Shown here piece by piece: positions 1 through 40,810 of a stretch of DNA of 40,810 bases. The stretch covers positions 1 to 40,810 of the IMG/VR virus record IMGVR_UViG_3300009173_003155; one strand, given 5' to 3'. Source of the DNA: a virus. Every line of letters begins with the position of its first letter. The first letter of the stretch is position 1. The notes below the pieces were generated by a model that was given only the letters and a program-made list of their open reading frames with translations, ran no database searches and was not told the origin of the DNA. The translations under genes were made by a program, and so were the position numbers.

Positions 1-11
1 GTTCGCTTTTT

Positions 12-88
12 CGGGGTGTAGCGCAGTCTGGTAGCGCGCCTGCTTTGGGAGCAGGATGTCGTAGGTTCAAATCCTATCACCCCGACCA
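12..88 (+). tRNA. tRNA-Pro (anticodon TGG)
   Basis: Full cloverleaf. The 7-bp acceptor stem pairs CGGGGTG with CACCCCG; the anticodon stem CCTGC/GCAGG encloses loop TTTGGGA, giving anticodon TGG. The T-arm carries TTCAAAT, and discriminator A is followed by an encoded CCA. It is one nucleotide upstream of the tRNA-Ser gene, so both are probably processed from one transcript that begins before the window. Confidence 0.97.
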
Positions 89-89
89 T

Positions 90-177
<88 letters not shown>

Positions 178-198
178 TATATTTATTAAGTTAAATTT

Positions 199-227
199 GT
201 GTAAATTGCCTTTACACATGGTATAAT
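199..227 (+). promoter_or_regulatory. Promoter of the repeated GTGCAA-class, upstream of the interrupted tRNA
   Basis: -35-like GTGTAA (199-204), 17-nt spacer ending in TGG, and a perfect TATAAT (222-227). The expected start site, about 234, lies just before the tRNA acceptor at 243. The TGG before the -10 makes an extended -10 (TGnTATAAT). It belongs to the same class as the elements at 4001, 14133, 16365, 17874, 19974, 21663 and, reversed, 13807. Confidence 0.8.
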
Positions 228-242
228 AATTAAAGATGATAT

Positions 243-433
243 ACCAAGGTAGCTCAGTGGAAGAGCGCTGCCCAGTAGGATATCCGAGTCTGCGTGACGC
301 TACTATAACACAGGAATAATTGACCTGGTAGTTCACGGTAATTGAGGCAAAGGGTTGAAACACTTGCAAAGGTTTGAGCGAGTGGAACTATGTTACGAGG
401 CGGAGGTTGGTGGTTCGAACCCATCCCTTGGTA
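243..433 (+). tRNA. Interrupted tRNA gene, tentatively tRNA-Val (TAC), with a 119-nt insertion in the anticodon loop
   Basis: Both tRNA halves are present and pair. Acceptor ACCAAGG (243-249) pairs with CCTTGGT (426-432); D-arm GCTC/GAGC; anticodon stem CTGCC (268-272) with GGCGG (399-403); T-stem GGTGG/CCATC around TTCGAAC; discriminator A433. The anticodon loop is broken by about 119 nt. Removing 274-392 leaves loop CTTACGA, anticodon TAC (valine). The splice sites could shift by a base or two, so the identity is tentative. Unlike the other three tRNAs here, no CCA is encoded. Confidence 0.75.
274..392 (+). other. Intron-like structured insertion inside the tRNA gene
   Basis: The insertion can fold into several stems: AGTAG (274-278) with CTACT (300-304); CAGG (311-314) with CCTG (324-327); a 7-bp stem 328-334/385-391 including one G.U; and a 7-bp hairpin CACTTGC (361-367) with GCGAGTG (378-384). 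It ends in G, as group I introns do, but I cannot find the P, Q, R and S core motifs, and 119 nt is short for a self-splicing group I intron. There is no reading frame in it. Class unknown. Confidence 0.5.
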
Positions 434-468
434 CTGCAGGTTATAGGTACAAGATTCAGGTGAGATAA

Positions 469-675
469 ATGAAAGTCGGTGATTTAGTAATGTTTAGTGA
501 TAATGGACGCTACGCAAAATGGTTCTTTGGTCGATTTGCAAATGTCACACACTGTTCTACCCCTGGTGCCGTCGGCTATGCTCACTGTAGGGTCGAGTGG
601 GTAACCCCAGTGATGTATCACGGTCGCCCAACAACAATATCTGATTTTCCTATTAATAAATTTACGATTTGTTGA
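469..675 (+). CDS. Small GDLV-family protein 1 (68 aa)
   Basis: First of a family of short proteins opening with M-K-x-G-D-L-V. After the motif (residues 2-7) it has alternating hydrophobic stretches and an 'RVEWVTP' segment like the V-x-W stretch in its relatives, which suggests a small beta-barrel (SH3- or KOW-like) fold; that fold is inference. AGGTGAG precedes the ATG at usual spacing. It is the first gene after the interrupted tRNA and may share its transcript. Function unknown. Confidence 0.75.
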   Translation: MKVGDLVMFSDNGRYAKWFFGRFANVTHCSTPGAVGYAHCRVEWVTPVMYHGRPTTISDFPINKFTIC

Positions 676-702
676 ATATAATAAAATTATGGTAAATAAC
701 AA

Positions 703-879
703 GTGAAAGTTGGCGATTTAGTAAGAGTTGTGTCTAAGGAGATTGCAAATTATGAACCATATAACAGTAAGATTGGTCTTTTGACTAAGATTATTGTTGG
801 AAAAGAGATAACGTACTATGGGTTGTTGGTTTCAGGAGATTATCGTGTGTTTCGTCAAGAGATTGTGGAGGATTTATAA
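703..879 (+). CDS. Small GDLV-family protein 2 (58 aa)
   Basis: GTG start. The product begins V-K-V-G-D-L-V-R-V-V and continues with a G-L-L-T-K-I strand and a C-terminal 'QEIVEDL', the same layout as its neighbours. Its TAA (877-879) shares the A with the ATG of the next gene (TAATG), so the two are probably translationally coupled. No function can be assigned. Confidence 0.65.
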   Translation: MKVGDLVRVVSKEIANYEPYNSKIGLLTKIIVGKEITYYGLLVSGDYRVFRQEIVEDL

Positions 880-1058
880 TGAAGAAATTAATGGTAGGTA
901 AGAGTGTCGCATTTCCTTTGAATAATGGAAATGTGGTAGGTAAAATTGTAGAAATTGAAGAAAGTACAATAGTGGTAGCATCAGAGCTAGATCAGACTGT
1001 TCGTTATAGGATACCAATAATGTTTGCTCTAAATTCTAAGACCTTTAAGATCAAGTGA
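879..1058 (+). CDS. Small protein, divergent GDLV-family member (59 aa)
   Basis: Starts at the ATG overlapping the previous stop and ends in TGA overlapping the next GTG start (GTGA at 1055-1058). The motif is altered to 'MVGKSVAF', but it keeps a 'NGNVVGKIVEIEE' strand pair typical of small beta-barrels. Length and couplings at both ends argue that it is a real gene. Function unknown. Confidence 0.6.
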   Translation: MKKLMVGKSVAFPLNNGNVVGKIVEIEESTIVVASELDQTVRYRIPIMFALNSKTFKIK

Positions 1059-1243
1059 GTCTTTTAAAGATCGGGGATTTAGTAAAGATAAAAGGCATAC
1101 AAGATTATGATGAAGATGTAACCTGTATTATAATAAGCATTTCACAGCCATCCTTGCAATTTCCATATCAGGTAGTAACCGTCATGTTCAAAGATAGGAT
1201 ATGTGATGGCATTCTTGCACAGTTTTTAGAAAAAATAAAATAA
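1055..1243 (+). CDS. Small GDLV-family protein 3 (62 aa)
   Basis: GTG start inside the stop of the previous gene. Begins M-S-L-L-K-I-G-D-L-V-K-I-K, the clearest form of the family motif, followed by 'VTCIIISI' and 'QVVTVMF' strands. Last member of this tetrad before the chaperone genes. Function unknown. Confidence 0.7.
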   Translation: MSLLKIGDLVKIKGIQDYDEDVTCIIISISQPSLQFPYQVVTVMFKDRICDGILAQFLEKIK

Positions 1244-1369
1244 ATTACGTTTGAGATATGTACATTTGCTTAGTGACTATTATATTTTATTTGATAATGA
1301 ACCAAAGAAATTGCCATAATGGAATTTTAGAGGTTACGTGTTTAACTTGCTTTTAAAGGAGATTTAATA

Positions 1370-1810
1370 ATGACTACACTTACCACTTATCGACCCACCT
1401 ATCGGCCTGGCCTATTAGGCAGCGGTGTTCTTGACGATGTCTTAGACGGATTTTTTAATGATTTTCCACGACATCTTAAACGCTCAACCGATGGTTACCC
1501 AGTCGCAGATATTTACACCACTGATGATGGTAATACTATAATGGAATTCGCCCTAGCTGGATTCTCTAAGGAAGAATTATCTATTGATATAAAACCTGGG
1601 AGGCGAAGCATAATGGTATCTGCAAATACATCAACAGTTGATGATTCATCAATACGAAGGATTGCTCGTAGAAGTTTTCAAAAAACATATGTAAATTATG
1701 ACGATAATCTGGACCTTACAGCCGTTACGGCCACTTTTAAAGATGGTTTACTAACAGTCAACGTCCCAAAGCGTCCAGAGACGAAACCTCTATCTGTTAA
1801 GATCAGTTAA
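1370..1810 (+). CDS. Hsp20 / alpha-crystallin small heat-shock protein
   Basis: 146 aa, normal for the family. Small heat-shock proteins are ATP-independent holdases that bind unfolding proteins. The alpha-crystallin domain spans about residues 43-140: 'PVADIYTTDDG' opens it, 'EFALAGFSKEEL' is the conserved A-x-G-F/V core, and 'FKDGLLTVNVPK' near the end is the family G-L-L-T-V-x-V-P signature. The tail 'PLSVKIS' resembles the I-x-I/V anchor used in oligomers. Strong Shine-Dalgarno AAGGAG. It sits directly upstream of dnaK with 127 nt between them, a natural holdase-to-refoldase pair. Hsp20 genes are known in T4-like marine phages. Confidence 0.93.
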   Translation: MTTLTTYRPTYRPGLLGSGVLDDVLDGFFNDFPRHLKRSTDGYPVADIYTTDDGNTIMEFALAGFSKEELSIDIKPGRRSIMVSANTSTVDDSSIRRIARRSFQKTYVNYDDNLDLTAVTATFKDGLLTVNVPKRPETKPLSVKIS

Positions 1811-1937
1811 ACCTTTTTATTTAGACACAGAGATTGATAGTCTCAGTTTAATGATTAAAGGAAAATGTACAATCAACTTGATTAAATTAAAAAGTTAGAA
1901 AAAATTTAGTCTAAGACTCGTAAGTAAGGAGAATATA

Positions 1938-3818
1938 GTGAGCAAAATTATTGGTATTGATTTAGGAACAACAAATTCTTGTATGGCAGTTATTGATTCC
2001 GGCAAGGAACCTAAAATAATCGTCAATGAAGAGGGTAGCAGAACAACCCCTTCGGTCATCGGGTTTGATGATAAAGGTAACGCGTTGGTAGGGACTTCTG
2101 CCAGCAGGCAGGCCGTAGTGAATCCTACAGAGACTGTTTACTCTGTTAAAAGATTCATTGGTTCTAAGTACAGTGAAGTAAAAGATATTGCAAAATCTAT
2201 GCCATATGATGTTAAAAAAACACCATCTGGTGAGGTTCAGATTAAGATCGGCGATAAAAATTACTCACCCCAGGAATTGTCTGCCAAGATTTTAATAAAG
2301 CTTAAGGCTGCTGCAGAGAGATATCTTGGTGAGGATGTCACAGAGGCAGTAATTACCGTGCCAGCATATTTTAATGATAGCCAACGTCAGGCCACAAAAG
2401 ATGCGGGTAAGATAGCAGGTCTTGATGTACGACGTATTATTAATGAACCAACGGCCGCTGCGCTTGCGTACGGTTTGGACAAAAAGACTGACGAGATCAT
2501 TGCAGTGTATGATTTTGGGGGAGGGACGTTTGATGTATCAATCTTAGAGGTTTCAGCGGGTGTTGTTGAAGTTCTTTCAACGGCAGGGGATACACACCTC
2601 GGGGGAGATAATATTGATGAAAAATTGATTAGTTATTTTATTGCTGAGTTTAAAAAAGATTCTGGGATTGATGTCTCAAATGACCCGATGGTTATGCAAA
2701 GATTAAAGGAGTCCGCAGAAAAATGTAAAAAAGAGCTTAGCTCGACAGCACAAACGGATGTCAACCTTCCATTCTTGACAGCCGATGCCACTGGGCCTAA
2801 GCACTTTGTTGCAACCATCACACGCGCAAAATTCGAATCGATGGCAGAGGATATTGTCAACAAGACGTTTATGTCATGTAAACAAGCATTAAAGGATGCC
2901 AAGAAGGAAACTTCTGATATCAATGAAGTTCTTTTGGTCGGGGGTTCTACTAGAATCCCACTTGTTATTAGCGAAGTTGAAAAGTTCTTTGATAAAAAGT
3001 CTCATAGGGGTGTCAACCCAGATGAGGTTGTAGCTTTGGGCGCTGCAATCCAGGGTGGTGTCCTTTCAGGTGATGTTAGTAATATATTATTATTGGATGT
3101 GATACCATTAAGTCTAGGCATTGAGACGATGGGAGGGGTTACGACCGTGCTTATTTCTCGGAACACAACAATCCCTACAAAGAAAACAGAGATATTTTCT
3201 ACTGCAGATAATAATCAGGTTGGTGTAAATGTTCATGTTCTTCAAGGTGAACGTCATATGGCTAATGATAATAGAACATTGGGCAATTTTATGCTAGACG
3301 GTATTCCTCCAGCCCCTCGAGGTGTTCCACAAATTGAGGTAACATTTGACATTGATGCGAATGGCATTTTAAGCGTTGTGGCAAAAGATAGGGCCACCAG
3401 CAAAGAACAAAAAATCACTATAACAAGTTCTTCAGGATTATCAGAATTAGAAATTGAAAAAATGATTCAGGAAGCAAAGGAAAATGAGCAAAGTGATATG
3501 GAGAAAAAGGCGTTGATAGATGCAAGGAATAATCTAGATACACTTTCATATCAAGCAGAGAAGTTGACTGTAGAGAATGCAACATCGCTAAGTGACGGCG
3601 CCAAACTAGCTGTTCAAACTGCTTTAGACGAAGCTAAGGTTGCTTTAAACGAGAACACCCTTGATCTAATAGAACTGGCTACAACTAACTTAAACGCTGC
3701 GCTAATGGAGTCTGCAAAAGAAATGTATGCGAAGTCGCAGGCAGAAGCCTCAAACGATGCAGGGCAAGAGAGTGTAGTCCCTCCAGATGATATTATTGAT
3801 GCGGAATTTGTAGACTAG
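1938..3818 (+). CDS. dnaK: DnaK (Hsp70) molecular chaperone, full length
   Basis: 626 aa, close to the bacterial DnaK length of about 640. Cytoplasmic ATP-driven foldase. Begins with the phosphate-1 loop '[12 protein letters not shown]'; contains '[20 protein letters not shown]', '[16 protein letters not shown]', phosphate-2 '[16 protein letters not shown]' and '[10 protein letters not shown]'; the substrate-binding domain follows ('GIETMGG', 'DANGILSV'), then the helical lid, and the tail '[10 protein letters not shown]' matches the DnaK EEVD-like end. No truncation is seen. GTG start preceded by AAGGAG. The only co-chaperone seen here is the J-domain protein at 25592-26161; no GrpE is seen. 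Probably acquired from a bacterial host. Hsp70 genes appear uncommon in phages. Confidence 0.98.
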
Positions 3819-3825
3819 AGTAACT

Positions 3826-3999
3826 ATGAAGGAGGGAGACCTGGTCAGATTTGTTAAACATACGGGTGGCAAATCTAATCTAGGTCTCCTTTTGTCATAT
3901 GAACCCTGGCAAAAGATAGCAATTATTCTTTATGCTAGTGAAGTACTACGCATTCACTCGAGATATGTAACAAAGGCTGGAAGAAGAGATTTTAAATAA
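3826..3999 (+). CDS. Small GDLV-family protein 4 (57 aa)
   Basis: Starts 8 nt after the dnaK stop. Opens M-K-E-G-D-L-V-R-F-V and has 'SNLGLLLSYE' and 'IAIILYASE' strands, matching the family pattern. The bases GGAGGGAGA inside its start region could also serve translation. Ends just before the promoter at 4001. Unknown function. Confidence 0.65.
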   Translation: MKEGDLVRFVKHTGGKSNLGLLLSYEPWQKIAIILYASEVLRIHSRYVTKAGRRDFK

Positions 4000-4000
4000 T

Positions 4001-4029
4001 GTGCAAATTAGCTCCGTATGTGGTATAAT
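4001..4029 (+). promoter_or_regulatory. Repeated GTGCAA/TATAAT promoter
   Basis: GTGCAA (4001-4006), 17-nt spacer ending TGG, TATAAT (4024-4029). The start site should fall near 4036-4038, at the first ATG, so the ATG at 4056, which has AAGGA in front, is the better start of the next gene. It would drive the small-protein run from 4056 onward. Confidence 0.85.
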
Positions 4030-4055
4030 ATTTATACATGAACAAAGGAAAAATA

Positions 4056-4250
4056 ATGGTGCCCGGTGATCTGGTCAAACATCGCTTTAAAGGCAGGGAC
4101 ACAGACACAGGTATTGTTGTGAGATGCTACAACAAGCCACCCCCACTTCCTGGAAGGATGATAGAGGTCATGTGGGATCCGATGAGTTCATTAAAAGATA
4201 ACTGGTTATACAGTTCTAGTCATTTAGAGATAATTAATGAAAGTCGGTGA
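4056..4250 (+). CDS. Small GDLV-family protein 5 (64 aa)
   Basis: I chose the ATG at 4056 (M-V-P-G-D-L-V-K) over the in-frame ATG at 4038, because 4038 coincides with the predicted transcription start and AAAGGAAAAATA lies properly before 4056. Strands 'TGIVVRCY' and 'MIEVMWDP' fit the family. The C-terminal 'IINESR' is encoded by the same DNA that encodes the start of the next gene in another frame. Unknown function. Confidence 0.72.
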   Translation: MVPGDLVKHRFKGRDTDTGIVVRCYNKPPPLPGRMIEVMWDPMSSLKDNWLYSSSHLEIINESR

Positions 4251-4413
4251 ACTGGTTATTATGTCAAATGCGAAAGACTGTACCCTTCATCCTGGTCTGG
4301 ATGTTGGTATCATCATTGATGACCAACCGGTGAAAAATCGGATTGGTGTAACATGGGCAGGTGAAACCTGCGTAGATTTTGAGCCTGTTAAATGGCTGGA
4401 GGTAGTTAAGTGA
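4237..4413 (+). CDS. Small GDLV-family protein 6 (58 aa)
   Basis: Overlaps the end of the previous gene by 14 nt. Starts M-K-V-G-E-L-V-I-M, then 'GLDVGIIIDD' and 'RIGVTWAGE' strands, ending 'WLEVVK'. Its TGA overlaps the GTG start of the next gene (GTGA). Tight coupling and the family motif support it. Unknown function. Confidence 0.65.
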   Translation: MKVGELVIMSNAKDCTLHPGLDVGIIIDDQPVKNRIGVTWAGETCVDFEPVKWLEVVK

Positions 4414-4640
4414 AATATTTCACAGTATTTCTAACTGTATTGTTTATATGTACCGGTTGTTCCTGGTCTCATCCGGCTGGCAGCACTACTGCTAATAGAC
4501 GATGTAACAATTTCACCCAATGGGATGATTGTGCTAAATCTTCTAATTGTATACATGCACGTGCCTGGTACAATGATGACGGAGGATTCAGGGAAACTTG
4601 GATTTGTATAGAAAAGCATAAGCGGGGGTTGTCTGAATGA
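4410..4640 (+). CDS. Small putative lipoprotein, cysteine-rich (76 aa)
   Basis: GTG start coupled to the gene before. An N-terminal hydrophobic segment (about residues 4-15) runs into 'FICTGCS', compatible with lipid attachment at a cysteine although the -3 position is not ideal. The mature part has four more cysteines, which could form disulfides in the periplasm. Possibly a cell-surface or periplasmic factor such as an exclusion or lysis helper; that is speculation. Confidence 0.6.
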   Translation: MKYFTVFLTVLFICTGCSWSHPAGSTTANRRCNNFTQWDDCAKSSNCIHARAWYNDDGGFRETWICIEKHKRGLSE

Positions 4641-4744
4641 ATAGCGAATTGATTGTTATAGCAACAATTATTGGTGCGAATATCTTATCGTTCATTCTAG
4701 GTCTAGGTCTAGGGAAGGCTATTTGGGGACGACTACGGTGGTAA
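4637..4744 (+). CDS. Single-pass membrane micro-protein (35 aa)
   Basis: Starts in the stop of the lipoprotein gene (ATGA). Almost the whole protein is one hydrophobic helix ('IVIATIIGANILSFILGLGL') followed by a basic tail K-A-I-W-G-R-L-R-W, typical of an inner-membrane anchor with its C-terminus in the cytoplasm. Its partner may be the lipoprotein upstream. Unknown function. Confidence 0.5.
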   Translation: MNSELIVIATIIGANILSFILGLGLGKAIWGRLRW

Positions 4745-4745
4745 A

Positions 4746-5009
4746 ATGAAAATCGGCGATTTAGTTAAAGTTAAATTGGGCCAACCTAGTAAGATCGGAA
4801 TCATAGAAAGAATAGACAAAGACTATTATGGTGCGCAGAAGGCATTTAAAATTTATCGAAAAATTGAACGAGGAAAATGTATTCGCCCAGGGATGGTAGA
4901 CGGATTTGGGACTACAAAAAATGGCATTCATGATAGGGTGCTTGTATGCTGGCCAGATACAGAATTTCCAGAATACTATTCATCCTTACAACTAACAGTG
5001 GTTTCTTAA
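4746..5009 (+). CDS. Small GDLV-family protein 7 (87 aa)
   Basis: M-K-I-G-D-L-V-K-V-K opening, a 'KIGIIERID' strand, a longer middle with basic residues, and 'DRVLVCWPDTEFPEYYSSL', which resembles the W-S/P-D-x-F-P-x-Y-Y segment in the protein at 6043-6291. Together they define a second conserved motif of this family. Unknown function. Confidence 0.72.
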   Translation: MKIGDLVKVKLGQPSKIGIIERIDKDYYGAQKAFKIYRKIERGKCIRPGMVDGFGTTKNGIHDRVLVCWPDTEFPEYYSSLQLTVVS

Positions 5010-5010
5010 A

Positions 5011-5592
5011 ATGATGTGTAACAAAGTCAAAACTATTTGCCTATTATTTTCATTAGGCCTATTCGGGTGTCTTGATAATAATGACATTCGATTTGAAGAT
5101 AATTTATTAAATCACCCACCACAAGCACAGGTAGACAAGTCTCGGTGGGTGGATATTACGTTATCAATAGGAAGATTGTCATCATCTGGTAAAATTGAAG
5201 AATTTAATGAGGTAGGTGTAGACGTAGTCTCGGGGATTCAGTATTTTCAGGTTATTGCAAAGTTGAATTATTTTGTAAAAGATTATGAATTTCTAAGAGT
5301 CATATTTACTAGCGATAGAATGGAGTGGGTTAATTCAGGATTTGATTTCTATGAATCTGAATCTGATTGCGACGAAGCCGGAGAACACTGCGACTTAGTG
5401 GTTCCTGCAGAGGGAGTCAGTGGTGTATTTTTTGTAGGAGAGAAGCTTGTTGCGATAACAAATTCCTACTGTTTAAAATCAGATTTTGATTATCAATATA
5501 CAGTGTATGCGTATGTCATAGATATTTCAGGACCTGAGGCAGTAATTGTCTCTGATTTAAGTAAATCACCGGTTAGCTGTCTGCAGTTTTAA
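5011..5592 (+). CDS. Putative lipoprotein (193 aa)
   Basis: M-M-C-N-K basic start, hydrophobic core 'ICLLFSLGLFGC' with lipobox L-F-G-C at residues 17-20, then an acidic, mostly beta-predicted domain holding four further cysteines (two near 'SDCDEAGEHCD', two later). Likely exported and anchored in the host envelope by a lipid. I recognise no family. Starts 1 nt after the preceding stop, so it is in the same operon. Confidence 0.7.
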   Translation: MMCNKVKTICLLFSLGLFGCLDNNDIRFEDNLLNHPPQAQVDKSRWVDITLSIGRLSSSGKIEEFNEVGVDVVSGIQYFQVIAKLNYFVKDYEFLRVIFTSDRMEWVNSGFDFYESESDCDEAGEHCDLVVPAEGVSGVFFVGEKLVAITNSYCLKSDFDYQYTVYAYVIDISGPEAVIVSDLSKSPVSCLQF

Positions 5593-5593
5593 T

Positions 5594-6046
5594 ATGATCA
5601 ATTATTTTAGCAAATGGTGGGATAAGCCGGAACTTGAATCTGATTTGCACAACGTTGTGGCTAATCATTTTATGTCTCTTAGGGGCCTGGTTCTTGATTA
5701 CTATGGTACAGACGAAGGAGAACATACGTTTAACGTTGATGGCGTAGTATTCAAGGTTTATGAAAATCCAGATGATGGATATCGGTCACATTTAGGGCCT
5801 ATAGATTATTCTGGTGCTTTAGACTCCAGTATTTTCTTTAAGCAGCCTATTGCCAAAGTAAGAATTGAAGATTTTGATGATAAGTCCCCATATAACTCTG
5901 AAGATAGTTGGTCTAACCAATTGGATCAAGGCTACAGGCTTACAGATATATTAGACGGACATGTCTGGTTAGAATTTGGCACCGGAAACTACGACGACTA
6001 TTATCCATATTTTATGTTTAGACATTATCCTAAAAAGTCATTATGA
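5594..6046 (+). CDS. Hypothetical protein (150 aa), acidic, aromatic-rich
   Basis: No family recognised. Soluble, acidic, rich in Tyr, Phe and Asp (for example 'GTGNYDDYYPYFMF' near the end), with no signal peptide. Starts 1 nt after the lipoprotein stop and overlaps the next gene by 4 nt, so it is part of the same polycistron. Confidence 0.65.
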   Translation: MINYFSKWWDKPELESDLHNVVANHFMSLRGLVLDYYGTDEGEHTFNVDGVVFKVYENPDDGYRSHLGPIDYSGALDSSIFFKQPIAKVRIEDFDDKSPYNSEDSWSNQLDQGYRLTDILDGHVWLEFGTGNYDDYYPYFMFRHYPKKSL

Positions 6047-6291
6047 GAAATTCTAGAATGCCTAAATTAGGTGACATGATCGTTGAAACGTGTCCTAATA
6101 CTAGTAAGGTATACATAGGACTAGTCTCTGAGATTAAATTAGACAAATGGGGGCATCAGTCAAATGTAATGATCGAGTGGTCTGACAGTTTTCCTAAATA
6201 TTATTTTCTCCAGCGTGGGTACAGCGGTGTAACCATACACAATATTAGATCTCGATTCGAGGTTATTCGTGGGGGAGTAAAGATACAATGA
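6043..6291 (+). CDS. Small GDLV-family protein 8 (82 aa)
   Basis: 'PKLGDMIVE' is the family motif, preceded by six extra residues; an internal ATG at 6058 would place the motif at the very N-terminus. 'YIGLVSEIK' and 'NVMIEWSDSFPKYYF' are the two conserved strands, the latter shared with the protein at 4746. Overlaps its neighbours by 4 nt at both ends (ATGA). Unknown function. Confidence 0.7.
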   Translation: MRNSRMPKLGDMIVETCPNTSKVYIGLVSEIKLDKWGHQSNVMIEWSDSFPKYYFLQRGYSGVTIHNIRSRFEVIRGGVKIQ

Positions 6292-6482
6292 AAGCAGGTG
6301 ATCTGGTCCAGGTTAAACCTGCCAAAAGTGGCGTTTTCCTGGTGATTCGAGAAATTTTAAATGGAGACAAAGATTATCCACTGTTTTCACGTACCGGTAA
6401 TTCTTTATGGCTATTGTTTGGTGAAGACATCGGTTGTGCACCAATGAATGAAGAATGGATAGAGGTGATTAATGAATCCTGA
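6288..6482 (+). CDS. Small GDLV-family protein 9 (64 aa)
   Basis: Starts M-K-A-G-D-L-V-Q-V-K, contains 'GVFLVIREI' and ends 'WIEVINES'. The final residues are read from the DNA that starts the following gene in another frame, the same arrangement as at 4237. Unknown function. Confidence 0.7.
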   Translation: MKAGDLVQVKPAKSGVFLVIREILNGDKDYPLFSRTGNSLWLLFGEDIGCAPMNEEWIEVINES

Positions 6483-6774
6483 TTATTATGATTACTTAGA
6501 TGAATATCCAGACTATGATTACTTCCAGGGGCAGAAATTTTCGAATCGATATGGTGTACCAGAGAACCCCTGGCCTACAGCAGTATCAGTTGACCTAAGG
6601 GTGGGTCAACTTGTAAGACTCCGCGATGGCATTAATCTGGTTGGCGAGTGTATTACAGATTCAATAGGTATCATTATTGCTACGGCACAGGGTAAAGCCC
6701 AGGTAATGATATCTATGGGCAGGCTTATTTGGGTTTCTAATAGTGTAGTGGGAATAGTAAATGAGAGCAGGTAA
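6472..6774 (+). CDS. GDLV-family protein 10 with Tyr/Asp-rich N-terminal extension (100 aa)
   Basis: An N-terminal extension of about 40 residues made largely of Tyr, Asp and Pro ('YYDYLDEYPDYDYF') precedes the family module 'LRVGQLVRLRDG' ... 'GIIIATAQGKAQVMI' ... 'GIVNESR'. So this is a fusion of a low-complexity acidic tail to the small domain. The C-terminus again overlaps the start of the next gene. Unknown function. Confidence 0.65.
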   Translation: MNPDYYDYLDEYPDYDYFQGQKFSNRYGVPENPWPTAVSVDLRVGQLVRLRDGINLVGECITDSIGIIIATAQGKAQVMISMGRLIWVSNSVVGIVNESR

Positions 6775-6937
6775 TTTAATCAGATATATTCATGAACAAG
6801 ATTCTAGATTAGACGAAATAGGTCTGGTTTTAGAGATCTCAAGGGGTAGTATTACTATCCCTCAATTATTTAATGTTTTATGGAGTAATGAGGGTATGGG
6901 TGAGGTTTACGATGATGAAGTGGAGATTATTCAATGA
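6761..6937 (+). CDS. Small GDLV-family protein 11 (58 aa)
   Basis: Starts M-R-A-G-N-L-I-R-Y, a relaxed form of the motif, then 'EIGLVLEISRGSITI' and 'NVLWSNEGMGEVY'. Overlaps the previous gene by 14 nt and the methyltransferase gene by 4 nt (ATGA), linking the small-protein run to the RNA-modification gene. Unknown function. Confidence 0.6.
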   Translation: MRAGNLIRYIHEQDSRLDEIGLVLEISRGSITIPQLFNVLWSNEGMGEVYDDEVEIIQ

Positions 6938-7488
6938 ATAATTCGTACAACGTATTTGATTGTTACAAAAATATGACAGTAAGTGAAATAAGGGAGGATG
7001 TGCTTTCAAAAACGCTCCAATTTAGTGTAATGATGGAACATTGGAAAGGTGACTTTAATATCTCTACGCTTATTAGAAATGCTAATGCGTTTGGTGCACA
7101 TGAAGTTTTGTACATAGGCAAAAAGGGGTTTGATAGAAGGGGTGCCGTCGGCGCTCATCATTATGTTAATTTAATTAATATCAAAACGAAACAGGAAGTC
7201 ATTTCTTTAAAAGAAAAATATCATTTTATTTGTTTCGAAAATAATGTCAAAAACCTAAAGCCAGTGTTCCTTAAAGATTTTGACTGGGCAACAATTCCAA
7301 AAGAAAAAATGCCACTATTAATTTTTGGCGAAGAGAGTACGGGGATTACTCCCGAAGTGATGAAATTTGCAGACGACATCGTAACAATCAATCAGATAGG
7401 GTCAGTAAGAAGTCTAAATGTGGGAACTTGTTCAGGTATTGCTATGCACAGCGTAGCAACACATCAATCAAGGGAGATAAATGTTTGA
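6934..7488 (+). CDS. SpoU/TrmH-family RNA 2'-O-methyltransferase
   Basis: 184 aa. Members transfer a methyl group from S-adenosylmethionine to ribose 2'-OH in tRNA or rRNA. All three SPOUT motifs are visible: motif 1 'FNISTLIRNANAFGAHEVLYIG' includes the key N and R; motif 2 'PLLIFGEESTGI'; motif 3 'SVRSLNVGTCSGIAMHSV', which forms the knot and binds the cofactor. There is little N- or C-terminal extension, closest in size to the minimal TrmL type. With four tRNA genes in the window, a tRNA substrate is plausible, but the exact position cannot be read from the sequence. Confidence 0.9.
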   Translation: MNNSYNVFDCYKNMTVSEIREDVLSKTLQFSVMMEHWKGDFNISTLIRNANAFGAHEVLYIGKKGFDRRGAVGAHHYVNLINIKTKQEVISLKEKYHFICFENNVKNLKPVFLKDFDWATIPKEKMPLLIFGEESTGITPEVMKFADDIVTINQIGSVRSLNVGTCSGIAMHSVATHQSREINV

Positions 7489-7771
7489 GTTTACTAAAAG
7501 AGAATATGGCGTAGGCGAGGATGTTTGGTGGAATAACGTCTTGATTGGGAATATTGAATCAATCGTACGAGAGAATCAAGATATAGACTGGCAGTCTTTA
7601 AGGGAGGATAAGACTCTTAGATTGTCCGTTGGCGAAAGGTGGGACGTAACGTTTAAGGCAAGCTCAACCATTGGCAGGCGAAAAATTGGTATTTTTAAAA
7701 ATAGAGACCAGGCGGCTGCCGCAATTTTAGATGATCACAATAACTTATTTTTAAAAAAAATTATAAAATGA
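7481..7771 (+). CDS. Hypothetical protein (96 aa)
   Basis: Overlaps the end of the methyltransferase gene by 8 nt. Contains 'GRRKIGIFKNRDQAAAAILDDHN', which looks like a small alpha/beta module with a helix-forming alanine run, and a basic tail. No signal peptide and no known family recognised. Its coupling to the methyltransferase might indicate a helper role, unproven. Confidence 0.6.
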   Translation: MFEFTKREYGVGEDVWWNNVLIGNIESIVRENQDIDWQSLREDKTLRLSVGERWDVTFKASSTIGRRKIGIFKNRDQAAAAILDDHNNLFLKKIIK

Positions 7772-7818
7772 AGGTAATAATATTATTTTTTTAAATGGTA
7801 TTGATCTTAGGAGAAACA

Positions 7819-8292
7819 ATGTCAGTATATAAAAATCTTGAAAATTTAAATCTTAAAGAAGACACTCATGTTACGCTTGCATATAGTGACGGCACAGATG
7901 TTTTTGTTCATAACGAGACAGACGTAGAAACCGCGATAGAGGACACAGGGGTCATTGAAGCATTATGTGATTTAGTTGCGGTTAGGGGCCTAACGGTTAA
8001 TACGATACACGGAAGCAATGTCATAGAGTCATTACGAGAATCTGGTTTGCTAGAGGCCTATGAAAGAGATTTCACCTTTGCAGAATTCTTATCAGATATT
8101 ATTAAGGAGAATTTTTATGATGTAGGCCTAATAGATTATTCAACTACAGCGTATGACTATAAACGTGGGTTCTGTACTCTGACAGCAGTTGTCGATGTAA
8201 CGGCCAAAGAGTTAATGAGCCTTAGGCCAGACCTGGGGGGTTGGACGATTTCCGTAAATACAGGCGGCGGCACCCTATCTTTAGAGGGATAG
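7819..8292 (+). CDS. Hypothetical protein (157 aa)
   Basis: I prefer the ATG at 7819, with TTAGGAGAAACA before it, over the in-frame ATG at 7795. Soluble, acidic, with a helical middle ('VIEALCDLVAVRGL', 'LSDIIKENFYDVGLIDY') and a glycine-rich end 'VNTGGGTLSLEG'. I recognise no catalytic motif. The next gene follows 1 nt later. Confidence 0.65.
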   Translation: MSVYKNLENLNLKEDTHVTLAYSDGTDVFVHNETDVETAIEDTGVIEALCDLVAVRGLTVNTIHGSNVIESLRESGLLEAYERDFTFAEFLSDIIKENFYDVGLIDYSTTAYDYKRGFCTLTAVVDVTAKELMSLRPDLGGWTISVNTGGGTLSLEG

Positions 8293-8293
8293 T

Positions 8294-8539
8294 GTGGCGA
8301 GATATTACAAAACGGCCTTATTCGCAGAGGTGGAAAACGACAACACTTATCTTTTGTGTTCTTTGAATATAAATGATGACGAGATTAAAGAGAGAAGTAG
8401 GTGGTTTACAAGGCTGACTGGTGTAAAGGCGCAACCCGTCTTCATAGAAAAGTGGAATAAGTTATCAAGACAACAGACGAAATACTCTAGATTAGTAGAA
8501 TATGCGGATAGGTCTTGGAAGATTATCGATCTTGAATAA
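8294..8539 (+). CDS. Hypothetical protein (81 aa)
   Basis: GTG start directly after the preceding TAG. Basic and polar, no membrane segment; contains 'RSRWFTRLTGVKAQPVFIEKW'-like aromatic/basic stretches that could contact nucleic acid or protein. No family recognised. Confidence 0.55.
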   Translation: MARYYKTALFAEVENDNTYLLCSLNINDDEIKERSRWFTRLTGVKAQPVFIEKWNKLSRQQTKYSRLVEYADRSWKIIDLE

Positions 8540-8813
8540 AAATTTAAAAGCCGTAGTTGCGTCCACTATTGGTGTCGTGTTCTTAGTAGAAAATGCAGAT
8601 AAATTATCTACAAATATAAGTGACATTAAATCTGCCATTTATTCAAATGGCAATCATTTAATGCATGACAGAGTGCCCCTAGGCAACGGCTTAAGCAGAA
8701 CACATTGGTTTATACGGATAAAAGAAACAAGTGAACCCATGTCCATCTGGATAGACGTTACGGATGACCTCCTTAAGGACGTAACATCCACCATAGAGAT
8801 GGGAACAATCTAA
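8532..8813 (+). CDS. Hypothetical protein (93 aa)
   Basis: Start is uncertain. TTG at 8532 overlaps the previous stop by 8 nt and has GGAAG about 10 nt upstream; an in-frame ATG at 8502 would add ten residues and a longer overlap. The N-terminal 'LKAVVASTIGVVFLVE' is hydrophobic and could be a short membrane segment or a beta-strand pair. No family recognised. Confidence 0.55.
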   Translation: MNKNLKAVVASTIGVVFLVENADKLSTNISDIKSAIYSNGNHLMHDRVPLGNGLSRTHWFIRIKETSEPMSIWIDVTDDLLKDVTSTIEMGTI

Positions 8814-8815
8814 AA

Positions 8816-9145
8816 TTGAAATCCGCTGGTCCGGCACCATCACCACGCAATGTGATAAGGATAAAGAAGCTTATCTTTGGAAATAAAAAAGATCTGTATG
8901 ACATGCCTGAATTCAATAAGGGAGACTTAATCGTCCTAAATGAATTCGGCAGCCGGGTAGCACTAGCATTAATAACTGTGGTTCATAGACCTCAATGTTT
9001 AGAGATCCCCAACAAGGATGACTGCATAAAATACTCGATATTATTTGACGGCATTCACCATAATCGAGTTTCAGAATCAACATTGAGTCAATGGCGGGTG
9101 CTAACCGGGTGGGTGTCTGATGACCCCAACTCGAGCCATATTTAA
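8816..9145 (+). CDS. GDLI-motif small protein (up to 109 aa)
   Basis: Contains 'FNKGDLIVLNEFGSRVALALI', a member of the GDLV family. The start is ambiguous: TTG at 8816 gives a basic 29-residue extension, whereas ATG at 8903 places the family motif near the N-terminus as in the relatives. Ends in a polar tail. Unknown function. Confidence 0.55.
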   Translation: MKSAGPAPSPRNVIRIKKLIFGNKKDLYDMPEFNKGDLIVLNEFGSRVALALITVVHRPQCLEIPNKDDCIKYSILFDGIHHNRVSESTLSQWRVLTGWVSDDPNSSHI

Positions 9146-9163
9146 AAATAGGGAGAAAATAAA

Positions 9164-9637
9164 ATGAAAGAATTCCATAATTCGCGTGTTAAACGCCTGG
9201 TCAGTATAGTCATCACAATCGCATTATGCACGATATCGTTTACATGTGCTACAACACAAAGTACATCTCAAAACAAAGAATCGGCTTATCCAAATATTAC
9301 ATTTAAAAATGTCAGGCAATCATGCCAAGATGTCAAAGACGGGTGGATGATTCCTGTAGCAGGAACAACAGTCTCCGTACTCCAGTTCAGTAATTGTTTA
9401 GAAATAGACAATCTATTAATGATAGCAGTTGACAATAGCCTGGACAACAATATCAAACTTAAGACGGTAGAGTTGGTCATATTACACTTTGCGGAATTTC
9501 TTAAAAAAGACTCAGACGTAATATGGACAAGAAAAAAGATAAAAACGAATATTGACAATGGAGCGTTTGTTACATTCTACATATTAGAGTCTAAAAAGAA
9601 ATTATGTACAGATGGACCTTGTAGACTTGAAGAATAA
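9164..9637 (+). CDS. Putative exported or lipoprotein (157 aa)
   Basis: N-terminus M-K-E-F-H-N-S-R-V-K-R is basic, followed by the hydrophobic 'LVSIVITIALCTISFTC', which could be a signal peptide with the final cysteine as the lipidation site, though the lipobox is imperfect. Five cysteines remain after that point. Strong GGGAGA ribosome site. No family recognised. It lies in a run of secreted or membrane proteins. Confidence 0.6.
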   Translation: MKEFHNSRVKRLVSIVITIALCTISFTCATTQSTSQNKESAYPNITFKNVRQSCQDVKDGWMIPVAGTTVSVLQFSNCLEIDNLLMIAVDNSLDNNIKLKTVELVILHFAEFLKKDSDVIWTRKKIKTNIDNGAFVTFYILESKKKLCTDGPCRLEE

Positions 9638-9899
9638 AGACGTTAAAAGAAAAACGCTATTCATAGTAACCAATGAACAAGAAATATATCTACCCCGTCC
9701 ATCCAGTTGGACTTCCGGTTGGGCCAGGCATTTATGGTTCACCCATGTAATGGATAAATCTCCCAAGATTGCAAGTCCGGATTATTGGAAAATGCTATCA
9801 GACAAATATGATACTCAAATACTCTTGGAACATCATGACGGTCAAACAACGATCTTGTCATCGATTTCGGAGTCTCACCGTAGACCTCATAATGAATGA
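9612..9899 (+). CDS. Hypothetical protein (95 aa)
   Basis: Overlaps the preceding gene by 26 nt. Contains 'KRKTLFIVTNEQEIYLPRP' and a Trp-rich centre ('SSWTSGWARHLWFTHVM'). No recognisable domain. The next start (ATG at 9892) lies inside its last codons, which supports co-translation. Confidence 0.5.
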   Translation: MDLVDLKNKDVKRKTLFIVTNEQEIYLPRPSSWTSGWARHLWFTHVMDKSPKIASPDYWKMLSDKYDTQILLEHHDGQTTILSSISESHRRPHNE

Positions 9900-10113
9900 T
9901 AAAAACAAGTTACTAATAAGGGAAATGATCGATAAAGCAGCCAAAAACTTAAGCTTGCCACCCTCCAGGAGGCACCCTAAGGGCCGCAATCCCCACGCAC
10001 ATATAGCACTAGTGATTAAGCAAACATGTGGCTCTAGCTATACAGAACTGCCTAATGAAATGATGCCGGCAATAATAGAAATAATCCAACATTGTGAAGA
10101 TAATCCGTTCTAA
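9892..10113 (+). CDS. Hypothetical basic protein (73 aa)
   Basis: I place the start at 9892, overlapping the previous stop; an upstream ATG at 9769 would lie deep in the neighbour. Positively charged, with 'SRRHPKGRNPHAHIALVIKQ' in the middle, which could bind nucleic acid. Converges on the reverse-strand gene 5 nt away. Function unknown. Confidence 0.5.
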   Translation: MNDKNKLLIREMIDKAAKNLSLPPSRRHPKGRNPHAHIALVIKQTCGSSYTELPNEMMPAIIEIIQHCEDNPF

Positions 10114-10118
10114 GAACG

Positions 10119-10574
10119 TTACTCCGTCAAGTCCTTTATCAAAGGAACGTTAGGGTTGGACGAACGATGAAGAACAATAAGCGACTCCCACCCAACAGAG
10201 ACCATCTCTGTCCCGCATAACACAGTGCACTTATCAGGCTTTCCTAGCTTATAGGTTATCTTGTAAAGTATTCCCGTCAATTTTTCAATGTCTTCTTGCT
10301 TATACCCACCAGAGAAAGAGACAATAAGGTCACCAATTTCTGGATCCAACACTCTAGTCTTAAAAACAGTTTCAGGCTCACAATAAAGCTTTAAACAAAT
10401 AGACTTGGGAACAACATAGTAGGAATTTGTGTAACTTGTTGACCATTCAACAACCAGATCGACCAAGCCAACGATCAAAACTCGACATAGGGTTACTTCA
10501 CTTGTATATAGTGTATCCCTGTCTTGTTCTCCGCCAAAGACGGCAATGAGGTCACCTTCAACAAATTCACTCAT
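10119..10574 (-). CDS. Two-repeat GDLI protein (151 aa)
   Basis: Reverse strand. Holds two copies of the GDLV-type module in tandem: 'EFVEGDLIAVFGG' at the start and 'PEIGDLIVSFSGG' about 76 residues later, each followed by a V-x-W strand ('DLVVEWSTSYTNSYYV' and 'SVGWESLIVL'). It is the only clear duplication-fusion of the family here. TAGGAGATAATAA precedes the ATG. Its orientation opposite to all neighbours suggests separate control. Confidence 0.7.
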   Translation of the reverse strand: MSEFVEGDLIAVFGGEQDRDTLYTSEVTLCRVLIVGLVDLVVEWSTSYTNSYYVVPKSICLKLYCEPETVFKTRVLDPEIGDLIVSFSGGYKQEDIEKLTGILYKITYKLGKPDKCTVLCGTEMVSVGWESLIVLHRSSNPNVPLIKDLTE

Positions 10575-10683
10575 TTATTATCTCCTATTATATTATCTAA
10601 ATATAAGAAATCCAGGTGGTAACAGGTGAAAACCTTGAAATTATGATGCAATTAAGATATAAAAGCAAAAAAAAAGGGTCATT

Positions 10684-11235
10684 TTGGCTGCCACTGCCAG
10701 GTTACTCATATTTATTTATGGAGGTACCAAAATCTATGGGGTAACCTGGCTAATAGTAGCGCTACACCTTTCATGTATTCCGCTTGCATTTGTATATTCA
10801 CACATTTTAGAGTGGGTGTTCCACAAATACGTGCTACACGGTTTGGGAAAGAAAAAGAATAGCCCATGGGCTTCACATTGGCACACCCACCACAGAAGAT
10901 CTCGACACAACGATAACTACGATAAAGATTACACGAAGGGATTTTCAGACAAGACAGTAAGGTCAGAAATATTGGGCTTAGGCTTCTTATCAATCACCCA
11001 CATTCCAACGTTCTTCATATCTCCCATATTCTACCTGGCATTGGTTGCCTCAGGCATCAGGTACTACCAGGTTCACAGGAGATCCCATCTTGATATCAAA
11101 TGGTGCAAAGAACATCTACCCTGGCATTATGATCACCACATGGGAAGGAATCAAGACGCCAATTGGGGTGTTACCACGGATTGGATTGACAGGCTTGTGG
11201 GAACAAGAGTCTCCAACACGGACAAACAATCCTAA
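10684..11235 (+). CDS. Sterol desaturase / fatty acid hydroxylase-family membrane protein
   Basis: 183 aa, TTG start behind AAGGG. The family are di-iron membrane enzymes hydroxylating or desaturating lipids and carotenoids. The histidine clusters are present: 'HKYVLH' (residues 47-52), 'HWHTHHRRSRH' (65-75), and 'HLPWHYDHHMG' near the C-terminus. Hydrophobic stretches flank them ('TWLIVALHLSCIPLAFVYSH' and 'FISPIFYLALVAS'). Size fits the short bacterial carotenoid-hydroxylase-like members. Substrate unknown; as a phage gene it would imply changing host membrane lipids. The organism of origin cannot be told from this sequence. Confidence 0.8.
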   Translation: MAATARLLIFIYGGTKIYGVTWLIVALHLSCIPLAFVYSHILEWVFHKYVLHGLGKKKNSPWASHWHTHHRRSRHNDNYDKDYTKGFSDKTVRSEILGLGFLSITHIPTFFISPIFYLALVASGIRYYQVHRRSHLDIKWCKEHLPWHYDHHMGRNQDANWGVTTDWIDRLVGTRVSNTDKQS

Positions 11236-11289
11236 ACACCAAAATGCAATCTGGTAAAATATAAAAATAACCTCCCTTGGTTAGTTCTC

Positions 11290-12201
11290 ATGCGAATTAT
11301 TCTTATATTTGTTTTTTTGTTGCTTGTGGTAAGTTCATGTTCTGAATTGTTTATGTCCCCACCGACCATACCTGATCACTCCAGGTATCCAGCGCTGGAC
11401 CCTATGCATTATGATGTTAAAGAAAAAGAGGCATCAACGCATGATCGTTATGAACCACCACTATGTGATAATGAAAAAGTAGACGTCTTATTAATAGTTG
11501 ATCTATCTGCTTCTATGTCTCCTATAATATCCATTGTTTTTCAAACGATCAAGACATTTTCAATTCAACATAATGAAAATAATATGCTGTGGGCGATTAT
11601 CGCTGGACCAAAGAATATTGGAACGACACCCGGAAATAAAAATTATCTACAAAGAGTGAGTGATCTTACAAGAATTGACAAGTTTTTGTCCAAAATTGAA
11701 GATATCAATATTTCGCAAGATGATATGATAGGTCAGTATGAGATGCTATATGATGCGTTGTATCTTTCTTTAAGAAATCTATCCTTATATCTACCTTATG
11801 AAAATGATCAACTCTTGTGGCCAACATGGATAGGAGACGTGTTAGAAGAATCTGATCCTCCCATTGAAGACTTCTACATCAACTGGAGAGATGATAGCAA
11901 AAAGATCATTATAGTCTTCACAGACGAACCAGGCCAGAGTTTTCTAATACCAAAAAGTGAGTTGGGAAAATCATATAATACAATGGACACGATAACTCAA
12001 CAAAAATTGACAAAAATGATTGCAACAATAGAAAATATAGAAGCATATGCATTTACACCACAGGGTGCGTGCAAAGATGGAGTATCAGGGTGGAAACCGA
12101 TAGTAGACGAAACCAAAGGCGGATGGCACCAATTAACACCTGGTGTAGAAACAATATCATCCTATCTAGAGAGTATCATGTTAAAGGACTCTTGTTATTA
12201 A
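11290..12201 (+). CDS. VWA-domain lipoprotein (303 aa)
   Basis: Signal peptide with lipobox V-S-S-C (Cys17), so probably outer-membrane anchored. A von Willebrand factor A domain starts near residue 64: 'DVLLIVDLSASM' carries the D-x-S-x-S metal-binding site (D71, S73, S75), and 'KIIIVFTDEPGQS' is the matching later strand. VWA domains bind ligands through a Mg2+ ion. It could act in surface adhesion or in envelope assembly. Third VWA protein of the window, but unlike the others it has no AAA+ partner beside it. Confidence 0.8.
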   Translation: MRIILIFVFLLLVVSSCSELFMSPPTIPDHSRYPALDPMHYDVKEKEASTHDRYEPPLCDNEKVDVLLIVDLSASMSPIISIVFQTIKTFSIQHNENNMLWAIIAGPKNIGTTPGNKNYLQRVSDLTRIDKFLSKIEDINISQDDMIGQYEMLYDALYLSLRNLSLYLPYENDQLLWPTWIGDVLEESDPPIEDFYINWRDDSKKIIIVFTDEPGQSFLIPKSELGKSYNTMDTITQQKLTKMIATIENIEAYAFTPQGACKDGVSGWKPIVDETKGGWHQLTPGVETISSYLESIMLKDSCY

Positions 12202-12243
12202 GAAGTTTTTAAACAAATTAGCCTAATAGACTATAATTCCATA

Positions 12244-12594
12244 ATGGAATTTCACAAATCAAACAGGTTTTCAGAAGACTCTAAGCAAAGAGTGGCGCTA
12301 GTAGATATTGATGAAACGATTTGTTTTTATTCAGATGCCAGACAATATGATCTATCAGAACCAAATTATCAAAACATTGCAAAGATCAATGGACTTTACA
12401 ATGCGGGATGGAAGATTATATATTGGACAGCAAGAGGATCTGTATCCGGTAAGGACTACACAGACCATACTCAAACGCAGCTTAAAGAGTGGGGATGCAA
12501 GTATCATGAACTTGTAACAGGAACAAGTCTCAACCCCAAACCCCACTTTGACCTGGTCATCGATGACAAAGCAAAAAGAATAGAAGAACTTTAA
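12244..12594 (+). CDS. HAD-family phosphatase-like protein (116 aa)
   Basis: HAD motif 1 'VALVDIDETI' (D-x-D-E-T), motif 2 'IIYWTARGS' and the final 'FDLVIDDKA' with the metal-binding aspartates; the lysine upstream ('PKPHFD') would be motif 3. It resembles the small phosphatases related to the polynucleotide-kinase 3'-phosphatase branch often carried by phages. A perfect TATAAT lies at 12232-12237, only 6 nt before the ATG, so the transcript may be nearly leaderless. Substrate not readable. Confidence 0.75.
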   Translation: MEFHKSNRFSEDSKQRVALVDIDETICFYSDARQYDLSEPNYQNIAKINGLYNAGWKIIYWTARGSVSGKDYTDHTQTQLKEWGCKYHELVTGTSLNPKPHFDLVIDDKAKRIEEL

Positions 12595-12695
12595 ACATTC
12601 ACCGCAAACTAAGTAATATATATAAGAAGGCAGAGTTGATTAAATGCTAATGAATGAAGTCTTCAGAATACACACACAACACACAGGAGAATATA

Positions 12696-12899
12696 ATGAG
12701 TGATAAGAACAAGAGTGGATATGAGCTTCGTACCGATTTGTTAGGAATGGCAATTGGAATCGTATGTGATAAGGTTAACCGACAGTTTGAGAATGAACAT
12801 CTCAAGCCTGAGGGCCAGCGCGATGCTGTGATACCTTACACTACTGAAGATATCATTGTTGAGGCTGAAAAGCTTTATGATTTCGTGCAAAAAAAGTAA
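12696..12899 (+). CDS. Small hypothetical protein (67 aa)
   Basis: Start at 12696, preceded by ACAGGAGAATATA, rather than the in-frame ATG at 12654. Begins M-S-D-K-N-K-S-G-Y-E-L-R and is highly charged and helical. I have the impression that related small proteins occur in T4-like marine phages, but I cannot confirm this here. The last codons contain the -35-like element of a downstream promoter. Confidence 0.7.
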   Translation: MSDKNKSGYELRTDLLGMAIGIVCDKVNRQFENEHLKPEGQRDAVIPYTTEDIIVEAEKLYDFVQKK

Positions 12900-12912
12900 T
12901 GTCGGATATTAT
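12885..12912 (+). promoter_or_regulatory. Weaker copy of the repeated promoter, for the cold-shock gene
   Basis: TTCGTGCAA identical to the strong copies (GTGCAA 12885-12890), a 16-nt spacer and TATTAT (12907-12912). It is embedded in the 3' end of the preceding gene. It would give the cold-shock gene a leader of about 130 nt. Confidence 0.5.
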
Positions 12913-13048
12913 GTCTGACATGCGAAGGGTCAATAATTTCTATTGATTTGGAGCATCCGCAGGGAGGCACGGGATTAAACAATAGGTGCCTTGTTTAACC
13001 GTCATGTTCTAAAAGGCATGACAATAATATAAAAGAAGTAAAAAAGTA
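12913..13048 (+). promoter_or_regulatory. Structured 5' leader of the cold-shock gene with two mutually exclusive hairpins
   Basis: AGGCAC (12965-12970) can pair with GTGCCT (12986-12991), or TTAAACA (12975-12981) with TGTTTAA (12992-12998). The helices interleave and the linkers look too short for a pseudoknot, so they probably exclude each other. A third hairpin pairs GTCATG (13001-13006) with CATGAC (13017-13022). By analogy with bacterial cspA leaders, a temperature- or protein-responsive switch is likely but inferred. Confidence 0.5.
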
Positions 13049-13252
13049 ATGAGTAAAGGTAAAGTAAAGTTTTTTAATACTAGTAAGGGTTTCGGGTTCA
13101 TCACTCCACAAAGTGATGGGGAAGATCTCTTCTTTCATGTTTCGGAACTACGGGTTGAGTCAGCTAACGAGGGCGATTCTGTAGAGTACGATGTTGGCGA
13201 AGGACGGAAGGGTCCATGTGCTGTGAATATTAGAGAAGCAAATAACTATTAA
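13049..13252 (+). CDS. Cold-shock-domain protein (CspA family)
   Basis: 67 aa, the canonical length. Opens M-S-K-G-K-V-K-F-F-N; RNP1 'KGFGFI' and RNP2 'LFFHVS' are intact, with the later 'VEYDVGEGRKGPCAVNI' strand. These proteins bind single-stranded nucleic acid and melt RNA structure. One domain, complete. Followed by a strong terminator at 13281-13333. Confidence 0.96.
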   Translation: MSKGKVKFFNTSKGFGFITPQSDGEDLFFHVSELRVESANEGDSVEYDVGEGRKGPCAVNIREANNY

Positions 13253-13280
13253 ATAAACAGTGAAGGTTTGATTCCTTCGT

Positions 13281-13333
13281 AGGTCCGGCTTGTCTAGGTA
13301 GAGTAACCCTAAGGCTAGCCGGACCTTTTTTTT
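13281..13333 (+). terminator. Rho-independent terminator after the cold-shock gene
   Basis: 10-bp stem AGGTCCGGCT (13281-13290) with AGCCGGACCT (13317-13326), then eight T. A smaller hairpin (GAAGG/CCTTC) lies between it and the coding region. Confidence 0.9.
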
Positions 13334-13405
13334 ATTCAAATCACTGTGAAAGGGTAACCTTCTGTAGGAGAAGATGGGTAATGACCCTGGGCTTTATTTG
13401 ATTCT

Positions 13406-13504
13406 ATGATTCGCCAGGAATGTCAAAACGTAATTGAGACTGAAGACAAATTGAGGAATGTTATGTCTGTACTCATGGGGGTAAATTGTATATCTGGACT
13501 CTAG
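13406..13504 (+). CDS. Possible micro-protein (32 aa) coupled to an 11-codon leader reading frame
   Basis: A leader reading frame at 13374-13409 (11 codons) has a strong GTAGGAGAAG site; its TGA overlaps the ATG at 13406 (ATGA). The downstream product, M-I-R-Q-E-C-Q-N, is charged then hydrophobic near its end. I see the coupling but nothing else supports translation, and no promoter is obvious after the upstream terminator. Low confidence. Confidence 0.3.
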   Translation: MIRQECQNVIETEDKLRNVMSVLMGVNCISGL

Positions 13505-13508
13505 GCAT

Positions 13509-13534
13509 AAAAAAACAGCCCCGTTTGGGACTGT
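13509..13534 (-). terminator. Reverse-strand rho-independent terminator
   Basis: Read on the reverse strand: ACAGTCCC (13534-13527), loop AAAC, GGGGCTGT (13522-13515), then seven T (13515-13509 on the forward strand as A). It closes the reverse-strand unit started by the promoter at 13807-13835. Confidence 0.85.
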
Positions 13535-13611
13535 CTAAGCTTTACCGCCGTACTCGCCAGATGTATATTGTATTCTGCTATTTGGCGTTTGTTAAATGTA
13601 CATCACTATTT

Positions 13612-13770
13612 TTAGATTTCCATGTCAGTCTCCTGTCTGTCAGTCAGACTCAATCTGTCTCTCTGTTCTCCCCTTGATCGGATCTGTTCAAGCTTCATGC
13701 CAATAAGCATACCCAACCAGCCAATGGCAATAATTGCACTGATAATCAGTACTGTCGTTATAATTGTCAC
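13612..13770 (-). CDS. Small membrane protein on the reverse strand (52 aa)
   Basis: GTG start. An N-terminal hydrophobic helix (about residues 2-22: 'IITTVLIISAIIAIGWLGML') is followed by a charged cytoplasmic tail with many Arg, Glu and Asp. AAGGAAAAAAGG lies 15 nt upstream, somewhat far; a closer in-frame start is not available. The promoter and terminator on the same strand make a self-contained unit in an otherwise empty stretch. Confidence 0.65.
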   Translation of the reverse strand: MTIITTVLIISAIIAIGWLGMLIGMKLEQIRSRGEQRDRLSLTDRQETDMEI

Positions 13771-13806
13771 GTTTTGTTTTTCAAACCTTTTTTCCTTTAT
13801 AGTAAT

Positions 13807-13835
13807 ATTATACCATATTTTGAGTCAATTTGCAT
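13807..13835 (-). promoter_or_regulatory. Repeated promoter, reverse strand
   Basis: On the reverse strand: ATGCAA (13835-13830), a 17-nt spacer ending TGG, TATAAT (13812-13807). Same layout as the forward copies, one base changed in the -35. Drives the 52-aa membrane protein. Confidence 0.8.
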
Positions 13836-14132
13836 AAAAAAGACAGAGTTTAATTTTATTCTTATGAGTGATGAGAAAGGATTCGGTCTACTTTTCACGC
13901 CTCTGGAGTCAAAAAAGGAAGGGAATATTTTGATAAATAAATCTAAAAATAATTTGCCTCAATAACTCAAGAGAGGCAGGAATGTTCTTGTAAACATTTT
14001 TATCTTTTTTTGTCCTCGATTGTAACCAGAGAAAACCTGCAGCAAAACTTCTTAAAGGGACCCGGCGAGTGAAGAGGGATAATCCCTGCAGCCTTCAACC
14101 CCTGCAATTTGCAGACAATAATTTATTTTTTC
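13836..14132. other. Stretch without a convincing gene
   Basis: A 33-codon frame at 13864-13965 lacks a ribosome site. AATGTT/AACATT (about 13981-13998) forms a weak hairpin ending near a T-rich stretch. GGGATAATCCC and CTGCAATTTGCAG are short palindromes just before the next promoter. Nothing else is seen. Confidence 0.5.
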
Positions 14133-14161
14133 GTGCAAACTCCTCCTACGTGTGGTACAAT
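14133..14161 (+). promoter_or_regulatory. Repeated promoter
   Basis: TTCGTGCAA with GTGCAA at 14133-14138, 17-nt spacer ending TGG, and TACAAT (14156-14161). Drives the run 14188-15551. Confidence 0.8.
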
Positions 14162-14187
14162 AATACTATAAACAAGGAAAGGAAATC

Positions 14188-14511
14188 ATGGAAAACACAT
14201 TTACGAAAGCCAATCTTACACAGCATAAGGGTTGGGTTGAGTATTGGAATCCCTCAGGTTCCACTAAGTTTGTTGCCCGCTTCAAATACGGGACGCCTCA
14301 CACTTTCATGACTCTCCTTCGAAAGAAGTTCACGGTCTCAGAGTATTTCGATCGTCTCGACAACGACGAGACTCCTGGGGCAATCGCTGAGAGTAAGGGT
14401 TGGGTTAGTCCCGCTATCAAGAAGCAGCTCAAGAAGGCTGGGTATCCTCTTACACCGGCTGGCAAGAATCTTTACTTTGCCGATCAGGCAGCTGCATACA
14501 GCAACGTCTAG
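14188..14511 (+). CDS. Hypothetical protein (107 aa)
   Basis: Preceded by AAGGAAAGGAAATC. Well-mixed polar/aromatic composition: 'HKGWVEYWNPSGSTKFVARF' near the start, then a helical, basic C-terminal half ('SPAIKKQLKKAGYPLTPAG') that looks like a small DNA- or RNA-binding helix pair. No family recognised. From here to about 22 kb codons are richer in G+C than in the flanks, consistent with higher expression or different ancestry. Confidence 0.7.
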   Translation: MENTFTKANLTQHKGWVEYWNPSGSTKFVARFKYGTPHTFMTLLRKKFTVSEYFDRLDNDETPGAIAESKGWVSPAIKKQLKKAGYPLTPAGKNLYFADQAAAYSNV

Positions 14512-14520
14512 GAGAAAGAG

Positions 14521-14790
14521 ATGATTAAAGTTGGTGATAGAGTTCGCTCGTTTGATTATGTCCAGGGAGACTTCGGTCGTGATCTGGATGGTGATCGTGC
14601 TTGTTATGTAGAGGGTATTATTGAGGACCTTGTCGAGCGAGAGGGTTGTCCCCGCTACGAGATTCGCGTTGATTATGATGTCTTCGGTGGCGACGAGCGT
14701 AATCACCGGGTCGGCAACCTTGTCTACCCACCGGTTAACGGGACCCCGAAACTCTTCGGCGGTGTCTGTAATAACGTCGATCTGGCCTAG
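14521..14790 (+). CDS. GD-motif small protein (89 aa)
   Basis: Starts M-I-K-V-G-D-R-V-R-S, like the GDLV family and KOW-type domains, then 'GIIEDLVEREGCPRYEIRVDYD' and a 'VGNLVYPP' strand. Strong AGGAGAAAGAG site 9 nt after the previous stop. Possibly the high-expression relative of the small-protein family. Function unknown. Confidence 0.7.
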   Translation: MIKVGDRVRSFDYVQGDFGRDLDGDRACYVEGIIEDLVEREGCPRYEIRVDYDVFGGDERNHRVGNLVYPPVNGTPKLFGGVCNNVDLA

Positions 14791-14797
14791 GAGACAA

Positions 14798-15013
14798 ATG
14801 ATGAATTGGTTTAAGGGATTTCAGATGCTTGGTGAAGCTTATATTAATTCTCGTCGGGAAGAAAAGCAGGCGCTGATTGAGCAAGTCCGAGACTCTTATA
14901 GTGTTCGTGAAAAGTTGCTTGTCCGTGATGCATGGTCTGAGGAAGAGATGCAAGCGGCAAACGACTATATTGAGTATGCTTCGTGGTGTTACAAGAACCT
15001 GGTGTGCGCATAG
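14798..15013 (+). CDS. Small helical protein (71 aa)
   Basis: TAGGAGACAA precedes two adjacent ATGs (14798 and 14801). Helical and charged throughout: 'SRREEKQALIEQVRDSY', 'WSEEEMQAANDYIEYASW'. No domain recognised. Starts 8 nt after the previous stop in the same operon. Confidence 0.65.
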   Translation: MMNWFKGFQMLGEAYINSRREEKQALIEQVRDSYSVREKLLVRDAWSEEEMQAANDYIEYASWCYKNLVCA

Positions 15014-15037
15014 CACAACCTGAAAGAGAATAAATTT

Positions 15038-15331
15038 ATGAACGACATTCGAGAAGATATCATGGATCAGCTTGATCGCATTACTGCCTATAACCCTGCG
15101 TCAAGCGCCACGGATTATTATGAGCGCTATGGTGAGGTTGTTGATGCGTTAGAGGCTCTCGTCATTGGATATTCTGTTGACGTTACGTCAGTCACAGCAG
15201 CTGACATACCGGCATGCTCTGAGGAGGATGTGGCTGGCTATGAAGTTCAGGATTTGGAAGAGAAGGCTAAGGGTGGAGAGCAAATTCATATGGACTTTTC
15301 AAAAGAGAAGGAAAGTCATATCGCACCATGA
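15038..15331 (+). CDS. Acidic hypothetical protein (97 aa)
   Basis: Starts behind GAAAGAG. Strongly acidic, predicted helical, no cysteine cluster or membrane segment; ends 'SKEKESHIAP'. It overlaps the next gene by 4 nt (ATGA). No family recognised. Confidence 0.65.
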   Translation: MNDIREDIMDQLDRITAYNPASSATDYYERYGEVVDALEALVIGYSVDVTSVTAADIPACSEEDVAGYEVQDLEEKAKGGEQIHMDFSKEKESHIAP

Positions 15332-15438
15332 AGGTCCTTGAAGACATTGTTTATTATGTACTCGGCTGGGGTCTTGCATTCCTTATTATGGTTACAATTA
15401 CTGTAATGACTATTGGCATCCCAGGTAACAATTCATGA
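15328..15438 (+). CDS. Membrane micro-protein (36 aa)
   Basis: ATGA-coupled to the previous gene and to the next. One hydrophobic helix 'VLGWGLAFLIMVTITVMTIG' (about residues 11-30) with short polar ends. A pair with the next micro-protein. Confidence 0.5.
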   Translation: MKVLEDIVYYVLGWGLAFLIMVTITVMTIGIPGNNS

Positions 15439-15551
15439 AAGATTTTTTAAAAGCTGGGTTATATTTTGTATTGGCGTTATGGGGAATTCCTTTCGTTTGT
15501 TGGTGTATTATGATGTGGATTACATACAATATGTTGTCTAATATGTTTTAA
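15435..15551 (+). CDS. Membrane micro-protein (38 aa)
   Basis: Overlaps the preceding stop by 4 nt. Starts M-K-D-F-L-K-A-G, then a long hydrophobic, Trp/Cys-rich helix ('YFVLALWGIPFVCWCIMMW'). The two tandem membrane peptides, both coupled, may form a complex; a holin-like role is possible but unsupported. Confidence 0.5.
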   Translation: MKDFLKAGLYFVLALWGIPFVCWCIMMWITYNMLSNMF

Positions 15552-15569
15552 CCTTATTATTCCTAGGGC

Positions 15570-15598
15570 TTGAACATTATATTGATTGTTTGTATTAT
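15570..15598 (+). promoter_or_regulatory. Sigma-70-like promoter
   Basis: TTGAAC (15570-15575), 17-nt spacer, TATTAT (15593-15598). Differs from the repeated class by its host-like -35. Would serve the 53-aa gene and possibly the tRNA. Confidence 0.5.
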
Positions 15599-15631
15599 TA
15601 ATTAAGGTTATTTTTTTGAGGGAGATTTAAG

Positions 15632-15793
15632 ATGGCGAAAATGGGTGCAGGTTCTTCGGGTGTTTTTTCTGATAAGAAGACGCTACAAGGTAAAGGTCGG
15701 TGTACAAAGTGGCCTGGTCCTGGGAGCAAGACTCTTGGGGGTGGACGAGTGTCTAAGACTTACCGTAAGAAGTATAGGGGTCAGGGCCGATGA
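15632..15793 (+). CDS. Small basic Gly-rich protein (53 aa)
   Basis: GAGGGAGATTTAAG precedes the ATG. Sequence begins M-A-K-M-G-A-G-S-S-G-V-F-S and is rich in Gly, Lys and Arg, ending in a basic tail, so it may bind nucleic acid. No family recognised. Confidence 0.6.
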   Translation: MAKMGAGSSGVFSDKKTLQGKGRCTKWPGPGSKTLGGGRVSKTYRKKYRGQGR

Positions 15794-15839
15794 TGTGACG
15801 TTAAACATGTAACTAGTTGACTTAATTTGATATTTTTAC

Positions 15840-15916
15840 AGGCCCTTAGCTCAGTCGGTTAGAGCGTCGCCCTCATAAGGCGCAGGTGCAGGGTTCGAGT
15901 CCCTGAGGGCCTACCA
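15840..15916 (+). tRNA. tRNA with CAT anticodon (Met or lysidine-type Ile2)
   Basis: Perfect 7-bp acceptor AGGCCCT/AGGGCCT, D-arm GCTC/GAGC, T-stem CAGGG/CCCTG around TTCGAGT, CCA encoded. Anticodon loop CTCATAA gives CAT; the anticodon stem has four good pairs plus a T.C mismatch at 27-43. The 5' half resembles bacterial Ile2 tRNA, so the C34 may become lysidine; elongator Met is the alternative. The A1-T72 pair is unusual. Confidence 0.93.
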
Positions 15917-15921
15917 ACTTT

Positions 15922-15955
15922 AAGACCTTTAATTAAATTAAAGGTCTTTTTTTTT
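15922..15955 (+). terminator. Rho-independent terminator after the tRNA
   Basis: Long stem AAGACCTTTAATT/AATTAAAGGTCTT (15922-15948) followed by a run of T to 15955. Confidence 0.9.
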
Positions 15956-16052
15956 ATAAAACCGCCCCTAAATGCTTATTATTAATCACGTTCAAAAAGA
16001 ACGCAAGTTAAGATTACCTTAACAAATTATTTTTTAAAAAAGGATTATATTA

Positions 16053-16280
16053 ATGAGTTATAACAACAGCAAAACGACTAGTCGCTTCCAGTTCAACGTT
16101 TCACGTAACACCACAGCCAAGAAGGCTGGCAGTAATGGTTTGACCATCTCTACCCTTCCAGTAGATGGCCAGCAGTACTCTGTCGGTACGACCCAGCTTT
16201 CCATGTCTGTCAAAGAGGCAATTGCACTGAAGTCTTTCCTCGACGAGTCGCTTAGTGATGAAGTTCTAATTGTAGGCTAG
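16053..16280 (+). CDS. Hypothetical small protein (75 aa)
   Basis: AAAAAAGGA precedes the ATG. Ser/Thr/Asn-rich N-terminus ('SYNNSKTTSRFQFNVSRNTTAKK') and a more ordered C-terminal helix ('VKEAIALKSFLDESL'). Followed by a strong terminator, so it is a single-gene unit. No promoter of the repeated class in front of it. No family recognised. Confidence 0.65.
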   Translation: MSYNNSKTTSRFQFNVSRNTTAKKAGSNGLTISTLPVDGQQYSVGTTQLSMSVKEAIALKSFLDESLSDEVLIVG

Positions 16281-16311
16281 TCACAGCTAGTTAAAATCAT
16301 TAAGGATTTTG

Positions 16312-16355
16312 AAGTATGTGCGCTGGTCTTTTATTGGCGCACATACTTTTTTTTT
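16312..16355 (+). terminator. Strong rho-independent terminator
   Basis: 12-bp perfect stem AAGTATGTGCGC (16312-16323) with GCGCACATACTT (16337-16348), loop 13 nt, then T-run to 16355. Confidence 0.95.
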
Positions 16356-16364
16356 ATCATTTTC

Positions 16365-16393
16365 GTGCAAATTTCGCCTACTTATTGTATAAT
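16365..16393 (+). promoter_or_regulatory. Repeated promoter
   Basis: TTCGTGCAA (GTGCAA 16365-16370), 17-nt spacer, TATAAT (16388-16393). Just after the start site a GGGG/CCCC hairpin (16406-16416) abuts the ribosome site AAGGAG. Confidence 0.85.
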
Positions 16394-16428
16394 ATACATG
16401 TTGGTGGGGTTACCCCAAGGAGATGAAA

Positions 16429-17838
16429 TTGTCGAATAAAGGAACGAGCGTTGATTTGGCCCCGGTTGTTGCAGGCGCAACAGACGCGGAGGCTCTAGCA
16501 TTTGATCTGGAAACACATCGCGTAAAGATGATGCTTGATGAACCATTCTTCGCAGCGGTCCTTCGTGGTGTTAACTACACCCGAACCCAGGCCATCCCTA
16601 CTGCGGGTGTCCTTGCTAAGGACGGAGAGGTTCACATGTGGTGGAACCCCAAGTTTCTTGCTAGCCTATCCACACTGCAGGTTAAAGGCCTTCTGAAGCA
16701 CGAGGCAATGCACCTCGCCCTTAACCATACAACGGACAGGCGGATGACACCTCACATCATCCACAATTATGCTACGGACCTGGCGATCAACTCTGATATT
16801 CCTAAGGAGGAACTTCCTGAAGGTGGTCTGGTTCCTGGTGAAAAGTTCGCTGACCTTACTGGGGAGCAGACTGCAAACATGGATGCAGAAGCCATTGCAC
16901 GGTATGAAAGAATTTCTGCCAAGATTGCTTCCTTCCCTAAGCGTAAGAGTTCGGAGTGGTACTTCACCAAGCTGATGGAAGACCCTCAGACTCGTAAAGA
17001 TATTGAAGACGGTCAAAGCCCTGGTGGCAAGGGTGGTAAGAGCCTGGCTCAGGCACTTGAAGATGGAGATGTAAAGTTTGATAATGATGGAAACCTTGTT
17101 GACAAAGATGGTAACCCTGTTACTCTTATTCCAGGAGCCATGGACGAGCATGATGGTTGGGACGAGCTTAGCGATTCTGACCGTGAGCTTCTAAAGGGGA
17201 AGATTGCAAAGTCTCTGGGAGATGCAGTCGAGGAATGTGATCGTACAGGACGTTGGGGCTCAGTTTCCTCAGGAATGAGATCTGAACTTCGAGAGCGTAT
17301 TTCTAAGAACATCGATTGGAGAGCAATCCTTCGTAAGTTCTGTGGCCTTTCACGACGAGCCAATCGTTCAAGCAACGTCAGGCGGTTAAACCGAAAGTAT
17401 ACTGGGATTCATCCTGGTGTCGAAAGGGGTTACACCTCAAACATTGCAATCTACATCGACCAGTCTGGCTCAGTGGGTAACAGTGAACTTGAACTGGCCT
17501 TTGCAGAGCTTCGGAACCTGACTAAGCGAACCAGGTTCACAACATTCCACTTTGATACCTCAGTTGATACCGACAGTGAGACTGATTGGCGCAGTGGAAA
17601 GACCCCTAAGGCTAATCGAACTCGTAGTGGTGGTACTTGTTTCACATGTGTGACGGACCATGCTAATAAGAACAGCGCTCGCTTTGATGGTTATGTTATT
17701 ATCACCGATGGAGAAGCTTCTAAGCCCAAGCCTTCCAGACTCAAGCGAGGGTGGTTGCTGGTTCCAGGAACGAAGCTGGTCTTTGATGCTGATAAGCGAG
17801 ACTTCGAGATGCAAATGAAGCCTACAAAAAATAACTAA
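16429..17838 (+). CDS. Putative metallopeptidase with VWA-like domain (DUF2201 type)
   Basis: About 469 aa. I place the start at TTG 16429: AAGGAG (16417-16422) touches the in-frame ATG at 16423, leaving no spacer, but is 6 nt from the TTG. The N-terminal third carries a zinc-protease motif H-E-A-M-H ('LLKHEAMHLALNH', residues about 89-101). A low-complexity linker follows. The C-terminal part is VWA-like: 'NIAIYIDQSGSVGN' (D-x-S-x-S metal site) and 'FDGYVIITDGEA'. In bacteria this family is usually next to a MoxR-type AAA+ ATPase, as here (17957). Together they probably remodel or insert cofactors into a target complex; the target is unknown. Confidence 0.88.
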   Translation: MSNKGTSVDLAPVVAGATDAEALAFDLETHRVKMMLDEPFFAAVLRGVNYTRTQAIPTAGVLAKDGEVHMWWNPKFLASLSTLQVKGLLKHEAMHLALNHTTDRRMTPHIIHNYATDLAINSDIPKEELPEGGLVPGEKFADLTGEQTANMDAEAIARYERISAKIASFPKRKSSEWYFTKLMEDPQTRKDIEDGQSPGGKGGKSLAQALEDGDVKFDNDGNLVDKDGNPVTLIPGAMDEHDGWDELSDSDRELLKGKIAKSLGDAVEECDRTGRWGSVSSGMRSELRERISKNIDWRAILRKFCGLSRRANRSSNVRRLNRKYTGIHPGVERGYTSNIAIYIDQSGSVGNSELELAFAELRNLTKRTRFTTFHFDTSVDTDSETDWRSGKTPKANRTRSGGTCFTCVTDHANKNSARFDGYVIITDGEASKPKPSRLKRGWLLVPGTKLVFDADKRDFEMQMKPTKNN

Positions 17839-17873
17839 ATGTATAATAAAAAGGCAAATATTATTACAATTTC

Positions 17874-17902
17874 GTGCAAAAACAGTACAGATGTTGTATA
17901 AT
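17874..17902 (+). promoter_or_regulatory. Repeated promoter
   Basis: TTCGTGCAA (GTGCAA 17874-17879), 17-nt spacer, TATAAT (17897-17902). Downstream, TGTTG can pair with CAATA around a GGGG...CCC core (about 17908-17934) as a 5'-end hairpin before the ribosome site AAGGAAAGG. Confidence 0.85.
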
Positions 17903-17956
17903 ATAAATGTTGGTGGGGAACGGATCCCGCAATATTTATAAAGGAAAGGAAAAAGA

Positions 17957-19042
17957 ATGGATATCAAGACTTTTAAAAACCTAGCTCCCAAGCTTCCCTC
18001 GGAAATTGCAGTTCTCATGAGGGGACCAACGGGTGTAGGAAAGTCTCATCTTGCTAAGCAGTGTGCCGAGGAGATCGGCCTGCCTTTCATTGATGTTCGT
18101 GGCTCTACGATGAGTGAAGGTGATGTTGGTGGTTATCCTGACATTGAGGGGATGAAGACCACTGGAGTCATGACCTTCTGCATGCCTTCCTGGTTCGTAC
18201 GATCATGCCGAGAGCCTGTTGTTCTGATGCTGGATGAGCTTAATCGCTCCCTCCCCGGTGTTCAGCAGAGCTTCTTCCAGCTGGTCCTGGACCGTGAGCT
18301 TGGCAATGACAAGGATGGTAACCCTTACAAGCTTCACCCAGAGACCCGGGTCTTCGCTGCTGTCAACCATGGTAGCGAATATGATGTCAATGACATGGAC
18401 CCCGCCCTCCTCCGTCGCTTCTGGACAGTCGATCTTACTCCGACAAACCAGGATTGGATTGATTGGGCAGGTCCTGCAGGGATTGATTCGGTTACAGTCG
18501 ACTTTATCCGCAATCACCCTGAGCACCTTCGGGTTGACCCTGGGACTGTAGAGCCTGGGTCTATTATCCCGACCCCTGCTTCCTGGCACAGGCTGGATGA
18601 ATCCCTTCGTCACATGGGTATGTCACCAACGGACCTGGCTGGGGTCGGCTCTGATAGCCTCTACTCCCTAAGCACAGGCTTTGTGGGTACCGAAGCTGCC
18701 ATTGCCTACAGCGAGTTCATCAAGCGTTACGAGTCAGTTATCTCGGTGGATGACATCCATTATGGCAAGATTAATAATGACCGAGCAGAAGGTCTTCAGG
18801 CCTCTGAAGCTCTGGGTGTTATCGATAAGCTCGTTGAGCACGCCAAGGATAATAAGTGGAACAAGAAGCAGGCCAAGAACGTTGCCTCATTCATTAAGTG
18901 CCGAGGCGGTGAGCAGTTGGTTTACTTCTGGAATGCACTGAGCAAGACGCAGAACCTCCCCAACATCCAGGCCCTCCACAAGGAGATTGGTGCCAAGGTT
19001 GTTGAGATTGTCCGGGCCACTCGCGCCTTGGGTAACAACTAA
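17957..19042 (+). CDS. MoxR-type AAA+ ATPase
   Basis: 361 aa. Walker A 'RGPTGVGKS' (about 22-30), Walker B 'VVLMLDELNR', sensor 1 'VFAAVNHG', arginine finger region 'DPALLRRF'. MoxR-family ATPases work with VWA proteins as chaperone-like machines that activate protein complexes, and its partner is the gene just upstream, each with its own promoter. The C-terminal 19 residues ('EIGAKVVEIVRATRALGNN') reappear in the 39-aa protein at 19465-19584. Confidence 0.92.
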   Translation: MDIKTFKNLAPKLPSEIAVLMRGPTGVGKSHLAKQCAEEIGLPFIDVRGSTMSEGDVGGYPDIEGMKTTGVMTFCMPSWFVRSCREPVVLMLDELNRSLPGVQQSFFQLVLDRELGNDKDGNPYKLHPETRVFAAVNHGSEYDVNDMDPALLRRFWTVDLTPTNQDWIDWAGPAGIDSVTVDFIRNHPEHLRVDPGTVEPGSIIPTPASWHRLDESLRHMGMSPTDLAGVGSDSLYSLSTGFVGTEAAIAYSEFIKRYESVISVDDIHYGKINNDRAEGLQASEALGVIDKLVEHAKDNKWNKKQAKNVASFIKCRGGEQLVYFWNALSKTQNLPNIQALHKEIGAKVVEIVRATRALGNN

Positions 19043-19073
19043 GCTAAACGATAAGATAAGGAAGTCTTAAAGA

Positions 19074-19463
19074 ATGAAAAAGCTTGCTAAGGGTTGCCTG
19101 GTACGCCTAGATCCCAAGAAATGCTTTACAAAGGAACGAGGTGGTGGTCTAGAATATCCTAAACATAACCACCTTAATGATAGACGAGGCACTGTGGAGA
19201 GTAGACGACCTGTCACCCATAAAGAGACAGAGACATGGTATAACTCAGATGCCTCGAAAGGTATGAATAGCGCAGGCGAAACAAAGCTTCCGCCTCAGGC
19301 GATGTATGTTCTAATCCACAGGGATGGTATCTATCAGGTTCTACGTGCACGATGCAGGGTCCGTCTTGGTTATGGTAACCCAACCCCGGGTATGGCGAAG
19401 ATTCTTTGCACACGCACTGGCGAAGAAACCTATGTTAAGCGAGAGCTTTTGGAGGTAATTTAA
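19074..19463 (+). CDS. Hypothetical protein (129 aa)
   Basis: Begins 'LAKGCLVRLDPKKC', which is a distant version of the G-x-L-V opening of the small-protein family, and later has 'PQAMYVLIHRDGIYQVLRARCRVRL'. Basic. Lies 31 nt after the ATPase, so probably in its operon. No known family recognised. Confidence 0.65.
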   Translation: MKKLAKGCLVRLDPKKCFTKERGGGLEYPKHNHLNDRRGTVESRRPVTHKETETWYNSDASKGMNSAGETKLPPQAMYVLIHRDGIYQVLRARCRVRLGYGNPTPGMAKILCTRTGEETYVKRELLEVI

Positions 19464-19464
19464 A

Positions 19465-19584
19465 TTGTCCAATAATACTAACCAGATAACAATTGCAGAA
19501 TCTGTAATGAATTATCACCACATGGAGATTGGTGCCAGGGTTGTTGAGATTGTCCGGGCAACCTGTGCCCTGGGCAATAACTAA
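19465..19584 (+). CDS. 39-aa protein ending in a copy of the ATPase C-terminal tail
   Basis: TTG start with GGAGG 9 nt upstream. The last 19 residues ('EIGARVVEIVRATCALGNN') match the last 19 of the MoxR-type ATPase except K-to-R and R-to-C. Most other DNA differences between the copies are silent, which indicates that the peptide is selected. It could compete with the ATPase for a docking partner. It could also be a duplication remnant. Confidence 0.55.
   Translation: MSNNTNQITIAESVMNYHHMEIGARVVEIVRATCALGNN
19525..19584 (+). repeat. 60-nt duplicated segment (second copy; first at 18983-19042)
   Basis: From codon GAG to the TAA stop, the segment repeats the end of the MoxR-type ATPase gene with about eight base changes, mostly at third positions. 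The copies are about 480 nt apart, separated by the 129-aa gene. Confidence 0.85.
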
Positions 19585-19616
19585 TTAAAATCATTAAAGA
19601 AAAGGAAGGTCAAATT

Positions 19617-19862
19617 TTGAATGATGATATGATAAGTGTTCCTGAAGCTGTCTTTCGATATCGAAATATGGAACGATTTGCGAAAGGTAGTAGCATGATT
19701 CGAGAAGTTCGTTGGCAGTATGCAGATATGGCTAACGGAGGAGACGGAGGAGGGCTAGAGCTTGAAGATGCGATAGGTTCCAACTGTCGTGAATATAACT
19801 ATTCTGGAGCCCCCGATTCATTTTTCCAGGAGGTTTGTGATCTCCTAGGGTGGAAGTGGTAA
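19617..19862 (+). CDS. Hypothetical protein (81 aa)
   Basis: TTG start behind AAGGAAGG at good spacing. Charged N-terminus with 'EAVFRYRNMERFAKG', then a Gly/Asp-rich turn 'NGGDGGGLELED' and a C-terminal 'SFFQEVCDLLGWKW'. Stop overlaps the next ATG (TAATG). No family recognised. Confidence 0.6.
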   Translation: MNDDMISVPEAVFRYRNMERFAKGSSMIREVRWQYADMANGGDGGGLELEDAIGSNCREYNYSGAPDSFFQEVCDLLGWKW

Positions 19863-19969
19863 TGAAAGACTTTATTATAAAGCACGCAATGGTCATTGGT
19901 ATTGCAGTTGATACAATTATGTTGTTTACTATGTTTTATGTAATGACAATTGTAGGGTTTTGTTTGTAG
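19862..19969 (+). CDS. Membrane micro-protein (35 aa)
   Basis: TAATG-coupled. Starts M-K-D-F-I-I-K-H, then one hydrophobic helix ('VIGIAVDTIMLFTMFYVMTI'). Same M-K-D-F opening as the micro-protein at 15435, so the two may be distant paralogues. Confidence 0.5.
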   Translation: MKDFIIKHAMVIGIAVDTIMLFTMFYVMTIVGFCL

Positions 19970-19973
19970 ATTC

Positions 19974-20002
19974 GTGCAAATGTTTGCCCACCGTGGTATA
20001 AT
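19974..20002 (+). promoter_or_regulatory. Repeated promoter
   Basis: TTCGTGCAA (GTGCAA 19974-19979), 17-nt spacer ending TGG, TATAAT (19997-20002). An AAGGG/CCCTT hairpin follows at 20017-20032. Confidence 0.88.
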
Positions 20003-20063
20003 AGAATCATAAGGTAAAGGGGTTTAACCCTTCAGCCAAGACTCTTTAAAGGAGAGACACAAC

Positions 20064-20819
20064 ATGAAGCTTAAGGTTCAAACTGACGATATTATTTTTG
20101 GCACTAACATCCTAGAGGTGAAGGTCCCAAAGGCATTGCGCAACAAGATTAAGTGCGGTGTTGATTATATTGACAGTGCACTTGGCGGTGAGGGTTTCAC
20201 TCCTTCAGCGGTAACGTTTTTTACTGGGACCCCAGGTTCTGGTAAGACGACCATGATGCTTAAACTGGCAGACAGCCTGACTAGTCGGGGAGCCTTGGTA
20301 GTATTTAATACAGCTGAGGAAAGTCTCTATCAGGTCAAGCTGGTTGCTGAACGACTTCGACTCAGCAATGGCTTCATCGCTGGACAGGAAAGTCATGTTC
20401 CTACTCTCCTGGAGAACTGTGATAAGCTTCGCAACAAGCGTGGCAACAAGAACAAGCCGTTCTTCCTGATTGTTGATAGTCTTCAGACCCTGGATGATGG
20501 GAAGTACACAGACGGCCACATCAATGGCCAATCCGCTAGACGCTCGTTGGGTATGATTACTGACTACTGCAAGGAGAACTTCTGTAACTCCATTGTCATC
20601 GGCCAGGTCAGCAAGTCTGGCCAATTCTCCGGTAGCAACACTCTAAAGCACATGGTCGATTCCATGATGACCCTTACGGTCGAAGAGAAGGACCCTGACC
20701 TGCGAGGGTGCCGAGTCCTTAGCATGGTCAAGAATCGCTTCGGTGGTTGCGGTGGCCACTTCTTCCTGGAACTTCGGAAGCGAGGCTTTAAGGAAGTTGC
20801 CCGGGTTTCGGCTGCATAA
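20064..20819 (+). CDS. RadA/KaiC-like RecA-fold ATPase
   Basis: 251 aa. Walker A 'TGTPGSGKTTM' (about 54-64), acidic Walker B end 'FFLIVDSLQTL', and a 'KNRFGG' motif (223-228) that is the hallmark of RadA/Sms. It lacks the zinc finger and Lon-like domain of cellular RadA. RadA drives branch migration and D-loop extension in homologous recombination, so a role in phage recombination or replication is likely. Strong GGAGAGA site. Its own repeated promoter. A DnaB- or KaiC-like helper function is the alternative. Confidence 0.88.
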   Translation: MKLKVQTDDIIFGTNILEVKVPKALRNKIKCGVDYIDSALGGEGFTPSAVTFFTGTPGSGKTTMMLKLADSLTSRGALVVFNTAEESLYQVKLVAERLRLSNGFIAGQESHVPTLLENCDKLRNKRGNKNKPFFLIVDSLQTLDDGKYTDGHINGQSARRSLGMITDYCKENFCNSIVIGQVSKSGQFSGSNTLKHMVDSMMTLTVEEKDPDLRGCRVLSMVKNRFGGCGGHFFLELRKRGFKEVARVSAA

Positions 20820-20876
20820 TTATATTTAATAGTAACTACCAATCATTAAGTTAACACTGGTATAAGGAGACTTGAC

Positions 20877-21152
20877 ATGCCACGTAGGGTATATGTCCCA
20901 ACACGTTCTAGAGGATATAGCAATGGACGCTATTGGGAGAAAAAGGAATCCAATAGTGGATCATTCGAAGAGACTGATTTTTGTAATGACTGTGATGCCC
21001 TAACACTTCATAAGGACGGGCAATGCCAGCTTTGTTACAATTTTAAATCCAGCAATGCTGATGAATCTAAGACCACCCTTAGTTACGACACCACTAGACA
21101 GGAAAATTACAAGAGTAAGATGCGCGCCAACAAAAATAAAGAGAAGCACTAA
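20877..21152 (+). CDS. Small zinc-ribbon-like protein (91 aa)
   Basis: AAGGAGACTTGAC precedes the ATG. Basic N-terminus, then 'FCNDCDALTLHKDGQCQLC': two C-x-x-C pairs 11 residues apart, a zinc ribbon. Basic, disordered tail ('KSKMRANKNKEKH'). Probably binds nucleic acid or the transcription machinery; unproven. Same operon as the RadA-like gene. Confidence 0.7.
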   Translation: MPRRVYVPTRSRGYSNGRYWEKKESNSGSFEETDFCNDCDALTLHKDGQCQLCYNFKSSNADESKTTLSYDTTRQENYKSKMRANKNKEKH

Positions 21153-21162
21153 GGAGACTATT

Positions 21163-21456
21163 ATGAGTGACAATGAATCCTCAGTAACAATCAATGACCT
21201 AATTGCCTGGCGCCTGAAGCAAAAGCTAGAGGCTGCCCAGACTGAACAAGAGTATGAGCTCAGACTGGCACTACAAGACCTATACCATACAGGCAAGATT
21301 GATGTATTAATGGAAAGCGGAGAGATGAAATTCCAATATCGGTGTGATGACTTAGCAAATACGCAGACAGAAGATAGCAATATTGTAGAAACAAGTCTTT
21401 CTGAAACTAGCAATGCCCATGTTATTAATTGGTTCGGAGAAGATGAAGATGAATAG
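21163..21456 (+). CDS. Acidic helical protein (97 aa)
   Basis: Start at 21163 with AAGGAGACTATT; in-frame upstream starts lie in the zinc-ribbon gene. Central amphipathic helix ('LIAWRLKQKLEAAQTEQEYEL') may form a coiled coil, and the tail 'FGEDEDE' is strongly acidic. No family recognised. Confidence 0.65.
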   Translation: MSDNESSVTINDLIAWRLKQKLEAAQTEQEYELRLALQDLYHTGKIDVLMESGEMKFQYRCDDLANTQTEDSNIVETSLSETSNAHVINWFGEDEDE

Positions 21457-21643
21457 TAGTTATAACATTGAACATATTATCACTGATACACAGAGGTCAT
21501 TACTTCAGGTAGTAACTGACCTTGATAATATCGCAGTCACCCTAACTAATCTGAAACAGCATCATCTGGCAAGTCATGTGGATATGGCTGCCCTTGAAGT
21601 GCACAACTACGTGAACGAACGACTTATCCCGCCAGCACCATAA
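21449..21643 (+). CDS. Hypothetical helical protein (64 aa)
   Basis: ATG at 21449 overlaps the previous stop by 8 nt, with GGAG 9 nt before it; an ATG at 21443 would also be possible. Helical throughout, for example 'TDTQRSLLQVVTDLDNIAV'. May form a pair with the preceding acidic protein. Unknown function. Confidence 0.6.
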   Translation: MNSSYNIEHIITDTQRSLLQVVTDLDNIAVTLTNLKQHHLASHVDMAALEVHNYVNERLIPPAP

Positions 21644-21662
21644 AAAAAATAAATGCATTCTG

Positions 21663-21691
21663 GTGCAAATGTTCCCCAGGTATGGTATAAT
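21663..21691 (+). promoter_or_regulatory. Repeated promoter
   Basis: GTGCAA (21663-21668), 17-nt spacer ending TGG, TATAAT (21686-21691), then a GGGG/CCCC hairpin (21708-21721) and AAGGAGAGA. Confidence 0.88.
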
Positions 21692-21734
21692 AATACTATA
21701 AGACAAAGGGGAATGGACCCCAAGGAGAGAGAAT

Positions 21735-22007
21735 ATGCTACGAGGAATCCTTAACGACCTTCTGGACATGGATGAGAATGACCTTCGGGAGTTGAACAAT
21801 GCATGTGTGTCACAGCTCAAGGCTATGCGGTCTCGTAAATCGGCGCTAAATCGGCATGTCTTTAAGACTGGTGATCGCGTAACCTGGAACGGCCGACGAG
21901 GAAATCAGGTCGGTACGATCGTTCGAGTCAAGCGTAAGAAGGCAATCTGTGATGCCGGTGCCGGTCGTAACTGGGACGTTCCACTGGGCATGCTGTCTGC
22001 AGCCTAA
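21735..22007 (+). CDS. KOW/SH3-like small protein (90 aa)
   Basis: Helical first half ('LNDLLDMDENDLRELNNAC'), then 'VFKTGDRVTWNGRRGNQVGTIV', a KOW-like strand-turn with G-D-R-V, and 'RNWDVPLGMLSAA'. It has the same G-D core as the GDLV family fused to a helical region. KOW-like domains bind RNA or ribosomes; the role here is unknown. Has its own strong promoter. Confidence 0.75.
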   Translation: MLRGILNDLLDMDENDLRELNNACVSQLKAMRSRKSALNRHVFKTGDRVTWNGRRGNQVGTIVRVKRKKAICDAGAGRNWDVPLGMLSAA

Positions 22008-22013
22008 TTGACA

Positions 22014-22216
22014 GGGCTGACAGATGGGGCCTGACAGAGGCATATAGGGGGCCTATATAGATGGCCCCTGAAACAGCCCACCTAAGGCCCCTCTAGACGG
22101 CCCCTTGCATACTCACTGGAGCCTACTGGGGAAGGCCGACCTTTACCCCTTTACACATTATTCTCGAGAGCAAATTAGAGTTCGGCAGCGTTTGCCCTCT
22201 TTTTTTAAGAGGGCAA
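22014..22216 (+). ncRNA. G/C-rich structured element, possible non-coding RNA or long leader
   Basis: Nested stems: GGGCTG (22014-22019) with CAGCCC (22074-22079); GGGGCC (22026-22031) with GGCCCC (22063-22068); ATATAGG (22042-22048) with CCTATAT (22052-22058). Two more GGCCCC copies follow at 22086 and 22099 and could compete for the GGGGCC strand. Further on, TTGCCCTCTT (22192-22201) pairs with AAGAGGGCAA (22207-22216). No reading frame is convincing. It stands between the KOW-like gene and the 244-aa gene, so it could be the leader of the latter. Confidence 0.6.
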
Positions 22217-22243
22217 GTTAGTATAAGCGAGAGAAGATAAAAA

Positions 22244-22978
22244 ATGACAAGCAAAGATAGTAATTTTCCAAGTCCATATGAAAAGCAGTTAGGGTTTAGA
22301 GAATCCACAAAATATGACCAACACCTACAAGAGGCCGCAAGACATTTTTTAAACTGGGCATACACAAGGCTCTTTAGAGATGAACCACTACATACACCGT
22401 TAAGTGGAATAGAAAGGCGAAGCTTTCAGCGGGTTGTGGAATACGCCGCACAGTCATCAATCCCCCAAGGGCAAGAACGGCGCCTTTATACTGCGAGATA
22501 TTGTACTCCCACGTATATTCAGGCATGGCAAACAAATGAATTACAACGCTATGATAGCTACTCACACAACTCCGTCACAGGTGAACACCCATTTACCAAA
22601 CAAAATACGAGAGAAAAGTGTTTGGAACTAGTCAGGGACTATGTGGGTATTGTCTTTAGGGAGAATAAGGAAGGTGAGCACAAGCTAATGCAGCTTCTAA
22701 ATAAAGAGCAATACGCAGTCAAGCGCCTTAAGACAATATTATGTAAAGGAGCAACAACAGTATTGGCTCTAAGAGGAGATGAAGCGCAGATAATTGGTGG
22801 GGTGTTCAATCGGTCTGCATGGCTAGGGTTTAATCCCATTAACGAAGAGAGAGATGATGTCCCACGAACCAAATTGGTAGGGTGGGAACGATATACACGT
22901 TGTCCGGGACCTGGATTATGGGACAGAGAAACACAACAATGGGTTAAACCATGGAGAAATTCTTGCATAAGTCCCTAA
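22244..22978 (+). CDS. Hypothetical protein (244 aa)
   Basis: No family recognised. Rich in Arg and Glu, helical in the first two-thirds; the last third has 'GVFNRSAWLGFNPINEERDD' and a Trp-rich end ('KLVGWERYTRCPGPGLWDRE', then 'TQQWVKPWRNSC'). No signal peptide. A long structured leader precedes it. AGAGAAG is the only ribosome-site candidate. Confidence 0.65.
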   Translation: MTSKDSNFPSPYEKQLGFRESTKYDQHLQEAARHFLNWAYTRLFRDEPLHTPLSGIERRSFQRVVEYAAQSSIPQGQERRLYTARYCTPTYIQAWQTNELQRYDSYSHNSVTGEHPFTKQNTREKCLELVRDYVGIVFRENKEGEHKLMQLLNKEQYAVKRLKTILCKGATTVLALRGDEAQIIGGVFNRSAWLGFNPINEERDDVPRTKLVGWERYTRCPGPGLWDRETQQWVKPWRNSCISP

Positions 22979-22993
22979 ATGATGTGTTCTCAG

Positions 22994-23022
22994 TGCTCGA
23001 AAAATTCTCAGAGCAGTTTTTT
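22994..23022 (+). terminator. Weak rho-independent terminator
   Basis: TGCTC (22994-22998) with GAGCA (23011-23015), 12-nt loop, then six T. A short stem, so only moderately convincing. Confidence 0.45.
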
Positions 23023-23084
23023 AAACATAGCAGCAGTTATTGTGTACAATTTGCATAGACCTTATAGCTATTTAATTCACAAGC

Positions 23085-23540
23085 ATGGATGGTCTTGGTA
23101 AATTTATGAATGATAATAAAAAATATACACCAATTGTTACGTTTGATTTTGACGATACATTAACTGAAACACAATGGGACAACAACGATGAATGTTACAA
23201 GTTTGTTGGTCCCAACAAGTCAACGCTTGCATTTCTACGAAAGCATCTTCGGGATGGGGATGTTGTGCATATAGTAACAAGTCGGCAAGGGCCTGAAATG
23301 GATCCCGATGGTCGTGTGAATACAGGCGGCCAACCTAGCGTTGCCGAGTTTCTGCTTGAGCACTTGGTTGATAGTGATCGCCGAAAAATCGCAGGTGTTC
23401 ATTATGTCCCGGGTCCCAAGACTGATATATTAAATGAACTTAACTCTAGTAAACATTATGATGATGACTCTTGCGTATTGGAGGCGTTACCATCTAGTTG
23501 TGTTGGTGTTCAAGTTAAAACATTACATCAACTAGATTGA
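23085..23540 (+). CDS. HAD-family phosphatase-like protein (151 aa)
   Basis: Motif 1 'VTFDFDDTLTET' (D-x-D-x-T), motif 2 'VHIVTSRQ', a Lys in 'GPKTDIL', and 'HYDDDSCVLEA' as motif 4. Longer than the HAD protein at 12244 and not closely similar, so probably an independent gain. Small phage HAD proteins often act on nucleotides or 5'/3' DNA ends; substrate unknown here. Confidence 0.75.
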   Translation: MDGLGKFMNDNKKYTPIVTFDFDDTLTETQWDNNDECYKFVGPNKSTLAFLRKHLRDGDVVHIVTSRQGPEMDPDGRVNTGGQPSVAEFLLEHLVDSDRRKIAGVHYVPGPKTDILNELNSSKHYDDDSCVLEALPSSCVGVQVKTLHQLD

Positions 23541-23774
23541 CCTTATAATATATACCTCTAAGCACTGAACAATCATGCATTGGGCGCGACTGGGCAAGAT
23601 AAAAGGGGCATCTACGTGGTCCTGTCTTTTAATTTTCTAAATTATTTAGCGGGAGAGGGGTCCTAAGGACCTCGATTCGCTAATCACATTGAATTTTTGT
23701 TTACTTATCATTTGCTTTTATCTTAAATGTATATTTAATATTATGTCTATATCGTTTCCTAAGGAAAACCTATA
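23541..23774. other. Intergenic stretch with one hairpin
   Basis: GAGG-GG-TCC (23655-23663) pairs with GGA-CCTC (23667-23673) leaving a GG bulge. No gene, no repeated promoter. The rest is AT-rich leader for the next gene, ending CTAAGGAAAACC before the ATG. Confidence 0.4.
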
Positions 23775-24821
23775 ATGAAAAAACTGTCAAGGCTCGGACT
23801 TAGAAGCCTAATTTTAAAAGAAGCAAGAAAAACCCGCTCGAGATCTAAGCCCCATCACTCATTAATGGATATAATGTTTGAGCAAGATGAAGGTAAGGCT
23901 GAAGAGTCTGGTGATAAAGAAGATAACAGTCAGTTTACAGGAGAGTACAAAGGCGACTCAGTTGACAAGGGAACAAACGTAAAAGATGTTGACCCCGTTG
24001 AAATTGCAAATCAACTTCTTTCAGGCGATGATGATTCTCCTATCGTGCAATCATCAAAAGGCAATTGGTTTGAATACGACGGCGCAAAAGCCAAGACATG
24101 GATTGAAAATTTAGGGCCTGATGTTTTTGTTGCAAGACTTAAAGTCCTAGCATCTAAAGTTCCTGCTAGTGGAATTCCAAAAAGTAAAATGCCGTTCTTA
24201 CCTGGACCAGATGATGCCTCAGGAACCTTCGAAGAAGTTGAGGATGCCCTTACACCGGGCGGCAAAATGAATATTGACTTTATGGAAGAGGGTGCAATAC
24301 AAAAGGGTCTACAGCATTTAATGGAAAAAACCCCTCCTCCGGCGCCCAATAAATTTAAGGGATATGATCCAGGTCTTGATAAAGGCCAGGCAGCCGATTA
24401 TCTAACTGCTGGTCTTAATGATGGTAATGACGACGATGATGTTGTTACTATTAGTAAGGGGGGCAAAGTAAATGCTTCATCCGCTGTTCCAACTCAGTCA
24501 AATATCCTTATCTATAAATCAATGGGGTTTGCCGTGGATGGAATGTCTGGAGGGGACCTCGGCGCGTGGGCTAGTACGGATGATGAAATTTTAGATGGTC
24601 ATCATCGCTGGGCTGCCACTATGCTCAATGCACCAGATGCAGATATTACTACCGCCGGAAAGGTCGATTTAAATGCTACCGGTGATAAACAAGAAATGTT
24701 AATGTACCTTACTGCCTTGGGCAATGCCTTGGGTAATGCAACTAAGACAGAATCCAGAGTAAGACATCCTAAGGATGATCTTATAATGGAAAGATGGAAA
24801 AAGCTTGCTGGTATTCTTTAG
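23775..24821 (+). CDS. Protein with ParB/sulfiredoxin-like DGHHR motif (348 aa)
   Basis: N-terminal helix 'KLSRLGLRSLILKEARK', a long acidic, low-complexity region to about residue 90, and in the last third 'DEILDGHHRWAATML', resembling the nucleotide-binding D/N-G-x-H-R core of ParB/sulfiredoxin-fold proteins. It ends 'MERWKKLAGIL'. Leading L-I-L-x-E-A helices are shared with the next gene. In several large phages similar ends occur on virion-associated proteins, but that is my recollection only. No prohead protease is seen here. Confidence 0.65.
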   Translation: MKKLSRLGLRSLILKEARKTRSRSKPHHSLMDIMFEQDEGKAEESGDKEDNSQFTGEYKGDSVDKGTNVKDVDPVEIANQLLSGDDDSPIVQSSKGNWFEYDGAKAKTWIENLGPDVFVARLKVLASKVPASGIPKSKMPFLPGPDDASGTFEEVEDALTPGGKMNIDFMEEGAIQKGLQHLMEKTPPPAPNKFKGYDPGLDKGQAADYLTAGLNDGNDDDDVVTISKGGKVNASSAVPTQSNILIYKSMGFAVDGMSGGDLGAWASTDDEILDGHHRWAATMLNAPDADITTAGKVDLNATGDKQEMLMYLTALGNALGNATKTESRVRHPKDDLIMERWKKLAGIL

Positions 24822-24836
24822 GGTTTAGGGACAAAA

Positions 24837-25268
24837 ATGCAATATATTAGCAATGACAAAATAAAAAGATTAATTTTAGAAGCCACCGGTGAAGAAGAAG
24901 AGGTGGTAACCAATATTGATGTCGAAGCTGTAGAAGACGTCTGGGGCGGAGATCTAGAGGGAGAAGATAGAAATCTTGTTAAACCCTTAGATCATGCGGA
25001 AGCAGCAGGTTCTGAGCCCACAACAAAAAATCCAGAGTCGTTGGATCCAGCTAGCCCTATTCTTGCAAAAGAATCGTTCGGTCTAAGAATATATTACTCT
25101 AAGAGTGATTTGGGCAGGCCCCACGTGCTTCCTAAAAGTCTCAATAAGGAATACTACAATATGTATGTGGAAGGCAATCTAAGGGCTGCTAAGATGCTTA
25201 TTGAATCACACCTAAACAGAAAATTTTCAGGATGGGTAGACTACGAATGGACAACCATAAAAGGGTAA
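24837..25268 (+). CDS. Hypothetical protein (143 aa) with L-I-L-E-A leader helix
   Basis: Starts 'MQYISNDKIKRLILEATGEEEE', matching the leader helix type of the previous protein, then an acidic linker, then an ordered C-terminal domain ('ESFGLRIYYSKSDLGRPHVL' to 'MLIESHLNRKFSGWVDYEW'). Probably the same functional group as its neighbour; unknown function. Confidence 0.6.
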   Translation: MQYISNDKIKRLILEATGEEEEVVTNIDVEAVEDVWGGDLEGEDRNLVKPLDHAEAAGSEPTTKNPESLDPASPILAKESFGLRIYYSKSDLGRPHVLPKSLNKEYYNMYVEGNLRAAKMLIESHLNRKFSGWVDYEWTTIKG

Positions 25269-25274
25269 ACTGGC

Positions 25275-25595
25275 ATGACCTCCGACGAATATAGGGATCT
25301 AACTAGAGATTTTTTTAAAAAGACGAGCGATATGAAGCCTGGGCCAGGCAAATACTTACGTGAACAACTGGCCCCTGCAGCTCCGGTCTCTGGTGATGTT
25401 AAACCATTCAGTGATAGTCTTCGTATCATTGATGTTGATAATGATGAACGTGTTGATGTTGTAATTACTACAGACTATGATATGGTTACACTCCGATTTG
25501 GTAGCTCAATGTCTATTAATTTAAACGCACGTGATGCTCAGGCTCTCGCAGCCGTTCTTCATAACGCCTCTATTGCTTTGGACAACGACTACTAG
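25275..25595 (+). CDS. Hypothetical protein (106 aa)
   Basis: Begins charged, then a beta-rich half: 'SLRIIDVDNDERVDVVITTD' and 'MVTLRFGSSMSINLN', ending in a helix 'DAQALAAVLHNASIAL'. Its end overlaps the reverse-strand J-domain gene by 4 nt (convergent). No family recognised. Confidence 0.6.
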   Translation: MTSDEYRDLTRDFFKKTSDMKPGPGKYLREQLAPAAPVSGDVKPFSDSLRIIDVDNDERVDVVITTDYDMVTLRFGSSMSINLNARDAQALAAVLHNASIALDNDY

Positions 25596-26161
25596 CCTTC
25601 TCTGGATTTTTTCCACTCTTTAAATTTGTCCATATCAACTTTAAGTAGCTTGAGGATGTTCTCTCTTTCTTTTGGCATCTGTTGGTTGCTTGTTCCCCAC
25701 ATCCACTTAACGGTTTGCCGTTTATTATTTAATTGCTGCCGCCTTAAACTAATGTGGGTTGTTAGGCCTTCCTTGTTCTTATTATCTATTTCGTATTCTA
25801 TGTCGTGTTCGTGCGCCGCTCTAAATAGTGTAACAATATCCCCACATTCATATGCGGCTTGGATTGCTTTAAATTCTTTATCGCTATTGCCTGTGATATC
25901 TGGGTGAGTTTTTAATACTAACGACTTGTGCAATCCTTTTAAAAATTTGATATCTGACGTTATTTTATTGTTATTGTTATATTCTTTTGTAAGTTTTTTC
26001 ATATCACGATTCATGATTAAGAATTCTAGTTCTAATTTGAATTCATTATTAAATTGACTCTCAAACTTTACATCCAGTTCTTCGAACTCTTCTTCCTCTA
26101 GGGATAACACTTCTACCAAATGTGTTATAATTTTAAATGATCGCTTTTTATCATTTGACAT
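25592..26161 (-). CDS. J-domain (DnaJ-like) protein (189 aa)
   Basis: Reverse strand. I use the ATG at 26161; a longer frame to 26305 would overlap the divergent gene. Central J-like region: 'DIKFLKGLHKSLVLKTHPDI' carries the invariant H-P-D (86-88), followed by 'EFKAIQAAYECGDIVTLFRAA', the helix-III pattern of bacterial J proteins. J-domains stimulate ATP hydrolysis by Hsp70. The domain is in the middle, not N-terminal, and no zinc-finger or substrate-binding domain is visible. With the phage DnaK it would form an Hsp70/J pair. Confidence 0.75.
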   Translation of the reverse strand: MSNDKKRSFKIITHLVEVLSLEEEEFEELDVKFESQFNNEFKLELEFLIMNRDMKKLTKEYNNNNKITSDIKFLKGLHKSLVLKTHPDITGNSDKEFKAIQAAYECGDIVTLFRAAHEHDIEYEIDNKNKEGLTTHISLRRQQLNNKRQTVKWMWGTSNQQMPKERENILKLLKVDMDKFKEWKKSREG

Positions 26162-26197
26162 ATCTATAAATATTCTTGGTATAAGCGTCAAAAGATA

Positions 26198-26449
26198 ATG
26201 AAAGATAAAAAAACAAAATTTGTATGTTCTATTTATAATGATAGACCCCAACCATGCATAGGGTATCCATGGAATGAGGCTAACCAGATATTTAATGACT
26301 GTCAATTTTATGAAGAAGGAGCTAAGCTTTTAACAATGAAAGAAGTTTTAAAAAATAAAACAGATAAAGAAATAAGCGACTACTGTGTAAGTTGCGGGCA
26401 ATGTTGCTTTTTTGGTCGAGCCAAATGCTCTAAATTGAGTGTCATTTAA
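26198..26449 (+). CDS. YkgJ-like cysteine-cluster protein (83 aa)
   Basis: 'CSIYNDRPQPCIGYPW' and 'CVSCGQCCFFGRAKC' are the typical segments of the YkgJ (UPF0153) family, thought to bind a zinc or Fe-S centre. Nine cysteines in 83 residues. Shorter than family norm, and the first Cys motif of longer members appears to be missing at the N-terminus. Divergent from the J-domain gene, 36 nt apart. Biological role unknown. Confidence 0.75.
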   Translation: MKDKKTKFVCSIYNDRPQPCIGYPWNEANQIFNDCQFYEEGAKLLTMKEVLKNKTDKEISDYCVSCGQCCFFGRAKCSKLSVI

Positions 26450-26773
26450 ATGTTCACTACTCTATCAGGATCCATAAACGTTTCTGACTTTTTTTCTGGA
26501 AGTTTTGATAAGAATGATTTTCCTGTCGCATTATTATCATTCGAAAGATCTGGAGAAATGAATTTAATAATCTTAGATGAGGGTGATCCAATAGAGTCAT
26601 CTAGCATTTTGATGCTTACAAACTTTTTTGAATTTGCGTTATCAAAAGATGATTGGATGAGTGAATATGCAAACAGCGTCAAAGATATGTCTACAGATCT
26701 TCTTAAAGAAAAAGCTAAACCAAACCTTAGATTAATTAAAGGAGGATTAAGTAATACTGGATCTTTTTGTTAG
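26450..26773 (+). CDS. Hypothetical protein (107 aa)
   Basis: Starts on the base after the preceding stop (TAA-ATG). Contains 'FPVALLSFERSGEMNLIILDEG' strands, a helical centre, and ends 'LRLIKGGLSNTGSFC'. No family recognised. Confidence 0.6.
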   Translation: MFTTLSGSINVSDFFSGSFDKNDFPVALLSFERSGEMNLIILDEGDPIESSSILMLTNFFEFALSKDDWMSEYANSVKDMSTDLLKEKAKPNLRLIKGGLSNTGSFC

Positions 26774-26845
26774 TATATTTAATTTATACTAGGCATTTTT
26801 AAATTAAACTGTATAAATAGATTTAGTCACTTTATAAAGAGGGAG

Positions 26846-27121
26846 ATGATGAAAACAATAGTAACAATTCTAATATTATTTTTTATTTCTACAACGCCTG
26901 TAAACGCAGCACGCCTTGACCTTAAAATACAAATAGACAAACTTCACACAGGCGCTACGGTAAGCAATTTAGAAAAATTGGGTTTAAGAGATATAAAAGA
27001 AAATATTCATAAGCATGCAGACCATCTATACAAACCAATTATCAAAAATAATATGCCAGAATATGCAAGCGTTTGGAAAAATATTATTACAGTCCACCTT
27101 AATTCTTCTAAGAAAAAATAA
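26846..27121 (+). CDS. Small exported protein with signal peptide (91 aa)
   Basis: 'TIVTILILFFISTTPVNAA' is a classic signal peptide with a V-N-A cleavage site near residue 21. The mature part is Lys/His-rich and helical, ending S-S-K-K-K. GAGGGAG ribosome site. Presumably periplasmic in the host. No family recognised. Confidence 0.65.
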   Translation: MMKTIVTILILFFISTTPVNAARLDLKIQIDKLHTGATVSNLEKLGLRDIKENIHKHADHLYKPIIKNNMPEYASVWKNIITVHLNSSKKK

Positions 27122-27123
27122 TA

Positions 27124-27423
27124 ATGAAAAAAATCCTAAGGGCATTTATAAGGGAACAGCTTGCAGTTGCAAACTTAGTAGGGGCAACCAAAGGATTTTT
27201 TCATAATTACAGTGATCCTCCAATAGGCTTTGATGAAATTGCGGATTACAACTATGATATTATTTCTGATGTAAATAGAGGGTATTTGCTTACTATTACT
27301 AATAGTGGTAAACAAGTAGGAGATTCTATGTTGTTTCAAGATTATGATGAAGCTCTTCATAATGCAAAAATAATAATTGATAAACATAGAATAACATCAA
27401 ACAATAATGAAGAAAAGAAGTAA
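27124..27423 (+). CDS. Hypothetical protein (99 aa)
   Basis: Leading helix M-K-K-I-L-R-A-F-I-R-E-Q-L resembles those of the 23775 and 24837 proteins. After that, 'GYLLTITNSGKQVGDSMLFQDY' and a C-terminal helix that ends in a polar tail. It overlaps the next gene by 17 nt. No family recognised. Confidence 0.6.
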   Translation: MKKILRAFIREQLAVANLVGATKGFFHNYSDPPIGFDEIADYNYDIISDVNRGYLLTITNSGKQVGDSMLFQDYDEALHNAKIIIDKHRITSNNNEEKK

Positions 27424-27742
27424 GAAAGAAAAATCAGACTTTTATAAAAAGTTTCCCAAAAAACATGATGGCCTTAAGGCGGGAGACGAAATTATTTTTA
27501 AGAGAATTTCAGATGGAACCATGTCTATAGGCGCTATTAAATTTTTCCACCTCCAGCCGACAGAATGTGTTATTGTAATAGATTTGATGCTTGGCAATTT
27601 TCAAACAGCCATCCTTAAGGATGTTATTAGAGATCCTACTCCAAAACTTCTTAAATCACTTTGGTTAAAGGTTGAAAGAGCGGGCACAAGGCATGGAATT
27701 AGATCTCAAACTCTGAAGAAGAAGAGAACAAAAAAGTCCTGA
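27407..27742 (+). CDS. Basic GD-motif protein (111 aa)
   Basis: Lys-rich N-terminus, then 'GLKAGDEIIFKRISDGTMSIG', the G-D module of the small-protein family, and 'QTAILKDVIRD'. Basic tail 'LKKKRTKKS'. Its last 44 nt overlap the convergent protease gene. May bind nucleic acid; function unknown. Confidence 0.6.
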   Translation: MKKRSKKEKSDFYKKFPKKHDGLKAGDEIIFKRISDGTMSIGAIKFFHLQPTECVIVIDLMLGNFQTAILKDVIRDPTPKLLKSLWLKVERAGTRHGIRSQTLKKKRTKKS

Positions 27743-28502
27743 CATCCATTAGGTCTGTGCCTATTCCCACACTTTCGAAATATCTAAATGCTGTGTGAAT
27801 CATTCCTATAACTTCCCATTTCTCGTTTAATACTGCAGCACCTGAAGAGCCTGGCCGGGTTGGTATAGTATAGAACGCTCTACCATCCTTATTTCCAGAA
27901 TAAAATCCACTAAATACTAAGGCCATATTTTGTCCAGATATGCCATATGGCGCAGCTATCGCGTATACTTTATTTCCCATTTTAGGAATTTCTTTAGCTA
28001 TAGCAATTGGATATGTGAAAACTTTATTTGGTTTCAACAAACACAAATCATTCCCTAGATCTAGTCTAAGGATCTTAGTTGTATATGTTCCCTTTATTGG
28101 TGAGTGTGCCTTTATAACAGTTGATTTAGATATCACGATTCTCACACCCTTATGTTCAATAAACACCGGTGTGTCCTGCCTACAAACATGGGCAGCCGTT
28201 AATATTCCTGGGCCCGCGCTGGACTCTACTAGCAGTCCTGATCCTGACCACCCTGATTCTACTGGTGGCAAGGAACTTAAGAGCTTTTTGCAATCGATAT
28301 TTTTGTCTGTCGTTTGACATGATACTGGCGTCATTTTCTGATTGACCTCAATAAGGACAAACGCATCTACTGGAGCAGTGGACCTTTTTTTTGTAAAAAC
28401 GTATCTTGCGTTTTGGTTTAAAGAAATACAACTTGTTATCACAGCTGCTACGATTATTAAAGTTGATGTTATTATTAGCAGCGTTCTGATTGTATTTTTC
28501 AT
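27699..28502 (-). CDS. Trypsin-like serine protease, putative lipoprotein (267 aa)
   Basis: Reverse strand. A hydrophobic N-terminus leads to lipobox I-T-S-C (Cys25). Catalytic triad visible: His105 in 'ILTAAHVC', Asp152 in 'LGNDLCLL', Ser220 in 'TRPGSSGAAVL'. The chymotrypsin-like fold ends 'EVIGMIHTAFRYF'. Presumably attached to the host envelope from the periplasmic side. Such a protease could process surface proteins or defend against superinfection; that is inference. Only gene of its strand in this area. Confidence 0.85.
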   Translation of the reverse strand: MKNTIRTLLIITSTLIIVAAVITSCISLNQNARYVFTKKRSTAPVDAFVLIEVNQKMTPVSCQTTDKNIDCKKLLSSLPPVESGWSGSGLLVESSAGPGILTAAHVCRQDTPVFIEHKGVRIVISKSTVIKAHSPIKGTYTTKILRLDLGNDLCLLKPNKVFTYPIAIAKEIPKMGNKVYAIAAPYGISGQNMALVFSGFYSGNKDGRAFYTIPTRPGSSGAAVLNEKWEVIGMIHTAFRYFESVGIGTDLMDVRTFLFSSSSEFEI

Positions 28503-28559
28503 AAAAAACCTATACCTTTAATTTTAAATATGCAAATTTTAAAAACTGCGTAAGAGATT

Positions 28560-29000
28560 ATGAAAGAAGAAACTCACGAAAGAATTAAGAGAATAAAGGG
28601 CAATACCTTTTTACCCATGGACGTTTTAGAGATTGATATTATTTATGAAGAATTGCTGGATATTAAATATGATAATAATTTTAACGACTTAGTTAAAACC
28701 AGTTTTTTAGACAAACTAGAGACTACATTACTAACTGGAGACTTGTGGAAATTTAATCCGACGTGCATCGCCCTGTTTGTTAAAGACGGTGCATTTAGAT
28801 ATAATAGACTAATGTTAGAAAAAGACGTATTAGAGAATGGCGAGATTATAAGTCAGGAAGTAGATATCAAAAACAATCTTTACACCCTAATATATCCTAC
28901 GAAGTTTTTGTTGTGTAATGTGTTAAAGCTGGATAATGAATTACTTCTAAAACCTGATTATGCGGTAGTCAATTCAGCCATTGGTGAAATAGAAATATAA
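28560..29000 (+). CDS. Hypothetical protein (146 aa)
   Basis: Divergent from the protease gene. Charged N-terminus, then mostly Leu/Asp/Glu-rich sequence with repeated helix-strand units ('DVLEIDIIYEELLDIKYD', 'IKNNLYTLIYPTKFLLCNVL'). No catalytic motif or signal peptide. The next gene, clpP, starts 16 nt later, so it may be an adaptor or unrelated. Unknown function. Confidence 0.6.
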   Translation: MKEETHERIKRIKGNTFLPMDVLEIDIIYEELLDIKYDNNFNDLVKTSFLDKLETTLLTGDLWKFNPTCIALFVKDGAFRYNRLMLEKDVLENGEIISQEVDIKNNLYTLIYPTKFLLCNVLKLDNELLLKPDYAVVNSAIGEIEI

Positions 29001-29016
29001 TATGAAGGATGAATAA

Positions 29017-29664
29017 TTGAAGAAATATCTTTTGATAAATGAAGAAGAAGCAAATGCAGAGAAAGACGAACATCACCCATCTAGGGATTTTGATACTGAA
29101 ATGACTACTCTTGGGGGTGAGCGGGTCCCTAAGGGTATTGAAGTTGAAGAAAATAGGATATATTTTTATTGCCCTGTTGGTAGTCATGAAGCACTAGAAT
29201 TGAATAGATTGATACGACGTCTAGGTGTGGAAATGAAATATCTTAGTCATAGACTAGAATGTAAGTCTGTACCAATCCACCTCCATATCCATAGTCCTGG
29301 TGGTTCTATCTTTGCAGGTCTATCTATCGTTGATAGTATCAAAGCCTGCAAATCAGAAATACACACATATATTGATGGTTCAGCTGCTTCTGCTGCAACA
29401 TTAATTTCTACAAGCGGAAAGCGGAGGTTTATGAGTAAAAATAGCTTTATGTTACTCCATCAGCCACAGCTTGAGTGGGCTGGAAAGTTGGATGAATTTC
29501 ATGATGAAATAGAAAACCAAAAAAATCTTTATGAGAAGTTGTCCTCTATCTATTTAGAGAATTCAAAAATGACCCAAGAAGCGCTAGACGATTTGTTAAA
29601 GCATGAGTTGTGGTTACCTGCAGAGAAATGTTTAGAACTTGGATTGATTGACAAGATTATTTAA
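29017..29664 (+). CDS. clpP: ClpP-like protease subunit
   Basis: 215 aa, about the normal length, with an acidic N-terminal extension of about 40 residues. TTG start. Triad: Ser125 in 'DGSAASAATLI', His148 in 'MLLHQPQ', and probably Asp192 by alignment ('LDDLLKHELWLPAEK'). The glycine-rich 'HSPGGSIFAGLSIVDSI' matches ClpP. No ClpX/ClpA is seen in the window, so it may recruit the host ATPase or act in virion processing as phage ClpP-like enzymes do. Confidence 0.9.
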   Translation: MKKYLLINEEEANAEKDEHHPSRDFDTEMTTLGGERVPKGIEVEENRIYFYCPVGSHEALELNRLIRRLGVEMKYLSHRLECKSVPIHLHIHSPGGSIFAGLSIVDSIKACKSEIHTYIDGSAASAATLISTSGKRRFMSKNSFMLLHQPQLEWAGKLDEFHDEIENQKNLYEKLSSIYLENSKMTQEALDDLLKHELWLPAEKCLELGLIDKII

Positions 29665-29665
29665 A

Positions 29666-31291
29666 ATGATTGATAAAAATAAATGGGTACAGTATTTTCC
29701 ATATGCAGAGCCAAGAGATGAACAAGTTACTTCAATAAATTATACGATTGATTCATTTTTAAAAAATAAGAAGAAAGTAGTAATTCTTGAAGCTGGAACC
29801 GGTGTAGGAAAGTCTGCGGTTGGATTAACAGTCGCCAAATATTTAAACGCCAATACACCTCATGATGAAAATTTTGAAAAAGGTGCCTACTTTTTAACAA
29901 CACAAAAGATCCTGCAAGAACAATATGTAAAAGATTTTGGCACCCCTGGGGAAATGAAGTCCATTAAATCATCTTCTAATTATACATGCAACTTTCATAA
30001 AAAGAATTCGTGCTCAGAAAGCCAGCAGGCTCTAAGGACCGAACAAAAGGGCTCACAATTTTGGAAAAGTTGTGTCTTTGATTGCAAGTATAAAAAAGCC
30101 AAAGAAGCATTCATTAAATCACCAGAAAGTATTACAAATTTTTCGTACTTTTTAGCAGAGACACAGTATTCTGGAAAACTTAAACCCAGGGAGACTTTGA
30201 TTATTGATGAAGCACATAACATCCCGGTTGAATTAAGCAAATTTGTAGAAATAGCAATAACACAAAGGTTCACAAAGCAGACACTAAAATTAAACGTCCC
30301 AGTCTTGCACTCACAACATCAGGCATTTTCTTGGATTAAAAACACGTATGCTCCGAAACTTAAGTCATACTGTAGTCATGTCAAAAGTATGTTAGAAAAA
30401 TATACAGGACTAAGGGATAAATTAGCTGAATTTGCAAATATGGCTAAACAATATGATATGTTAGATAAACATTCATGCAAAATAAATAGATTTTTAGAAA
30501 TCTATGAAAAGGATAATTGGGTTTTTAATTCTGTAAAGCCAGAGGGTAGGAAGAGCGCGAGATTGGAGTTCAAGCCAATTGATGTTTCACATTATGCAGA
30601 GGATCTATTATTTAGGATGGGAAAAAGAATCATTATGATGTCTGCGACTATTCTGAATGCAGCAGGATTATGTGAGCTACTAGGTCTTGATATCCAGAAT
30701 GTAGATGCAATCTCAATTCCGTCTCCGTTTCCAGTCAAAAATAGACCTATACTTTTTGTGCCGATGGGCAAAATGACATCTAAAGAGATTGATAAATCGC
30801 TACCAAAACTCATGACTGCAATAGAGAAAATACTTGAAGTCCATAAAGATGAAAAGGGCATCATTCATACACACAGTTATAAAATTGCAAATCATATTAA
30901 ACGAAATGTTAAGTCAAAAAGACTACTAATTCCAAGTTCAGATAATAGAGATGAATTTTTAAAAAAGCATTTTGACAGTAAGGAGCCAACGGTACTTGTA
31001 AGCCCTTCTATGACTGAGGGTGTGAGTCTTGAGGGGGATGTTAGTAGATTTCAAATTTTGTGTAAAGTGCCATACCCGTACCTGGGTGACCAATTGGTAA
31101 AGAAAAGGATGAACAAGTGGAGATGGTGGTACCCATTTCAAACGATTAAAACAATCGTACAATCCGTGGGTAGATCTGTAAGATCAAAAGATGATGTGGC
31201 CGTTACATATATTTTGGATGCTGACTGGGAAAGGTTTTTTGACAAAAATAAAAATGTTTTTCCAAATGATTTTAGAAAATGCTTAAAGTAA
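29666..31291 (+). CDS. XPD/DinG-type Fe-S superfamily-2 DNA helicase
   Basis: 541 aa; I use the ATG at 29666, not the in-frame TTG at 29648 that lies inside clpP. Walker A 'LEAGTGVGKSAV' (41-52), DEAH box 'IIDEAHN' (179-185), and the late 'VQSVGRSVRSKDDVAV' motif VI with its arginines. Four cysteines at 108, 116, 136 and 140 lie between motifs Ia and II, as in the 4Fe-4S domain of XPD/DinG. Such enzymes unwind 5'-to-3' and resolve D- or R-loops. Probably acts in phage DNA replication or repair. Confidence 0.92.
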   Translation: MIDKNKWVQYFPYAEPRDEQVTSINYTIDSFLKNKKKVVILEAGTGVGKSAVGLTVAKYLNANTPHDENFEKGAYFLTTQKILQEQYVKDFGTPGEMKSIKSSSNYTCNFHKKNSCSESQQALRTEQKGSQFWKSCVFDCKYKKAKEAFIKSPESITNFSYFLAETQYSGKLKPRETLIIDEAHNIPVELSKFVEIAITQRFTKQTLKLNVPVLHSQHQAFSWIKNTYAPKLKSYCSHVKSMLEKYTGLRDKLAEFANMAKQYDMLDKHSCKINRFLEIYEKDNWVFNSVKPEGRKSARLEFKPIDVSHYAEDLLFRMGKRIIMMSATILNAAGLCELLGLDIQNVDAISIPSPFPVKNRPILFVPMGKMTSKEIDKSLPKLMTAIEKILEVHKDEKGIIHTHSYKIANHIKRNVKSKRLLIPSSDNRDEFLKKHFDSKEPTVLVSPSMTEGVSLEGDVSRFQILCKVPYPYLGDQLVKKRMNKWRWWYPFQTIKTIVQSVGRSVRSKDDVAVTYILDADWERFFDKNKNVFPNDFRKCLK

Positions 31292-31322
31292 ATGGCTATT
31301 TATTATAGAGATAAATTTTACT

Positions 31323-31751
31323 ATGGCTATCAAGATAAGCAAAAAAAAGAAAAAAAATAGAGCTGACCAAAGGGCCGGTGTTATTATTCTTAAAAAATTT
31401 GGAAAAGAATATAAAGTCTTATGCCTTAAAATATTCGGAAGTTATGATTTTCCCAAAGGCGGGGTTGAGCCATTTGAGAATGTTTTTGCTGCTGCTATGA
31501 GAGAGGCTGAAGAGGAATCTGGAATAACGGATTTAGATTTTGAATGGGGACTTGCTACAACAAAAGTAAGAAACGTAACATTATTTATAGCCTCTACAAC
31601 CCAAAGGCCAGTTATCAAGCCTAATCCTGAGACTGGAGAGTTCGAACATCACGCCGCCCACTGGAAAGACTTTGATGATGCAGAAAAATCTCTGCACCCA
31701 TATTTAAGGCCAACTATTTCATGGGTCAGACAAGTTATAGGAGAAAAATAA
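31323..31751 (+). CDS. Nudix hydrolase (142 aa)
   Basis: Basic N-terminus (K-rich), then 'AGVIILKKFGKEYKVLCL' and a Nudix box G-x5-E-x7-R-E-A-x-E-E-x-G-I at 'GGVEPFENVFAAAM' and 'REAEEESGI'. Nudix enzymes hydrolyse nucleoside diphosphates linked to another group, with Mg2+. The substrate could be a modified nucleotide, NAD-like compound, Ap4A or a capped RNA; not decidable here. The following gene begins immediately. Confidence 0.9.
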   Translation: MAIKISKKKKKNRADQRAGVIILKKFGKEYKVLCLKIFGSYDFPKGGVEPFENVFAAAMREAEEESGITDLDFEWGLATTKVRNVTLFIASTTQRPVIKPNPETGEFEHHAAHWKDFDDAEKSLHPYLRPTISWVRQVIGEK

Positions 31752-32594
31752 ATGTCGACGTTTACAGAACACAAGACGGTGGCAGACAGGTCTGCCTCCG
31801 ATAGGCGACGCCACAAACAAAAGATTGAAAAGGCTATTAAAGAAGGTATTCATGATATTGTTGCAGAAGAATCTATAATTGGGCAAGACGGCAAAAAGAA
31901 GATAAAAATTCCAGTCAGGGGAATCAAAGAATATCGTTTTGTATATGGCAACAATGAAAATAATAAGAAGGTTGGAACCGCACCAGGAAAGGATATCCAA
32001 AGAGGGCAAAAGATTGGAGAAGGAAAAGAACAAAAAGGGAAAGACATTGGCTCAAAGCCTGGCACGGAAGCGGGCAATGAATATTACGAAGTAGAAATTT
32101 CCCTTGACGAATTGGCTGATTACCTTTTTAGCGACTTAAACCTTCCAGATCTAGAGAGAAAGGCATTAAAGAAAATAATGTCAGAAAAAATAAAGAGAAA
32201 AGGATATAGAAAAGAGGGAATAAAACCTAGGCTAGATAAGAAAAAATCAGCAATAGAAAGAATTAAAAGAAAAAAGGCAGCAGAGAGATCTGGCCCAACG
32301 GAGGAAGAGGCATTTCCATTCCACGACAATGATTTGGTATATAGGCATTATAAAAAATCAAAAAAAGAATGCTCAAATGCAGTGATATTTTTTGTAATGG
32401 ATGTTTCTGGATCTATGACAACAACCAAAAAATTCCTCGCAAGAAGTTTTTACTTTCTTCTTTATCACTTTATTAGATCAAAATATGAACAAACGGAAAT
32501 AATATTCATTTCGCATGACACAGTAGCCAATGAAGTTAATGAAGAGGCATTTTTTGCAAGAGGAAATAGCGGTGGGACTATCGTCTCTAGCTGA
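31752..32594 (+). CDS. DUF444 (YeaH/YhbH) protein, N-terminal part up to an in-frame TGA
   Basis: 280 aa before TGA (32592-32594). N-terminal 'VADRSASDRRRHKQKIEKAI' and 'RGIKEYRF' are typical for YeaH/YhbH; the VWA domain holds 'FVMDVSGSMTTTKK' (D217, S219, S221) and 'GGTIVSS'. The frame continues without a shift for a further 345 nt with intact family sequence, so the TGA interrupts a complete 395-aa gene between the second and third metal-site motifs. TGA-C is a known leaky context. Starts on the base after the Nudix stop. Genetically coupled to PrkA in many bacteria. Confidence 0.85.
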   Translation: MSTFTEHKTVADRSASDRRRHKQKIEKAIKEGIHDIVAEESIIGQDGKKKIKIPVRGIKEYRFVYGNNENNKKVGTAPGKDIQRGQKIGEGKEQKGKDIGSKPGTEAGNEYYEVEISLDELADYLFSDLNLPDLERKALKKIMSEKIKRKGYRKEGIKPRLDKKKSAIERIKRKKAAERSGPTEEEAFPFHDNDLVYRHYKKSKKECSNAVIFFVMDVSGSMTTTKKFLARSFYFLLYHFIRSKYEQTEIIFISHDTVANEVNEEAFFARGNSGGTIVSS

Positions 32595-32603
32595 CTGGAA
32601 TTA

Positions 32604-32939
32604 GTGTGTGATATTATAGAAAAAAGATTTCACCCAAATAGCTGGAACATTTATTGCTTCCAATGTTCAGATGGAGACAACTGGCCAGATGATACAGATA
32701 AAACACTCACTGCAGCAGAAAAAATTAAAGATTATTCTCAATTATTTGGCTATTGTGAAATAGTACCCAAGGATGCTCCTGGAGGGTGGTTCGAAGAACT
32801 AAGGCTTTCTAAGGTTTATGAAAAAATTACAGATAAAAAATTAAAAACCGCAGAAATAACAGGCAAAGAAGGAATATGGGATGCATTCAAAAGCTTTTTT
32901 AGTGTGAAGGGAAAGAAAAGAATTATCGTTTCAAAATAA
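32604..32939 (+). CDS. DUF444 (YeaH/YhbH) protein, C-terminal part after the TGA
   Basis: Same frame as the preceding part. The sequence after TGA reads L-E-L-V-C-D-I-I-E-K-R-F, then 'NSWNIYCFQCSDGDNWPDD', where S-D-G-D is the last VWA metal motif. A GTG at 32604 could be a restart but has no good ribosome site. It ends 'KGKKRIIVSK'. Readthrough, a real nonsense mutation or a sequencing error would all give this picture; the intact downstream half argues against long-standing decay. Confidence 0.75.
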   Translation: MCDIIEKRFHPNSWNIYCFQCSDGDNWPDDTDKTLTAAEKIKDYSQLFGYCEIVPKDAPGGWFEELRLSKVYEKITDKKLKTAEITGKEGIWDAFKSFFSVKGKKRIIVSK

Positions 32940-32948
32940 GGATTAACA

Positions 32949-34253
32949 ATGAACGGATATAATTTTGATGACTTAAAAAAATGGGATGATAAAATATGCG
33001 AGCTGGCCGTAAAGAAGGGTCTTAGCTGGTTTCCAATAACTTATGAAGTTGTAGACTATTATACTATGATAGGGCACATGGCATACCATGGGATGCCGAC
33101 GCACTACGGCCATTGGTCATATGGCAAATCATTCGAAAGAACACACCAGATGTATAACATGGGTATGGAGGGGCTGCCTTATGAACTAATCATTAATAGT
33201 AATCCATCTATCGCTTATCTTATGAGAGAGAACCCACTTTATTTGCAGGTTCTTATTATGGCACATTGTGTCGGGCATTCTGATTTCTTTAAGAATAATA
33301 GGATGTTTAAAAATACTAGGCCTGATTCTGTTATCGCAAGAATGCGTAACGCAAAAAAAAGAATTCAAGAATATACAGAAGATCCTACAATCGGCATAGA
33401 GTTAGTAGAAGAAGCATTAGACGCTGCACAATCTGTTTCATTTCAGACATATCGTTATGGGCAACGTCGTCAGTCAGAAGAAGAATTAAAACAGAAATAT
33501 ACGAAAAAAATTAAAGATGATGAGGATGGAGAGTATATAGACTTTGATATAATGAAAAAGCCTCTAGAACCAGATTATGATATTCTTGGATTTATAGCCG
33601 AAAATGGTAACCTCCCAGAGTGGAAAAAAGATATCATTGAGATTGTAAGAGAAGAGGCAAAATATTTCATGCCACAAATGCAAACGAAGATTATGAATGA
33701 AGGTTGGGCATCTATGATGCATTACACATTCTGTCATGAATTAGATCTTTCTGCAGGAATGCACCTACCATTTCTTAAAAGTCATAACCAAGTCATCAGG
33801 CCCCACATAGGGGGGTTAAACCCTTATCATATGGGTTTTACAATCTTTAAAAGTATAGAAGAAAAATACGGGTTTGATGAATGTTTAGTCGCTAGAGAAA
33901 CTGCACATGATATTTCTTTTATTCGCCAGTATCTAACGAGAGAACTTTGCGAAGATCTAGGTCTTTTCTCATTTTCAGAAAAAAGAAAAAGTGGAATAAC
34001 AATTGATGAAATTTATGATGATGATGGATGGAAAATTGTAAAACAGGATTTGATTAGTAATATTGGAACAAACACGGTACCTATTATCTACGTAGATGAA
34101 ATGGAATTAGGACAACTAGTTTTAAGACACGAACATGATGGGCGGGATCTAGAATTAGATTATGCAGATGCCGTCATTCAGCATGTTAATGTGTTGTGGC
34201 CAGACGGAGCAAAATTATTTACGATTCTTGAGGAAGAATTGTGGGAAATATAG
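32949..34253 (+). CDS. spoVR: SpoVR-family protein (YcgB type)
   Basis: 434 aa. Typical segments: 'WFPITYEVVDYYTMIGHMAY', 'HYGHWSYGKSFERTHQMYNM', 'NSNPSIAYLMREN', 'MNEGWASMMHYTFCHEL' and 'NPYHMGFTIFKSIEEKYG'. SpoVR is a soluble protein linked with sporulation in Bacillus and with the YeaG/YeaH stress kinase in Gram-negative bacteria; its biochemistry is poorly known. A cytoplasmic partner of PrkA is the likely role. AAGGATTAACA precedes the ATG. No truncation seen. Confidence 0.95.
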   Translation: MNGYNFDDLKKWDDKICELAVKKGLSWFPITYEVVDYYTMIGHMAYHGMPTHYGHWSYGKSFERTHQMYNMGMEGLPYELIINSNPSIAYLMRENPLYLQVLIMAHCVGHSDFFKNNRMFKNTRPDSVIARMRNAKKRIQEYTEDPTIGIELVEEALDAAQSVSFQTYRYGQRRQSEEELKQKYTKKIKDDEDGEYIDFDIMKKPLEPDYDILGFIAENGNLPEWKKDIIEIVREEAKYFMPQMQTKIMNEGWASMMHYTFCHELDLSAGMHLPFLKSHNQVIRPHIGGLNPYHMGFTIFKSIEEKYGFDECLVARETAHDISFIRQYLTRELCEDLGLFSFSEKRKSGITIDEIYDDDGWKIVKQDLISNIGTNTVPIIYVDEMELGQLVLRHEHDGRDLELDYADAVIQHVNVLWPDGAKLFTILEEELWEI

Positions 34254-34306
34254 CTATTTATAATTGATAGCTATTACAAAACTTAATTTAAGGATATAAT
34301 AATATT

Positions 34307-36241
34307 ATGACTGTTAAAAATAAATTGCTTAAAGAAATAGAGAAGCAAAGAAAGAAAAGTAAGTCTAAAAAGAAGTTTAAGGGAAACTTTTTAGATTACG
34401 TCGATCTCGTGCAGGCTAATCCAGATATCGTTAAAAGTTCTCATGAAAGACTTTTCGGTGCGATTATCAAGCATGGCGTTAATAATATGCCAGATGCGGA
34501 TATCAGAAAAAGAAAGATCTTTGATGGAGATAACATAAAACTATATGATTATTTTAAAAAAGAGTTCTTTGGAATGGAAAGGGTCATCGGAAAAATTATG
34601 AGTTTCCTTAAAGCAGCTGCTTATAAAGGTGAAGAAAGCAAGCAGGTACTTTTATTAATGGGACCAGTTGGTGCAGGTAAAAGTGCATTAACAGAGCACA
34701 TAAAAAGATCCTTACATGATGAATCATGCTTCCACCTTAAAAATGATCCCCAAAGAGGAGAGCCCCTTCAGTTAGTACCAAGAAGCCTTCGAGAAACATT
34801 CGAAAAAGAACTTAATGTAAAGATAGAGGGAGATATTAGTCCAATAGTTAGGCATCATTTGTTAACAGAGTTGGATGGAAAGTACGAAGATTATGAAGTT
34901 GTTCAATCTTCTTTTTCCCAAAGGGGTAGAAGAGGAATATCGTCAGTCCCGCCAATGGATGCAAATAGTCAAGACGTTTCTGTTTTAATTGGAAGTGTAG
35001 ACATATCAAAGCTTGATCGTTACGCAGAGGATGACCCACGTGCATTATCATTAAATGGCGCATTTAATGTAGGGAATAGAGGAATTGTCGAACTTGTAGA
35101 AGTTTTTAAAAATGAAATTGAATTTTTGCATACAATTATTACGGCGACTCAAGAAAAAAGAGTTCCATCCCCTGGTAAAAGCGATATGTTACACTTTGAT
35201 GGTGTAATCCTTGCCCATTGTAACGAAGCAGAGTGGAATAGGTTCCAGAGTGAACATACAAATGAAGCAATCCTTGATAGGGTCGTGAAAGTTAACGTCC
35301 CATATGTCTTAGAACTAGATCAAGAAATTAAAATTTATGAAAAAATGCTTGGACAATCTAATTTTAAGCATCACATTGCGCCTCATACAATTAAGGTAGC
35401 CGCAATGTTCAGCATCCTTTCGAGGCTACAGTCTTCACAAAAGTGTGATCTTCTTACTAAAATGAAAATTTATAATGGTGATGAGGTAATTGAAAAGGGA
35501 CGAGTCAAAAGAGTTGATATCAAAGACTTAAGAGAAGAAACTAGAAATGAAGGAATGTCTGGTATTTCTACAAGGTTTATTGCAAAAGCGTTAGACGATG
35601 CATTGACAAATTCTGATAAAGAAATTGTTACACCTGTCTCTGTTATCGAGTCGCTTATAAATAAAGTTAAAGAACAAATCATCGATGAAGAATTTAAGCA
35701 AACATGCCTGGAAATAATTCAAAAAGTCGTAAGAGAAGAATACCTCAAAATTCTGGAGACAGAGATTGCAAAAGCATTTGTTAGCGCATATGAGGAGCAG
35801 GCACAGTCATTATTTGACACCTACCTTGATAATTCAGAAGCGTCTACAACTAGGCAAAAGCTTAGAGATAAAGTAACGAAAGAAGATAGGGAACCGGATG
35901 AGAATTTTATGAGATCTATAGAAGAACAGATCGGCATCACGGGATCATCAAAAGAAGGGTTTAGAAGTGATGTTACTGCGTATATGTTCGCTAAACTAAG
36001 AAAAGGTGAGACTGTAGATTATAGATCATATGAACCTCTTAAAGAAGCGATTGAGGGATATCTTATCAATTCTGTAAAAGATATGGCTAGAATCGTAACA
36101 AAATCTAAAACACGCGATGATGAACAACAACAAAAACATAGCGATATGATTGAAACAATGATCAATGAATATGGTTATAACGCAGATAGTGCAGAAGAAA
36201 TTCTTGCATATGCATCTAATAATCTTTGGAGAGATAGCTAG
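34307..36241 (+). CDS. prkA: PrkA (YeaG)-family AAA+ serine kinase
   Basis: 644 aa, normal for the family. Walker A 'LLLMGPVGAGKSALTE' (117-130); 'SFSQRGRRGISSVPPMDANS' and 'ALSLNGAFNVGNRGIVELVE' are PrkA hallmarks; 'FDGVILAHCNEAEW' is the sensor region; the C-terminal kinase-like half is kept. In bacteria PrkA works in stress, sporulation and nutrient shift, with DUF444 and SpoVR, all of which are here in order DUF444-SpoVR-PrkA. AAGGATATAATAATATT gives a moderate ribosome site. Confidence 0.95.
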   Translation: MTVKNKLLKEIEKQRKKSKSKKKFKGNFLDYVDLVQANPDIVKSSHERLFGAIIKHGVNNMPDADIRKRKIFDGDNIKLYDYFKKEFFGMERVIGKIMSFLKAAAYKGEESKQVLLLMGPVGAGKSALTEHIKRSLHDESCFHLKNDPQRGEPLQLVPRSLRETFEKELNVKIEGDISPIVRHHLLTELDGKYEDYEVVQSSFSQRGRRGISSVPPMDANSQDVSVLIGSVDISKLDRYAEDDPRALSLNGAFNVGNRGIVELVEVFKNEIEFLHTIITATQEKRVPSPGKSDMLHFDGVILAHCNEAEWNRFQSEHTNEAILDRVVKVNVPYVLELDQEIKIYEKMLGQSNFKHHIAPHTIKVAAMFSILSRLQSSQKCDLLTKMKIYNGDEVIEKGRVKRVDIKDLREETRNEGMSGISTRFIAKALDDALTNSDKEIVTPVSVIESLINKVKEQIIDEEFKQTCLEIIQKVVREEYLKILETEIAKAFVSAYEEQAQSLFDTYLDNSEASTTRQKLRDKVTKEDREPDENFMRSIEEQIGITGSSKEGFRSDVTAYMFAKLRKGETVDYRSYEPLKEAIEGYLINSVKDMARIVTKSKTRDDEQQQKHSDMIETMINEYGYNADSAEEILAYASNNLWRDS

Positions 36242-36243
36242 AA

Positions 36244-36540
36244 ATGAAATTAAATATTGATGTGGGCCATCCAGAAGCACTCTTACTTTGTGGAACGTAC
36301 CTTATGATAAACAACTATTTTGGATTTGGTTTAGCACTTTTGATTTTTGGATTTTTGGGCGGAATTTTTAGAACTGGTCTTAGAATTCAAGAAGCCCAAC
36401 AAAAACAAGAAGAAAAAGAAAAAACGTTTAAGGAATTTAGTAATGCAGGCGAAGACCTTGCGCAGGCAGTTATCCAACTCCTCAGCGCATTCGGAAACAA
36501 AGAAAAAAGCAAAAAGAACCAAGACGGCAGTTTCCACTAA
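36244..36540 (+). CDS. Small membrane protein with acidic/basic tail (98 aa)
   Basis: Starts 2 nt after the PrkA stop. A hydrophobic stretch ('LLLCGTYLMINNYFGFGLAL' then 'LIFGFLGGIF') gives one or two membrane helices, then a Gln/Glu/Lys-rich helix. Its end overlaps the start of the following gene by 98 nt. Its location suggests a membrane anchor for the PrkA module, unproven. Confidence 0.6.
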   Translation: MKLNIDVGHPEALLLCGTYLMINNYFGFGLALLIFGFLGGIFRTGLRIQEAQQKQEEKEKTFKEFSNAGEDLAQAVIQLLSAFGNKEKSKKNQDGSFH

Positions 36541-37732
36541 CCAAACAAACCACCCTTATACCGAACTCGCTCTTGAAGATTTAATTAAGCAAAAATATAA
36601 CTTGTTGCTTAAAGAGTTAAGTACATTTCTTGTAAGGTTGTGTAGTGGTAGATTAGTCTTTAATTTTGGGAATAATGTTGTTAACTCAGTTCCTGCAGAC
36701 TTAGTCAGATCCCTTTCAGAATGGTCACAGGACGACTTTGTAGACTTAGCAATAAGGAACATCATTGTAGACGCCATAGTGTCTTCAGAGAATAAGCAAG
36801 TGGGTTCTGGGGTCATCTGTGCGTTGGCGTTGCTTAGCAACAAAAAATTTGATTCAGATATCAAAAAATATAGAAATAGAGCAGAGCTGCATGACTTAGA
36901 TAAAACCATCGATTACTTTTTAGGAAGTGGGAATTTATCTAAGGTTACAAAACAATCAATAGGGTTGGGTTCGTTAAATGGAAGTCTAAGATTTGATATT
37001 TCAAATAATAAAGATTTCTTAATCTCGGCTGAACCAGCCATAAAAATTAAGGGATTTGTTCATCCCATGTTTGATCTTAATAAACGGTGGATGGAGTCTG
37101 TTACACTAGTATGCGTAGACGGAGTAATCGAGTCCCTGGGAGAAATAGATTCAATTCTTCAGGGGTCTTCTGTACACAAAAATAATGTTATCATACTTGC
37201 AACAAATTATCATCCTGATATTATTAATACATTAAATGTTAACTTTAAAGATAACAGGTTGAATGTTATTCCCTTCGTTGTTGAAGGCTGGGGTGAAACT
37301 CCAGGAACTGATGCCTTAGAGGCTTGTACTAATATTGGTATAGATTGTGTGTCTAGAGAGCGAGGAGATGTTTTAGCAGCAAAAACTCTGGATGATTTTT
37401 CTATTGTAAAGTCCACATACATTTCTGCCAACAGTATTGCTATTCATAATGATGGTGGGAATGAAATTCACACAATGATTAAAGTCCCAAATACGGTCAA
37501 GCCAATGGCTGGTTTAATAGAAGACAGGGTTCGTATTACGTTACAATCATGCAAGGGTATAGCCAGGTGGGGTTTAATTAAAGATCATGATATTTTAAAT
37601 GTGTCACATTTGGATGGACTTAGGAAGCCTATGGTTCCAGTAAGCGCCCTTTATTTTGGAATTCAAACAGCCGAAAGGTGCAAGGAAAACATCAATAATT
37701 TGGGTGCTATTATTATACCCGACATAAAATAA
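36443..37732 (+). CDS. Divergent chaperonin (GroEL)-like protein (429 aa)
   Basis: I choose ATG 36443 because AAGGAATTTAGTA precedes it; a longer frame to 36347 and a shorter start are possible. Residues 200-315 look like the GroEL apical domain: 'IKGFVHPMFDLNKRWMESV', 'TLVCVDGVIESLGEIDSIL', 'NNVIILATNYHPDIINTLNV', 'GWGETPGTDALEACTNIGID'. The end 'PVSALYFGIQTAERCKENI' matches the last equatorial helix. The GroEL GDGTTT loop is replaced by 'VGSGVICALAL' (120-130), losing the catalytic Asp87. The C-terminal equatorial part is shorter. So an inactive or altered chaperonin is likely. A remote match judged by eye. Confidence 0.6.
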   Translation: MQAKTLRRQLSNSSAHSETKKKAKRTKTAVSTNQTNHPYTELALEDLIKQKYNLLLKELSTFLVRLCSGRLVFNFGNNVVNSVPADLVRSLSEWSQDDFVDLAIRNIIVDAIVSSENKQVGSGVICALALLSNKKFDSDIKKYRNRAELHDLDKTIDYFLGSGNLSKVTKQSIGLGSLNGSLRFDISNNKDFLISAEPAIKIKGFVHPMFDLNKRWMESVTLVCVDGVIESLGEIDSILQGSSVHKNNVIILATNYHPDIINTLNVNFKDNRLNVIPFVVEGWGETPGTDALEACTNIGIDCVSRERGDVLAAKTLDDFSIVKSTYISANSIAIHNDGGNEIHTMIKVPNTVKPMAGLIEDRVRITLQSCKGIARWGLIKDHDILNVSHLDGLRKPMVPVSALYFGIQTAERCKENINNLGAIIIPDIK

Positions 37733-37781
37733 TTTACATTTTTTTAAAAAAATGAATAATTAAATCATATGGAGAGACATA

Positions 37782-37997
37782 ATGACAAATTCAAACAAAA
37801 TCTGTAGGACAGTTTTAGACACACAAAGTGTCGTTAAAGATCAATTAAATAATATTCTTATTTCTGAGTTATTGTCTAGTGGGACAATCAATGAAGTTAC
37901 TTACAAAAATTTGACAGCGCAACTAGCATCGTGCATAGACAAACAAACAGACGCATTAGTTGATAGAATTTTAAATGAGTTTAGAAGTAACAAATAA
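37782..37997 (+). CDS. Hypothetical helical protein (71 aa)
   Basis: GGAGAGACATA precedes the ATG. Helical, polar, no motif. Overlaps the next gene by 23 nt. No family recognised. Confidence 0.6.
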   Translation: MTNSNKICRTVLDTQSVVKDQLNNILISELLSSGTINEVTYKNLTAQLASCIDKQTDALVDRILNEFRSNK

Positions 37998-38466
37998 TCC
38001 CACGAGTGGTGTCAAGCATTTAATTCAATGCCATTGTATACTACCTCAATACAGAAATTCAAAAAATCCCGTATTTCATAAATTTGTTGTATTTTCTATA
38101 ATCGATAATGAGACAGATTTAGTATTACCAAAATTTGCTGAATGCAATAATTGTGGTACTGCACATAAGATAGTTGATATGTGTACATCAGAAATTCTAG
38201 TGGGCAAAGATGAAGTAAGAACTCAATTAACAATAAGCGATCTACAACATTCATTGCCTACATCATTATTTGAATTACTGGTTTCATACAATAAAGACCT
38301 ACCAGACTTTGAATATGCTCAGTTCATTATAGAGAATGAACGGTGGAATAAACATATTATCCTAACAAGGGAAGAATTGGAAGATTACACCCAGGGAAAA
38401 TTGGTTAAATTTATTGCTATAGACAAATTTAAAGTAGAATCATATACATCAAAAAGATCAGTTTAA
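37975..38466 (+). CDS. Zinc-binding hypothetical protein (163 aa)
   Basis: Two metal-site candidates: 'CHCILPQY' (19-26) and 'ECNNCGTAH' (about 56-64), a C-x-C plus C-x-x-C zinc site. Then 'MCTSEIL' and a helical end with 'ERWNKHIILTREELEDY'. I have the impression that such proteins are frequent in marine phages but cannot verify that here. Stop overlaps the next ATG (TAATG). Confidence 0.7.
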   Translation: MSLEVTNNPTSGVKHLIQCHCILPQYRNSKNPVFHKFVVFSIIDNETDLVLPKFAECNNCGTAHKIVDMCTSEILVGKDEVRTQLTISDLQHSLPTSLFELLVSYNKDLPDFEYAQFIIENERWNKHIILTREELEDYTQGKLVKFIAIDKFKVESYTSKRSV

Positions 38467-38705
38467 TGAAGAATACAAAAAAATATGGGACATCAACCCC
38501 AGAAGAGGCATCAATTTTGGACTCTGCAAAATGTAGGGAAATTATTAATGAAATATTCAATTTTGGTATAAGCCAACCTCAAATAATCACGCTAATCAAA
38601 TTGCTTTCTTTAGAATTAGAAAATAGAGATTTAATGTTAAAATTTTTAAACGTAATTGAGAATAAAGAAGATCAAATTATTGATAAGCCGATAATAACCA
38701 TTTAA
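38466..38705 (+). CDS. Hypothetical helical protein (79 aa)
   Basis: TAATG-coupled to the zinc-binding protein. Amphipathic: 'CREIINEIFNFGISQPQIIT', 'LIKLLSLELENRDLMLKFL'. The pair probably acts together. No family recognised. Confidence 0.65.
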   Translation: MKNTKKYGTSTPEEASILDSAKCREIINEIFNFGISQPQIITLIKLLSLELENRDLMLKFLNVIENKEDQIIDKPIITI

Positions 38706-38718
38706 AAAGGAGAATGTT

Positions 38719-38910
38719 ATGTCAACAACAACAGATCAGTGGAACGAAATTAAAGTATTAGTAGAGTCATTAGAGTTAGATGTAGTAAAGAATGCAAGCG
38801 GGAACGCTTCTGCTGGAGTTAGAGCAAGAAGGGGACTAAGACTCTTAAAAGCAAAAGCCGGGGACTTAATTAAGATGAGTATTACTACTGATAAAGGCCG
38901 CAAGAGTTAG
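38719..38910 (+). CDS. Histone-H1-like (Hc1-type) small basic protein (63 aa)
   Basis: AAAAGGAGAATGTT precedes the ATG. 'WNEIKVLVESLELDVVKNAS' then 'GNASAGVRARRGLRLLKAKA' resembles the N-terminal helix pair of chlamydial Hc1-like nucleoid proteins (pattern G-N-x-x-A-x-x-R-x-R). Basic, alanine/arginine-rich. Such proteins compact DNA. Family match judged by eye; a generic DNA-binding protein is the alternative. Confidence 0.7.
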   Translation: MSTTTDQWNEIKVLVESLELDVVKNASGNASAGVRARRGLRLLKAKAGDLIKMSITTDKGRKS

Positions 38911-38992
38911 TAATCATTTCATGATATACATGTAAAGATCATTCTGCACCTTTGTTTATAGGTTCCATATTTATTTGTATGGGAGTTTTATT

Positions 38993-40087
38993 ATGAATAA
39001 AGAAATTAAACAAAAAGATGACCTTTATATAAACAAAGATGTGCCCACATCAGAATCAGATGATGAATTTGATTTTGTTGGTGCATATGATGATACCGAT
39101 GAAAGCGTTGACGAACAGGCACTACCAGAAAATACAGCCGACTCTGCAATCAACTGCGCATTCATTGGGGTTGGTGGCGGTGGTGGCAAGTTAGCCAAAG
39201 CATTTTTAGATGCAGGGTTCAACAAGACATTTCTGGTTAACACAACAGTTAAAGATCAACCGGATGGTGTACCTGCAGATCATTTCCTTTTAATCCCCGG
39301 GGCCGATGGTGTAGGAAAAGATGTAAATCTTGGAAAGAAAATTCTTGAAGAAAATAGTGCGCTTGTTGAAGACGCGGTTAGATCAAGATTAGTTAATCCA
39401 GACTGGATTTTTGTACTTGCTGGTGGGGGTGGTGGAACAGGGTCAGCATGTTCTGTGTTACATGATTCGCTTACAAGACATCTTACGACTGTAGGTGCAT
39501 CTGGTAAGGTTGTTTATATAGTATCAAAACCATCCGCCCAAGAACTATTAAATTCTACAATTGAAAAAAACTATAATTCAATTTTAGAGGATGTCTCAAG
39601 TCATCCCCATATCATTATAGACAATGAAAGACAGTTACAACTACTTAGAAATAAAGTAGGTATGCTAAATCTATATCCTGTCGCAAATAAGAATTTTGCA
39701 AAGTTGCTTGCACAAGTTTTAAAGCTGGCTGCAACTCATTCAGACATACAGGCATTTGATACCAAGGACTTAGAGAAATGTCTTAGCACAAATGGAAGAA
39801 TAATAATAGGTAGCACCGTCATTAAAGATACTGAACGACGCGATCTTGGAGCTGCAATTCTTCAAGGGTGCATTAAATCTTCACCGTGTCCGGCACCCAA
39901 AAATAGATGTTCAACTGGTGCATTGATGTTAATAGCAACGTCTTTAATGGCAAGTGATCCTGCTATTAGTAAAAATCTAGAAGCAACGTTTAGTTATGTT
40001 GGGGGAAGAACTGACACACTATTTTCTGGAATGTATATAAGGGAAAAAATTCCTGGATTGATAGCCCTTTGTCTTCTAGCCGGATGA
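38993..40087 (+). CDS. Tubulin/FtsZ-superfamily GTPase (364 aa)
   Basis: Start at ATG 38993 with GGGAG upstream; an in-frame ATG at 38975 lies before that site. About 53 acidic residues precede the GTPase domain. '[20 protein letters not shown]' is the first nucleotide loop; '[13 protein letters not shown]' (142-154) the tubulin signature GGGTGS; '[20 protein letters not shown]' matches the T7 synergy-loop region with its aspartates kept, so polymerisation is possible. Phage relatives (PhuZ, TubZ) centre phage DNA or segregate plasmids. The acidic extension is odd for that family. Confidence 0.88.
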
Positions 40088-40351
40088 TGGATCATGGGGT
40101 TCGAAATTACCTGGATTTTTTCGAAGTTTCTTTAAGATCATTTTTTCAATTTGACAAATTCTCATTCGAGAAACCCCATAATAATCACCTATCTCCTGGA
40201 GGGTTTTTGGTCCTTCATTCGCAACAATTATTGAACAATTTAGTCCCTGATCAGACTTTAAAAAGTGCCTACAGGCACTTTCTGAACAGGGCTTTTGCGT
40301 GCGCTTTATTTTTTTATAACATTTTTCTTGTTTGTTTTTTATATCATTCAT
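40076..40351 (-). CDS. Small sigma-70 region-4-like protein (91 aa)
   Basis: Reverse strand; ATG at 40351, with an in-frame TTG at 40357. '[20 protein letters not shown]' and '[10 protein letters not shown]' form the helix-turn-helix that reads the -35 element in sigma factors. No region 2 is seen, so it is not a full sigma factor. It could be a phage transcription co-activator that redirects host polymerase. It overlaps the GTPase end by 12 nt. A link with the non-standard -35 of the repeated promoter is an attractive idea, not proven. Confidence 0.8.
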
Positions 40352-40409
40352 ATTCAAATACGTTTTGTGGATACTATAAAACTAATACAAGATAAAGGAT
40401 TTTACAACT

Positions 40410-40810
40410 GTGGGAAAAAGAAAATTACTTATAATAGACACGTCTGTATTACTATATGACAAAAATTCAATTCATTCATTTCCTGGAAATGATGTAGTAT
40501 TGCCCCTAATAGTTTTAGATGAACTTGATAGGTTCAAAGAAAAGCCCGGTTTATTAGGAGAATCTGCAAGATATGTGAACAGGTACTTAGACAATCTTAG
40601 ATCTATTGGACGCTTAGACAAAGGTGTTTTGTTAAATGATGAAAGTGATCAAACAATCACCGTAACATGTTTACCTGCAAAACTAGATTCTGATGAACTA
40701 GATATCAGCACTGGTGATAATATGATTATCGCAGCTGCACTAAATTTAAAAAATAAAAATAAAAATAAAATAATAAAAGTTGTAACAAAGGATATCAATT
40801 TAAGGGTTAA
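40410..40810 (+). CDS. PhoH-like protein, N-terminal PIN domain (cut by window end)
   Basis: GTG start behind AAAGGA. 133 codons to the window edge, all open. PIN domain: 'LLIIDTSVLLYD' (first catalytic Asp), 'PLIVLDELDRFK', 'GESARYVNRYLD', 'STGDNMIIAAAL' and 'KVVTKDINLRV' with further acidic residues. In PhoH2-type proteins this PIN ribonuclease precedes the PhoH ATPase, which would be downstream of the window. Common in marine phages. Confidence 0.85.
   Translation, partial: MGKRKLLIIDTSVLLYDKNSIHSFPGNDVVLPLIVLDELDRFKEKPGLLGESARYVNRYLDNLRSIGRLDKGVLLNDESDQTITVTCLPAKLDSDELDISTGDNMIIAAALNLKNKNKNKIIKVVTKDINLRV

Follow-up and report, generated by a model that had tools for sequence, protein, structure and literature searches.

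A conserved DUF444-SpoVR-PrkA cassette with a linked small membrane protein in a lineage of large T4-like phages

Why would a virus carry the genes for DUF444, SpoVR and PrkA, a trio that is widespread in bacteria and tied to starvation, and whose biochemical role is still unsettled? The question is raised by a 40,810-base IMG/VR virus record (hereafter the window, meaning the whole stretch of DNA analysed). An earlier note, made from its sequence alone, described a complete triad in a phage-like context and proposed that a phage might use it to hold the host in, or release it from, a dormant or starved state.

Composition of the Cassette

The three genes lie where the earlier note placed them, in the order DUF444-SpoVR-PrkA, on one strand and with strong Pfam matches, and a small membrane protein gene follows them, as had also been noticed:

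31752-32939, + strand: DUF444 (YeaH/YhbH-type VWA protein); PF04285 in two pieces, E = 5e-81 and 2e-24
32949-34253, + strand: SpoVR family protein; PF04293, E = 6e-116
34307-36241, + strand: PrkA (YeaG-type AAA+ protein with the PrkA C-terminal domain); PF08298, E = 2e-133, and PF06798, E = 9e-78
36244-36540, + strand: small membrane protein of 98 residues, the fourth cassette gene; hydrophobic hairpin

The gap between DUF444 and SpoVR is 9 bases, and that between SpoVR and PrkA is 53 bases. Both PrkA models scored over their cut-offs, showing that the AAA domain and the C-terminal domain are present; Pfam assigned the former to AAA_PrkA, not to MoxR, and the match to RavA was weak (E = 6e-4). 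The residues expected at the active sites are invariant in phage and bacterial copies alike: the DUF444 MIDAS residues D217, S219, S221, T276 and D307 (151 phage and 70 bacterial copies), H106, H110 and E251 of SpoVR (all 155 phage and 60 bacterial copies), and the Walker A K125/S126 together with R325 of PrkA.

For PrkA, a relative with a solved structure is available (9xip). SpoVR yielded a confident AlphaFold2 model (pLDDT 93) that matched no fold in the PDB, and a sequence search found no relative of it with a solved structure; the only significant entry in a viral structure library has 617 residues, the length of SpoVR of phage phiLo. A PADLOC search returned only weak generic AAA matches, and scans for promoters, terminators and late promoters gave no more matches than expected by chance. 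A possible second SpoVR near 40298-40483 (- strand) was rejected, since it scored 15.7 bits, under the cut-off, and overlaps the beginning of a PhoH-like gene in antisense.

All three genes of the triad are present, but the word "complete" in the earlier note needs correction for the window itself, where an in-frame TGA at 32592-32594 splits the DUF444 reading frame. A sibling contig with an intact DUF444 gene is 99.94% identical to the window over 28307-40810 (12.5 kb), and among the genes checked the TGA codon is the sole amino-acid-changing difference between them. The intact sibling protein matched TIGR02877 (YhbH) with E = 6e-122, below the cut-off of that model. DUF444 is full-length in 151 of 155 copies, the exceptions being the window's own, a single shortened one (L085) and two truncated where their contigs end; no other copy in the alignment of 155 has a stop at the TGA site. 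By this comparison, the TGA is either a private nonsense mutation or an assembly error. Recoding of TGA was considered and rejected, because a sense codon stands at this position in the near-identical sibling and in every other copy of the alignment.

Neighbouring and Other Genes

The window also holds the following genes, some of which adjoin the cassette and served as reference points in the comparisons below:

29017-29664: ClpP; conserved neighbour in other relatives
29648-31291, + strand: DinG-type helicase, conserved upstream neighbour; phrog_2488 DNA helicase, E = 1e-114
31323-31751, + strand: NUDIX hydrolase directly upstream of DUF444; PF00293, E = 9e-12
38975-40087, + strand: tubulin/FtsZ-like GTPase, conserved downstream neighbour; TIGR00065, E = 2e-11 (below cut-off), and phrog_4733 PhuZ, E = 4e-4
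1370-1810: small heat-shock-like protein
1938-3818: DnaK, full length

The NUDIX gene ends one base before the start of DUF444. It is a conserved neighbour in the sub-lineage of the window and lies outside the cassette, since it is retained in a related locus from which the cassette is absent (L390, see below). The tubulin/FtsZ-like GTPase is 64-79% identical in relatives; it is divergent, with a weak match to the PhuZ profile, and strongly conserved in the lineage, 263 relatives having been matched in viral contigs.

Several other genes were observed in the window. A second AAA+/VWA pair consists of a VWA protein with a DUF2201 metallopeptidase domain (16423-17838) and a MoxR-type ATPase (17957-19042), and is kept in a 267-kb relative, contig G004. 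A conserved protein encoded downstream of the cassette (36557-37732) has a weak GroEL-like match (E = 0.006, below cut-off), and G004 carries a separate GroEL-like gene. The start of a PIN/PhoH-like gene at 40419-40808, cut by the contig end, is 66% identical to the G004 copy. Two further genes are unusual phage cargo: one (11290-12201, + strand) encodes a protein that resembles lipoproteins and bears a DxSxS motif of the VWA type, the other (27699-28502, - strand) a trypsin-like serine protease whose start resembles that of a lipoprotein.

Phage Nature of the Sequence

No terminase, portal or capsid genes were identified in the window itself. Nevertheless, the phage-like context claimed for it was borne out: the window is an IMG/VR record and is collinear with G004 across DinG, NUDIX, DUF444, SpoVR, PrkA and the tubulin-like gene. 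G004 encodes a tail sheath, portal, terminase, baseplate wedge, UvsX, DnaB and DNA polymerase III alpha. The T4-like hallmark set (terminase, portal, sheath, baseplate and UvsX) was thus found in relatives, to which the window is linked by collinearity only. Of 30 triad-bearing contigs searched, 20 gave a terminase hit at E <= 0.001, 19 of these passing the curated cut-off; every contig longer than 130 kb had such a hit. Since collinear relatives encode terminase, portal, sheath and replication proteins, the possibility raised in the earlier note that the window is a fragment of a bacterial chromosome does not hold.

The terminase of G004 is 42-44% identical to those of Flavobacterium phage immuto and Microcystis phage Mel-JY01, which points to a deep, T4-like, uncultured lineage. 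The one close "bacterial" PrkA, with 74% identity and assigned to a "Methylococcaceae" metagenome-assembled genome (MAG), was considered as evidence of a bacterial donor and rejected: the contig carrying it is a collinear 306-kb phage sequence with terminase, portal and sheath genes. This contig (NHDW01000006.1; loci L186 and L267-L282) had been binned in the Methylococcaceae TMED69 MAG. A marine setting of the lineage is only suggested by the TMED title of this MAG and by the Pelagibacter phage and cyanophage kin recovered in the terminase search.

Conservation and All-or-None Inheritance

A search of viral contigs for the triad, one of the checks proposed in the earlier note, found it in more than 100 of them. 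The scans revealed at least 184 PrkA and 123 SpoVR relatives, and about 155 loci were fetched, some being overlapping views of one contig. Wherever all three genes are visible in these loci, the order DUF444-SpoVR-PrkA is constant, with gaps mostly of -8 to +9 bases between DUF444 and SpoVR and of +1 to +67 bases between SpoVR and PrkA. More than 100 copies of the cassette are intact, and the median dN/dS values of 0.033 for PrkA, 0.045 for SpoVR and 0.028 for DUF444 place the cassette under strong purifying selection.

Its inheritance was assessed using the neighbouring DinG helicase as an anchor, which avoids selecting loci by the triad itself. For both the DinG and the tubulin searches, single-sequence queries gave few loci, while alignment queries succeeded. 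Counting the 75 DinG-anchored loci with sufficient downstream sequence, all three genes were present in 55 and none was found nearby in the other 20. In L390, DinG, NUDIX and the post-cassette genes are kept and all four cassette genes are absent. In at least one contig scored as lacking the genes at DinG (G007), the triad is located elsewhere. All eight DinG-anchored contigs longer than 200 kb contain PrkA. The module may therefore be nearly core in the lineage, with fragmentary contigs precluding a firm figure. A prevalence estimate anchored on the terminase was dropped in favour of DinG; it was uninformative because the fragments stop short of the triad locus.

The Fourth Gene

A profile HMM of the small membrane protein detected it in 41 of 57 triad-positive and in 0 of 20 triad-negative DinG-anchored loci (Fisher p = 5e-9, a value that overstates independence, as the contigs are related). 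The protein is a genuine fourth member of the cassette. It gave no match in Pfam, PHROGs, PADLOC or NCBIfam, and the profile did not detect it in many divergent triad loci, so that it is either restricted to a sub-lineage or has diverged there past detection. AlphaFold2 predicted helices at residues 9-22 and 26-87 (mean pLDDT 80), forming a putative helical hairpin in which a short helix and a turn are followed by a long C-terminal helix and a disordered tail. The last residue is conserved: in 48 homologues it is His in 35 and Asn in seven (42 of 48 together), and the tail of the window's protein ends in -FH. As a background, 8 of 266 open frames in G004 end in His.

Origin of the Cassette

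On the PrkA tree, 14 phage copies of the window's lineage form one clade with support of 100/100, adjoining PrkA of Clostridium, Bacteroidota and Pseudomonadota types; SpoVR and DUF444 of this lineage likewise form one group each. The phage copies are not nested within a single bacterial species, a result that the earlier note had named as a refutation of its idea, and judging from these trees the cassette has a single origin within the window's lineage. The earlier note had asked whether phage copies form a clade; they do within this lineage, but not across phages in general. Thermus phages grouped with Sulfobacillus, three huge phages of the LR series with YeaG, and one more with planctomycete-type PrkA. 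A single clade of all phage PrkA was rejected (AU p = 7e-46), as was a clade uniting the window's lineage with the Thermus phages (AU p = 1.7e-5), both values being subject to a long-branch caveat. On this topology, Thermus phages and the 600-kb huge phages acquired the module separately.

The bacterial triad (yeaG-yeaH-ycgB or prkA-yhbH-spoVR) likewise comprises adjacent genes from these three families and shares their invariant residues, while the window's lineage differs in its DUF444-SpoVR-PrkA order and in the additional membrane protein gene. The order in the nearest bacterial relatives is PrkA-DUF444-SpoVR, and 61 loci examined were PrkA-first; gene order is, however, a typical rather than a strictly defining character of the triad. 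The phage order is also seen in thermophilic Bacillota, in Sulfobacillus and in Thermus phages, all of which are placed in other parts of the PrkA tree. Unless a closer donor has been overlooked, the permutation has therefore probably happened repeatedly.

Among isolated phages, Thermus phages TMA, phiLo and MN1 carry DUF444, SpoVR and PrkA in the same order as the window, and in phiYS40 and Lalka PrkA and DUF444 were seen. PrkA of the Thermus phages forms a clade apart from the window's lineage, and TMA, unlike the window, has an additional gene between SpoVR and PrkA. The annotation of another isolate, Ralstonia jumbo phage RsoM2USA (PMC8504454), includes SpoVR and PrkA; this phage was absent among the matched records of the collection searched. 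The uncultured phages LR745206, LR756502, LR756504 and LR756511 (595-642 kb) have all three genes, as does the window, but with YeaG-type (three) or planctomycete-type (one) PrkA and with the genes in bacterial order or split. YeaG/YeaH in Enterobacter phage LAU1 was rejected as phage cargo, because the genes lie at the record end and are probably host flank. In viromes of marine oxygen-minimum zones, spoVR was the most abundant sporulation-related gene and was read as inducing sporulation (PMC8940887); that study names spoVR and not prkA, and the triad, the phage lineage and the fourth gene are undescribed there.

The presence of the trio in deposited Thermus phages, of SpoVR and PrkA in RsoM2USA, and of spoVR in marine viromes is thus already known. 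What is new is that one lineage of large phages keeps the trio as a conserved unit, present whole or not at all, that this unit arose once in the window's lineage and separately in other phages, and that a membrane protein with a conserved C-terminal residue is linked to it; no description of these points was found in a literature search that covered few subscription papers or preprints.

Possible Function

When E. coli is starved of nitrogen, YeaG and YeaH jointly bring its metabolism into a quiescent state, acting as a "metabolic brake" (PMC10954441), and a role of the trio in host dormancy during phage infection, as proposed in the earlier note, would plausibly fit this phenotype. PrkA of Bacillus anthracis is an AAA+ protein with undetectable kinase or protease activity, the lack of kinase activity being attributed to a missing kinase P-loop (PMC13001217). 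The NorQ/NorD and RavA/ViaA systems resemble the cassette in having an AAA+ ATPase gene beside that of a VWA protein with an intact MIDAS, and remodelling by NorQ/NorD drives metal insertion (PMC13036017); the cassette differs in that Pfam does not call PrkA a MoxR ATPase.

By analogy, PrkA may act as an ATP-driven AAA+ ring, with DUF444 as its VWA/MIDAS adaptor, the two together remodelling or loading SpoVR as a client. The invariant HxxxH and Glu site of SpoVR looks like a metal centre, which is a motif-based guess, since the SpoVR model matches no solved fold; the binding of RNA by B. subtilis SpoVR in vivo (PMC12456014) points elsewhere. The phage-specific hairpin protein might tether such a complex to the inner membrane or aim it at it, and its effect would be to brake the metabolism of the host, which would suit a phage whose large genome is copied slowly in a starved cell. 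That the cassette is such a functional, host-derived brake, captured once by an ancestor of these large T4-like phages and kept as a unit, is the reading we prefer, and we consider it quite possible, if somewhat short of probable. A bolder version would have unrelated large phages capturing the triad at least three to four times as a dedicated device that first imposes metabolic quiescence on starved hosts and then lifts it. The window's lineage would have made of it a machine of four genes, nearly core to these phages, in which the phage-specific protein serves as membrane tether and its C-terminal His/Asn tail signals where the complex of PrkA, DUF444 and SpoVR should dock. This extended scenario is speculative and, taken as a whole, unlikely.

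The cassette could instead belong to a stress-protection or chaperone kit that keeps host or phage proteins working through a long infection and is no dormancy switch. The window and G004 do carry DnaK, a small heat-shock protein, ClpP and the MoxR-type ATPase with its VWA metallopeptidase, G004 has GroEL in addition, and tolerance of osmotic stress is impaired in B. anthracis PrkA mutants (PMC13001217); since the trio is co-inherited as its own unit, separately from the chaperone genes, we regard this explanation as possible but on the unlikely side. It is improbable that the cassette times phage-specific cell-envelope or lysis events, a scheme in which SpoVR would act on the envelope or on cortex-like peptidoglycan, partnered in the membrane by the hairpin protein. 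Such a role would agree with the part of SpoVR in spore cortex formation in B. subtilis and Myxococcus xanthus (cited in PMC12456014) and with the linkage of a membrane protein to the cassette, but neither a domain nor a fold of a peptidoglycan enzyme can be recognised in SpoVR, and the triad occurs in many bacteria without a cortex.

That the contig is bacterial, or that the triad is a passing pick-up of host genes without a function in the phage, is scarcely credible and already contradicted by the data. The window's lack of capsid and terminase genes, the stop codon in its DUF444 and the relative in a "Methylococcaceae" MAG could be read in this way; they are countered by the terminases in 20 of the 30 triad contigs, including every one above 130 kb, by the phage nature of the 306-kb MAG contig with its collinear terminase, portal and sheath genes, and by dN/dS values of about 0.03-0.045 across more than 100 intact copies.

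"Sporulation" is probably a misleading label for the trio, since the family is also widespread in non-spore-forming bacteria. The compact phage version, long kept under strong selection together with a linked fourth protein, offers a natural minimal set for dissecting the machine. Its retention suggests that slowing or managing a starved host is part of the way of life of these phages, and that phages of slow or starved hosts may bring their own module of physiological control, beyond the usual metabolic genes.
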